Shown piece after piece: positions 1 to 64,000 of a stretch of 64,000 bases of DNA. The position numbers and the translations under genes were made by a program. The DNA lies in assembly GCA_964006375.1 (NCBI GenBank), contig OZ023265.1:151132769-151196768 (forward strand), read 5' to 3'. Each line of letters begins with the position of its first letter. The stretch's first letter is position 1. Under the pieces are notes generated by a model. It was not told the origin of the DNA, ran no database searches, and saw only the letters and a list, made by a program, of their open reading frames with translations. The stretch is from Tillus elongatus. Lineage: Eukaryota; Arthropoda; Insecta; Coleoptera; Cleridae.

Positions 1-544
1 ATCCGCTGATGACGCTAATTTAGTTAGTGAACCGACGGTCAGGTTTTTTTTTAATGGGTTGTGGTGATTTAGGTTCCCCAAATATTCTGAAATGAGTCGT
101 AGTTTGAAGAGATTTTGGGGTTTTGTGAAATGTTTTAACGAACAAATTTCATTCTAGAAGAGATACAAATGTCATATTAAAGAATCTGCGTCAGGCTAAA
201 TTCAAGGCAAAACCTTCATATTGTAACAAAAAAATGTCGCTTGGCATAGAATATTAGTGAGGCGGAATAATAAATCCAAGGTCTGTGAACAATTTTTTAT
301 CCGTAAAAGATGAACCTAGGTCCTGTACTGTTCTGAGAGAATAGCGATGGCTACACGATGGGAACATAAACGATTGGTTTTGTACACGTACGGAAGGTTA
401 CACCGGAAATTGATGGCCCATTTACGGATATGGATTCAAAAGGCTCCGGTTCGTGACCAAGAAAAAGGTTCAAAGCCATACAGTCGCCGCTGAATAAGAA
501 TCGTTTCAAAAATCGAAAGAGTAGAAAATGTTGTCTGTAATAAA
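1..544. other. AT-rich sequence, nothing recognised
   Basis: No open reading frame of note, no terminal repeats and no microsatellite were seen. It leads into the repeat block that starts near 545. Confidence 0.5.
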
Positions 545-1420
545 CACTAGGTTAGATTAGATTACAGTAGATTCAATGTAAGTAGGATATTTCAGCACCT
601 CCACTGCAACCCCAACTCTATTGTTGCTCACGTCTAATTGTTTAAATTTCACCCATTAAACTCAGCTCCCTGCAGGAGTCACTATCTTTGAGGATGAAAG
701 TTGGTTCCGAAGGTTTTTTCGAGGCTTTTCTTTTGCCTGATATTGAGTTGTACTGCCATCTGAGCGAAGTCGCTTGTCCGCTTCGATGCTCACAGAGAGA
801 TAGGCTCCCTCCGATTTCTCCTGGACATCCGTCAGTGATTGACTCTAGGCGGTATCATATGGAGTCCCGTTCCTGAGCAGCATCCAAGCGAGGTCGTTGG
901 CTTATTTCGAAGCTAACAGTGGAGACCTGAACCTCAATGTGTAATTTACTCCCTAGAGATCTCAGCTTTCCTCCGGGTTCGCCTAGACCAGACACACGCC
1001 AGTGCTAGATTCAATGCTATATCCTACGGAGTCTCGCTGCCGAGCAGCACTCAAGCAAAGTCGTTTGCCCATTTCGAATTTTACAGTGGAGATCTCAACA
1101 TCCAGGTACATCTCACTTTCTAGATATCTCAGCACCTGTGGGTTTGTTTGTACCCCACCTCTCAGCGCTTGACCCAAGACACAATCATTGGGAATCTCGC
1201 TTCCAAGTAACACCCAAGCAAGGTTATTTGTCTGTTTGGAAAGTCACAGCGGAGGCCTCAATCTCCAGGTGTAAGACACTCTCTAGAGATCTCAGCCTCC
1301 TTCCGAGTTTATGTGTGCCCGACACCCGTCAGTTAGTCGTCTCTTACGTAGGCAGGAGATACCTTAGACCTATTATTTTATTTCATTCCCAGACCCACAG
1401 GCGACAATTAATATACGGTA
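545..1420 (+). repeat. 165-bp-unit repeat block, copy 1
   Basis: This GC-richer block opens with a head section (GATTAGATTACAGTAG, then a line about the Ts and Cs of GTAGGATATTTCAGCACCTC) and then repeats a unit of about 165 bp. Matching points, such as CAGTG followed by GACTC and GGAGTCCCG-type text, fall near 827, 992, 1162 and 1323. It ends with a tail around 1340-1412 (TACGTAGGCAGGAGATACC then ACCCACAGG). The same head, units and tail recur at 48,280-49,875 in the same orientation, so this is a dispersed element with an internal tandem array. Short ORFs across it are probably shadows. The class is unknown; it resembles a non-autonomous retroelement. Confidence 0.7.
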
Positions 1421-1560
1421 ACGCATAATGCATATTGGCTATATAGGTACCTAGAATGAAGAACTCAACTAGCCATCCATCTATTAAGTAAAATTAACCA
1501 TGACGGGACATATCGGAAGTAATCTTGTAGTTCAAAGAACTGTGTCTTTGAGAATCTAAA

Positions 1561-1569
1561 ATAATAATG

Positions 1570-1643
<74 letters not shown>
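1561..1643. repeat. (TAA)n microsatellite
   Basis: About 27 nearly perfect AAT/TAA triplets. Tyrosine-run ORFs here are artefacts of the repeat. Confidence 0.97.
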
Positions 1644-1645
<2 letters not shown>

Positions 1646-1880
1646 GAAGAAGAGCCTTGAATAACTGGGCCTAGAATGGAACTTATACCTACCCATTCAG
1701 AAATCGGTTGTGCTAGATGCTTGCAGTCTCTTCCGGATGGTAATGGGGGACACCCATCAGTATTTTCGATAAATACATTCAAGCTGGCCATCTTGTCTTG
1801 GACCGATGTGTCATTGCTTTATGCTCACTTCTTTAAAGGAAGTCTGGACAATGAGCAATAATAATAATAAGAATAATAAT
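1644..1880 (+). repeat. Short segment between two TAA tracts
   Basis: About 200 bp of ordinary-complexity sequence (starting AAAAGAAGAAGAGCC, ending GGACAATGAGC) lies between the large TAA array and a second short TAA tract at 1856-1880. The layout resembles a retroelement fragment inserted in a TAA microsatellite, as the R4/Dong element at 17.6-21.5 kb does. No protein homology was recognised. Confidence 0.35.
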
Positions 1881-2984
1881 GAGAAAGATAATGATACTTC
1901 CGTTCACTAAAAGTATACATATTGGTGAAAATATGAGATAAATAGAAACATTATTATCCACAAACATTTCTGGTATGGCGTTGGCTTCTAAAAAATATTG
2001 GTGTTGTTGATATGTAAAAAGGAACAAGGAAAAAATATTCGATGTGTTACATATAAAGTTTGTCAAAGTTTAAAAACAAATTTCAAATATTTCTGAAAAA
2101 AATCTGATATACATTATGCAAGAATATACGACACAAGGCCTGAACTTACTGTATAACATGGCGTAAAAATTATTTCAATAAAGTATAATAAAATTACTTT
2201 AAGCTCCAGTTAGTTGATAAGATATTATGAATTTTAGCTTAGCTCTTGCCAAACCAATTTGTTTAAATCATACAAGAGCAGTTGATTAGCTCGACAAGAA
2301 ATGTGTATATTAACGGAAATATATTGTTTCAGCTTACAAACTTTTGCGTTTGCCAATATTTTCAGTTAATTGGTATGATTTAGGAACATGACTTCAAGAA
2401 AATTACATTTTCATTGGACTAGTTATTTCAATGTTCCATTAAGACTTCTAATCTATAAATATGCTAATTAAGTTTATCATTCTAAGGTATTTATGACTGA
2501 CTGCCTGCATAATGTGCAATTTTTAAAATGAAAATTCTTATCACACCCACAAATTATACAACTTCAAATCGCATATTCGCTACGAAGATTTCGCACGTAT
2601 ACAAGCAATGCAAGAACGATTTACTGCTATAATAAAATCACACGGCTCTGAAACAGATATTACTTCCCGCATTGCTTGCACCCCTACTTCTGCCTATAGA
2701 ACGCGGTTTTGCCGCGATAGTAGATAGTGCCGCAAATGTAATTTAGTTGATTTTCAGGCCACATAATCTTTATCCATGTTGCTTGTTGCTGTTGTTATGC
2801 AAGTCCACCAGTTTATCTGGGGTAGAAAATATATAAGATTTACATCACAATATCATAACTGGTTGGATGGCTGTAGGGAGAAAATATTCTTTTTATTTGA
2901 TTATAAAACTGTGTTTGGTGGCAAGTATAAACTTCAAGTTACATTAAAGGTAAGTTATAAGTGAAAAGAAGTGCACAGTAAAAT
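1881..2984. other. AT-rich sequence, nothing recognised
   Basis: Low GC with no convincing ORF, inverted termini or tandem repeat. ORFs of 60-80 codons on both strands lack recognisable motifs. Confidence 0.5.
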
Positions 2985-4190
2985 ATAGGGGTGTATATTA
3001 GAAAACAGACTCAGAAGTCAAATAGGGTCGCAAAAAGGAGTTTTAGGAAAGGTTATAGTATACAAGACCATATTTTCAGCCTAGCACAGATGATCGCAAA
3101 AACTCTTGAACATGACAGAAAAGTTTATGTGGCATTCATATACTTGGAAAAAGCTGTTGACCGTGTCCCAAGAAATAAAATTTGGACGATTTTAGCAAGA
3201 AGGGGTGTTGATGTAGCATTAATAACAGCAATCAAGAGCTTATATACGCACAACATAAATTATGCCAGAGTGAGGGGTAGGGAATCAAAATAATTTGTAA
3301 CTAATGATGGCCTGAAACAAAGACGAGTGCTAAGCCCCCTGGTTTTATTGTTTTCATTAGGCAGTGAAAACCCAGGATGAACAAAGTGAAGTTAGGATAC
3401 AAGAGCTTAGAATCGATGTGGCTAACAGAATGTGTATTCGCAGATGACCTTGCAATATTTGCTGTTGGGGAAAATGAACTAATAAATAACTTGACAGTTT
3501 AGAAAGAAGTTTTGGAAACGCATAATATGAAAATTAATATAGAAAAGATAAAAGTAATGGTAATCCCAAGAGAGGATAGATCCATCAGTATCGATAGCAG
3601 AAGATTAGAACATGTGGAGGAGTTCAAATACTTGGGAGTGCTTATACACAGAAGTGGGAGCTGTGAAACAGAATTGAGCACATTATAGAAAACATTGGGG
3701 AACAATACCAGCGATGAACAGCAACTTTCTGGGAAAAAGAGAGGGTGTTTACAAAAACAAAGCTCACTGTATATAAAAATATCAGCCTACTTTGAGATTT
3801 GTAAGTGAGTCATAGGTACTCTCTACTAGGCCAAAAACAAGACGCAAGCTCTTAAAATGAAATATTTAAGAAGAGTAAAGAGGGTCACGAGAAGATATAA
3901 TGTCAAGAATGATGATATAATAGAGAAGTTGGGTGTGCAATCAGTCATAGAATGTAAAAATAAGAAAAAAACTACAGTGAATGGGTCATATACATCAAAT
4001 GAGCAACAACAGACAAGTGAACAGAGTATAGGGGGCAAAAATTGCTCCAAATAGGAAGAGAGGGAGACCTCAGAAAAGCTGGAACGATAGCATGGCAGAA
4101 ATACTGCAAGAAAAAGGCAAAACGTGGCAAAAGGCAAAGCTACTAGCACAGGACAAGAAACAGGGGCAAAGTTTTTGCATGAAAAATTTT
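2985..4190 (+). pseudogene. RTE-like LINE, 5'-truncated reverse transcriptase relic
   Basis: This is the 3' half of a non-LTR retrotransposon that once encoded an endonuclease-reverse transcriptase. The reading starts at the finger region (RKGYSIQDHIFSL), continues through VAFIYLEKAVDRVPRNKIW, where the first catalytic aspartate of the usual FxDLxKAFD has become tyrosine, then GLKQRRVLSPL and the catalytic FADDLAIF near 3440. After FKYLGVLIHRSG the 3' portion near 3855-4160 matches the usual tail of these proteins (RRVKRVTRRYNVKNDDI; later GRPQ-like text and TWQKAKLLAQDKK). It is broken by stops at 3291, 3390, 3500 and 3686 and at least two frameshifts. The endonuclease domain is absent, consistent with 5' truncation on insertion. 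Clade is by motif recall; it could be a related RTE-X type. Confidence 0.75.
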
Positions 4191-4462
4191 AATATAGTGA
4201 AAAGATGGTTGGAGTCAACTCTAAACTTCAAATTATATTTTATGATTCTGACACTTTGTTTAAGGTTTGTAAGTCCTTAAGATGTTTACAAAGATGCATT
4301 TGGACATTCATACATAATTTAGCATCGCAGCTTATCTTAACTCTGTTTAGCAATATGTTTATCCCTCTAGATTATCGTCATCATTATCAGTAACAGAATC
4401 TGCTAACTGTTAACGCTATTTTCTGTTCATTATTTGTTGCCAATCTTACTTGGTGAAAACGT
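4191..4462. other. AT-rich sequence, nothing recognised
   Basis: Probably the 3' flank of the LINE relic; no poly(A) tail or target duplication could be fixed. Confidence 0.4.
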
Positions 4463-4790
4463 TCCATAGAGAGCCTCGGTGCTTCAGTGGTAAGAACGTG
4501 TGCCTCTGTTCCGAAAGGTACCGGGTCCACCCTTCGGAGGGGGCCTAAAGTCGTTGGTCCCATGTCCATGCGATGTTGGGCACGTTAAATATCACTACCC
4601 TCTTTACAGAAAGGCAGGGGTTCGGCAAAATTTCCAAGATAGTGAGGACTGCTCCCTGGCGTTGGTGATTGGCCATAGTCGCGGAAATAGACTGACGTTA
4701 AAAAAACATTCCATACTAAATACAGATGTAGATACTCCTTCTCTGCAAACCTTCATAAATGCTTGTATGTAAATTCTTTGCACACGGTTT
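4463..4790 (+). repeat. Probable tRNA-derived SINE
   Basis: An A-box-like sequence (TGCTTCAGTGG, 4480-4490) is followed about 40 bp later by a B-box-like sequence (GGGTCCACCCT near 4525), the spacing expected of an RNA polymerase III promoter inside a tRNA-like head. Downstream text containing GGGCACGTTAAAT is typical of insect SINE bodies. The B box departs from consensus in about three positions, so the copy is old. A folded tRNA was not established. Confidence 0.45.
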
Positions 4791-4844
4791 TTACGGCCTT
4801 TTGCGACATTCACAGACAGGAGAAAATTAAACTTATTTATATGC

Positions 4845-4847
<3 letters not shown>

Positions 4848-4915
<68 letters not shown>
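4848..4915. repeat. (AT)n microsatellite
   Basis: About 33 uninterrupted AT dinucleotides. Confidence 0.97.
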
Positions 4916-4917
<2 letters not shown>

Positions 4918-5404
4918 ATTACCTATAAAGTAACGCATAAATGAAATAAAATTGAAAGTGACCATTATTAAGGAAAAGCAAAAACAGGTCGATTTTTGTT
5001 TTCAAAACTAACTTTTTTATATAAAAATCTCACCCATATCGTTATATCTCTTCAAGGGGTAGCTACCCTTTCAAAATTTTGAAATTGGATGGTGGGTAGT
5101 GTGATACATCTTTTTAACGCTAATCCAGTTCTCAATTTTTTTTGTAGGAGTAATAACATTTTTATTATCAGTAACAGGTAACACAATTTTTTAAAGACCT
5201 GGCAATCATTTAATAATAAAGTTAGGGTCATCAGGGGATGAAAAATTCTAAACATTGTCTTTGGTTATATAAGGTCTTAGGTAAGAGGCATACACCCCAA
5301 AGAGATAAATCACAAACGAACTTTTTACGTTTATATTTGTATTTTTATTACCAAAAGTCCCTCTAAAAATTATTTATACTTGTTCCCACGCAGTCTCGCA
5401 ATCT
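4916..5404. other. AT-rich sequence, nothing recognised
   Basis: No motif-bearing ORF and no repeat structure seen. Confidence 0.4.
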
Positions 5405-5556
5405 TGGTTCAAACTAACTTTGTTGTTTTTGCCTTACAGATGTAACTACTCTCGTAGGCATCTAATTTCACTGGTTGTCTATCATTGTCGATATGCTTTA
5501 AGTTTTCTTTATCAATGTGGTCATTATTATCCCGAATATGCTGGGCCACGCTTACC
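5405..5556 (-). pseudogene. Penelope-like element relic, C-terminal endonuclease fragment
   Basis: On the minus strand this reads SVAQHIRDNNDHIDKENLKH and then a tail ending YICKAKTTK. That matches the end of the GIY-YIG endonuclease domain of the better preserved Penelope-like copy at 41.6-42.1 kb (CVAQHIWDNNHHIDKENLK). It abuts a plus-strand fragment of the same kind at about 5556, so two pieces of the same gene lie head to head. No start, no reverse transcriptase. Confidence 0.7.
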
Positions 5557-5762
5557 ATTTGAACCGAGAATCACAAAGGTTCTCGAGAGCATTTAAAAAA
5601 AAGCTGAATTGTAGCTAACTTTTCTGGAGAAAAAATCAGTTTGTTTTAAGGTACTAGAAAATATAAGAATAAAGTCACTAAAATCATAGGTATCTAAGAA
5701 ATAAGTTGTAAAGACTCTAATCTTAAATACGTTGGGCAACCTAAAATTACTATTGTCTTCAG
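5557..5762 (+). pseudogene. Penelope-like element relic, endonuclease fragment (first half)
   Basis: Plus-strand reading LPFEPRITKVLESI, then after decay GI.EISCKDSNLKYVGQPKIT, matches LPYEPRITKGLESI and GIYEISCKDCDLKYV of the copy at 41.6-42.1 kb. This is the start of the GIY-YIG nuclease domain; the YVG half of the signature survives. The protein text stops where the minus-strand LINE begins near 5764 and resumes at about 8965. It has several in-frame stops. Confidence 0.7.
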
Positions 5763-5763
5763 A

Positions 5764-8700
5764 TTTTTTTATTTATTTCAACAACACACCACGAGGGCTT
5801 ACAGCCTAAATACTATCGTACCGTGGGTGTTAACAAGGAGGAAAGAGGCAGCTTGTTAATTCTGGACTTGAAGGTTTGGAGGTTCGGAGGAGAAGGAAAA
5901 ACATGTGCCGGCAAGAAATTCCACAACTTGGAAGTCCTTGGGACAAAAAATCGGGCATAACAAGATGTTCTAAGTCTGGTGACCTGAGCAATAAAAGGGT
6001 GCATTCGCTGTGTCCCCCTGGTAGATCTGTTGGGGGCAGCAGGTGGGGGAACTATGGAGGAAAGCTCCTCTGAGCAGTGCCCGTGCAGATATCTATAAAA
6101 GAGAGAGAGGTCACCAACGGCACGTCGGTGGGCAAGGGATGGCAGCCTTTGGGTGAGAGTAGGGTCACCGATGAGACGTGTAGCTCTCTTTTGAATGGAG
6201 TCCAAGATAGCGAGTGTAGAAGCGGCAGCGGCACCCCAGATGTGGGAGCAGTATTCGAGGTTTTGCCTTATTTGTGAAGTATATAAGGTATAGAGATTAG
6301 TTGGTGAAAAATATTTGCAAGCCCGGAAGAGGAAAACTAATTTCTTAGCAGCCGCTTCTGCAATTGATGTGACATGTTGATGCCAATTAAGATTTCGATC
6401 CACAGAAATGCCAACAAGAGAAAAGGACTCATTACTTTGAATAACTTGGTTGTTCATTGTGATGGGTCTAGGGCTGGTGTATCTCTTATGAGAAAGAAAG
6501 CAAGACTGTGATTTGGTGCGGTTGAATTGTACAAGATTTCTACTTCCCCAGTCTAATATTTTTTGGAGATCCACGGAGACAGAACCCTCCATGAGTCTGC
6601 GATCCTCATCTAATTGGGCTAAAGAGACAGGCTTAGAATATTGTATATTTGAATGGAGGGTGCTGTCGTCCGCGTAGCTGTGAACTGGGTTGGATGTGCT
6701 AGAGAGGAGGTCATTGATATGGAGAAGAAACAAAGTAGGGGCTAAAGCTGAACCTTGAGGAACTCCTGCATTAATTGAATACAGTTTAGAGGAATGGCCA
6801 TCCACAACAACAGATGTGCTCCTGTTGGAGAGGAAATTTGCTGTCCAGGTACAAAGTTTTGGTGGTAGGCCATAGGCCGGAAGTTTATTAAGCAGCGCTG
6901 CGTGCCATACCTGGTCGAATGCTTTGGATATGTCTAGAACAACAATCTGGGATTCACCGTGTTGTTCCATAGACTTGTTCCAAGAATGGGTGACAAAGGA
7001 AAGGAGGTCGGAAGTCGATCCATACTGCCTGTTGTAGATTAGACTGTGTTTTTCGAGAAGTTTTAGTAATTCGGTGTTTATATACTTTTCCACTTTAGAG
7101 ACGACTGAAAGGAGAGAAATAGGCCTGTAGTTGCTAGGAAGCGCTTTGGATCCTTTCATGGGGATGGGTTGTACTCGAGCAGTTTTCCAGTTACTAGGGA
7201 ATCCCTTTATTATAAGATATCTGAAACAGGCTAGTCAGGAGAGGAGCAAGCTCTGGTGCGCATTTTTTGAGAACAATTGCTGGGATCTCGTCAAGGCCAG
7301 AGGCTTTCCTGGTATTAAGAGAAGAGAGCATCTCTCGTACCTTTTTAGTTTTGAAAATGATATCCGTCATTTTATGCGCGACACTGGGGACTGTTGGTGG
7401 TTGAACATTTGGAGGTGCGTTAGAGTAGAATTGCCGGCGAACAACGAAGCAAACAGTTCAGCCTTGCCTAGGGCGGTAGAAACAATTTCATCCCCTGAGA
7501 CAAGAGGTGGGAACGTACTCTTGCAGAAATTATTCCCAATAGATTTAGCAAGAGTCCAGAAGGGTTTGCTGCCGTGGCAGCTGGAGAGGACTTTGTTTTT
7601 GATGTGGTTATTAAACGGGTTTTTTGCCTCAGAAAGAATGTGGACATAGCGGTTTCTTGCGTCGTTAAATGCTTGACGATTTTCTTTACTGGGATTGTGT
7701 AGAAGCGTTTTGTGAGCTTTAACCTTTTCAAGTCTGGCCTTGTTACATGATTTAGAGAACCAGGGCTTTTGAGAGGCTGAAAAGGTTTTCTGTGTACGTG
7801 GGATAAATAATTCCATGCCAGCTTGGATGATTTCGGTGACGTTTTGTGAGATATCAGAGGGGCCAGGATGAGAGAAGCAGACAGACGCCCATGGAAATGA
7901 GGAAAAGTAATCCCGCATTTCGTCCCAGTTTGCGGAGTTGTAGTGCCAAACGATACGTGGGTGTGATGACTGTGTGACCTCGGATTGCATTGCGCAGGAA
8001 GCAGTGACCATGCCGTGGTCTGAGCGACCAAGGGGGCGGTGACTGATATCTTATAGCATTCAGGTTGTGTAGTAAGAAGGAGATCCAAGGGATTTGAGCT
8101 GTGTGTTGGGATACGAGGATAGTAAGTAGGTTGCTGAACCATATTGGCTAAAGAATTGCTGACTGCAAAGGCCTCCGCTGCTCTCCCTTGCGGATCGGTT
8201 TTTGAAGATCCTAGCCATTCCTTATTATGGACATTGAAGTCACCAAAAATAGTGACCTCGGAGGAAGGATATTCAGAAACCAGATAGTCGGTTTTTTCAG
8301 AAAGGTAGTTAAAGAGCTGGACAAAGTTGTTGTCAGAGGGTGACCGGTAAATGCAACAGATGAATTTAGTTGCAGCCCTGAGAGAGAGTTTTATCCATAG
8401 TATGTCTTTTCTTCCAGCTTCTAAATTGGGGAGTCTGGTGCAGGGTAGATTGCTAGGGACGTATGCGCACACGCCTCCATGCAATCTAAAGGAAAAAAGG
8501 AGCTCATACCCCGGGAAATTAAGGTGATTAGTGGCTGTTTTGGCACTGATTTGGGTTTTGGAGTTGGGGCCTGTTAGCCTGAAGGAAATGGTGGACGGAG
8601 TTCAGGTTAGAATTTAGGCCACATATATTCGAAAAGGATATGTTAAATCTTGATGTTGGTGTCCCCTGTACACCCCTCTCCCGGAGATTCGAATGGAGGG

Positions 8701-8870
8701 GTATTTTGCCTCCGGAATATTTTGTACAAGGAGGAGCCATCATCATTTTTGCTTATAAGGGAAACCGACTCATACATCAGAACCGGAAACGTCCGTTGGG
8801 ACTTGCCCCTTGATGTATGGGGTGGTACCTCCTCGGGAGTGAAAAAATCATTTACTATTACGTAAAGGAA
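5764..8870 (-). mobile_element. CR1/Jockey-group LINE, nearly full second ORF
   Basis: A minus-strand non-LTR retrotransposon. The 3' end is an A-rich tail (AAATAAATAAAAAAA, complement of 5764-5778) preceded by a short 3' UTR. The 5' end is placed near 8870 because sequence before the endonuclease (8650-8870) is GC-richer and ends at AT-rich flank. It sits inside a plus-strand Penelope-like relic whose two halves flank it. A weak direct match TTACTATT occurs at both flanks (5745 and 8853). No separate ORF1 was recognised. Confidence 0.75.
5813..8746 (-). pseudogene. LINE endonuclease-reverse transcriptase, frameshifted
   Basis: Read on the minus strand, the order is endonuclease then reverse transcriptase. 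The apurinic endonuclease starts near 8640 (ISFSNICGLNSNLNSV), includes the exposed FGDFNVHNKEW motif near 8230 and SDHGMV near 8010. A linker with RKASGLDEIP leads into the reverse transcriptase (5813-7159, 448 codons uninterrupted), with NYRPISLLSVVSK, VVLDISKAFDQVWH, AGVPQGSALAPTLF and the catalytic SYADDSTLHS. The C-terminal region has LRTSCYARFFVPRTSKLWN, usual for this group. Frameshifts lie near 8500, 8040 and 7370 and two stops near 7200. In its intact state the protein nicks DNA and primes cDNA synthesis at the target. The long intact RT frame suggests a moderately young insertion. Confidence 0.85.
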
Positions 8871-8964
8871 AATTTCACTACCACCTGCTATAGATTGGAT
8901 TGGATCAATGTCTACCCCTTTAAAAATAAGATTAATAAAGGGACTATCAATTGTCCAATAGTTA

Positions 8965-9075
8965 TGCTTTTCGACATAGTAGGAGATTGAAGGAACATAT
9001 GGAAAATCTGAGATACGGCACTATAGATGAGTCATGGGTAGCTCAGTATAAACTTTTACAATATCATATAAAAAT
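8965..9075 (+). pseudogene. Penelope-like element relic, endonuclease fragment (second half)
   Basis: Plus-strand reading RRLKEHMENLRYGTIDESWV then AQYK matches TRFREHLAQLRYGTVDKSCVAQHI of the 41.6-42.1 kb copy. It continues, in order and orientation, the fragment ending at 5762, so the LINE at 5764-8870 interrupted this copy. Confidence 0.65.
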
Positions 9076-10229
9076 ATATCAACATAGGGGCGGTATGAAA
9101 TAAAATAGTAACATGAAGTACTAAGTGTTACTTGTGATTAGTAGATAATGAATGATGCTGAAATGGAAGGCTGTCTATTTATACCTTTTGATTTGGACGT
9201 TGTCGACTGGTGTCTGTCTGGCGCCCTGAAGGCGTAAGTCTTCTTCTCTGGAGTCAGCTCCTTCTTTACTAATTCATAGTTAATTTATATTCAGCTCTCT
9301 TTTGTCAATTTATGACTGTTTAATCCTTGTTCAGTGCATTGCAATGTTGTAATAATAGTTCATTGTGTTCAGGCCTGGTATCTCGCATGCGTTATGGATG
9401 GGGGCATAGATGGAGTTACCAGATCAATGTCAGATCAGTTTAAGAGAAGCTACTAAATAGGTTAAGTTGGCGAAACGTCTAGTAATCTACTAAATAATTT
9501 CAAACACGACGTGACAGTCTGGAAGCCATTTATGGTTCCAATTAAAGCCAGCTATGAAAATATTTGACAAAAAAATTGTTTCGGAGATTTTCGTGGATAT
9601 GATAATTAAATTTTCGTTATATGTTTCTATTGTGATCTTTATTTCATAGCTTTTTCTAATTTAACGTTTGCGTGGATTTTTCAAATATTTTTTACTAAAT
9701 ACCGTGTAACCTATTTAATTGTACCTATTATGAAATATAAAAGTCTTTCTATGTAAATTGAATTATTTAAATGCATGCAGGAATGTAGAGTGACTGTCAA
9801 TGCAGTGTTCGTGACAATGTTTGATTTAAAGAGGGGGAAACAAGGGACAGGAAAATACTTTTAGTATTTAGCAGGCATATTCCCTGCACATACAAATTAT
9901 ACCAAAATCACGCTGGCGTGTTACAACTTACACTCCCAGTGAATTTAACCGTTTTGTTCGCTATCTTCCCTTTGCATACAAAACAACACTTAAGAGATTT
10001 ATATTCTGGAATTTATTTAGATTGCCAACAAAAACAGTCATGTGTGTTATCTCAAATTTAGAATATTTAATCTAAAACGTTTAAATGTTTGACATACAAA
10101 ATTTGTCTTTTCTTTTCATTATTTCTCAAACCGTTTATAGTTGTAGGTGAAGGACCATTATATATGTTTGCTTTGCAATTTTGCGTAATTTAGCAATCTT
10201 TTTATGATTCATGAAAGGTAAAGGTTAAA
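9076..10229. other. AT-rich sequence, nothing recognised
   Basis: May include the 3' part of the Penelope-like relic. A GGCGAAACGTC string at 9467 recalls the hammerhead GAAAC, but no matching core was found. A short GC-richer patch lies at 9195-9260. Confidence 0.4.
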
Positions 10230-10580
10230 GGAAATTAAAGGTTTTTACTACCAGACAAACTGATTTATTCACAAAACCCTACGCGTTTCAACACATTAAC
10301 GTGCCACCTTCAGGGGTTTAGACCTATAATGTAAAAAGGTGGTTGTCAGAAACTATGTTTCTGGTAGGTCTAACATGCGAGTGACTAACACCGCAACTAC
10401 AGAAAGAATACAAAGTCCAGCAAAGCTTAATATCAAATATAGATTAGCCCTAACGCCCATGCAATATTTAAACTGACATTAGTGTCAGGAGTTATAAAAC
10501 ATCTCTATAAAAACGTACAATTTAAGATCTAAAAAACTTAAACGGGAGGGGGGTCCCACAACTATGAACAACACTATAAT
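10230..10580 (+). repeat. Left inverted terminal repeat of the Penelope-like element
   Basis: Reverse-complement match to 13,203-13,552 with roughly one difference per 12-15 bases. On the minus strand it ends with an AATAAA-like signal and AAACCTTTAATTTCC. Confidence 0.85.
10272..10325 (-). ncRNA. Hammerhead-ribozyme-like motif, left PLE terminus
   Basis: On the minus strand the order is AAACCC (stem I), CTGAAGG, a GGCAC/GTGTT hairpin (stem II), GAAA, AC-GC-GT (stem III) and A, then GGGTTT closing stem I with six pairs. The core has A9 changed to G (CTGAAGG), so this copy should be inactive. A U sits between the core and stem II, as in the other PLE-associated copies here; strict hammerhead descriptors do not expect it. 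Confidence 0.5.
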
Positions 10581-11293
10581 GGAGTCACAATCAATAAGTT
10601 AAATTCAAACTAGTCGAATTACATGAAAAAGCTACAGACAAGCACAAACATAACAGCAAAGCAGATTGCACAGCTGAGCAGAACTCCCCGAGAACATCTG
10701 AACATGTGAAATTCAGAAAGAAAAGGAGGAAATAGAAGCTACATTTGGGTTAATACTTACAAATTTCCTGTCTCAATTACAGAAAGATGCTGTATGAAAT
10801 GTTGTCAAAATTTGGCTTTTCATCCATTGTCCTCATGATACCAAACAGAAATTGCGTAAAACAGGAAGGCAGGAACATCGCAAGACTTGAAGAACCAGAG
10901 GATGAATGCAAAAGACGCTTGTTTTTTAGTTTAATTTTATCAAACGAACCAAATGGACTCCCATGGATCTCTAGATATTTTAACTCAAGAAATGTAAACT
11001 GAAGGTGACAAGTGAGAAGTGACATAACAACCAGAAGTGACGGGTGAACTACGGCCGGCAAAGAAAATGTCAACGGCGTGGAGAAAGAACCAAAGAAACA
11101 GCCGATCTTTGCTCTATGGCTGGAATCGATCACACGTCATTCGGAGAACTACCATTGAAAGTTCCAGTCAGGTTTCTGCAAATGAAAGTCTATTCACTCA
11201 GGATGTTCTGTATGTGAAAAGAGGGTTATTCTTGAACTTGGTACCAAAAGAAGCACTTTAATTATGTGGCGCTAGAGCACTACAATTGAAAGT

Positions 11294-13135
11294 TTATTTA
11301 ATAAGGTTTCTGTAAATAGAAGGAAAGTTCATGCTGTTGGTGTTTGAAACATTAAGAACATTGGAGCCATTTATGTACTTGTAGATCTCCATTTCCTCCA
11401 GGACAAACCGTTCCATACCAAAACTGGATGGGTGAAGGATTCTGGCGTCGTTCTCCTTGTTAAAGGTGTGGCCGCTATCTCTGAGTTGGCAAGTTGGTGT
11501 TATCGACATTATTTCTGCTTCTAAGATGTTCAGATACCCTGGTACCCAGTGCCCTTCCCGTTCTTCCTATATAAACAGTGTTACATTGGGGGTCCCCACA
11601 GGTGAGACAATATACCCCCGACTTCTTAAGGTGAGGAATAGAATCCTCATTATGAACCAGCATCTTCTTAACAGTATATCTCGACCTGTATGCGAACTTG
11701 ACATTGTCTCTCTTTAAGAGACGAGAGACTGCAGCAGTGATTGGGCCACAGTATGTAAGAGGAAAGTATGAGGGACTCTCTGATTGGGCTGTCGAGAGAT
11801 TGGAACTTGTCTCTCTCAAGAGCTGACGACTCTTTCTTCTTATCAATCTGTCTATTAAGTCGACAGGGTATTCATTATTTACTGCTGGCTGTTTAATAAC
11901 ATTGAGCTCGTTATTAAAGTTCGTCCCCGACAGTGGGACTCGAAACAGTCTATCAATTAGATATATTATGGACGCCAATCTGTGGGACATATCGTGGCAA
12001 GATCTATATGGGATTAGGTGGTCTGTTTGTGTTGGTTTTCTATATATGTCGAATTCAATTGAGTTGTATTTTCTTGTTAACTTCAGATCCAGAAAACTGA
12101 TGGACATGTTCTCTTCAAGTTCCATTGTGAAGTTATTATTGACATGTAGATCGTTCAACCAACCGGGAAACAGGTGAAGCTGCTCTAAAGGTAACCGACC
12201 ACAACACCAACACGTCATCCACATACCGTGTCCAGGACGAAATGAAGTCCCTATATGGATTTAAATTATTGAAAACAAGTTCTTTCTCAAAGAACGCCAT
12301 GAAAACCTTTGCACACAAGGGAGGCAGTGGGTTACCCATTGGAAGACCGTCTTTTTGGAGATAAATTCTGTCATTGAACGAAAAGAAATTCTGTGCCAAA
12401 CATACCTTGACTAGGGCGTTGAGCGCTCCCGGTACTTCACGATTGAGTGAAGACGAAGCAAGGAGATTTCTCAATAGAAGAAGTGTCTGATTGACCGGGA
12501 CACTGGTAAACAAATTGGAAACGTCGAAAGACACCAATATCGTACCACCATGCACCGGTACTCCTCGAAGCCTCTCTACTAATGTGACCGAGTTCTTTAT
12601 CGAGTAAGGGGACCCTAAATCCACTCTAGACACCAGGAAAGACGAAAGGAAACCAGACAACCTGTACGTGAGACAACCCACGAACGAAACAACTGGTCTA
12701 ATGGGACAATCTTCTTTGTTTATCTTTGGTAAACCATAAAGACGAGGAACAATGTGATTCATTGGATATAAATGTTTGTAATTTTCTGATAGAACAGGTG
12801 CAAATCGATCGAAGGCCTTCTTAAACTTTGAAATGAAAGAAGGCAAGGGATTAAAATTTACTGGTAAGATTCCATTATCATTCAAGAAGCTGGCGACTTT
12901 TGGGACGTAGTCATTCTTATCCAGAATAACCACACAATGCCCATTGTCTGCCTTAGACAGAAACAAGTCATTGTCCCTGATAACTCTTTTCAATGACGAA
13001 ATGACTGAGCCGTATGGGTTGAGTCCTATCGAATTGGCTCTGAACTTGGAAATTACATTGTGGATCAAACCACGTAACAAATCTGCATTATTTTTATGTA
13101 ATTTGACTAGTTTGAATTTAACTTATTGATTGTCA
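11294..13135 (-). pseudogene. Penelope-like reverse transcriptase with GIY-YIG endonuclease
   Basis: The encoded protein combines a Penelope-type reverse transcriptase with a C-terminal GIY-YIG nuclease. From the N terminus: LSKADNGHCVVILDKNDY, then VPRLYGLPKINKEDCPIRPV, LVSFDVSNLFTSVPV (catalytic aspartate), DGLPMGNPLPPLCA and the catalytic YVDDVL at about 12,215. After a frameshift near 12,200 come SFLDLKLTRKYNSIEFDIYR and the nuclease SGVYCLTC...NTVYIGRTGRALGTRVSEHL (near 11,500-11,600), with the GIY-like GVY, YIG and arginine present. A second frameshift near 11,485 leads to the C-terminal tail ending at a stop at 11,294. Upstream of 13,080 the frame continues as KFKLVKLHKNNADLLRGLI, so the methionine near 13,080 is probably not the original start. 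Only two frameshifts: a fairly recent copy. Confidence 0.88.
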
Positions 13136-13138
13136 AGG

Positions 13139-13202
13139 TCCTGAGGTATAGAGATATACTTCAGCACTAAATAAAAAAGCAAACACAATCCTGCAGCTTC
13201 AT
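13139..13202 (+). repeat. 64-bp segment shared with 14,639-14,702
   Basis: CCTGAGGTATAGAGATATAC onwards is repeated at 14,640-14,702 with about four differences. It interrupts the otherwise continuous match between the two inverted ends of the Penelope-like element. Confidence 0.8.
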
Positions 13203-13552
13203 AAGAGTGTTGTTCATATTTGTGGGACTCCAGTCCCGTTTTAAGTTTTTTAAATATTAAATTGTACGTTTTTATAGAGACGTTTTATAACTCCTGACAC
13301 TAATCTCAGTTTAAATATTGCTTGCCCGTTAGGGCTAATCTGTATTTGACATTTAGCTTTGCTGGACTTTGTATTCTTTCTGTAGTTGCGAAGTTAGTCA
13401 CTCGCAAGTTAGACCTACCAGAAACATAGTTTCTGACAACTACCTTTTTACCTTCTAGGTCTAAACCCCTGAAGATGGCACGTTAATGTGTTGAAACGCG
13501 TAGGCTTTTGAGAATAAATCAGTTTGTCTGGTAGTAAAAGCCTTTAATTTCC
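13203..13552 (-). repeat. Right inverted terminal repeat of the Penelope-like element
   Basis: Mirror of 10,230-10,580. It carries the better preserved hammerhead core on the plus strand and a GAATAAATC signal 13,512-13,520. Confidence 0.85.
13461..13507 (+). ncRNA. Hammerhead-ribozyme-like motif, right PLE terminus
   Basis: CTGAAGA (13,469-13,475) is followed by U, a GGCAC/GTGTT hairpin with loop GTTAAT, GAAA (13,493-13,496), AC-GC-GT and A as the cleavage-site nucleotide (GUA). Stem I can pair AAACCC with GGCTTT with one mismatch. The core is intact but stem III is only two pairs, a form known to work best as a dimer in other animals, and one extra U precedes stem II. Confidence 0.55.
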
Positions 13553-14150
13553 TATAACCATGTCAAACCCAGACGTTATGACGTTTAGAAATAATGAAAG
13601 GTAAAGCCTATATGTCTCTAAAGCATTATGAACTTCATTTTGTGCCACAAAATGGATGTTTATTTGCTTTCTGAATAGTTGGGGATTACAGGTCTTTGGA
13701 AATATATCTACCGGAAGGACATTATAGGAGAACAAGATTCCGAGACGAACCGATAAAGTGCGCGGTTTCCGATTAAAACATTCTCCGATTAAAGGTGGCA
13801 AGCGGAGGTACTAAGGAAGCAATTTCTGAGGAGCAATATCGATGATAGTATTAATAGAACAACGCGTATCTTTTATTTGAATTAAGATGTAATCAGCTGC
13901 TTGTATCATATTGACTCATTTAACGAAATATTAATTTAATTTTTAAATATATAAATAATTAAAAATTATATTTGTAAAGTAACGCTTCATTCATATGTGT
14001 TTGATTTCCCGCTTCACAGTACAATTTGGTAGCCCTTGTAAGTTGCTATGATCAAAATGCTTCCTAGTATGAGTGATTAAAGCGGATTAAGGTTGATCTA
14101 TGAAAATGAATTCACTTTCTTGGTGCCCACAATTACTATACTCTTAACTA
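13553..14150. other. AT-rich sequence, nothing recognised
   Basis: No motif-bearing ORF. It contains the possible right target duplication of the Penelope-like element at 13,594. Confidence 0.4.
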
Positions 14151-15440
14151 AACTAAAATCTCAGAAATGTCCCGAAGTATTAATAGTTTCTTTCTTAACT
14201 GCAGACCCAAAATTCACCTAACCCAAATCATTGACTATTGTGATGCGCGTTTTGCGAGAAAGTTGGAAGGCAAATTTTGTGACAGCAAGGTAGTCGAATG
14301 CGATATCCACAAAATCTCAAAAATGCCACGAGGTGAGGAGATATTCTTCAGAATGGAATACCATGAATCAGCGTCAACCTCCCCGTCGACCAATAATAAA
14401 TAAAGAAAAAATTAGTCATTCAAACGTAGTTGGCTGTGATATTAATAAAATCTCTGAATCGGCCCGAGGTATAGGGGTTCTTCTGAATTAAATATCGAAA
14501 ATTCACCTAACTCAACTTGTTGACTATTAAAGTGCGCGTTTTACAAAGACTCAATCTGATTAAGAATCAAATTTGACCTCAAAACAACGTGGATAACAGC
14601 AACATAGGGGAACGCGATATCAACAAAATATCAAAAAATCCTGAGGTATAGAGATATACTTCAGCACTGAATAAAAAAGCGAAAACAATCCTGCAGCTTC
14701 ATGGGCCCCCATCTTGAATGGTGTAGCTTTTGGGGCTGGTTGAATTAGCCTCCTGCTCAGAACGGTGTTGTTTTCAGTCACGGGGCTGGTGACATTTGCC
14801 CCCTGTTCTGAGCGGGATGTTCTAAATAAAAAGGAGAGTTTTTCTCTTGAAACACGCTGTTTTATGGCTATAGTGTAATGCTTTGTGGCAACTTGCGCGT
14901 TTATTAAATCAAGTAAAACGCAGCTTGATTTGCAGCTAAATAATTTCAGTTATATCAAATAAGTCTTTAAAAAGTAGCGTGAAATTTAGGAAGCATGTAT
15001 CAGAAAGCACCGCCTTACAACAGCATTCTGCTCGTTGTGCACACTAGATGTTAAAATGTAATTTAGATGCGACAGAAGAGGAACCTGGTGAATTTTTCGT
15101 CGCGTATATAGCTGTCGGTGTCGGGGATAAGTGATGTCAGTTATTTTTAGAATAGTAGAACACAGATTCACGTTAATTTAAGATTTTAGAATTTCTGTAT
15201 TAAACCACAGAGTATTCAGTTATTCAATGGACAGAAGTGATGACTTCATAGATGACAATTATGTCGATGATTGAAAATAAACAGTGGAAAATTAAGAGAA
15301 ACGTGTTGTACGTTACAATACGCCTCATCGACCAATGGGGTTTGCTTGCATTTTTACTTATGCTAGATTTGATTATAAAAACGTAGTGGGCTGCAATATT
15401 AATAAAAACTCGAAAATGTCCCGAGGTATCAAGGAATACT
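14150..15440. repeat. Degenerate repeats of a CCCGAGGTAT-type unit
   Basis: Related lines recur at 14,165, 14,320, 14,455, 14,635 and 15,410: an ATATTAATAAAATCTCGAAAAT-like lead followed by GTCCCGAGGTAT and a run ending TACTTC. The 64-bp piece inside the Penelope-like end belongs to this family. Between 14,705 and 14,820 a GGGGCTGGT...CTGAGCGG sentence occurs twice. No protein was recognised; the 14,167-14,403 ORF overlaps these repeats. Confidence 0.5.
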
Positions 15441-15719
15441 TCTAAATTGCACACAAAATATGTATTTACTTCTCCACGTAGACTAATAGCCATTGTTTGA
15501 AATGTTGCTGAAGAAACATCTGTCAACCTGTGAAAATAAGAGCAGATTCGGTGAACTTGATTTTAAGCTACAAACGATCAAGCAGCATCCAAAATTTAAA
15601 GTCTTTCACATCAGTTGACGCGTAGTTCGTTTAACAAATATAAATTTACAGAATGCCAAGTATAGCAAACAGATGAGAGCAGATGGATATTTTTTCATAT
15701 TTTGTTGCAAATTTGTATA
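15441..15719. other. AT-rich sequence, nothing recognised
   Basis: No recognisable gene or repeat structure. Confidence 0.4.
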
Positions 15720-16335
15720 CTGAACTAAAAAAATCACTTATTCTGCAATTTTCCTATGTTATAACGGTTATATTTTTTCAAGCAGATTCCTTGTTAGTTA
15801 GTACATGACTAAAATTGGTTTAGTTAAGTTTAAATATCGATGGTTAGAAAGACCTCAAGCCTTAAGTGTCATCTTACGTACCTAAGGATTCATTTAATCT
15901 AACCTAGGCTATATACTACTTGTAGATTTATTTTGCTGTATATTAAAAAAACGTATTAGAAAGTCTATGTTTGCTTTATTGAAAGGTACTAAACGTCTGG
16001 TAGATAAATAACTTTTTTAAATTTTATCGCAATGTTTTATATACAAAACGCTAGACTGAAAAAAAGAACTCCGCTTTGTAATTTGGTAAATTTGTAACGA
16101 TTATATAGGAACCTGTTTTACGCAGAATTATAGTTATATGAATAAAAGTGGCTTAGCTAAGTTAAAATATCGATTACTAGAAAGGTCCGAGGTCTCAATA
16201 AATTGTTTTCTAAAGCACTCAAAGATCATAACCTAGACTAGATACTATACCTATTTCACGTTATATTAAAATATATCCTATAAAATTTATGTTTACTTAA
16301 TCGAAGAGGTACTAAACGTCCAGTAAATATTGGAA
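15720..16335 (+). repeat. Degenerate tandem duplication, about 300 bp per copy
   Basis: 15,720-16,010 and 16,070-16,335 share ordered blocks: a TTAGTTAAGTTTAAATATCGAT block, TAGAAAG, CCTAGGCTATATACTA-like text and GGTACTAAACGTC followed by GTA. The two copies have diverged by perhaps a quarter. Function unknown. Confidence 0.6.
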
Positions 16336-16689
16336 TTCCTTTTATGTAATGCTTGTGAAAGTATTGAACCGGCACATCGTTTCTAAGCTCTTTCTCATCA
16401 AAGAGGTTCGACGCTTTTATAACGACATCATTAGCCAAATGAGATCCTTGCATGTAGGTTCTGCCGTTCTATTATAGACACCCCTTATTAGGTTACAGAA
16501 TTACATCTGAAATTGATAGATACTTACCACAAAATGAACCCAAATTCTGGCAAGGTTGGTAAATAATCAGAGCGCGTAAAGAACGCAATACCGATATTAT
16601 TAGTAGTAGCACACTCTAGAGCAGCTCGCTATAAATGAACACGATGTACTGAAGGTGATGCACAAATTGTAAATAATTTAGGATGCACT
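16336..16689. other. AT-rich sequence, nothing recognised
   Basis: No recognisable gene or repeat structure. Confidence 0.4.
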
Positions 16690-16832
16690 TTTTGTGAATT
16701 TTCTTAAAAAAAAAGTTCACTAATGAGGAAATCCCGACTTTTGAATTTAAAAAATATTCTTCACATGAGCGCTAATTAGGCCCCCTAGAACACATATCCG
16801 GGGTCAGTTTGAATTTTTATATGTTTATAAAT
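16690..16832 (+). repeat. GCAGCAAG-family fragment (hairpin end)
   Basis: A copy of the end section shared with 28,998-29,130, 46,300-46,440 and others: a GTGAATTTTC/AAAATTCAC-type hairpin, ATGAGGAAATCCCGACTTTTG, GAGCGCTAATTAGGCCCC and CATATCCGGGGTCAGTTT. The rest of the element is absent. Confidence 0.8.
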
Positions 16833-17044
16833 AACCGATAGTTTGAAGCAAGACAATTTCCCACACCAAAGCTCAAAGCAAAATTACAAAAATACTTATT
16901 GCAAAAGGTGATTTATGATATGGATGAGTATTTTAATGCCACTGATTTTTAAGTTATTTTGACTTGACTTTGCTCCCTCTGAACATAACTACCTTTTAAT
17001 TATATTTTGGATGTTTCGGTTAGTGTTTCATAAGGTTTTGTTCT
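16833..17044. other. AT-rich sequence, nothing recognised
   Basis: No recognisable gene or repeat structure. Confidence 0.35.
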
Positions 17045-17320
17045 TTCTGTCTTTCTTTTTTATTTATACATGCAATTTTAAGATGTTTTATATCTTCAAT
17101 TTTTTGTAGGTGTCTTATGTTTTGTATTTTATATTTACACCTTCTGTACATTTATTGGTATTTTATTTATACATCGCCTTTTTAATATGTTGTATTTATA
17201 CGTTGTTTTTAATATGTTTTATTTATACATGGTTTTTATTATGTTTTGTTTATACTACGTTCTTAATATGTCTTATTTATACATTGTTTTTAATATGTTT
17301 TGTTTATACAGCACTTTTAC
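17045..17320 (+). repeat. Degenerate minisatellite, roughly 33-bp period
   Basis: TTTATAC followed by a T-rich stretch and AATATGTTTT repeats eight or so times. The long ORFs here simply read the repeat. A CAATAAAG signal followed by TATTATTATTATTATA at 17,513-17,538 may be the 3' end of a retroelement or the edge of the TAA tract into which the R4 element inserted. Confidence 0.65.
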
Positions 17321-17639
17321 ATTCGTACATACACTTCTATTTGTATTTGGGTTATTTTCAGTTACTCAGTTGTTTTGCTTAAACTCTTCACAAGTCTAAT
17401 TTGTGCATTCAATTTTAGTGTTTTGTTTGTGAAGACGGTTTCGTTCGTTTTATTTTATTTTTTTGAAGTCTCAGTAACTAACTCTACACATTTGTAATTG
17501 TTATTACTTGAGGCAATAAAGTATTATTATTATTATATAAGCGTTACACTTTCTCAGTATTACTACTGGAAACCTTTTGACCGACCCACCGCGCGCGACA
17601 TTGGGGTTCGGCTCGGTGGATGGGGATGAAATGCATCAT

Positions 17640-20600
17640 GTCGATATTATTATTACAGTCTGACTTCCGGTGCTTCAACACAGCAGACGTGTTTGAGGTC
17701 GCCACTTAACTGAGGAATTTTCGGACTATGTGACATGTCTGCAGCAGAACCGCCCTCTGCCCCATGTTTAGGATGTTATTTGGTAATCAGAGTTCCTTTA
17801 GATTTCCTATGAAATTTTTGGTGACTATTCCTTCCGCCGACATTACGAAAGGATATATAGCCACATTCTGGAGCTTCCATATGTTTTTTATTTAATATGC
17901 CAAGTTTTCATACTTGGTGATCTTTTCAATTTCAGTTTTCTGAATGTTATGGGACAGCGGTACAGCAATGTCTATGATCACAGCAAGCATCATCTGTTTG
18001 TTTATCAGGACAATGTCTGGCCTATTGAAGTCCACAGTGCGGTCCGTTATCATGGGTCGGTCCCAGTACAGGAAAAAGTCCGCCGACTCCAGCACCGCCT
18101 CCGTAGAATACTTGTAGTAAGCTGGTGTCGTTGACGGGTTCAGGAGGCTGTATTTCAAAGCGATTTGTAGATGGATGATCTTGGCGAGCTGGTTATGTCT
18201 GCCTAAGTAAGATGAGTCTGAGAGAGCAGGACATGCTGCCATGACGTGTTCAATGGTCTCTCCAACAACTGCGCATTTTAGACATTTATCCACCACTTCC
18301 AATTTTAGGCAATGCTTCTCGTAGTTTTTAGTTTTTATAACCCTATCCTGAATGGCCATCACAAAACCCTCTGTCTCCGGGTAGAGTTGCCCATTGACTA
18401 ACCATATAAGCGAAGATGTTTTATCAACACTATTCGTCTGCAGGTGTTTGGGGTACCTTCCATGCATAGCCTGGTCGCCCCACTGGACTACACCGTCCTA
18501 GTCAGCCGGGGAGTCCAACTCATAGTTGCGCTGACCCAGCCTACGTGGAGTATAATCCTTATCCTCGCACACAACTAACCTCATCAGTTCATCCTGCGAT
18601 GCAAGAAAACGTCGCATGTTTCTTTCTTGCTTAAAACAGAGGTTCTTTATATGGATTAACCCTCTGCCGCCTTCTATCCGAGGTGTATACAGTCTTCTAA
18701 CAGATGAGTTGGTGTGAAGGCAGCGAAATTTCGTAAGAAGCCTTCTCGTGAGTCTGTTCAGTTCATCCAAGTCGGTGTTAGACCACTTGACAACTCCAAA
18801 AGAATATGTCAATACTGGTACCGCCCATGAGTTGATAGCAGCACAGAGGTTACCTCCGGAAAGCTTAGTATTTATGAGCTTCGTGACTCTCTACCTATAT
18901 TTCTCCTGGAACTCCCGCTTTAGCCGGCTATGGTCCACACGCTGGTTTTGAGAACACCCTAGGTAGCGGTATGTCTCCTCAGGCGGTAGTTGTTCTATAT
19001 CGCAGAAGCAATGTTGGTCATCTTCGACTGCCCCTCTCCTGACGTTAATTATAGCACATTTGTCGAGTCCAAACGACATTTTTATATCATTGCTAAAGCT
19101 TTTAACAATATTAATCAGTGAGTGGAGCTTATCTTGTGCTTCAGAGTATAATTTAAGATCGTCCATGTATAATAAGTGGGATATTCTTATTCTGTTTTTC
19201 ATATTTAGTCTATACCCGGCTCCAGTTTTGTTTAGGACAGTCGACATGGGGTTCAGTGCCAAGCAGAACCACACCGGCGACAGGGAGTCCCCCTTAAAAA
19301 TGCCCTTTCCAATCTGCATTTTTCCACAATTTTTATTGGTCATCCATATGTTTATTCTCCAAGTACTCATGAGATGTTGAAGGACGTTTCTGATCCTTGG
19401 GCAGATCTTGTAGATTTCAAGTACCTTGTTTAACCAATCGTGGCGTACAGAATCAAATGCTTTGCTGTAGTCGATGTAGCATACATGTAAATTTCGTTTT
19501 CTTCTCTCGGCTTGTTTTAGTACTACAGCGTCTATTGTTAGCTGGTATTTGCAGCCCAAAGATTCTGTAAGACATACTTTCTGTTCCTCGTTGAAGATGT
19601 TGTTTGTCAGTCAGTGTTGATATATCTTTTCATTAATCAGGGAAGTGAAAAGCTTGTAAAGGACTGACAGGCAGGTTATTGGTCTGTAGTTTTTGGGTTC
19701 GTTTGCATCTCCTTTTTTGAAGAGCATGGAAGTGTTTCCTTTAGTGAGAAATTCGGGAACTTTATCTGGGTTGCTCAGTGCTCGGGTAAAGCATCGTGAA
19801 AGACTCTCATGCGCGCCAGTCAAATACTTAAGCCAGAAGCTATGCAGCCTGTTAGGCCCCGGGGCTCTCCAGTTCCGAGTTTTCCTGACGGCAGCAGTCA
19901 CCTCAGCTGGTGTAAACTCTCTCACCGACATCTGGGGCAAGTGCACATGCACGTCCTCCACGTCCTTGATCCATGATGCAGACCGATTAAAACCGCCTGC
20001 TTTCGCCCATGTAGTGCTCCAATATGTGTTGAAGTTGGAGCAATCGACGCTAGATGAAGCTTGTAGGTTCCCATCGGCCTCAATATTTCTCAGGAACTGC
20101 TTCTGATTGTTTCTGAATTCAGCATTCTGCTTCTTCCTTTTTGTAATCTCATTGTATCTTCTAAGCCTAGCTCCTTTGGCTTTCGCTTTTGGTCTAAGTT
20201 GATCTTTAAGATCCAAGAGTTGGTCAGTGTGGGAAGTATCTATCTTTTCTTGCGATGATCCTAATCTTTCGATACACTTTCTTTGATTGCCTGCCATCCA
20301 AAAACTCTGATATGATGTCGATTTTGCCTCTGAGCTCGTTGATGTCTTTTTCTAAGCGTTTCTGCCATTCAGGCTTTCTGTTGTCTTGGAATTTGTGATT
20401 TGACTTTGAATAAAAGTTTTTTGGCCGTTCAGCTCAACAACCGTAACTGCTGAGCAATATAAAGCCAGATGCACTTCGCGCAGGTTGTGGTGTGGGTTCA
20501 GGTACTCGGCAAGGGCATCATTGACTCTTGAGATAATTGTCTTGGCTCTAGTTATATTTCGTAACACCGGTATTACTGGCCTATCAAGTGGGTCAACTCC

Positions 20601-21484
20601 CCCAAAGTACGCTATTGAACTGAGTAGTTTCTCCTTAACTTCATCGATGTTCTGGGGTACTTGTGGGCTCTCGACGGCAAGGTCGGTCGTGTCGGTATGA
20701 ACTTGCTTAGTTTCAGCTCCGTCTTCAGGCTGTCCAAAGAGGTCCCGCTGCTGAAGTAAGTTGGCTACTTCTCGTTTGATTTCCTCACGTTCAGTCGTGG
20801 TCAGGTATCCTTTCCTCACAATCAAATTTTTTCTGTCAACTATGTTCTGCTCTGTTAAGTTTAACTCCGGGTGTCTTTTCGTGAATTCAGTGTGGAGAGA
20901 GTGTCTCCATCCAGGGAGTGGGTCTTCGTTGCACTGATTAGCGTAGTAGAACGTGCGAAGTACTTCTATATTCATTTCACGTGTCCATCCTATTCGTTTA
21001 GTGCGTTCTCTCCTGCAAGCAGCCCTCCTAACTGGGGGCGAGCCAGCAAGCAAAGTGGTTCTTCGACACCTTCTGTTTGTTCCACTCCACGGTTGTCATT
21101 TTGAGTTGTACCTTGATGGTTGACAGGGACTCGGCTTCCCCGGTTTCCTGCCGCTGGTGTCCCGCATACTGTCATACCCAGCACCAGCTCCAGGCATGCC
21201 CTGGCGCTCCCCAGGCAGCGACCTTTTTCCGAGGCTTTCATTGTTCTCCATCTTCATGGGATGCCCCTCTTTGTCCTTTTTTTTTTGGGTAAGAGGCTAG
21301 AACAAGGGAGGGAAAAAAAAGAAACCTCTGGTTAGGATGCGGATTTAGGATGTTGGTGGATGGGGAAAGGTAATAGGGATGGGAAGTGCCTGTAACCCTG
21401 GCCGGGAGCCCTTACAGGGTGCTACCGTCCGGGCCAGATGGACCCTGTTTTTTTCACGTGGTTGTTACTCCACCTCCGTTTTAT
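17640..21484 (-). mobile_element. R4/Dong-type LINE inserted in a TAA microsatellite
   Basis: A minus-strand non-LTR element whose 5' side abuts a long AAT array (21,483-21,570) and whose 3' side ends in TAATAATAATA (17,643-17,656) with more TAA triplets at 17,523-17,540. Members of the R4/Dong clade are known to insert at TAA repeats. A GC-rich 5' UTR (21,060-21,480) precedes the protein and a ~240-bp 3' UTR follows it, so the copy appears close to full length. Confidence 0.82.
17892..21053 (-). pseudogene. R4-type LINE protein: RT plus restriction-like endonuclease
   Basis: One long protein of about 1050 codons. An N-terminal region (KRIGWTREMNIEVLRTFYYA) resembles the DNA-binding start of R4 proteins. 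The reverse transcriptase follows: NYRPITCLSVLYKLFTSLI, CYIDYSKAFDSVRHDWL, GIFKGDSLSPVWFCLALNP and the catalytic LLYMDDLKLYS near 19,160. The C terminus has a zinc-knuckle-like CLKCAVVGETIEHVMAACP and the PD-D/E nuclease (RPDIVLINKQ then IIDIAVP) near 17,930-18,010. Damage is modest: in-frame stops at 19,609, 18,891 and 18,498, where the protein text continues in the same frame across each, and two frameshifts between about 20,240 and 20,390. The intact protein would cut target DNA and prime reverse transcription. Confidence 0.88.
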
Positions 21485-21486
21485 TC

Positions 21487-21569
<83 letters not shown>

Positions 21570-21570
21570 T
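21483..21570. repeat. (ATT)n microsatellite
   Basis: About 29 triplets, directly next to the 5' end of the R4-type LINE. Confidence 0.97.
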
Positions 21571-22491
21571 AATTATATTATTAGATGTTTAGCGCCTAAA
21601 AGTTAACGGCATCTATCAAAGCGTAAACAATTGCTTGATTTCCATCATATTTTAAAATTTTTAAGATTTATATCCTTTAACCTCGAAAAGTAAAACTATG
21701 AGGTATAATCTAACGTAATTTAGTCTTTATCATCTGAAAATAATAATTTATTATTTAGTTTACAAATTACATTTCAAGCTAGATATAATAAAAATTGGTT
21801 TAAATATGTATAGTTAATGTGGCTATAATTTCCAGGAACTTGTATACTTTGTAATCTCTCAAAAGTCATAAAACCGTAGTGTAGTAATCAGTATTATATA
21901 CCACTAGATCGTTATCCATTCGATATCGAGCATAATACCAAGTTATTTCCAAGTAAAATTCACAATAAATATCAAACAAGCTCTCCATTTGGAGCGTGCC
22001 AGCTTTTCACACGTATCAGAAAACAGTACACAGATTATTTTCTGTTGACTGGGTCTGTGGCTTTGATGCTAATTTCTGTTTTAAATATTTGTTGAAGGCG
22101 GAAGTATGAATATGGATATGTCAAGCCTAAAATCCAAAATGTTGCATGAAATAAAAGCTTTCAAATGGAAAGCGTATTCATGACATTTTAATTGACTAAA
22201 ATGTAACTGTTGCCTAAGTAATTTTGTCTTTAGCAATTCTGTCAGAATTTGTCACCTAGAGTACACCTATTCATTTAATTTTACCCTACTGTGTATTGTA
22301 GGCAACTACTTGACTTTAGAAAATTTACCTAAATGGATTATTTAATGAATTATAATTGAAAAGCTTCATTCTGTAATGTTATAATTACGAAGGCTAATAT
22401 TAATAATTTGAGTAGAAATAAAATTACTGCTTCAATTTACAATCTCGCCCAAAATTTGCGTGACGACAATACGTCTGTGTATTAAGACTAG
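21571..22491. other. AT-rich sequence, nothing recognised
   Basis: No motif-bearing ORF and no repeat. The last ~12 bp (AAGACTAGATGC) match the body that follows the ribozyme in the plus-strand copies downstream. Confidence 0.45.
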
Positions 22492-22906
22492 ATGCATTCT
22501 CGCAACAATTAGAACCGTAGACCGGTTTCGCTCTCATTAGAGCTTTTCAGTACGGCATACTAATTAGTATAGTAATGCATTCTCGCAACAATTAGAACCG
22601 TAGACCGGTTTCGCTTTCATTAGAGCTCTTCAGTACGGCATACTCATTAGTATACTAATGCATTCTCGCAACAATTAGAACCGTAGACCGGTTTCGCTTT
22701 CATTAGAGCTCTTCAGTACGGCATACTAATTAGTATACTAATGCATTCTCGCAACAATTAGAACCGTAGACCGGTTTCGCTTTCATTAGAGCTCTTCAGT
22801 ACGGCATACTAATTAGTATACTAATGCATTCTCGCAACAATTAGAACCGTAGACCGGTTTCGCTCTCATTAGAGCTCTTCAGTACGGCATACTAATTAGT
22901 ATACTA
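22492..22906 (-). repeat. Tandem array of five 83-bp hammerhead ribozyme units
   Basis: Five head-to-tail units of exactly 83 bp start at 22,492, 22,575, 22,658, 22,741 and 22,824 (each ATGCATTCTCGC). Each encodes a hammerhead on the minus strand. Units differ by only one to three bases, so the array is young or homogenised. Units 2-4 have one mismatch in stem II (GCTCT against AAAGC); unit 1 has CTGAAAA in the core; unit 5 has an intact core and stem II. A minus-strand transcript could be cut into 83-nt pieces. Confidence 0.92.
22826..22906 (-). ncRNA. Hammerhead ribozyme, array unit 5 (intact core)
   Basis: Minus-strand order: GCCGTA (stem I), CTGAAGA core, GCTCT-AATG-AGAGC (stem II), GAAA, AC-CG-GT (short stem III), C as cleavage-site base (GUC), then TACGGT closing stem I. 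AATTAG and CTAATT extend stem I beyond an internal loop. All invariant core bases are present. Confidence 0.88.
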
Positions 22907-22944
22907 AAGTATACTGAAGAGCTCTAATGAGAGCGAAACCGGTA
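22907..22944 (+). ncRNA. Hammerhead ribozyme, plus-strand partial copy
   Basis: After an inverted junction (AGTATACTAAAGTATACT, 22,899-22,916) the motif turns to the plus strand: CTGAAGA (22,914-22,920), stem II GCTCT/AGAGC, GAAA, CCGGT and A. Stem I is mostly lost (TATA against TACT), so this looks like a chimera at the turning point. Confidence 0.65.
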
Positions 22945-22949
22945 TACTA

Positions 22950-23215
22950 ATTAGTATGCCGTACTGAACAGCTCTAATGAGAGCGAAACCGGTCTAAGGT
23001 TCTAATTGTTGCGATAATACATCTAGTCTTACATACTTTGTTCCTATATTGGGGTAGAAATGGGCCAGGGCTGACAATTTTCTAAATTGTTAGTTGTATA
23101 CAGTCTTTATTTTTTTTTAACACTTTGTGTCATTTGGAGCTAGCGTGACAACATACTACTTGGTTCTGCAACTAGGTGGCGGCACGTCCACCACTCACTT
23201 AGTATTTTAAGTCTG
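22950..23215 (+). repeat. Hammerhead plus body, long unit copy 1
   Basis: A plus-strand hammerhead with core CTGAACA (22,964-22,970; G8 changed to C) and one stem I mismatch, followed by a ~210-bp body: CTAGTCTTACATACTTTG, GGGGTAGAAATGGGCCAGGG, a T-run, CACTTTGTGT, and GTGGCGGCACGTCCACC. The body repeats at 23,310-23,515, giving a 308-bp spacing between the two ribozymes. Confidence 0.85.
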
Positions 23216-23253
23216 TCTATACTATAGCCGTATTACTTTTGGTGCATTTTTGA

Positions 23254-23515
23254 TACAATTAGTATGCCGTACTGAAGAGCTCTAATGAGAGCGAAACCGG
23301 TCTACGGTTCTAATTGTTGCGAGAATGCATATAGTCTTACATACTTTGTCCCTATATTGGGGTAGAAATGGGCCAGGGCTGACAATTTTCTAAATTGTTA
23401 GTTAGTTGTATACAGTCTCTTTTTTTTTAACACTTTGTGTTATTTGGAGCTGGCGTGACAACATACTACTTGGTTCCGCAACTAGGTGGCGGCACGTCCA
23501 CCACTCACTTAGTAT
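23254..23515 (+). repeat. Hammerhead plus body, long unit copy 2
   Basis: The second long unit repeats the ribozyme and the same body with about ten differences. Direct repeats of a ~300-bp unit with a hammerhead are the layout of animal retrozymes and ribozyme satellites. Confidence 0.85.
23256..23315 (+). ncRNA. Hammerhead ribozyme, complete
   Basis: This is the cleanest copy. Stem I GCCGTA (23,266-23,271) pairs with TACGGT (23,303-23,308) and, past an internal loop, AATTAG with CTAATT. Core CTGAAGA is at 23,272-23,278, stem II GCTCT/AGAGC with loop AATG at 23,279-23,292, GAAA at 23,293-23,296, stem III of two pairs, and the predicted cut follows C23,302 (GUC). All invariant positions agree with the hammerhead consensus. 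The tiny stem III suggests cleavage as a dimer or in a tandem transcript. Confidence 0.92.
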
Positions 23516-24398
23516 TCTGTGTATCAACCAATTTTATATTTTGTACTAATAATACTGTAAATTTATGAAACTAAAATTTAGTCGTTTAACAAAAAATATA
23601 TACAGGCTAAGGGCTCTAGTATGATATGCCCAATTTATCGTTTACAAGAAAGGCTTTTTAGAAAAACCAGATACATACAATGTAAAGTAGAAACATTTTT
23701 GATATTTATATTATGGTCAGTATGAAGGGTATGCTTACGAGAAACACACGTTCTTTTGTATATCACTTGTTATTGGTTTATTATTATTGTTATTAGTTTA
23801 TTGGTGTATAAATTTTACAATGTTTCTTACAATAAATATTAAACTTGTGTCTACAATTGATAAAATTTGGACTTGAATAAAATGGAAAACGACAACATAG
23901 CTCGAAATCTTTTAGGCCCTGAAAACACTTCGAGTTTGGTTGTCCAAATTTCAATTTGTGCTGTGTTAATCTATTTTTAAGGACTCTGCTTGTTTGCAAA
24001 TGTATTTTAAATTTTAATTGCTACATGTGCAACATTAAATAATAACAGAATGTGTTATGAAGACTTTGACGCCTATTTATTTTTGACAAAAACAAAACAA
24101 AAACTTAAATACAGTTTGATTGCATATGTCAGATTGACGCTTATCAATTTTTATTCAAATGTAACATAAAAATGTTGTAAATCTTTTTCCAATTTAATTT
24201 TTTCAAGTTGAATTTTAAAACTTACTTTATATGCAAGTATTTAAAACATTTTTATTTTTTCTATGCACATTGTAATTTTGTCCTTCCATGTTGTCCTTGA
24301 TAAAATAATTAATCATTCCAAAAGCTCGACAATATAATACAGAGTTTTTATCTTGCAACTGACCGCTATCCTACAGATTTTAAGATATATAAATTTTA

Positions 24399-24400
<2 letters not shown>
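23516..24400. other. AT-rich sequence, nothing recognised
   Basis: No motif-bearing ORF or repeat. Confidence 0.45.

Positions 24401-24479
<79 letters not shown>
24401..24479. repeat. (AT)n microsatellite
   Basis: About 39 AT dinucleotides. Confidence 0.97.
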
Positions 24480-24482
<3 letters not shown>

Positions 24483-24587
24483 GAAGTTACGACAAAAAAC
24501 TTGAGAACTATTGGTCTTAACTGCCCTTCTTAAAAGTATACAAATATTAGCACGCTAACGTGTAACGACTGTTACTCCTCCCTTCAA

Positions 24588-24589
<2 letters not shown>

Positions 24590-24639
<50 letters not shown>
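24590..24639. repeat. (AT)n microsatellite
   Basis: About 25 AT dinucleotides, 110 bp after the previous tract. Confidence 0.97.
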
Positions 24640-24640
<1 letters not shown>

Positions 24641-25139
24641 TCAGAATCGCATTTCAGGGCATTCGACCTTGTGGGCAAAAAAAGCAAAAAGAAAGTTCTT
24701 GGTTATACCATGCTTTATATATTTCGTTTCAACTTGACGTTTCAACAGAAGCCTAGACAAAGAAAACAACTGAACAACATTCAGCTACAGGACAGAGGTG
24801 ATCTCCCATTGACTCGGTTAGGTCTCTGTCTTCCCTGACTTTCCATATATTCTGTGCTTGTGGCCAGCAGTCGGCTGTTACTCTATTTTATATATTTTTG
24901 GCCGATATATAAATAGCTGCGTTTACCAAGCACAAACGGTTGAGTTTAAGCAGTCATCTGCTGACACGATTAATACAGGTTAGCGGTTGAGAATCCTATG
25001 AGCCCATCGTTGACTTCAATTAGTATTTTTGTGATATTTATCTGTTAATTTAAAATTTCGCACTTTAGTTTGTTGTTATAACCCCAAATGAAAACGAATT
25101 TTCAGAAAATTAATATAGAGAATAATGATCAATCCACAT
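24640..25139. other. Possible Penelope-like 3' debris, otherwise nothing recognised
   Basis: The complement of 24,728-24,770 has GTTGAAACGTCAAG twice-GAAAC text like PLE ends, but no complete hammerhead core. No ORF recognised. Confidence 0.3.
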
Positions 25140-25426
25140 TCTAATGGAATATATTTGATCCCTTTGATATCAATAAGATAAGACTGGCAAAAGAAAACTC
25201 AGCTCATTTAGTTGATATAGTGCCGCCTGAAAGAAACAGATCAACGAAAAAAGAAGATTATTACGAGGATGTAATATTAAAATACACTCCAGATAATTTT
25301 TATAACGACTTTAGAAAGTCTGGCACAACTTTCCATGAATTGAGAATACAAGGAATACCCGCGAAAATAGACAAAGCCAGAATAGTGGGTGGCTACTTTT
25401 TTACGCATGTTCCACCATCATGTTGA
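25140..25426 (+). pseudogene. Possible transposase N-terminal relic
   Basis: An open frame runs from 25,146 to a stop at 25,426, reading FDPFDINKIRLAKENSAHL, then EDYYEDVILKYTPDNFYNDF and RKSGTTFHEL. The last part resembles the F-x-x-x-F-R-x-S-x-x-T-F-x-x-L helix at the start of PIF/Harbinger transposases. No DDE motif follows before sequence decays. I give this as a weak suggestion; it could also be a different DNA-transposon protein. Confidence 0.3.
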
Positions 25427-27025
25427 GTTAGTCCACAAACATTTATATTGCCTTGATAAATCTGCTAAAGTTCAGTTCATGCCAAAACGGTACTGGTGAA
25501 CGCATACGTTGACCAAACTTTTCACGACCGGTGCCTGGTGAATGCAACCAATGTTATCTTATGTATATCTGCTCCAGGATATGTTTCAGCTGGACTTGAA
25601 CAATGCCAAAAATTTTAATTATGATTTGCTCCATTATGTTGAAATTTCATAAATGTCCGACAACTTATGAATACAGAAATTTAAGATCTTATAATAAATA
25701 TAGTGCAACAGTACAGACATAAAAACTGTAAATCATAAATATTTTTGCTCTTCCCTCACGCACTTCTCACAGAGCCTTCGCAATAAAAGAAAATCTATGG
25801 TAACGGCATCATTATATGCCCTTCAGCAATGCGCCAAGCTTCCGGAAAATTCATTAAAATTTATTTCGTGCTGATTTCACTCACTCAGCCAAAAGCATTG
25901 TGATTTTATGCTTCTTGGCTCGTAACAAGCTGGCCACTCTACCCCAGAGTGATAAATACCGAGGAAAAATGTTATTATGGTTATCCTCTTCATAGAACAA
26001 CAAATAAAAACAGTTATCAATCTTTCCAGTTCCAATAGATGTCTTGCGCTCTATTTAAGAAAGATATGTCACAATGTAGTGACTTCTTCATAAGGATCGA
26101 TACCGAGGCTGGAATAGCGAAAACAGTGCGAACCGAACTAACGTTAACAACTTCAAGTTTGATATTCAAATTTGCCTAATCACTCGGACTTCCTTGGAAA
26201 CTAGCGTAATAAAATATTACTGTGTTTAAGTTGGCATAGAAACTGGGATTGTTGCCATGTGTGTCGTATCTGCGCTAATGAACTCCAGCATGCAAAACGA
26301 TAACAAACAATATTAATACGTTTTTTTCATGGCGGAATGTGCCATATTGTAATTTTTATATCATTTTGTTGTTTGCTGTAAAAAAAGAAACAATGAATCT
26401 ATTAAATTACAAAAATAAATTCTGAAAATGGTCTACGATCTTCTTTTTTGATGAGATTTGTTATTGAGCGAGGTTTTTGTTTTAAAAACCTCCACGGATA
26501 AATTTGTAGCTAAACTTTAAGTTAGTTAGCTACGTTCCTGTTTTCATAAATTATATCTGAAAGGCGTACTCAGAAAATACGTCTCTAGACCTTGTTACTC
26601 TTGAACCATAAACGCAGATTTCAGTTTTGAAAATTTGTTAGGTGCTTATAAGGCGAATCAATCTAAAAGTTAAGCACATGTTCAATAGTACTTGACAAGG
26701 TTTTCAATGGTTTTGTTCAAACATGGACAATAATCATCTAATCTCGAGCTAAGTTACTAGATTAACTTATTTGATTTTATATTCATACCGTTGGTTTACA
26801 ACCACATTTAAGATCTTAGTGTCAAATAACCTAACGGTTGCTATCAAACCTTCAGTATTTAAACTTTGGAATGCACCCCCGGTGCACATATTTCCGAAGA
26901 TAAGTAACTTCCAGCTGTTTAAGAAGTGAGTAGAGTCCTATCTTGTCGCACAATAATCGAGTTCATACTGTGTTCAGGACACGTACAATTCACCTTTCAT
27001 TGACTTTAATAAAAAAAGAATATAC
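25427..27025. other. AT-rich sequence, nothing recognised
   Basis: Possibly the decayed remainder of the element above. No frames with motifs, no microsatellite. Confidence 0.4.
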
Positions 27026-27444
27026 ACTACAACTAGGGCTGCGAGATTTTTAAAAATAAAAAGCGGGAGGCAAAATTAGGTGCGCCGATAGACGCAAAGC
27101 TATAGCGCCGCAGGCGAAAATTTTTAAAATATCAAGCTCACGCGTTTTCCTGGCACTACAGAATTTTAATGATAAATTCACTTCTACAAAAATATTGACT
27201 TTTACAATAATACATTTTTGAAATTTGTTATCTCTGTAATAATAATAAAAAAAGTATAAAATAATCTTGGGGTAGCAGTCAAAAACTAGTTGGCCAAAAG
27301 TGGAAAAGAGAGAACTCTTTGCTATTGTCAAGCTTTCGGAAGTATTTTATTACTTCTTAAAGACATCTACAAGATGATAAATTTTACATAATGTAAAAAA
27401 TAATTTTAATACTAACTTGAGGTAAAAAAGTAAAGTAAAAATCT

Positions 27445-29130
<1,686 letters not shown>

Positions 29131-29242
29131 AAAGCAGAATGTTCGATTTATATTTCTAGTTATAGATCACTATGCTTATACATATTATTCTATGTGTATG
29201 TTTAAAAAAATAAAACGGACCAAAGCTCTACTCTGGGCGATT

Positions 29243-29790
29243 CTATAAATATTTTGAACTTTCTCTTACTCTACTCAAAAGACTTTTTCCATATTTCTTC
29301 AAAAATGTAACAAATTCTTGGCAAGTTTCGGTAAAGTTATATTTAATTATTAACTCTGACTCAAAAGTTTCCATGGAAAGAGAATTTCTTTCTTTTCTCC
29401 ATGCTACAGACATCAAACTAAAAATTCTCTCACTCATAGCATTGGAGTGGGCAAGAGAAATAGCGTGGGAACAAATTTGTAAATAATTGTAAATAATTAA
29501 CCCATTGTTGGTCAATTTTATAATCTGCAAAATTTTTAGGTGGGCTTTCTAAAAAAACAGCCAAATTTACAAATTCTCCAAATAATAGGTCAACATTAAC
29601 AGCAATTTTAAATTCTTCCGCAATTTTTAGAAAATCATCCAATTTTGGGTTACACCTTAAATCCATTTCTCTCAAATATTTAAATGTATTGCTTTCAGTG
29701 AAGTCATACCTGAAATAATGAGTTCCATTACAGAAAATCATTTCGAGATTAAATTGAAACTGAAACAACTCTCGAATTTCAATATCTACT
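29243..29790 (-). pseudogene. hAT transposase, C-terminal dimerisation region
   Basis: Minus-strand frames overlap at 29,430-29,530. The C-terminal one reads LAHSNAMSERIFSLMSVAWR then KERNSLSMETFESELIIKYN, the usual hAT dimerisation helix (S-N-A-x-x-E-R-x-F-S-L). Upstream text (YLREMDLRCNPKLDDFLKIA) fits the middle of such proteins. A frameshift near 29,500 joins them. The BED finger and catalytic DDE core are missing, so it cannot transpose by itself. Confidence 0.8.
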
Positions 29791-30131
29791 CACCATTTTT
29801 CTAGGTACTCTATGATTCTCTCGATCAAAGAATTAGTGGCGATTGGTGCCATATTTTATATAGGATGGGCAAGATGACCGACGACAGCAGCTCTGAGCGA
29901 CACGTATCATTCGCGTTCGTACCGGTATGTTATCTTACCGGTACCCACATTTTTTATACCTACCTGAATAATTTGTATATATCAACTTTATGAATTGGGA
30001 AGTATTCGGGAGAATTGGGAGCTTTAAATAGAAATCGGGAGTATCTTGGCTTAGTTTAAAAAGCGGAAAGGACAGTAAGAAATCGGGAGGCTCCCGCCTA
30101 AATCGGGAGGTCTGGCAGCCCTAACTACAAC

Positions 30132-30720
30132 CCTCCCAATATTAAATGTTATATTTATAGAATTATTTTTCATTCTCTTTATATAAGTAACGCTTGGGAT
30201 TTTAGACGACAGCTGAAACAAATTGAGTGCTGAAGTCCAATATTTTTACTATACTTTATGTATTTAGGTCTGCAATATCAACATGTGGTATTAGAAAAGC
30301 AAGTCCAGCCTGTGTGAAGGAAAAGCATTTCGGTGTATAAACATAGTACATCGAATACGTAAATCTATGACGACATACTGCATAAATATTGACACTACAT
30401 TCCAGAAAAGTGGGTTTCTTGATATTTCACAAAGGCACATACTTCTGAAACATCTTATGTAAACAAATGAAAATAAAATGCATATATCTTTGAACATCAG
30501 TAAATTTGCGTAAATCCGTGATATAAATATCGGATTCCGTTTTTGATACTTCATAAATATTCTAAAGTAAATAAATTTTGTTGATTTGAAGGAAAATATA
30601 TATTTACTGGTATATTAGAATATATACAGGCTCCGTCAAAAGTCTTGCACCGATATATGTTTTGATGGTATTTTTAATGTTTTAGTAACAGTGATTTCTG
30701 AATAAGGGCGCCATATGCAA
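30132..30720. other. AT-rich; isolated mariner-like terminus at 30,620
   Basis: TATATACAGGCTCCGTCAAA followed by AGTCTTGCACC (30,617-30,648) looks like a mariner/Tc1 terminal repeat but has no partner nearby. Nothing else recognised. Confidence 0.35.
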
Positions 30721-30822
30721 TTTTAGTGAATTTTCTTATTAAAAAAATCACGAATGAGGAGACCGCGACTTTTGAATTTTGAAACATTAATTTTTTCAAA
30801 TGATCGCGAAGTTTTTTTAAGG

Positions 30823-30899
<77 letters not shown>

Positions 30900-31629
30900 A
30901 CCGGTAAGTCAAAAAATAATAGGCTGAATCAAATTTCGTGAGTACCTTCCGTTTTCAAGTGGCTTGGATAAATTCGTTAGCGAGGAAAAGCGGCCCAGTT
31001 TTTCCCGAAAATCACAAACTTAAGGCAACCAAATTCGGTACGATGGTTTATGTCATAAAAATTAAACTACCTGCCCTGACTTTGATTTGTAAATTTGAAG
31101 ATAAAAAAGTTATAGGCATTATTAAGTGAATATTTGAAGAAAAATATTACAATATTTAAATTAACTTTGATACGAAACGGTAAGAAATAAACAATTTAAT
31201 AGAAATGTCTACGTTTACATTTTGATAATATATAAGCAGTTGACAAATTGTATTTACAAATGTCAAATAAAACTTTAAAATTGCAGACCTAAGGACTGCT
31301 CTTGTTTCCGACAGCTTGTGACAAAAATATTAATATTTTTCCGCTTATATTTTTCATTACTTCCAGTGGTTCAAATTTATGTGAAAACTGAACCTGAAGA
31401 TGTCCGTTGGCGAGAAAAATCGGACAAGTATTTTCGGGAACATTTTAATTCTTCTTATTATTATTGTTGTTATTATTATTATTACAATTATTGTTATTAT
31501 AATAATAATTATTATTATTAATATTATTATTAATATTTATTTATTTTAGATTTTTAGAGACATACATATTTGCTATTAAGAAAGCTTTTTATGAAAATTC
31601 ACTAACATAACGCACTTGCTGTTTCTATA
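30721..31629 (+). repeat. GCAGCAAG-family copy (plus orientation)
   Basis: It opens with the hairpin end (TTTTAGTGAATTTTC, ATGAGGAGACCGCGAC), then an (AT)n tract at 30,824-30,896, CACACCGGTAAGTCAAAAAA, the AAAAAGTTATAGGCATT box, and closes with GAAAATTCACTAACATAACG followed by CACTTGCTG. Its middle is diverged and includes a TTA-rich tract. Confidence 0.7.
31440..31545. repeat. TTA/ATT-rich microsatellite, imperfect
   Basis: Interrupted TTA triplets; short ORFs over it are artefacts. Confidence 0.85.
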
Positions 31630-31926
31630 CTTTTTTAAATGACAATATAAGTCTTGTTGGGTGCCATTGATTTGCTGATTTTTTGTAAACATCACAGATA
31701 GGGTGTTAAAGGGTAAAAATTCCAAGAAAAATCAAACTAAATTCAAACCAAATGAGAAAATAAACTGACAAAGGTAATAATAAAATTAAAACCTTCTTCT
31801 TCTTCTGTTGCTTCTTATTGTTATTATTATTATTCCACCTCTTCTTCTTCTTCTTTTTAAGTCCGATCATGTCCACTTCTCTTTTGACGATGATGTTCAC
31901 AGTGACTAAGTCTTTTCGAACTTCGA

Positions 31927-31928
<2 letters not shown>

Positions 31929-31995
<67 letters not shown>
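31929..31995. repeat. (AT)n microsatellite
   Basis: About 33 AT dinucleotides. Confidence 0.97.
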
Positions 31996-31996
<1 letters not shown>

Positions 31997-32098
31997 CATG
32001 GATTGCGAATCTTCTACGCCATCTAGAGACCTACGGTTTGTTTCATTACAAGGGAACATTTTTATGTTTATCTTTGAAACTCGTCAGTTTTTTTTACG

Positions 32099-32227
<129 letters not shown>

Positions 32228-33132
32228 CCATCAACTACAGGTGCAATGTTCCAAAATTCAGGTTTGTTGAATAATTGTAATCCAAGTTTTTCCGGAATTA
32301 AATTTTGCATGATTTGTAAAATGCTGCAAATAGCATTCCTTGTTAGAAAAGGACACTACTGTGCAGCATAAAGTTAAATAGAATAAACAAAGATGGAGAT
32401 ATTAAATGATTTAGTCGGTCATGAGAGTTTCTAACTAACAAAATGCCGCATGAGTTGGTATGAAAAATTCAGATGCTTTGCAGAGAATTGCTTATAAAAA
32501 TCAACTACTTAAATTTAACATAATAAAGTTTACACAGGACCAATGCTATGCTTACGAGATGAGGTAAGTTGCGTATTACAAAATTTGCTACTATAACGCC
32601 CTTGCACCGTCCTGACTTTTTATAGGGTTCATTTCACCAATCAAAGATGAAATTCGACGATTAACTATCGTTGTATTTAAGCCTAAAATAGTAGGGCCAA
32701 ACGTTATGCGTATCAGTAATGATTCAACGTCTATAAATTTTGTATATTATGTAAGGTATTCACGCACTAGTATATAATGAAAATATATGCCTTTTTTAGC
32801 ATAATATTCCCCATTATCGAACAAAAACGCCTACGATAAATAACTGGGTGCAATATCGATTGATCAATTTACATAGAGTCATAAATAATACCCCTTTGTT
32901 GTCGATTATAAAAAATAACAGTCTTCGATATTTATGTAGATCGAAATACTAGCAAAAAGTTAGGGAGGAGTTTTTTCTAGCAACTTCACGTATGCAAAGT
33001 GGACTTGATTTACCGTGTTCACGACAAGTCAGATCTATAAAATAATATATTTTTTACCAGGTTAGGTCTATATTTATGTCTCTAGATGAGTTGGCAGGTC
33101 TGAATTAAAAAGAATTTTTAACAGTTCTTTAG

Positions 33133-33540
33133 TTATAGCCCAGGAAAAAAAAACGCGTACTGAATATGATTTAAATTCAGTTCTGGAATCCAAAATAAGA
33201 AAACTAAAGTTTGTGAGGGTTTCTTAATACAACGTATTTTTCGAAAGCCGAAAAACAGCGAAACTCTTGCGATTTTTTATTTTTTTCCTATAACTTGAAA
33301 TTAGTGGATCCTACAAAAGTTTGTGTTCTTTCCAAAAGTAAAGAAGATAAGAATCTGCGTCTAAGCGATTTATAAACGTCAAATTTGATTTAGTGGTCTA
33401 GCCACAACCGAACGTCAAAGATCGGCAATTTTTAACAATTGCGGTGAAAAGTGCGTTTTGTTTATGTTCAAATGCCTATAACTCAAAGAGCTACTGCCAA
33501 TGAAGCACAACTGCATTTTCAGGTAGGTCAAAATATAATG
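33133..33540 (+). repeat. Left long inverted repeat
   Basis: Pairs with 35,660-36,058 at an estimated 70-75 percent identity by eye. Confidence 0.7.
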
Positions 33541-33599
33541 TTTAAACGCTTTTTAAAACGATGTTGCCGTGTTTTTAGATCGTAACGCCACACCTGATC

Positions 33600-34024
33600 A
33601 GGTTGCTGAAACAGGAATGATATCCATTGTTTCACTTTGCACGGATGGCAGCAACAAATTCCTCAGTGAAATATGATTTCAACATTTCCATTAAACACTG
33701 CCAAAGAATGAGTTTAATTTGGCATGCTTGCCTCCAACTGAAGCGCCTGCTCACCAAGACTCCATGAGAGTCTACTTACAGGTGCAAATATGGAAAAACA
33801 ACATACTTGACCCAAAGCATTGGGGATGGAACACCACCAAAAACACTTTAGTACCCATTCCAACGACCCAAAACTTAGCTTTCCAGGAACTACTTAAAAC
33901 CATATTCTGCACCTGTAGCAAAGGATGCCACACAGCGTGTTTCTCTAGGAAAGCTGGCGTTAAATGCTCAGCCATATGCGCACACAAAGGGCACACATGC
34001 AGTAATCTACGCGTCGAACATTGA
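33600..34024 (+). pseudogene. CXC (tesmin/TSO1-like) domain protein relic
   Basis: The plus strand reads FNLACLPPTEAPAHQDSMRV, YLQVQIWKNNILDPKHWGW, then a cysteine cluster CTCSKGCHTACFSRKAGVKC followed by SAICAHKGHTC. The spacing matches the tesmin/TSO1 CXC fold, which binds DNA through cysteine-zinc clusters. The lead-in LPPTEA...SLRVYLQVQ-W...WGW is, from memory, common in repetitive insect proteins of unknown function, which suggests a transposon protein rather than a host gene. The open frame is 101 codons with decayed text upstream (33,600-33,718) and a stop at 34,022. The role in the element is unknown. Confidence 0.65.
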
Positions 34025-34466
34025 ATGTTGTTGGACTACGATGAAGAAATCGACATAGTAAAAAAACTGAATTGGATCTCTTCTCCGAGGGCTAATTGGA
34101 AACAGATTAATCGTGGCACCGGTCATCTCCAAAACGACGAAAAATATGATTATTGTTAAATTCATTTCATAAAACTCTGTACTTTTGTTTGATTTTTTAA
34201 TTATCTTTTTGGTGTTCCTTTTCCATAACTACAATAAAACTTTTTCTGATATGGCTTTCTCATTTTTAAAACCTTTTATTTTCGTATTAGATCATTTCAT
34301 TTGTCTAAAGAGAGACCTTTGCCTAAACACTTGGACTGACTTAAACTGAATTGAAAATTATATATTTTCATTACTGGAATAGTAATATGATATAATAGCC
34401 TTTAAATTCAAATGACTGGTCGAGTGTGGACGATTTGGAGTCCAAAACTCGCTTAAATTCAAAAAG

Positions 34467-35373
34467 TCTAGACGCAGCAAGTGTGTTATGAAAGTGAATT
34501 TTCATAAAACTGTTTTTAATAGCAAACGCGAGCAGGGATCAATCTGATTACCGGTATAGCCTATGTACTATGTTTAATCAAAATAACTTAGTGTTTGAAA
34601 ATGTACACAAATTTTCCGAAAATAAACTTAAATGTTGGTTTCGTAACCAACAAAACTTACATTAATAGCAAATTGAGAAAATTGTGTACCAAAACGCACT
34701 TACTGTTTCCAGATTTTTTCTTACAAACATGCATCATATTTCGATAAGAAATGCAAAAATGCATTAACGAATTTGTTCTACGAAAATTAGCTAAAAACTA
34801 TAGACCGTTAAACCACAAACTTCACTAAACCTACAGCGAAAGCGTCAACTTAACTAAACCGACAGCCAAAGCATCAGCGAAAGGGTCTATTTGAAATGAA
34901 TTTTCTGTAAATATTTTAGTAAAATGAAGGGCAATGACGGTTGAATCTGAAACTTAACGGTTTGCAGAACACTCTTCTTGTAACATTTTCTTTTCACAAT
35001 CCGTATTTTTTTCACGTTCTTCGCCTAAACAATGCCAATTTTGACGTTTCAAATAGCGAGTTTGACGTTTTGAGAAAAACTCCAATTTTTTTCTCTTTCA
35101 CTGACCCTAACTTTTTTTTCCTTTAAACGTAGAGAACTAAATTTTCGTACATGGTTTACTCTTTATAATACAAGCACGCGTACGAAATTTTGTTGCCCTT
35201 AATTTATTATTTCCGGAGATATAATTTTTTTTTAGAAAGATAATACAAAATTTTCCGGGAAAACCTGGGTCGATTTTTCTGGCTAACGAACTTTTCCAAG
35301 CCACTTGTAAAAGGCAGGTTCTCACCAAATTTGATTAAGATCAGCCCATTATTTTTTGAGTTATCGGTGTGAT

Positions 35374-35406
<33 letters not shown>

Positions 35407-35524
35407 TCAAACTGACCCCGGATATGTGTTCTAGGAGGCCTAATTAGCGCTCATTCAAAGATTTTTTTTTAATTCAAAAGTCGGGATCTCATTATTAGTG
35501 AATTTTTTAAAGAAAATTCACTAA
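34467..35524 (-). repeat. GCAGCAAG-family copy nested in the CXC element
   Basis: Same order as the copy at 27,445-29,130: CTAGACGCAGCAAGTGTG, inner end ACGCACTTACTGTTTCC near 34,700, the body with TTTGACGTTTTGAG, GAGTTATCGGTGTGATAC, a short (AT)n at 35,376-35,401 and the hairpin end to 35,524. Both copies lie in the same orientation in different host elements. Confidence 0.8.
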
Positions 35525-35659
35525 AAGTAGCTCTTAGCGGAAATTTAACGCTACCTGCTTTTGGTTTTTTCGTGTATCTGGGCGAAGAAATGTGCAACAT
35601 TTAAACTTGTAAGCTCCCTTTACGCAGAATTTAATCTTCTACAACCTTTTAATGACATT

Positions 35660-36058
35660 TTTGATTTGGAATGGCCGTTTTTGAGCTATAAGCCTTTGAA
35701 CATGGCATAACCCATTTTTCACCCAAGTTGGTAAAAATTGCCGGTCTTTGACGATCGGTTGTAGCTAAACCATTAAACCAAATTTGATGTTCAAAAAACA
35801 GTTAAGCTCAAAATCTTATTCTTTTTAATTTTAGAATAGACACAATTTTTAATATGATGCATCATTTTCAATTTATGAGCGAAAAACTGAAAAAAGTGCA
35901 AAAATTTCTCAGTATTTTCACTCTCAAAAGATACGCTGTACTAAGAATCCGTCGCAAACTTATAATATTCTTATTTAGGATGCCAAAAGTGAATTTAAAT
36001 CATATCCAGCTTCGCAATATTTTTCGGTCAGCAAAGGACTAATTTGCCTGGGCTATTA
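35660..36058 (-). repeat. Right long inverted repeat
   Basis: Reverse complement of 33,133-33,540; outer end CCTGGGCTATTA. Confidence 0.7.
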
Positions 36059-36599
36059 GGTCACAACCAAATTACAAAAAAATAATCAATAAATGGCATT
36101 TTTATCAGATTTATCAACATAACTTAAATCGAACTAAAAGTCATAATGCATCTTAAATCAAATAGAGTTGTATGTTAAATATGAGATTTCAATATTCTTG
36201 AGTATAATGAGTGCTCGGTTGATCGCCTACATAAACTAACGGTCGTGTTGGTCATTTTTTAAAAGCTTCTGTAACCTGCTTCTGGCTGAACATTTTAATC
36301 GGGTTCGCAATATTAACAATGAAATATTAAATTTAGTAATCAGCTGTAAATATTATTCTCCTGAGATGGCTTTGGAATTCCCTGTGGCTGCTGATGATCA
36401 CCACTTTCATCTAAATATTAACTTTTCTGCTGGAATTGTTATTTGTTTTCTGTTTGTCACAATTATGATCGTTTAGCCCATAATTTTCTTAAGTGTAACT
36501 TGGCTGCATTATATGCATCTCTCTGAAATGAACCGGGGTCATGTTGATCAGTTTTTGACGTTAATTCTATGCTAGATCATTTAAATTGAAAAATATAGT
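36059..36599. other. AT-rich sequence, nothing recognised
   Basis: No recognisable gene or repeat structure. Confidence 0.4.
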
Positions 36600-37528
36600 T
36601 TATTTATTTATTTAAAGAAAAATTGGTGCCTCAACATTAATTGTTATTGGCACCTACAATATTTAATAGGGCAATAAATTATTTAACAAATATTTGTAAA
36701 CCTTATTTCTAATTAACAGTAACTATAAAAAAGTGATAAAATAAATTAAAGCTTATTATAAAGTCCAGATGATTTCAAAAAACCAATGACACGCTCTATG
36801 TTTAATTTTTTAAGCTGTAGAACTTCCGTAGTTATCGAACTAGGCATATTGCTAAATTTCCTTGCTTGTTCATAGTCTTTGCAGTTGAATAAGAAATGTG
36901 ACACTGATAGTTGTACACAGCACTGACTCCATGTAGGGGGAGGTGTTCCTTCTAGAAGATGTTGGTGTGTCATCTTTGTGTGTCCTAATCTTAGTCTTCT
37001 GACAAGGACGCTCTCTTTACGTTTTATTTTAAATTGTAACTTACTTTTTGTAATTACTGGTGGAAACAGATGTAATTTGGTATTTTTTGTTGACCAAAAA
37101 TCCTGCCACTTAATAAAAGTTAGACGTCTGTAAGCAGCGTAACATATTAAATTTCATTTTTGTTCCGCTTTTTATAGCTGTTTCAGCCTCCAAATCTGCT
37201 ATCTCATTGCCTTGAATACCGATATGCGATGGTACCCATAAAAATAAGACAGGAGTGTTGCTGATCATTTCCAAATTTGATACCATTTCTTTTATTTTGT
37301 GAACAAGGATGTTATCTGTTCTTGATTTCGTAAGTGCCTGGAGGGATGACAGTTAATCTGTGCAATATATTTTGGTACTGGGTTCTCTTTGTAATTATTG
37401 TGAGAGATTGAAGAAGAGCGAACAGTTCCCCGATAAAAACACGAGTATATTTAGGTAATCTAAATTTGTGACATTTTCTGTCTTCTATGACTGAACATCC
37501 AATCCCGTCTTCATTTTTTGATGCACCA

Positions 37529-37529
<1 letters not shown>

Positions 37530-37603
<74 letters not shown>
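37530..37603. repeat. (AT)n microsatellite inside the RNase H region
   Basis: About 37 AT dinucleotides, splitting the RNase H signature. Confidence 0.97.
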
Positions 37604-37605
<2 letters not shown>

Positions 37606-37913
37606 GTGACAATCTGCATGTTTAGACAATTTGTCATAGAAAGCGTTTTGCAAAAGTTGTGACGGATTGACATACTTGCTGAATTCTAAGAGAGAGGTAT
37701 CTACTGCAACCTGTGTATCTGACCAAGGAGGAGGACAACTTAACTTGGTGTTTGGCAGAGGAGCTACGTCTCTATGGGTATCTGAGGTGCGAAGAAATCT
37801 TACATACCAAGGAGCACAACATCTTGGCTTGGCGTTAAATCTGTTAATTAGAGGTAACATTGTAAACGCCTGGTGTAAAGGATTTTTTGGATTCGACATA
37901 ATCTTCACTGCAT

Positions 37914-38200
37914 GTTGTATAATGTATAATGTATAATGTATAATGTATAATGTATAATGTATAATGTATAATGTATAATGTATAATGTATAATGTATAAT
38001 GTATAATGTATAATGTATAATGTATAATGTATAATGTATAATGTATAATGTATAATGTATAATGTATAATGTATAATGTATAATGTATAATGTATAATGT
38101 ATAATGTATAATGTATAATGTATAATGTATAATGTATAATGTATAATGTATAATGTATAATGTATAATGTATAATGTATAATGTATAATGTATAATGTAT
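37914..38200. repeat. (TATAATG)n heptamer array
   Basis: About 41 essentially perfect copies of a 7-bp unit. Because 7 is not a multiple of 3 but the unit has no stop in any frame on the minus strand, it reads as long repetitive ORFs (HYTLYII); these are artefacts. Confidence 0.98.
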
Positions 38201-39259
38201 ATATTAACAATGAAACAGGCCAATGTCACCTGAATGACACAGGGATGTTCATGTACGTCAAAAAATTAACAATAAGAACGACAATAGCACACACAATAAG
38301 CATAACAATTAAGGAAAATTTTTCCTTAAATAATACAAAACAAAGATACTTATAAAACACAGCAGCAACATATTTGTTCTCAAATATAATGGTAGACCGT
38401 ATGCTACAGCGCGCATTGATATTGTTGGGGTCGTTTTGAAAGCTCCAAGTATCAATCTCAGACTACTATTTTGAATTGTGTTAAGATAATTTAATAGTTT
38501 TTTACTTGCAGTACCATAAACTATGCTTCCATAGTCTAGTTTAGATCGTATGATTACTAAATACACTGCTAACAATCATCAGCTCCCCAAGTTAAATGTG
38601 ATATGGCTTTTAAAAGATTAATTCTGGAAATACATTCCATTTGGCGATTTTGTATATGATATTTCCAGGTTAGCTTGGTATCAAATATTAACCCTAAGAA
38701 TCGTTTTTTGTCCACTGCTTCTATCTGTTCTCCACGAAGTTTGAGTGTATAATTAATTGTCATATTTAAAATTTTAGAAAAAACCATTTCTTGTGTTTTC
38801 TGGGAAGAGAGTATAAAACCAAGATCGTTACACCAAGCATCAATTTCGTTGATTGCGGTTTGCAAAATTTTAGCCGTGGTCTTATTATTTTTACCTCTAC
38901 AAAAAATTACTATGTCATCTGCATTAAGAGATTCTGAAATTTGTGATTTAACAAGCTTAGTAATGTCATCTATTGCTATTATGAAAAGAGTTGGACTCAG
39001 TACTGAACCTTGTGGAGTTCCGTTTTCCAATTTAAATAATGAAGACCGGACATCTCCCAATTTAACATTACAAGTTTTTTAGCTTCCAGTATTTTGTATG
39101 TTACTTGATACAGGTGTTCTTGTAGCTTGAAGCTTAATAGACAAAAGTTGCGTGATTGTTTGTTATGTTTGAGCACAAAACTACCCCTAAGGCTAATGAA
39201 TCTTATCATTCGTGATTAGAATTATCACTGAATAGAAATATTCCTTACAGTGTATATTC

Positions 39260-39700
39260 AGGAAAATTGATAAGGTTGAGTTATTTGATCAATTTAAGCA
39301 CCTAGGAAAGGATATTCAGCAAGAAATTGCTATTACTCAAAAGAACTATGCTCGAAGGCTTGAGGATGACTTTCGCTTCAACCCTAAAATGTTCTGGAGT
39401 TACTCATCTCAGCGTAACTTTAAGATGTTCCCTTGTTACGAGGATCGAGAGGCAGCTTGATAGTTTTGATGATTATTTGTCTGACTGTTTTGCTTCTAGT
39501 TTTCTACTTCCAATTTCTGGTTGTGTTGAATATTAGCATACTGGCCATGAAGATAATTGCAATTTTAACTTTAGCACTGATCACCTTCCTGATGATGAGA
39601 TCATTATCTGTCGCCAAGGAAAATTGTTTAACTTAATTAGATATCAATAACTTCTTGGGGCTAAGAAGTCAAAAGATGCCAAATAGATGGAAAACATAAA
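39260..39700 (+). pseudogene. LINE linker-region relic (plus strand)
   Basis: Plus-strand text AITQKNYARRLEDDFRFNPK and MFWSYSSQRNF resembles the region between endonuclease and reverse transcriptase of Jockey-group LINEs, where a Y..YI...L..NPKKFW motif is usual. Later text (SFLLPISGCVEY) may be the following FxxVF-like segment. No catalytic motifs survive. Confidence 0.5.
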
Positions 39701-40129
39701 TATATTCCAATGGATTCAATCTTTAGATGTATTGGTTGTCATATCTCAAATCCTAACTTTATTGCCAATTTACAAATATTTGTTTGTAGCTTAGTGTTTG
39801 ATACCTATGGTATGACTTTTAAAAAGTCGTCAAACCGCAAATACGATAATATAATTTCTAAACGTCAAACTCTTACTCCAAGACAAAAAATTATTCTAAA
39901 AACTTTTTAAAATAATTTTTTTGCCTGTAATTGGAATGTCAACCAGTGCGTCACCTGGAAATGTAACAGAATAAAAAAGCATTTTTTTACCGAAGTAAGA
40001 GCAGGATGTAACGGGGAGGATGTAACGAGGAGGATAAAAGTACACCTTTATATTGAATTAAACATAGGGACACATATCTACATTTTATCACCGACGGCTG
40101 AATATAAAAGGAGGTCGAGAATTAATGGA
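39701..40129. other. AT-rich sequence, nothing recognised
   Basis: May hold further LINE debris (39,710-39,910 is open but motif-free). Confidence 0.35.
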
Positions 40130-40560
40130 AAATCAGGATTATACAAGTGTTCACCAATCACGCTTTGTGCAATCAACCAGTAGCAGAAGTAAACCGACCA
40201 GTCCTTTGTCCACCTGCCGGCTAGCCCGTCTCCGGGCCTCTCCTGCCTGCGATTACTAACAGCTGTTGAATCCTGGATGTACTAGCATGAACGATCTAGC
40301 AAGTGTGACTCGTCTGCACCAGCTGTTGGTTCCTGTGCGTAAGTGCCGAAGGCTGAACCACACCTACGCCTCCTTTCCTTCCTTTTTTGATCGGCCAGGA
40401 CGTCTATAAGCGGCGCTGATTCCCGATTATAACCCACTGATCTGGGCAAGGTGCCAAAGTTGTTTAGTACTAGATGCCGAAAGCTCACCCTCGTCTGGCC
40501 AGACTGTAACCAGATAACTCTAGGAAGGAGTTATGTCCAGAAGAACTATCCATGGTTCCG
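40130..40560. other. GC-richer island of unknown nature
   Basis: Base composition rises sharply against the flanks, with CTGCCGGCTAGCCCGTCTCC and CACCAGCTGTTGGTTCC. CAGCTGTT-type text occurs twice (40,260 and 40,320). No start-to-stop frame with motifs was found. It could be an LTR or SINE remnant. Confidence 0.4.
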
Positions 40561-40896
40561 TTCTGCAGTAGGAAGCATCGACCAGGCATTATATTTCAAA
40601 TTATACCAAGTGTAAATAGTGTTTATAGTGTAAATCGTTTTACATTTTTAGAAATTTGTAAATTAATAGATATAATAGAAAAAAATCTTAACCTAGTTAT
40701 CATGGCACTTAAAGAAGTAACTCTACAAATGGCTCAGACAAAAATTTATTTTGAAAACTGTTTAAAACGTTTTTTTTGGAAGTAAAAGCCTTTTATTTAA
40801 CTGTTAAGAAAATACGAGAATAGTAGTCTCTTTTATATATCTTAATTTTGACAAGTATTAAGTACACTTGGAGAACACCCAAATCACCACAACACA

Positions 40897-40957
40897 TATT
40901 TCAGAGACCTTACGATCGTTTCGTTGACAAAGTCAACATCCTCAGAGGAAGAAAAAT
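40897..40957 (-). ncRNA. Hammerhead-ribozyme-like motif 3' of PLE frame
   Basis: Minus-strand order: CCT (stem I), CTGAGGA (40,945-40,939), an extra U, a perfect six-pair stem II GTTGAC-TTT-GTCAAC, GAAA (40,922-40,919), stem III ACG-AT-CGT, A as cleavage base (GUA), then AGG closing three pairs of stem I. All invariant core bases are present. The extra U and short stem I are deviations from the strict consensus. Confidence 0.68.
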
Positions 40958-41622
40958 TCTAACATAAAAAACTAGATCCCGTATATTTATATTGCGTCAA
41001 GGTAAACGAACTAGTCCGAAGTAAAGTTGTCGTCCAAGAACGATCGTTTGTTTATTGCGCAGTGAAACAGGTCGGAGACCTGCTTTAATCTCTTGGTCGA
41101 CAAATTTATGACCCTTATCTAATATAGGTATTAAAAGGACCAAAGTTCTTTAAAGAAACGGCACGTGTCTTTTCGATCTAGAAATTTGCTATGTGGATAT
41201 TGGTTCATGCCGATAAAGACATCTGGTGAGATAAACAACATAAACTCAACTCATCTCTTTTAAAAATAGAAAACTAAAAACCCAGATGTCTGTCTCACCG
41301 TGTTAACTTTAACAAAGGAAAAATAGTTCAACTAAAATACTACATAAAAACTATATTTATATTGATTTTAATTCTACGTGAAAATATTTATATTGGCTAC
41401 ATATATACAAAAAACCGAACCGGTATTTAAATCAAGACAAACATAGTGATTAGTATATGTATAAACCGGTCGAGTTATTGACAATAATTTATTATTCTAC
41501 CAGACAAATTAGGAGTATTTAAGCGGTCAAATGCAAAGAGAAAACAAAGAGGTAGAAATTACAGGTGCCGCACGGTTTAATGAAGTTTTGTTCTTAATAG
41601 ACCTTAATATAAAAATACTTTC

Positions 41623-42135
41623 TTATGAATCAAGCATAATTTGATGTCTGACATTTTTGACAAGTTTCAAATTTTCTTTGTCAATGTGGTGGTTATTATC
41701 CCATATATGTTGTGCCACACATGATTTGTCCACCGTACCATATCGTAACTGTGCGAGATGTTCACGAAATCTGGTGGCTATGTTTCTCCTAGTTTGGCTC
41801 ACGTATTTAAGATCACAATCTTTGCAACTAATCTCATAAATTCCGGACATTTCAGTGACTTTGTCTTTGTCTTTCGTATTACCCAACAAATTTTTTAAAT
41901 TACTTTTCGTCGAAAACGTCAAATGTAAATCGGCTTTCTTAAAAATGCTTTCCAAACCCTTTGTGATTCGTGGTTCATAAGGTAAACACACAATTTTTTT
42001 CTCGATTTTATCATTCTTAAATGTGGTACTGTCAGATATCAACTTCTTTGTTCTGTGTTTGTTAACTAATTTGTCTATTAAACCATCCACATAGTGAAGT
42101 TTGACAAGTACCTTTGTTTCATGACTAAATACGTT
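41623..42135 (-). pseudogene. Penelope-like GIY-YIG endonuclease domain
   Basis: The minus-strand frame reads VCLPYEPRITKGLESIFKKA, then MSGIYEISCKDCDLKYVSQT and RRNIATRFREHLAQLRYG. GIY is intact, YIG has become YVS, and the conserved arginine and histidine-containing HIWDNNHHIDKENL are kept. The domain nicks target DNA in active elements. The frame is open from about 42,135 to a stop near 41,623 and lacks the reverse transcriptase that should precede it. The fragments at 5.4-5.76, 8.97-9.08 and 43.4-43.6 kb match this one better than the 11.3-13.1 kb element, so at least two PLE families are present. Confidence 0.82.
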
Positions 42136-43439
42136 TTTGGTCTACACCTTTTAGATTTTCTCAACTAAACGATTTTTCCGAAAGAGTATTTTTTGCTTAC
42201 AGATGTAGAGGCTCTTTCTCTGGTTTCGCAAGTGTTTGTTTTCTTCTCTGTAACTGGATTCTCCGATTGACGACATTATCAGACAGGTGAAAATTTATTT
42301 ATACGCATGCGTGACAACAATAAATAAAAACTCGTTGTTATGTAGAAAAAAAATATAAAAAATATAATGATAATGTCATATGACGTCTTTAATTGGTGGC
42401 ACGATGCACTAACTGCACCATGCTTTTTAAAATTAATTTATACATTAAAGCATTGTTTTCAACTGGGGTAACACAGTTAAATTTATTTTCTTAAACGTGA
42501 CTTACAACTGCGCGTTACATGAAATATCGATAGGTCAGAGCGAGAAATACTCGTAATTTCTAGTAAAATATATCAATATGCAAGCAATAAAGTAAATGCT
42601 CGAACACATACAAGCCATAGCGAAGCAAAAAATACATATTCATAGTGAAATGCTTGACCTGCTGCCTCAATAAATTCTGTTTTATAGATACTCAAGTTTG
42701 CCATTTCGTGTCTGCAAATGTTTCTCAATGTGATCACAAAGTATTGCTTACCTGTTAAATTCACAACTCACATGTTATATTCATGACCTTCTAGCACGCT
42801 ACTATTCTCCTATTGAAGCGCTTAAATTGGTTATTTAAGGTAAATATGAATGTGTGTCCTCAGCCTAGATTACTTACGTTTTGGAGTGGGTTAGGGCCTT
42901 ACCAATTATTGCTAATTTTTACGTTTAGGCAATGGGTGTAAATTAAACTTTTCTGATATTGTGGAAACTTTTTTTTTTGGCTTTACGAGTGCTTGCTTCT
43001 TTCTTTGCAAACCGTTTCGGCATTTCGGTATCGTCAGTAATAGGAAAACATTAAATTCTTACGCACTCAGGTCGACTATAAATAAAAATATATTGCTAGA
43101 TTAGGATATTTACATCAAACAAATCTTTAAAAGTATTTAAAAATGACAGATGACGTTTTTAAAATGTATATGTGATGTATGTGAACCATCCAAAGAAAGG
43201 AATATTTCGATTGACTCACACCATAGTTTTGCACAAAAAACAGCTAGTTTCTGGTTCGCAGATTGATACGTTTTCCTTTAAATGGAGACAGATACATCAA
43301 ATAACTGTAATACATTAAGAACGTAATTAAGTATAACGGCTACCCTGCTTAGTAGAAAAATTAGCCAATAAACCTAAAGCAAAGCAAATGTTAGCGGAAC
43401 CAACGATTTTCAGAAAAAGAAAACTGAGAAAAACGGTGT
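42136..43439. other. AT-rich, with possible PLE end pieces
   Basis: Complement of 42,180-42,290 reads SDNVVNRRIQLQRRKQTLAK-like text and resembles the tail following the PLE nuclease. Complement of 42,985-43,040 has CTGACGA...GAAACGG, a hammerhead look-alike whose stem II does not pair. Confidence 0.35.
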
Positions 43440-43603
43440 CTGCTTACCATTTGAACCACGAGCCACGGGAGGTTTTAGTAACATTTTTCATAAAGTCAAT
43501 CTACAGCTAACAGACTCTACGAAAAAAAATACATTGAAAAATTTGCTAGGTAACTCAAAGAATATAGATTAAACCGCAGAAATGTCTGGGATCTATGAAA
43601 CCT
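43440..43603 (+). pseudogene. Penelope-like endonuclease fragment
   Basis: CLPFEPRATGGFSNIFHKVN and KNTLKNLLGNSKNI followed by AEMSGIYE match the 41.6-42.1 kb nuclease start. One stop within; truncated before YIG. Confidence 0.75.
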
Positions 43604-43798
43604 GATATAATTAAAGATAAATTATCTGTATCATTTTAATCAATGTTATATATTTTTGTATTGTATTTTTGTTTTTTCTTTACAAAAATCACTAATGAGG
43701 AGATCCCGATTTTTGAATTTTGTAAAAATTTCTTCACATGAGCGCTAATTAGGCCCCCCGGAATACATATCCGGGTTCAGTTTGAATTTTTATATGTT

Positions 43799-43919
<121 letters not shown>

Positions 43920-43994
43920 CAGTAAACCAACCAATAGAAGTTCACAGGCACTACGTACAATCTCAGACGTAGACCACACAGGAGCGATAACAGT

Positions 43995-44055
43995 CAGTAA
44001 CGTGTTGATGATGAACCGGGACGGTTCGAAACTGCAGTCCACGCAAACCAATAAG
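43995..44055 (+). ncRNA. Hammerhead-ribozyme-like relic
   Basis: CGTG (stem I), then TTGATGA where the consensus is CTGATGA, an extra U, a perfect stem II GAACCG-GGA-CGGTTC, GAAA, stem III ACT-GC-AGT, C as cleavage base (GUC), then CACG closing four pairs of stem I. Only the first core base (C3 to U) is wrong. Its inverted twin at 54,838-54,925 has C3 but a damaged stem III. Confidence 0.68.
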
Positions 44056-44078
44056 AAATCACAAACGTACAGCAAACA

Positions 44079-44184
<106 letters not shown>

Positions 44185-44867
44185 CACACCGATAACTCAA
44201 AAAATAATGGGCCAATTTTGATAAAATTTGGTGAGTACCTTGCTTTTGCAAGTGACTGGATAAGTTCGCTTGCCAGGAAAATCGGCCTCGGTTTTCCTGA
44301 AAAATTTTGTGTTTCCTTACGGAAAAAAATGATATATTCGAAAGTAACAAAGTAAGCGCAACCAAATTTGGCGTGTTTGTATTATAAATAGTTCCCCACG
44401 TACCAAAATTTCAGTCTGTTAGTTAAGAGACAAAAAGTTATAGGCATTTAAAGAAAAAAATTGAGGTGTTCCTCAAAACGTCAAAGTCGCGATTTGAAAC
44501 GGCAAAATTCTCAACATTTAGGCAAAGAACCTGAAACAAATACGGATTACGTAAAGAAAATATCGCAAGAAGAGTGTTCCGCAAACCCTTTCCACTTCAA
44601 CCGTCATTGTCCTTCATTTTACTAAAATATTTACAGAAAATTCATTTCAAATAGACCCTTTCTCTGATGCTTTGGCTGTAGGTCTAGTTAAGTTGATGCT
44701 TTGGCTGTAGGTTTTTTTGAGTTTTTGGTTTAACAGCCTATAATTTTTAGCTAATTTCGTAGAAAAAATTCGTTAATGAGGAGACCGCGACTTTTGAAGA
44801 TTTCTTCAAGCGCAAACTAGGCCCGCTAGAATCCATATCCAGCTTTCGTTTCAGTTTTTATCTGTTT

Positions 44868-44872
44868 ATATA

Positions 44873-44952
<80 letters not shown>
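44868..44952. repeat. (AT)n microsatellite
   Basis: About 41 AT dinucleotides with one G near the start. Confidence 0.97.
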
Positions 44953-44955
<3 letters not shown>

Positions 44956-45169
44956 GCTGACGCATTTCTACCGGAAAGCTCAATATGATACGAAAAAAAT
45001 TATATACGTAAATTATGGGGTGTCTTAAGCTGCATCTTATAAAAATATTTTAACAATCCCATGGTGATCCATAAGTCGTTGGCGATCTGTACAATTATTT
45101 TCTTCGAACATCCTTATGTTATTGCATTTTTGCATTTTTTATCGAAATATGATGTTTGTAAGGACGCAT

Positions 45170-45290
45170 GATCGACTAGTTGGCTAGTTAAAGAGTCGAC
45201 TAGCCAAAGGTTAATCGGTTTATTCTAATAACGACTAATTTACAAATTTACTATTCGAGTAGTCGACTACTAGAAAGTAATTACCTCCAC
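45170..45290. repeat. Palindrome-rich CGACTAG segment
   Basis: GATCGACTAGTTGGCTAG, AGTCGACTAGCC and GAGTAGTCGACTACTAG recur within 100 bp on alternating strands. This resembles the sub-terminal part of a hAT-type element, but no partner end was found. Confidence 0.4.
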
Positions 45291-45299
45291 ATCGTCAAT

Positions 45300-46030
45300 A
45301 CGGATAGAAGTATGGCATCGGCGACAAAAATTAAAAATTTTTTTTCGGTTAAACGTAAATAGTGTCAAAACACATAGAAAACATGATTTGGGAACGAAAT
45401 TTTTGTGTCTGTCGGTCTGTATGCCCGTCTCCTTGTAGCCACGATAACTTTAGAACGACTTGAGATATCGTCTTCAAATTTGGAATACAATTAGCACCCG
45501 ACAAAAGAACGGTTCGGATTGTTTTTGGGTAAAATCGCACTACGGGGTGGGGGATGATTAGGTAAAAATTGACATTTTTTTTGTTAAAACTCGAGTAATA
45601 TAACGTTTTAGGATTTCTTCATTGTAAATCTTTCAATTTCATCAAACATCTGGTATCTTGTGCTAAAATTAAATTAGGGGTTGAATGTTTAAGGGTGAAA
45701 TATCAGCGACAAAAATTTCGATTTTTTTTTTGCTTAAATGGCGTAAAAAGTCTCAAAACATATAAAAACTTGATTCTAGAAGGGAATTTTTTTTTGTCTG
45801 TCGATCTGTATTACGTCTGTCTGTTAGTAGGCACAATAATTTTTAAACGAATTAAGATATCATCTTCAAATTTGGTATCTAGTTAGCACCGGACAAAGCA
45901 ACGCTTCCAGTTGTTTTTGGGTAAGATCGCTTTAAGGGGTAGGGGATAAATGAGGGGTGATTTGGTGAAAATTTATATTTTTTTGTTAGAACTCGAGTAA
46001 TATAACGTTTCAGAAGTCTATGGGTACAGG
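45300..46030 (+). repeat. Degenerate direct duplication, about 330 bp per copy
   Basis: 45,310-45,615 and 45,690-46,020 share GGCGACAAAAATT-like starts, GTCTGTCGGTCTGTAT, GATATCGTCTTCAAATTTGG, TTGTTTTTGGGTAAAATCGC and ACTCGAGTAATATAACGTTT in the same order. Function unknown; probably a tandem repeat family. Confidence 0.7.
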
Positions 46031-46299
46031 AATACGAATATTTTCTTTGTTGACCCTCAATTCATTTAATAAGAATGTCTTTCTGGGCAGAGCAGATTAT
46101 CACAGCTATGTGGAAGTTATGATTCAATTTGCAGCACACATATTCTCTTTGGGCTAATAAAAATGCTATTATGAAATCAAAATGCCAACCACATAATTAT
46201 GAAACTGAATAAATATAACCAACCATCATTTGTGCACAAAATAGGTTATTTACAGACAAGACATTTTTTCCATCTTTAAATTTGTTTTAGCATTTGTAG

Positions 46300-47445
46300 T
46301 TTTAGTGAATTTTCTTAAAAAAAATTCACTAATGAAGAGATCCTGACTTTTGAGTTTTGAAAAAATTTCTTCAAATGAGCGCTAATTAGGCCCCCCAGAA
46401 CACATATCCGGGGTCAGTTTAAATTTTTATATGTTGCCTAGGTTTTCCCGGAAAATTTTGTGTTTTCTTTCAAAAAAAATTATATCTCCGGAATTAACAA
46501 AGTAAGGGCAACCAAATTTGGTACGAACGTTTATATCCTTATAGGTAGGTTATCTACCAAAATTTAGCTATGTAGGTCAAACGACAAAAAAGTTATAGGC
46601 ATTTAAAGAAATATAAATTGGGGTTTACCTCAAAACGTCAAACTTGCGATTTAAAACGTCAAAATCGGCAACATTTAGGCAAATAACTTGAATCTAATAC
46701 TGGCTATAGAAATTAAATGTCTCAAGAAGGATGTTTTAAAAACCCTGAAGTCTTAGTTTCAACCGTCACTGTCCTTCATTTTACTAAAATGTTTCCAGAA
46801 AATTCATTTCAAATAGACCCTTTCTCTGATGCTTGGCAGTAGTCTTACCTATAGAGTTTATCGTTTAATGGTAGATAATTTTTGTCGAATTTTCGTAAAA
46901 AAACAATAAAGCTCAATATATCCGTTATTATACAAGATATGAAAAAAATGTGTATATATTAACTATAGGGTGTCTTGAGATACATCTTGAAAAATATTTC
47001 TACAATCACAGGTTGGCCCATAAGTTGTTTGTGATACAAATTTTCTTTTTTATTTTAATCAAACACGCCTGCTGTTATTGCATTTTTGCATTTTCCATCG
47101 AAATATAATGCATGTTTGTAAGAAAAGAAATTCTGGATGCAGCAAGTGCGTTATGGTAGCGAATTTTGATCAAATGCTTCATATTTGAACAGCTCAATTT
47201 GCTATTAACCTATAAGGTTGACCAAGAAACGAGTTTTTCCGGGAACATTTTAAGCTTACTTATGGAAATTTTTGTACATTTTCACACAATAAAGGTATTT
47301 TTATGAAACATGGCACATTGTTTTTACTATATGGTTATACTAGTAACCAAAATTGATGCCTGCTTTCTTAAAAAGAAAACACACATATTTGCAATAAATA
47401 CATTTTAATGAAAATTCACTACCATAACGCACTTGCTGCGTCCAG
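46300..47445 (+). repeat. GCAGCAAG-family copy, complete order, no (AT)n
   Basis: Plus orientation: hairpin end, then directly GGTTTTCCCGGAAAATTTTG without an AT tract, the body, and the ~315-bp terminal sub-unit bounded by CTGGATGCAGCAAGTGCG (47,133) and CGCACTTGCTGCGTCCAG (47,428-47,445). The two bounding sequences are inverted repeats of about 25 bp. This is the best copy to define the family. Confidence 0.82.
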
Positions 47446-48036
47446 AGTTTCTATTTACTTTAACTTGAGTATAAAGAAAATATTCTTGCAAAATTTGAAA
47501 AAGCATTTTTTTAATTATACCAGTGTTTAAATGATAAGTGCGTTGTCAACACAAACCACATGCGGTGTTTACAAAGTGAGACGGAAACTTCACACGATTT
47601 ATTAAAACATAATGCAATTAGTCAGTCGATGGTCCTCCGAGCAAACATTCATTAATTGTTTGCGGAATTTTACCAGAATTTAGATCATATTAACCATGAT
47701 TGATTATATGAAAGTGTTGGAATTAATAAATGGATTATAGTGGAAACCAATTACTTTTCACTTAATGTTGGTGTTTAATGCGAACTGAGTAGAATGTTGA
47801 CATAAAAAACAACACACAGTTTTTCCGTGTGATTTGTACATTACACAAAAATGATAATTTTTCTGTTATAAATTTGGATACAGCACAGCTCTCTTTAATA
47901 TGTAGCTCTTACTGAAATTAGTTTTCATTGGACTTTGTATACAGTTAGGCACAATTAATCTTTAAGATAGTGAAAAATGTCTTTAGAAAATAGAAACAAA
48001 AGTCCGGACGCAGCAACTTCGTGACTACGTTATATA
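47446..48036. other. AT-rich sequence, nothing recognised
   Basis: Ends with a lone GCAGCAAG-family end (GTCCGGACGCAGCAAC, 48,002-48,017). Confidence 0.4.
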
Positions 48037-48043
48037 TACATAT

Positions 48044-48128
<85 letters not shown>
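48037..48128. repeat. (AC)n-(AT)n compound microsatellite
   Basis: Short AC run then about 34 AT dinucleotides. Confidence 0.96.
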
Positions 48129-48130
<2 letters not shown>

Positions 48131-48279
48131 GTAGTCCTACGTTTATGGGCGCTAATTGAAATAGAATGGGTTTTATTTAGGGTTTTCAGTCCCACGATTG
48201 GGTGATAATTGATATATTGGTATGTTAAAATATATTGCTTGACTAATATTTGTAATAATGGATATGGCAGATTATATTA

Positions 48280-49875
48280 GATTAGATAGATTAGATTTTA
48301 TTGTGAGTAGGCTATTTCAGTCCCTCCACTGCGACCTTAGGTCTATGGTGGCTCACGTCTAATTATTTAGATTTTACCCATCAATTCCAGCTCCCTGAGG
48401 GAGTCGATCTTTTCTTGAGGGTTAGAGTTTGTTTGGTAGGTGTACTGCCATCTGAGTAAAGTCGCTTGCCCGTTTCGAAGCTCAAAGAAAGATAACCTCT
48501 CTCCGAGTTCGTCTGGACCCGACATCCGTCAGTGTTTGCCTCGAGGCGGTATCATGAAGTCCCGCCCTCGAGCAGCATCTAATCTCCAGTTGTAATCCAC
48601 CCCTAGAGATCTCAGCTCTCCTCAGGCTCTTCCAAACCTGACACCTAACACAACATCCCATCGAGTCCCGCTCCCGAGCATCACCCCAGCGAGACCGTCC
48701 GTCGGTTTCATAGCACACAGTATGGGCTTCAAACTCCGGGTGTTAACCACTCATCAGAGATCAGAGCCCCCCGGGACGTCTGGACACACGACACACGCCA
48801 GGGCTCAATCCAGGGCGGTATCATCTGAAACCCCGCTCCCGAGTAACAACCAAGCGAGGTCAATTGTCAGTCTCTGAGGCCACAGTGGAGGCGCCAAACT
48901 CCGGGTGCATATCACTCCGCAGAGATGTCTGCCTCCCCCAGCCTGACCTGCACCAGACCCCTGCCAGTGTTTCATTGACTCGGGGCGGTATCATGAAGTC
49001 CCGCCATCGAGCAGCATCCTGGCAGGGTCGTTAGCCTGTATCGATGCTCACAGAGTAGGCCCAAGTCTCCAGGTGTAATCCACCCCTAGAGACACCAGCC
49101 ACCTCCGGGTTCGTACAGGTCCAACACCTGCCAGCGTTAGCTTAAATTTCACCCAACAAATCGAGCTTACGACAGGAGACGACACCTGTGAGGTGAAACT
49201 TTGTTTGACAGATGTACTGCCATCTGAGCGAAGTCTCTTGTCCGTCTCAAAGCTCAAAGAGAGATAACCTCTCTCCGAGTTCATCTGGACCAGACATCCG
49301 TCAGTGTTTGACTCGGTGCAGTATCATGAAGTCCTGCGTCCGAGCAGCATCCAAGTGAGGTCGTTTGTCCGTTTCGAAGCTCACAGAAGAGGCCTCAACC
49401 CTTAGTTTTATTCCACCTCTAAAGATTTCAGCTTTCCTCAGGGTTCGTCTAGACCCGACACCCACCAGTGCTAGACTCAAGGCGACATCCCATCGAGCCC
49501 CGCTTCCGAGCATCGCACAAGCGAGACCGTCCGTCCGTTCCGAAGCACACAGTAGGGGCCCCAAACTCCGGGTGTTTACCACTCATCAGAGTTGTCAACC
49601 CCCTCCGGGTCGTCTAGACACACGACACCCGCAAGCACTCAACCCAAGGCGGCACCCATCTGGAACCCGCTCCCGAGTAACAACCAAGCGCGGGCAACCA
49701 TCCATTTCTAAGTCCAGAGTGGAGGCCTCAAAATCCGGGTGTACATCACTCCCTCCAGGCCCACACGGACAAGACCCCCGCCAGTGTTTGATTCCAATTA
49801 GTTGCCTTTTACGACAGGCAGGAGTTACCTTGGGCCTATTCTTTTAGTTAGTCCCCGGACCCACAGGGCACTTGA
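48280..49875 (+). repeat. 165-bp-unit repeat block, copy 2
   Basis: Same head, units and tail as 545-1420. CAGTG- or CCAG-type landmarks recur near 48,531, 48,795, 48,963, 49,131, 49,301, 49,465, 49,630 and 49,780, a spacing of 165-170 bp, with one short unit near 48,630. Part of the head (AATTTCACCC...CTGCCATCTGAGCGAAGTC) reappears at 49,141-49,240, so the block is a fusion of two heads. The tail is TACGACAGGCAGGAGTTACC then GGACCCACAGGGCAC. ORFs here are repeat shadows. Confidence 0.8.
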
Positions 49876-50532
49876 TATGGTAAGTAGTTTAAATTAGATT
49901 TATTGCTTTTTGTGATGTTAATTTCTAAGTGTATTTTATCTTGTAAGTTTTATCTACCTGTGAAGTTGAGTGAATTATGCTGTAAAAAAGTATGTTCATT
50001 AAATATACGTGTATTTGAATTACACCCCGGTGTATCCAATGTCTTTTATTGCTGCATGTGACATAAACAAATTGATAGCATGGATATACTTACTCTTAAA
50101 TCAGGGAGCTTCTTTAGCTAGTGGGTTTAAGTCCTCAAAATTATTATTATTATTCCAAAAATACAATTAAATCTTTAAAAAAACGGACTTTTTTCTTGTC
50201 GTTGTTTATAAGTCCGAAATATGTTTGTTTCTTTTTAAATTTTTAAATATATTGCCCTATTTGATTTTAGTTATTCCTCCCAAATACTTATATATGTATA
50301 AAAACAAAATAAAGCAAAGGTTTCACAATGATCACAAAACTTGACTGTTTATTAAAATTAAAACAGATAACAAAATTACTAATTACTACCTACTAGTTTT
50401 AATTTGCTTTTCGTTTAACGATGTAACTTTTTTGTGATGAACTCTTTGATGCAGTTCTATACACAATTCCGGTGGTTTTGTCAATTGAATGTTTATGAAA
50501 GAGTTATCTTTTATCTTTGTCTTCTAAGCGTA

Positions 50533-50622
<90 letters not shown>

Positions 50623-51586
50623 GAAACACTTACTTTGTATGTGGTCTGGAAGGTCTTAGCTCCGTAGATTGGTCCTTTCACTATTATCACACTGAAGTTT
50701 TTACCCTTCAAAATCATTTTGTTAGGAGTCTCCTTTTTCTCCTGTCACTCTTTGACATGCGGTCAAAAAAAATTCAATCCAATCAATTATTCCTCTAAAA
50801 ATTTTAATCTGTTTACTTTAACCCAAAAATTTCAATCCGTTTTTTTCTTCATATCAAAAAATTCCAATCTATTTATTCTTTTTTCCCCGTAGCGACAGCA
50901 TCTACGCAATTTCTGTCATTTTGCCGCCTTTTAAAAATCTTTTTATCAAACAAAACTTTCCTATAATCATCCTCCTCTTGATAGTCTCCCAGGCTACATC
51001 ATTTTTCATTGTTGGACTTTTATTTTCTCTTGGCAGTTTGTTAACCTATATTACAATTGCACTGTCAGTTTGACATTTGGTTCCTATCTGAACACCTGAC
51101 TTATCTCTAGGTTACATGACATTCATAAAATTACCACACAAATTCTGACATTTTAATATTCTTAAAACTATTCATACATTTCTTACTATCCAACATATTT
51201 ACACTCTCTTGGTTTAGAGTCTTTTTAATATATTCGCATTATGTCATATCATTTTTATGCAGTCCATTTTCTGTCCTTGACTTTCACTTCTTAATATTCC
51301 TAAAACTAGCAACAATAACACCTTAAACTATTTAAACAATTTCTACAAAATAATTTACACTTGCCTTACCTTCTTTTAACCCATATATTTGTCATAATTT
51401 GGGAATCTTTTGATTTATATTTTTATATCAGGTCTTACGATTTGCCTGTAAAATAGTTATTATTTTCACTGCCAAGACATTGTACACACCAAAGAAGTAA
51501 GTTCTTGTTTGTGTTAGGCTTTGTATGGGTTGTTTTAAAGTGTGTTTATATGTGGATGTTTACCATCCCATTATAGGATACCATAT

Positions 51587-51588
<2 letters not shown>
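49876..51588. other. AT-rich sequence, nothing recognised apart from an (AT)n tract
   Basis: A TCAATCC/AAAAATT sentence recurs three times at 50,765-50,875 (AAAAATTCAATCC-like), a weak ~50-bp repeat. No gene recognised. Confidence 0.4.
50534..50619. repeat. (AT)n microsatellite
   Basis: About 42 AT dinucleotides. Confidence 0.97.

Positions 51589-51660
<72 letters not shown>
51589..51660. repeat. (AT)n microsatellite
   Basis: About 35 AT dinucleotides; the mariner relic begins at its 3' edge. Confidence 0.97.
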
Positions 51661-51662
<2 letters not shown>

Positions 51663-51907
51663 GGTGCACCTCCGCACTTTGCACGGTCTGTTCCCGAGTA
51701 TTTAAATGAGTGCTTTCCTAAAAAGTGGATCGGTATGCGAGGACTAATAGAGTGTGCCCCCACGTCCCCAGACTTTATGCCCCTAGACTTTTGTGGCGGT
51801 TTTTAAAATCAAGAATCTATGTTAACAAACCAAATAACCTAATTAGGTACGAAATGAGTCGAATTAGTCCTGACGTCATTCACAATGTACAAGAGGAATG
51901 TATCAAC

Positions 51908-53216
51908 CAGTAGCGGATCGTGCCTTAATGCATTGGGGGTGCGCAGGAAAAAAGTTCGGGACGCAGCAAGTGCGTTATGGTAGGAAATTTTTATTAAATG
52001 TTTCAAATTTGAATAACTCAAGTTTCTACAAACTTAAAAAGTTGAATTTTGGTATATAGTAGGGCCTTACCCAGGGAAACATATCCAATTTCATCAAAAT
52101 AGCTTGGTAATTTTTGGAGAAAAAATTTTTTTTCAAAAGAAAATTCAAAATTTGAATAACTCAATTTTATAAAAATGTAGAAAGTTGAATTTTAGTGTGT
52201 AGTAAGGTCTTTTGCAAGGCAACATATCCACCAAATTTCATTAAAATACCTTTGTAATTTTCGGAGAAAAAGATTTTTTTTTGAAACAAAACTCAAAATT
52301 TTCCCGGAAAACGTTATCCGATTTTCCTGACTAACGAACTCATCCAAGCCATTACATATATAAACATTGAAACTGATCCCGGATGTGGGTTCTAGGGGCC
52401 CTAGTTCACGCTAAGTTGAAACAATTTTTGCAAAGTCTCTCCATCGATACCTTTCTATTATGAATTTTTAATAATAAAACTTCACTGAAAATGAAGGGCT
52501 CGCCTATTTTTTCCCGAAAATGTATTATAAAGGAACCCACTTACTAAACTTAATAATTATTAACTACTCACCCAGTTTTCCTCTAGTTAGTTATACGTTA
52601 TAGTAGTTAAAAAGTCCCTTAAAAAGTTAACCTTTAAATTTAAAATATCCACTGAATTAATCACAGTATCACAATTATTTTGTGCACTTATTAAGCAACC
52701 CGAAGTAGTAGCCATAATAATAATAATTGTCTTGTTAGAACATGTAAAAAACAACGAAATGATATAATTAAAAATCAATCCGACGCGAAGACGAAAATTA
52801 CTTCGTAGTAAACCACGCTCTGCCAAAAGTCCACTATAAACTGGAAGTGTGTAATTTTATAGCGCACAACAGATTGCTTATTCGGTCGTTTTCGACGAAG
52901 GTCATCAAGATTCGGCGATCATTTCGCACTGAAGTATCCTATTTCTGGAGAGCGCCGAAAAATACACACCGCCGCCCGCCAGCTTTATATGGATATAACG
53001 TCTGTAACGATTAACACTATACTTATTCTGATTCTGTATCTGTATTAATGGCTGCCGACTCTCTGCGATCCTCGATATACTAATTTTGTTTGTTGAATAC
53101 AGGAGGTAAGAAGGTAAATAAAAATTTATTAAAATATGGCATAGCAAAAATATTGTTTTTTCCACGGCAGGCGGCGGTGCGCGCGCACAGGAGCACTTAT
53201 TGAGGAGCCGCCCCTG
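51908..53216. mobile_element. Non-autonomous hAT element inside the mariner relic
   Basis: Ends read CAGTAGCGGATCGTGCC (left) and CAGGGGCGGCTCCTC (right, complement). They are flanked by GTATCAAC (51,900-51,907) and GTGTCAAC (53,217-53,224), a 7-of-8 target duplication. Removing the interval restores the mariner reading. No transposase motif was found within. A GCAGCAAG-family copy is nested at 51,954-52,490. Confidence 0.82.
51954..52490. repeat. GCAGCAAG-family copy, shortened
   Basis: Starts CGGGACGCAGCAAGTGCG and ends with the CCATCGATACC...CTATTATGAATTTTTAA end form also seen at 56,215-56,240. Between are two tandem AATTTGAATAACTCAA segments (~120 bp apart) and a TTTCCCGGAAAACGTTATCC piece. 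Confidence 0.72.
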
Positions 53217-53280
53217 GTGTCAACCGATTTCCTTGTTGTTAAGAAGTCGGTCAATTGAATTTCGAACATATATTTAAAGA

Positions 53281-53613
53281 AAACAACACTTTAATTTGAA
53301 TAAGAGCCTTGATCTTTCGATTGTTGTTATAAATAAAGTTTGTGTTTTCCACTCTATAAATGACTTTCATTCGACAATTTAACAATGTGAGGTATCAAAA
53401 TTTTGATGGTACCCTGTAGACAATTCAATGATCAAAATAAAAAAGGAGGTGTGTCACACAAAAAAAAATTGCCGATAACGTTATATTTGAAAAGCAGGAA
53501 TGGGAGAAACGCAAATTTTATCGAAAAATGTGTATTTTTGAAAACTAGAGTTAATGTGTCCGAGCATTTCATCAAATTAAATTCTTAATTAAATTATTCT
53601 ATGATTTTGCAGC

Positions 53614-53617
<4 letters not shown>
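53281..53617. other. AT-rich sequence, nothing recognised
   Basis: Flank between two mariner relics; no recognisable gene. Confidence 0.4.

Positions 53618-53706
<89 letters not shown>
53618..53706. repeat. (AT)n microsatellite
   Basis: About 44 AT dinucleotides; another mariner relic starts at its edge. Confidence 0.97.
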
Positions 53707-53710
<4 letters not shown>

Positions 53711-54254
53711 ATTGTGGAACTGTTACAGTGAATGCCGAACGTTACTGCCAGATGTTGAACACATTGTTGCGTCCCGAACTGCGCAGACTGTAACTGTATT
53801 TGGAAAATGTTTTTTCCCAACAGGATGGTGTCACCGCACATACTGCTCGTGTGTCCATGCAAGTGCTTCGAGGCATGTTCCCTGAAATATTAATTTCACG
53901 TTTTGGCGACATCCCATGTCCCCCGAGATCACCTGACTTGAGCACTTGTGACTTTTTTTGTGGGGGTATCTGAAGTCAAGTGTATACTCTCACAGACCCC
54001 GCACATTGGCAGAACTGAAGGAGGCAATCAGGGAAGAAGTGGCTACAATCGATGGTGAACTGATGACTCATGTGATGGCAGATGGAAAACTGTATTCACG
54101 AGGATGGACACCACTTATTCGACGTAATTTTTCACAAGTGATATTCAACTTCAAATGGCATGTAATGACAAACAATTTTATGTATATTTAAAATAAAAAT
54201 ATCCGTAAAAAATAACTGTACTGTTCATCAAAACATCAGATTCCCGTCGGTCAG

Positions 54255-54258
<4 letters not shown>
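53707..54258 (+). pseudogene. Mariner-like transposase relic, 3' part with terminal repeat
   Basis: The plus-strand text GTVTVNAERYCQMLNTLLRP leads to QQDGVTAHTARVSMQVLRGM (second catalytic aspartate intact) and PCPPRSPDLSTCDFF (third aspartate). After a frameshift near 53,960 it continues YLKSSVYSHRPRTLAELKEA and runs to a stop at 54,189. Some 70 bp further, CGTCGGTCAGCCTATA is a plausible terminal repeat and meets the next AT tract. One stop lies near 53,791. The first catalytic aspartate and the N terminus are lost at the AT tract. It represents a different mariner family from the relic at 51.7 kb. Confidence 0.8.

Positions 54259-54341
<83 letters not shown>
54258..54341. repeat. (AT)n microsatellite
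   Basis: About 41 AT dinucleotides, beginning at the presumed mariner end. Confidence 0.97.
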
Positions 54342-54345
<4 letters not shown>

Positions 54346-54837
54346 TATTTACATATATTTATAAAAACTGTTCTCTTTTTCTAAATTTAGATATAGTTTC
54401 CTGTAAACTCAAGCTTATATAGATATGATAAAAGAAACAACAAGATTTGTCAATGTACATGTCAAATATCAAATAACTTCCGCTTCGTGTCTGTTTCCTT
54501 ATACTTTTTCAGAACCGACTGACATGTAGGAAATGGCCTTATTATGATGATGCACTCAAATAAACTGAGACTACTTCTATATCAGATACTTGCCATGAAT
54601 TTCAGGAAATATGATACCTTGTAGCTAGAAGCATGTTCATTCACAGGAGACAAATATTTTTGTTACAGATTTCATCAAGTACCTTACATTACGTAAAAGT
54701 TAAAGGTGCGTATCGTTTAAATTGACTAAGTTTAAACCACGTTCTTAAAATTATAAAATCCTGTTTTGATGATCTCTCGAGAAAAGGATCAAAGTTAACA
54801 AAAGAAGAGTGCCCTTACACATGGGCTTGACCAATTG
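54342..54837. other. AT-rich sequence, nothing recognised
   Basis: No recognisable gene or repeat structure. Confidence 0.4.
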
Positions 54838-54925
54838 TATTTGTTTGCTGTACGTTTGTGATTTCTTATTGGTTTGCATGGAGTGCAGTTTCGAACCGTC
54901 CCGGTTCATCATCAGCACAGTACTA
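54838..54925 (-). ncRNA. Hammerhead-ribozyme-like relic, inverted twin of 43,995
   Basis: Minus strand: GTG, CTGATGA (complete core), an extra U, stem II GAACCG-GGA-CGGTTC, GAAA, then ACTGCACTC in which the stem III partner AGT has become ACT. The following ~50 bp (CAAACCAATAAGAAATCACA and on) match 44,050-44,085. The core is intact but stem III cannot close. Confidence 0.68.
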
Positions 54926-54940
54926 TGAAAAGAAAATGTC

Positions 54941-55610
54941 TCGAGAAGAATGTTTTACAAAGCCTGAAGTCTTAGCTTCAACCGTCATTGTCCTTCATTT
55001 TACTAAAATGTTTCCAGAAAATTAATTTCAAATAGACCCTTCCTCTGATGTTTTGGCAGTAGTCTCAGCTATCGAGTTTATCGTTTAATGGTGTATAATT
55101 TTTATCGAATTTTCGTAAAAAATTAATACATCTCAATATATCCATTATTATACAAGATACGAAAAAAAATTGTATACATTAATTATAGGGTGTCTTGAGC
55201 TACATCTTAAAAAAGTATTTCTACAATCACACGCCTTATGTTATTGCACTTTTGCATTTTCCATCGAAATATAATGCATGTTTGTAAGAAAAGAAATTCG
55301 GGATGCAGCAAGTTCGTTATGGTAGAGAATTTTCTTTAAATGCTTCAAATTTGAATAGCTCAATTTGCTATTAACCTATAAGGTTGACCAAGAGACCAGT
55401 TTTTTCGGGAACACTAAGTTTACTTTTGGAAATTTTTGTACATTTTCAAACAATAAAGTTAATTTGGTAAAACATGGCACCTTGTTTTTACTATATTGGT
55501 TATACTGGTAACCAAAGTTGATGCATATTTTCTTAAAAAAACACATATGTTTGCTATTAGAAACATTTTTATGAAAATTTATTACCATAACGCACTTGCT
55601 ACGACCAGAC
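54941..55610 (+). repeat. GCAGCAAG-family copy, 5'-truncated
   Basis: Begins inside the body (AAAATGTCTCGAGAAGAATG) and ends with the terminal sub-unit 55,299-55,610 bounded by CGGGATGCAGCAAG and CGCACTTGCTACGACCAG. Same orientation and order as 46,300-47,445. Confidence 0.78.
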
Positions 55611-55989
55611 TTTTGTTGTTTAATGTTTGCAAAAACTGAATGGGTTGACTAAAACAAAACCATCGAAGCAATTAATAAGGAAAAATACGTGCCATATTTA
55701 TAATTTGACTTTGTAAATAATTATTTTTTTCTAAAAAACTTTTGTAACTTCAATGAACTTTGTAACACAATTTTTTTAAAGGCACTTGCAGTACTTATAT
55801 ATTATATCTAAGACCAAATTTTAATTTTCTAGCTCCATATGAAATATAATTTTTTTCAAATAATCGCTAACTGGGACTCTAAAACCGATCTCCAAGGTCC
55901 ATTTAAAATTAAAGAATTAGTTTTATAATATAGCTTACTGAAAGTGTACAATTCTTATCAATACTATAGCACACTTACACAATTTGAGA
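55611..55989. other. AT-rich sequence, nothing recognised
   Basis: No recognisable gene; may be the diverged inner part of the next GCAGCAAG copy. Confidence 0.35.
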
Positions 55990-56287
55990 GATATTGCGTT
56001 TTAAAAAAGTATTTTTTAATTTTTACTAAGAAAAATTGGCCGCTAAGATTTGATGAACGAACTCATCCAAGCCATTAGCAAAATAAGCGTAATTCCCAAA
56101 TTTGGTCCAAATCAGTGAAGTATTTTTTGAGTTATCATTTTAACATACCATGGAAATGGGCTCCAGATGCTCTAATTCGCGCTCATGTAAAGAAATTTTC
56201 CGAAAGTCTCACCATCGATACCTCTCTATTAATGAATTTTCCTAATGAAAATTCACTAAACTATACCGCACTTGCTGCGTCCCGACT
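55990..56287. repeat. GCAGCAAG-family end with full outer terminus
   Basis: A diverged body (TTTTTTGAGTTATCATTTTA), the end section with CGCGCTCATGTAAAG, a hairpin ATGAATTTTC/GAAAATTCA, and then CGCACTTGCTGCGTCCCGAC. Here the outer GCAGCAAG sequence follows the hairpin end directly, which suggests that complete elements carry it at both ends. Confidence 0.7.
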
Positions 56288-56597
56288 TTATGTGTGTTCA
56301 TTTTCTATCTGTGGTGATGCTTGAGCGTTACGATTTTCAGTGGGACAGTGTAATCATATTGTTACAAAGCACTTCAATAGACGTAGGCGCGGTGTTGCCA
56401 CATCTCCAAAACTTCCCCGACATCTGGGAATTTTTGCACAATCTGGCAACACCGCCTCCCCACTCCCCTGGGGGTGCCTGTGGTGACCCCCCCTCAGGCG
56501 AAGTCTCAACCCTCTAGGACCAGAAATAACGAAGTTACCAACTTGTACCCCGTCGGAACGGATAGCTGAGGTTTGCACATTCCGAACACCCTGTATA
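56288..56597. repeat. GC-rich segment ending in a mariner-like terminus
   Basis: The complement of 56,570-56,597 begins TATACAGGGTGTTCGGAATG, a typical mariner/Tc1 terminus. Upstream 56,380-56,520 is GC-rich with a palindromic GCGGTGTTGCCA...TGGCAACACCGC pair (56,389 and 56,442), so it may be a small inverted-repeat element. No protein seen. Confidence 0.45.
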
Positions 56598-57175
56598 CAC
56601 ACCTTGTATGCGCAGAGAACCCTTACACCCTGTATACGCAGAGAGATCTTATATTACGAGAAACACCGCTTGTGTAACATAGGAGTGATGACCACATTTG
56701 GATCATTCTGTATATACATCCCCCTGTATACACACGGGACCGATCTGTATTCACAGAACCTTTTAGTAAAAGAATGTCCTGGAAAATTCTGGAATGGAAC
56801 GCTCCAGAAAGTGGTGGATTGTACGGCGAGTATATAAACGCGAAAGCAAGCCAGACAGTTCAGTTCAGTTAGAGAATGTGGAAGTGACTTGAAGAAGCAG
56901 TAACCAGTGAATAAAGTGTTAAGAGAGTAGCGACTGTAGTTCCAGTATAATAATTTGTGTGCAGATTAGTGAGTGTAAGGCCAGATAAACTAAGTGTTTT
57001 GTGAGAGAGACATTCTAGAACTTTTATTGTATCCATATTTAGACAGTAAATTAAGTGTTTTGTGAGAGAGACATTCTAGAACTTTTATTGTATCCATATT
57101 TAGAGAGTAAATAAAGTTGTTTTGTTAAAATTTAAAGTCCCACTTATCCAGAACCCGGAGAAAACGCAACAATAT
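56598..57175 (+). mobile_element. Probable solo LTR of a Gypsy-like element
   Basis: It has a TATATAAA box (56,831-56,838), TCAGT initiators about 25 bp later (56,860-56,869), and ends with CCAGAACCCGGAGAAAACGC, close to the CCAGAACCCAGTAAAACG end of the 5' LTR at 61.3 kb. A 62-bp segment (TTTTGTGAGAGAGACATTC and on) is duplicated in tandem at 56,992-57,113. No primer-binding site follows, so it appears to be a solo LTR. The 5' boundary is uncertain. Confidence 0.5.
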
Positions 57176-57552
57176 AACAACAATAAACCTTGTAACTGAA
57201 AAACGTTGTTTTCCTTATTTATAAAAAATATACAACTGATTACAAAGAAAACCTTATGGGACCAATCTCGGATTTTACGTATTAAGCGTAACAAAGTCAA
57301 GATCATTTATTTCAGTTATTAACGTATTGTTGTACAATTTGTGAATGTGAACATACGCACAAAAAACAGATGCGTGTCGAATCGAGAGAATTTTTCTTTT
57401 TCTAAGATAGTTAAAAATGATAAAGAACGTTTCAGAAAAATAAAATACTCTCATTGCAAAGCGTTTTTATGTATTTAGTTCCCAGGCAACCAATAATATT
57501 CTGAAGTGTGTTGTGTGTTGCTATTTCTATAAAAGCGTAAAATTAGTCGAAG
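57176..57552. other. AT-rich sequence, nothing recognised
   Basis: No recognisable gene or repeat. Confidence 0.4.
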
Positions 57553-57560
57553 GATTTTCC

Positions 57561-59927
57561 TAGTGGCGTGCGGTCCATGGAAGCCCCTTAAAATAACGAC
57601 TACATACCTAAACCGCATTATTTAAAATCCCTTTTGTATTTTAAATATTCAATTTCAAATTCTGAAACTAATTTAATTATTAAATTTTTTATTTCGCAAG
57701 CTCACACACAATTATTTATTATGCATCATACTGATTTGTATATACGCTCCTAGCAATGACGATGTCCCAGTAAATGCGACCGCATGCGGACAGCATGAAC
57801 CTGATCTGATACTAGGAGTGGATGCAATGACTTCAGTTAAATACACGTAGTCAGCAGGCAACTTTATAAAAGAAACCCCGGCTCAGCGCGATGTACGCGT
57901 CTTTTTAGAATGTGTTGTACTACGAAGACCCGATGCGAGTACAACGTGAATGTGCCTGATTATTTCGTAGATATAAGCAGTCGGCTAAGTTAAATACACT
58001 GGCATTTTATGATTATTAATATGGCTGCAAGTAGATCAACTTTTAACAGCGGTGACGGTGGGGGTGGAGATTTACAAACTTTACAAACAAGTGGTAATAA
58101 TAACTGTAATTGTATTGTGTGTTTTTTGATAACTAAAGGATTTTCAGCTTTACAGTTTGCTGAAAAACTTGCTATTATTAATAAAGGTAGGTCGAAACCT
58201 ACTCTAAAAAACTTAAATACAAGAATTAAAACATGTACCTATTCGACATTTCAACGCGGAACAATATGAATGGTTAACGGGTTGTGAAAACAGGAATAAA
58301 CTGTTTTGTTGGTCTTGTATTCTTAAATACGAAATTTGTTTAAAAAATCACTTGTAACAGCCTAACGTTTTTCGCGGGACATAAAATCGCATTCAGAATG
58401 ACTTAATTTCGGCTGCTGCCACTATTATTTTGAACAGAATTAAATCTGAAATTAAACAGATTCGTTTCATTGCTATTGTTCTAGATGAAACAACCGATGT
58501 AACTAATTTTAGTCAACTATCTGTAGTAATACGCTACGTAAAAATGGATCGGAGTGTACAAGAAAGATTTTTAGGCTTTAAAAATGTGACAGAAGATCGT
58601 ACCGCAAACGCTGTATATAAAATTGTGCTTAATATTATGAAAGATATTGACGAGACTGATAATAAATTAATTGCCCAAAGCTATGATGGGGCTGCTGTTA
58701 TGGCCGGACATTTAGGAGGTCTTCAAGCTAAAGTGCGGCAAACGTTCTCCATTGCTCTATTTGTACACTGTTGTGCTCATAAATTAAATTTAATTTTATC
58801 CCAATCTGTAAATCATATTAAAGAATGTTAAGTGTTAAATGGCTGCTTTTTTTCCAAATCTACGAAGCGCACACAAGCCTTAGACTCAATTGTTAAAAAA
58901 CGTTTACCCAAAGTAGCTGCAACCCGATGGAACTACAACGGCAGACTTGTGTTAACTATATTTGAACACCGTGAATCATTAATTTAACTTTTTGAAAACA
59001 TAATGGAAAATAGCAAAAATTGGGACGCAGAAACAATAAATAGTTCTAGAGGATTTTTAGATGGTTTGAAAGGAGACTTTAATTTTCATTTTTTACTTAA
59101 TATATTTTCGGAAATATTTCCGTTTTCAGATAATGTATTTAACATATTGCAATGTAAAATAAATTACATTGGTTCTCACCTGAAAAAAAAAATAGTGAAT
59201 TTAAATCCATTGTAATCCAAAAAAGGAATGAATTTGATAAGTTCTGGGAAAAAACAATTGAATTAGAAGTGGAGCCACGAAGAAAGGGTGTGCGCACTGA
59301 TAATGTGGGAGACCTTCAAACTTTACCGCCGCCTTTTCTACGAAATTATAGATCAAATTCAGCAGCAAATTAACTGCAGATTTTATCATCTCAGTGACCT
59401 GAAATTTCTTGAATTGTGTAATTTTGGAGGATTTAAAGGGATACCTTTCCCAGAAGATTGATTCAAATCATTATTTCACCACTATGGACATTATTTTGAC
59501 ACAGCCTTATTACGATCAGAACTTACAGTCATTTATGAACCCGATGTTATTGACACAAAAACTAACGCGAGTGAACTTTTAACTTTCTTAAAACAATCAA
59601 AATTGGAAAATTCATATTCTGAAGTGTTCAAATTATGTGAATTAGTATTAACAATTCCTGCTATTAGTGCACCTTTCGGACGAAATTTTTCTATATTGAA
59701 ACGTATCAAGAGTTTTGTTAGAAATTCAACAGGACAGGAAAGACTTTCCCAAATTTCAATTTTGTCAGTTGAAAATAAACTCGTCCAGGAAATGTCCCAG
59801 AATCCACAGTTACATGACGACATTATTAACGAATTTTCCAAAAACGACAGAAGAATCGAGTTACACTACAAATAGGTAAGTTTCTAAGAATTGCTTCCAT
59901 TATTTCAAATGTTACCGCACACCCCTG
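57561..59927 (+). mobile_element. hAT transposon, near full length, perfect target duplication
   Basis: Ends TAGTGGCGTGCGG (left) and CAGGGGTGTGCGG (right, complement) are flanked by identical 8-bp GATTTTCC at 57,553-57,560 and 59,928-59,935. The element is 2,367 bp and encodes a decayed transposase on the plus strand. Confidence 0.92.
58009..59875 (+). pseudogene. hAT transposase (ZMYM1/DUF4371-like), decayed
   Basis: Plus-strand fragments in order: an N-terminal section (58,009-58,269) with CNCIVCFLITKGFSAL and PTLKNLNTR; the catalytic part (58,430-58,831) with FIAIVLDETTDVTNFSQLS (first aspartate), ERFLGFKNVTEDRTANAVYK, AQSYDGAAVMAGHLGGLQAK (second aspartate) and FVHCCAHKLNLILSQS; a diverged insertion domain (59,003-59,400); and the dimerisation end (59,603-59,875) ISAPFGRNFSILKRIKSFVR. 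At least four frameshifts or stops (near 58,270, 58,830, 58,985, 59,215) separate them. This family excises and reinserts with 8-bp duplications; this copy cannot. Confidence 0.85.
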
Positions 59928-59935
59928 GATTTTCC

Positions 59936-60074
59936 TTCTACTTTACCAACAGTTTTTATTTTATCAAATGTGTGTAGAAAGAAATTGTTTAGACGAGATC
60001 ACTACTTAAATTTGTTTTTTATTTTCCATCAACAAAACATTTTTCTAGTCTTTTAATGATGATGATAAAAAACT
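59936..60074. other. AT-rich flank of the hAT element
   Basis: Nothing recognised. Confidence 0.4.
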
Positions 60075-60180
60075 AAATTTAGAAGTTTTTTAGCTTCCCG
60101 TATTTTGTATGCTACTTCGTATAGGTGCTCTTGAAGCTTGAAGCTTAATAGACAAGGTTGCGTAATTGTGTAAAGTAAGT
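60075..60180 (-). pseudogene. I-like LINE fragment
   Basis: Nucleotide match to 39,075-39,160 (TTTTTTAGCTTCC, TTGTATG, AGCTTGAAGCTTAATAGACA), i.e. a short piece of the same LINE family's reverse transcriptase region on the minus strand. Confidence 0.7.
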
Positions 60181-60281
60181 TTTTCTTAGTCTGTCCATTT
60201 TCTTTTTTTTTTTCAGTATTTTTTTAAATAAGTTGCCCAAAAATTATTATGGCTTAGAATATAACTAAGAGTTTTCTTCTG

Positions 60282-60960
60282 TCAATTTTTTTTCAGCAAG
60301 TATCTTTCTTCTCTCACCTCTTCCTGCAAAATTTTATTAATTTTTCTATCTGTGTACCTTGTTTTTGTATTTTCAAAAGCTTTTATTCTCCTTAAGTCCT
60401 GCTTATTCAAAGTCCAGTTTTTCCAACATGCCCTACAACACTCCATACAAATGACCTGATAAACCTTTTCCTCCAATTGAATTTAAAATGATTATTAGTA
60501 AAAAAGCATTTGGCCTATTGAATGTTTTTCCTTCTCAGTTCTTTGACACATTTAGCGCCATTCGAAATAATACACCCAGGCCAAGTGATTTTATTTAAAC
60601 TTAATAAATTGAACACGTTTGATGTTAAGCTCCAATTTCATATCCATTAATATCTATTATGGTCTTTGATTTTTCTACAGATTGGGAATGATACCCCTAA
60701 CCCCCGAACCCACTTCAGATCTCTTCATTTGTCCAATCTGCATTATATAATGCTTGCCCATGTCGAGAAAAGCCATAATCGTATCTTTATCTTCTCAAGC
60801 CTCTTACTCCCATTGTTTTAAGTGCAAGAACTGCTTCTTAGTTTCTTGTGTTGATCCAAATTTGAACTGACCTTAATCCAAGGAACTTAGGATCTTGCAT
60901 CTTATTCGTTTGATTATCTGCACCTTTTGATTACTGCACATTCCATTGCTTTTTGTATAG
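60282..60960 (-). pseudogene. RTE-like LINE relic, C-terminal part
   Basis: The minus strand reads WKNWTLNKQDLRRIKAFENT then DRKINKILQEEV, like the SWTL.KED.RRI.AFE...W.DR.TN..VL segment after the reverse transcriptase. Farther upstream (near 60,600-60,500) it reads WPGCIISNGAKCVKELRRKN, matching the usual YLG..I..DG....EI region, and near 60,800 a K.....G.K..I FADD-distal section is barely traceable. Several frameshifts. It may belong to the same broad family as the relic at 3-4.2 kb. Confidence 0.6.
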
Positions 60961-61161
60961 TATATTTAGCACATAAAAACCATACCTAATACAAACAAGC
61001 GTTTTTTGGGATAAGATATAAATAACTTCTTGACTAATTAAATCCTTATGGAGCCGTCATTTCAAAATTCGCTAGAATATCGGCTTTCCAAAAATACTCC
61101 TGTTCCACCAATATTTCTACACACTCTTGTATATATTGTATGCTCTTTCACAGACACACAC

Positions 61162-61167
<6 letters not shown>
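60961..61167. other. AT-rich sequence, nothing recognised
   Basis: No recognisable gene. Confidence 0.4.

Positions 61168-61257
<90 letters not shown>
61168..61257. repeat. (AT)n microsatellite
   Basis: About 44 AT dinucleotides, directly next to the Gypsy 5' LTR. Confidence 0.97.
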
Positions 61258-61260
<3 letters not shown>

Positions 61261-61633
61261 CACAGCGAACAGTCTGGAATGACATTTCTAGAATAGACCA
61301 GAAGTGACAGGTGTAGAATCGTGTAGAGGGTCTAGAATCTCTATATGGACGGTATAAATAGATGAGCGGTGCGCAGAGTTAGTTAGTTCAGTATTGACTT
61401 AGTGTGGTGAAGAAGTGATCATAGAGTATTAAGGGAGTCAGCAGTAGGTGTTGGTGTTTAAGAAGCGACCATAGAAGGCGAATAGTAGAATATAGTACTA
61501 TGGGCATTTAAGAATAGAGAGAAATATTTTAGTTGATACTGGTGTTGGAAAATAGTTGCTAATAATAAATTTGTAGATTGGAAAGCTGTGTTTTGTCAGT
61601 CAACGAATCCAGAACCCAGTAAAACGTAATAAC
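61258..61633 (+). repeat. Gypsy 5' LTR
   Basis: Starts TGTCACAG just after the AT tract. It contains a TATAAATA box and TCAGT initiator, a late AATAATAAAT signal near 61,560, and ends near AACGTAATAAC before the primer-binding site. Confidence 0.85.
61353..61392 (+). promoter_or_regulatory. LTR core promoter: TATA box and initiator
   Basis: TATAAATA at 61,353-61,360 and the arthropod-type initiator TCAGT at 61,388-61,392, about 30 bp apart. Confidence 0.7.
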
Positions 61634-61649
61634 TGGTGTCAGAAGTGGG
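61634..61649 (+). other. Primer-binding site (tRNA-Leu type)
   Basis: TGGTGTCAGAAGTGGG is complementary to the 3' end of a leucine tRNA (CCCACTTCTGACACCA). It directly follows the 5' LTR. Confidence 0.8.
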
Positions 61650-61799
61650 ATTTTCAAGCTGCTAGGGGAAATATTTTCCAGAATATTCGTTGACCAACGT
61701 GGGAATTTCTAGAATCTCTGGAAGATCAGTGTCAGCAGTAATTTATAACTGGGTGTGTTCTTGAAAGAGAATAAACTGTGTACCAGCTTTAAGTACGTT

Positions 61800-62660
61800 A
61801 TGCCTAAGACACGTAGCGCAACAACCAATATAGACGCCCAGATATTGGAATTGATTAAAGAACTGAAAGAAGAGGGCAGAAACAGAGACGAAGAAGCCAA
61901 AGAAGAAATGAGAAAAATAGATGAAGAAGTCAGGAAAAGAGACGAGGAAGCCAAAGAAGAAATTAGAAAAAGAGATAAAGAAGCAAAGAAAATTCTACAG
62001 GAACAGGCCAGCAGAGTTGAGAATATTACTTTATGTGTTGACGAACGTATAAAGCAGGTAAAAGACGACATCTTCCTGCAAGTAGAAAGCAGAGTAAGGG
62101 GTATCAGCGACGATGTGCATGACAAGCTGACGGAAGTACAACAAAAAGTGCATTCACTAGAAAAGAAGTGTGAAACTCTAGCCAAAGGAAACAGCAGACT
62201 CGAAGATAGCCCGGTCGTAAGAATTAAGGTCCTCACATTTAATGGCTCAGTCCCATGGGGTATTTATCTACGCCAGTTTGAAGCCGCTGCTACAGCAAAT
62301 GGTTGGAGCGAGAGAGAGAGAGAAGGCGACCTCGTTAATAGTATCTCTCAGAGGAGATGCGCTCCAAGGTATTCCCAGGGAAGAACCGTTGAGTTTTGAC
62401 AGCATTAAACATCAATTAGATATGAGGTTTGGTGACCAGCATTTACAGCAGCTGTATCGATTGCAGTTGAAAAATCGTTGTTAGGAATCGGGAGAAAGTC
62501 TCCAACATCTCCAGGCCGACGTTGTCAGACTGACATGATTAGCCTACCCCATAGCTCTGATAGAGTTTTTAAACCAGCTGTCGCTGCAAACCTTCATTGA
62601 CAGATATACAGACACGCAACAGGCGCTGAGGATGGCGAGACACAAAACTTGAACGATGCT
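61800..62660 (+). pseudogene. Gypsy gag, capsid region, frameshifted
   Basis: The start MPKTRSATTNIDAQILELIK is the first in-frame methionine after the primer-binding site. A charged coiled coil with repeated RDEEAKEEIRK heptads covers residues about 20-75, followed by a second helical segment and the capsid-like FNGSVPWGIYLRQFEAAATA, NGWSER. At 62,309-62,320 an expanded GA run shifts the frame; the true text continues as EKATSLIVSLRGDAL in another frame, then MRFGDQHLQQLYRLQLKNRC and a stop at 62,482, with a further stop at 62,537. It would package element RNA; broken here. Confidence 0.85.
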
Positions 62661-63400
62661 TTCGCACATTCCTTGGAGTTTGAAGCGGTAAATCAAGCGT
62701 CAGAATGTCATGTGGAAGTTTGCAGTCTTCAAGTCCAAGAAGAAAATAAAGCAGATCCATCCAAGATCATGCAGCTACTGGAGAAAATAGCAGAACAAAT
62801 AAGGCCGACGTCTCATGGACACCCAATAAGAGCTCACCGTGCAAATGCCTTGCGCTGCTGGAACTGCGGCAAGGTGAGACATATAAGAGACGAATGTTGG
62901 GCTCTAAGATCACGCGCAAGGGAGAAAGTGAAGCTAAGGCCGGTAACCATTTCTCAGGTTTGCGATTCTGGCAGCGCTCGCATCGTAGACGGATACGTAA
63001 GCGGTAATAAGATCCAGATGGTCGTCGATACAGGCGCACCTAGGACGATTATTCACCGCGGCATGGTTCCAAGATGGCGAGTAAAAGAGCCAGACAGAGT
63101 GTACAGAGTAAATGCAGCCGGTGGTGATCGGATCCAAGTATTTGGCGAAACTGACGTCGAGCTGCAAGTTGGGACATGGAAGGCAAAGCAGACATAGTCG
63201 ACGCCATATCAGACCCGATTATAATTGGCTTGGACATACTTCAGGGTCAGTGCGCTAAACTTGATCTTGGCAGTAACATCCTGACTATCGGCGGTGAAGA
63301 AATAATAATGTCGCCTGGCAGTAACCTGGTAGTGCGGAAAATCACCATAGAGGAAAATGGCAACGCCTGCCGTGAAAGTGCCATTCCAGTGAAGAGGAAG
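62649..63400 (+). pseudogene. Gypsy nucleocapsid zinc knuckle and aspartic protease
   Basis: The frame 62,649-63,197 has a zinc knuckle CWNCGKVRHIRDEC (C-x2-C-x4-H-x4-C, near 62,858) and the protease active site VVDTGAPRTIIHRGMV near 63,020. After a frameshift near 63,180 the protease continues as DPIIIGLDILQGQCAKLDLG and GGEEI. The protease would cleave the gag-pol polyprotein; D-T-G is intact. The text ends around 63,400 without any reverse transcriptase. Confidence 0.85.
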
Positions 63401-63439
63401 AGACGACCCAGTTACCGAGTCAGAAGCAAGTGGAGAAGA

Positions 63440-63976
63440 AAGTATGAGAGAAATACAAGACGAAGGGTGCAAAGACCATGTAAATGTGAAGCCAACTCAG
63501 AAAAAGGCCAGTAAACACATTTGTTGGAACAGAGCCGATGTCGAAAGGATGAATAGGGCCCGCCAAAATATTTGTGCAAGTAGAAACATCAGAACAACAG
63601 CAACTACACGGAAGAACCAATACTACCTAAGAATTTCGCTTGAAGGAAGCCCCGACATATTGATGAGAAGGAAAACCATCCACTCTGCTGTCGGAATGCA
63701 TATACGAATAGAAAGCGACCGCATGAAGACCCGTTTTGACGTGCGAGCTTATTCAGCTCGCCTTAAAGAAGGAGATCGTGTGTGGTTTTACAATCCAGTA
63801 CGACGCAAGGGACGGGACAGAAAATATGGGAAGGTACTTATAAGGTGGTCAAAAGGATCAATGACGTTGTTTATCGCATTCAGAGGAGCCCGAAGAGCAA
63901 GATGAAGGTAGTCCACATGCACAGACTTACGCCATACCAAGAAATGTCAGAATTCGACCGGGACGATCGAATCTAA
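63440..63976 (+). pseudogene. Gypsy integrase C-terminal stump
   Basis: After the protease comes poorly matched sequence (63,400-63,640), then integrase C-terminal text: SDRMKTRFDVRAYSARLKEG, DRVWFYNPVRRKGRDRKYG and, after a frameshift near 63,830, YKVVKRINDVVYRIQRSPKS then KVVHMHRLTPYQEM. This is the tail that normally follows the integrase core in Gypsy elements. No catalytic D-D-E, RT or RNase H is present between protease and here: an internal deletion of roughly 2-2.5 kb. Confidence 0.82.
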
Positions 63977-63987
63977 GAGGGGGGCAG
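63975..63987 (+). other. Polypurine tract
   Basis: AAGAGGGGGGCAG lies immediately before the 3' LTR start TGTCACAG; it primes plus-strand cDNA in LTR elements. Confidence 0.8.
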
Positions 63988-64000
63988 TGTCACAGAGAAT
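63988..64000 (+). repeat. Start of Gypsy 3' LTR
   Basis: TGTCACAGAGAAT matches the first bases of the 5' LTR (TGTCACAGCGAAC) with two differences. It is cut by the window end. Confidence 0.8.

Follow-up and report, generated by a model that had tools for sequence, protein, structure and literature searches.

What kind of element carries hammerhead ribozymes (HHRs) on both strands and at two different spacings, 83 bp and 308 bp, and how could such a mixture have reached its place in a chromosome? The question is raised by a locus of Tillus elongatus that lies in a 64-kb window (the whole stretch of DNA analysed here; GC 35%). We consider it, with a probability of roughly 0.7, to be a metazoan (non-LTR) retrozyme of ~308 bp, non-coding, that arrived as a one-event insertion by Penelope-like or LINE target-primed reverse transcription from multimeric RNA. 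Metazoan retrozymes are known, insects included, and are described as tandem elements of 170-400 nt with low GC (PMC7229834; this and the other papers are cited for the passages drawn upon).

Units of the array and state of their hammerheads

The array is real and has the frame of a type I hammerhead. The composite insertion (22486..23515, 1030 bp) lies between two target-site duplications and contains all eight matches that the array's own covariance model gave in the window, seven of which are its training rows. Sequence comparison and this model revealed no similarity of the unit to the rest of the 64-kb window and no second locus. An earlier note had delimited the feature as 22492..23520; the array is indeed found there, but the feature extends further, with target-site duplications at 22474-22485 and 23516-23527.

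On the minus strand, repeat searches define five 83-bp units (22492..22907), each composed of a 59-nt HHR and a 24-nt AT-rich palindromic linker. Tandem Repeats Finder reports a period of 83 with 5.1 copies at 22487-22907 (97% matches), and the unit starts in the repeat search are spaced by exactly 83 bp four times. The exact period agrees with the earlier description of the array, but the copies are not identical in sequence, the minus units showing 96.3-98.8% identity to the unit at 22575-22657.

The plus strand carries two long units that are offset by 308 bp and are 93.9% alike across 262 columns. Plus unit 1 comprises an HHR (22949..23007), a body (23008..23206) and a 50-bp tail or linker (23207..23256) that occurs after body 1 only, while plus unit 2 comprises an HHR (23257..23315) and a body (23316..23515), at the end of which the right target-site duplication begins. 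Both bodies are about 200 bp long (~210 bp in the earlier note), and the 308-bp unit has 38% GC. The body of plus unit 1 is without an ORF of 110 aa, and no Pol III A or B box with two or fewer mismatches occurs on the sense strand of either plus unit. Of the three plus-strand copies counted before, the two that are 308 bp apart stand, whereas the third (22912..22947) is just a 36-nt HHR fragment in a 50-bp register, in which most of stem I is gone and the linker of the next unit joins straight after CCGGT. Tandem HHR units of ~170-400 bp with GC below 50%, by which retrozymes are recognised, are represented here by just these two units.

Read from 5' to 3', the HHR consists of AAUUAG-UAU-GCCGUA, CUGAAGA, GCUCU-AAUG-AGAGC, GAA, ACCGGU, C, and UACGGU-U-CUAAUU. 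This includes every part expected of a type I hammerhead, namely CUGANGA, stem II, GAAA, A15.1-U16.1, NUH and an open stem I. Stem I has 12 bp and is interrupted by a small internal loop (UAU/U), loop AAUG is also present, and stem III consists of a loopless palindrome, ACCGGU.

The full frame occurs in seven copies. Two are intact, m5 (22839..22897, minus strand; predicted cleavage after 22852) and the HHR of plus unit 2 (predicted cleavage after 23302); these are identical across 59 nt and retain all core bases and stems, and the earlier note had read them in the same way. G8 is lost in m1 (22507..22565, minus strand; G8A, core CUGAAAA), the 3' side of which continues as body sequence to the left target-site duplication, and in the HHR of plus unit 1 (G8C, CUGAACA, with an additional stem I mismatch; cleavage position after 22994). 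Both are predicted to be dead; a hammerhead of S. mansoni with CUGANAA was predicted to be inactive and was found not to cleave (PMC8490949). The remaining three, all on the minus strand, combine an intact core with a C.A mismatch in stem II: m2 (22590..22648), which also has an outer stem I mismatch, m3 (22673..22731) and m4 (22756..22814), with predicted cleavage after 22603, 22686 and 22769, respectively. With G8 mutated in two of seven hammerheads and stem II weakened in three of seven, the insertion copy appears from its sequence to be decaying.

Several scans agree in confining this structure to the array. One hammerhead descriptor matched five places in the window (m2-m5 and 23257), every one in the array, and a second, differently set descriptor matched five in the window and none in any of 200 resamples from a first-order Markov model. 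When the core CTGANGA-N14-GAAAC was scanned with at most one mismatch, nine matches were found in the window, eight of them within the array (expected 0.93). Stem cells are paired at 95.8%, compared to 33-39% for slid controls. The pairing had been called covariant, which we do not find: the stems are complementary, yet none of the 19 pairs is changed on both sides among the five distinct rows of the seven, the copies being very alike.

Covariance models and predicted folding

The earlier note had looked to the Rfam covariance models for a check, and these gave no hammerhead match at gathering cutoffs over the window. In a search of 1.2 kb, to which alone its E values refer, the HH9 model remained below threshold at 18.6-25.8 bits (cutoff 52), with 24.8 bits on each intact copy, the top score of 25.8 bits on m1 with its mutated G8, and 18.6-19.1 bits on the other five copies. 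As yardsticks we used six loci in viral contigs that matched a looser core pattern and are unrelated in sequence to the array. By reading, their stem I is complementary and their stem III looped, features that the search pattern had not demanded. All six are below Rfam gathering as well, and the two that were scored singly gave 20.2 and 21.8 bits; the Rfam cutoff is therefore no evidence against the array HHRs. The array's own covariance model found three of the six (E 0.004-0.095) and missed the other three.

The viral-contig searches yielded some observations of their own. The hammerhead-like loci with looped stem III (L003, at 4073-4127, and L004-L008) include three, L005, L006 and L008, whose ribozymes and downstream sequences are nearly identical although they come from different contigs. 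The pattern CTGANGA-N14-GAAACCGGTC matched two loci in viral contigs, judged to be chance by reading. The body pattern had no matches in the viral contigs, none of five pattern matches to a Penelope-like RT in these contigs was confirmed, and no relatives were found in bacterial genome contigs.

The short stem III bears on how the ribozymes would cleave. Amphibian HHRs have one pair closing a palindromic tetraloop, and their dimers cleave much better (PMC7229834). The dimeric type I HHR of the newt and axolotl satellites resembles that of the array in this respect, with stem III reduced to one pair that closes a palindromic tetranucleotide, CCGG in the array, although host and body are unlike those of the array. 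A palindromic stem III is also described for repeat-type hammerheads, for example those of Aedes (PMC3088659), and stem III is typically longer in invertebrate HHRs (PMC7229834). By analogy, the array HHRs are expected to cleave as dimers of the newt type.

The 59-nt HHR has a predicted fold of -18.0, compared to -10.0 (sd 2.4) for shuffles. In all four adjacent 83-bp pairs, the double form gains 5.5 kcal/mol over a pair of single forms; since the single forms were scored without stem III, this gain is mostly that helix, and the energies are without tertiary contacts. With the 308-bp pair, constraint to the double form gives -90.4 kcal/mol, the single form -82.9 kcal/mol and the free optimum -94.0 kcal/mol. 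Folded freely, the tandem 83-bp pairs reach an optimum (-36 to -39) that is something other than a hammerhead. In the minimum free energy structures of single units and of a 308-nt circle, stems I and II form, and CUG of the core pairs with CGG, replacing stem III. Three of four 83-nt circles are without stem I or II, and the fourth forms both. Neither kind of circle surpasses its shuffles in stability: z is -0.65 for the one 83-nt circle compared and -0.59 for the 308-nt circle.

In predicted folds of RNA from the full locus, the inversion is crossed by 220 of the 384 pairs for one strand and by 209 of 360 for the opposite strand, and the 5' strand of stem I is paired with its own partner in none of six hammerheads (m1, m3-m5 and those of the two plus units). 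The antisense arm is transcribed ahead of the sense arm, whichever the direction. Read-through RNA is predicted by this modelling to fold as one long hairpin, and the locus probably does nothing much now. The earlier proposal that it can make 83-nt and ~308-nt RNAs is weakened on three counts: the mutated G8, the weak stem II, and the predicted pairing of the arms across the inversion.

Such a hairpin could itself be the point of the locus, with the inverted arms giving dsRNA for siRNAs or piRNAs and the ribozymes being incidental. Besides the pairs that cross the inversion, this very improbable explanation can draw on ten arm pairs of 74-89 nt that are 93-100% complementary, and on three Rfam miRNA models, whose scores of 36-60 bits on the hairpin are below gathering. 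However, complementary arms are expected of any recent inverted repeat, the miRNA matches are dismissed as the inverted repeat itself, and insertion commonly produces copies in head-to-head arrangement (PMC2837659, PMC3846280).

Anatomy of the insertion

The composite is bracketed by a target-site duplication of 12 bp, with TCTGTGTATTAA on the left (22474..22485) and TCTGTGTATCAA on the right (23516..23527) matching at 11 of 12 positions. Among 3000 boundary pairs drawn at random with equal offset freedom, eight equalled it, a chance figure that was computed after the duplication was seen. For retrozymes, a target-site duplication, when present, is expected to exceed 4 bp and to come without LTR, PBS or PPT. 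At the left edge, element sequence extends three bases (TAA) into the duplication. A carrier transposon (Helitron or other) was considered through repeats common to the flanks (~1.5 kb on each side) and rejected, the best such repeat being 16 bp with an E value of 0.06.

Inside the duplication, the two arms meet by their 5' ends near 22908. Palindromes adjoin this head-to-head junction at 22889..22907 (ATACTAATTAGTAT at 22889-22902 and TTAGTATACTAA at 22896-22907); similar palindromes are present in each of the five minus linkers as well as at 22944-22957, and they are not unique to the junction. A second junction, of the 50-bp register, where CCGGT meets ATACTAATTAG, is one base off the cleavage site, and our guess is that reverse transcription may have jumped templates here, onto an RNA end left by self-cleavage.

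Taken together, a partial tandem, a head-to-head inverted copy, a palindrome and a short duplication match the anatomy of Penelope insertions. Those of A. vaga show partial tandems, an inverted copy that is mostly head to head, duplications of 8-10 bp and microhomology deletions, and the palindromes at their junctions are ascribed to self-priming (PMC3846280). The array shares with Penelope-like elements the tandem and inverted arrangement, the palindromes and the microhomology deletion (PMC3846280, PMC11167929), whereas its duplication is 12 bp long instead of 8-10 bp. L1 twin priming also produces two inverted fragments within target-site duplications (PMC2837659). In vitro, a Penelope-like protein acts on both strands, cutting and extending each, which would offer a natural route to two arms (PMC11167929). 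Since the window has Penelope-like remains but also LINEs, one of them R2-like, either kind may have supplied the insertion agent.

This anatomy could also be read as that of solo pLTRs of a Penelope-like element, with the body as the pLTR, the HHR as the element's own minimal hammerhead and no independent retrozyme. Penelope pLTRs measure 181-218 bp, occur in tandem or inverted, and come with palindromes and short duplications, a tail being optional, not unlike the ~260-bp unit of HHR and body with its 50-bp tail (PMC3846280); moreover, the minimal HHRs of these elements are usually without non-conserved stem III nucleotides (PMC7761336, PMC6155905), and stem III of the array is loopless. We nevertheless hold this reading to be unlikely. 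The unit shares no sequence with the two Penelope-like remains in the window or with the rest of it, and no other hammerhead was found in the window by the array's own covariance model. In a Penelope-like element, these repeats should flank the element's own RT/GIY-YIG ORF, and the array unit is without an ORF, with no stop-to-stop ORF of at least 110 aa between 21.1 and 29.4 kb.

The comparison with metazoan non-LTR retrozymes (PMC7229834) is closer. The locus resembles those described there in its type I HHR, in its short, non-coding, low-GC tandem unit, the 308 bp of which fall within 170-400, in its target-site duplication, and in the presence of Penelope-like elements in the same genome. 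It differs in its 83-bp HHR-only units, which are below the published range, in the mixing of 83- and 308-bp units in one insertion, and in the head-to-head inverted arm. The locus had been called retrozyme-like with a dimer-type HHR before, and this description is borne out as far as the type I frame, the 308-bp unit with its low GC, the tandem arrangement and the short duplication are concerned.

A retrozyme insertion of this kind could have formed in four steps. First, tandem retrozyme RNA would be cut after GUC by pairs of hammerheads with a common stem III, as sequence and energies suggest. Second, a 308-type unit would lose its ~225-nt body at TGCAT, giving an HHR-only 83-bp unit that then multiplied; the sequence relationship can be read directly, and we infer the order and the agent. 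Third, reverse transcription at a staggered nick, through twin priming or self-priming of a palindrome, would lay down one arm in sense orientation and another inverted against it, head to head, within the 12-bp duplication, the arrangement being as observed and the mechanism a likely route to it. Fourth, the copy would decay by the mutations seen in it, and its inverted arms, folding as predicted, would mask the ribozymes of any read-through RNA.

For the return of retrozymes to DNA, Penelope-like elements have been proposed as a strong candidate on the grounds of common hammerheads, tandem copies and co-existence (PMC7229834). A retrozyme whose insertion shows Penelope-like anatomy would be evidence of a different kind for this route. 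It also raises the question of whether head-to-head arms and short duplications are to be found in the host's other retrozyme copies.

Origin of the 83-bp unit

The HHR of plus unit 2 sits between two copies of TGCAT exactly 83 bp apart, the left member of this direct repeat being at 23243..23247 and the right member, which corresponds to the junction of the 83-bp unit, at 23326..23330 (both on the plus strand). The 83-bp unit corresponds to this TGCAT-bounded segment arranged head to tail, or a 308-type unit minus its ~225-bp body. Among 20,000 random breakpoint pairs, 0.8% had at least five matching bases; these statistics were made after the repeat was seen. In plus unit 1, TGCAT is mutated (ACAT), and a test for spacing 83 returned zero because that copy was in the model circle. 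The linker sequences differ (AGTATACTAATTAG versus TTTGATACAATTAG), and the parent of the 83-bp unit was thus not exactly plus unit 2.

The middle three minus units have in common a derived stem II base (the AAAGC change) that is absent from both outer units, which suggests that some of the growth occurred by DNA duplication and not by copying of one circle. The same distribution would suit ordinary satellite DNA, in which the 83-bp units stem from unequal crossing-over and the array has no RNA or ribozyme role, as a change limited to the middle units arises more easily by local DNA duplication. Nonetheless, we judge this fairly unlikely as an account of the locus, for it leaves unexplained both the target-site duplication around the whole composite and the head-to-head arms. 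It may account for later growth of the 83-bp array only, and to that extent partly coexists with the retrozyme insertion favoured above.

Judged from its sequence, the 83-bp unit could possibly give rise to an 83-nt circle. A stronger proposal is that it constitutes a self-standing minimal retrozyme, whose HHR-only 83-nt circle is cut by paired hammerheads, closed, and used as a rolling template by a Penelope-type RT; we regard this as improbable. If it were true, the body would be dispensable, and a minimal retrozyme would exist below the circle sizes reported for retrozymes in the papers cited here. The 83-bp derivative asks what retrozymes need besides a hammerhead.

The W-elements and SM-alpha of Schistosoma are similar to the array in that satellite-like HHR repeats mix intact and core-mutated copies, including the inactive CUGANAA copy (PMC8490949). 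Full monomers of the schistosome HHR families have 333-428 bp, and in W25.2, an HHR-bearing family, partial copies of 81-88 bp are called dominant on an autosome (PMC8490949). We liken the latter to the 83-bp unit by length only, the passage in question being silent on their HHR content and tandem state. No description of an 83-bp HHR-only array was found in the literature searched, most subscription papers being outside its reach. What is new here is the 83-bp HHR-only form and the anatomy of the insertion; the locus is otherwise ordinary in kind.

The window holds a number of other repeats and mobile element remains. A decayed element at 11475-13122 (minus strand) has an RT ORF at 12136-13122, in which RVT_1 scores below its cutoff; the relatives of the RT are from a ladybird, Diabrotica and a locust, the nearest named one being the ladybird protein at 47% identity, and the C-terminal part looks GIY-YIG-like by eye with no Pfam match. 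A second fragment at 41623-42141 (minus strand) has a GIY-YIG Pfam match just above cutoff, and the array's own covariance model, run over the window, found no hammerhead near it. Both we take to be Penelope-like, from RT relatives with GIY-YIG domains. The R2-like LINE at 17892-21095 (minus strand) is split into five adjoining stop-to-stop pieces; its RT is nearest to R2 proteins in PDB, zf-RVT is below cutoff, and the retrozyme is ~1.4 kb upstream. Another LINE (5813-8601, minus strand) has its RT and endonuclease domains in separate ORFs, with an RT that is 66% identical to its best unnamed protein and 57% identical to its best-scoring named relative, from the beetle Acanthoscelides; this and the ladybird match point, if only tentatively, to a beetle genome. 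Tandem repeats include a perfect 7-bp one (TGTATAA, 41 copies, 100% matches) at 37916-38201, near an RVT_1 fragment at 38569-39078, and two with two copies each, at 28267-28848 (288 bp, 84%) and 52005-52301 (143 bp, 81%). Finally, remains of a hAT transposase (DUF4371 and hAT dimerisation) occur at 58385-63197 (plus strand), together with a gag-type aspartyl-protease region of an LTR-like element.
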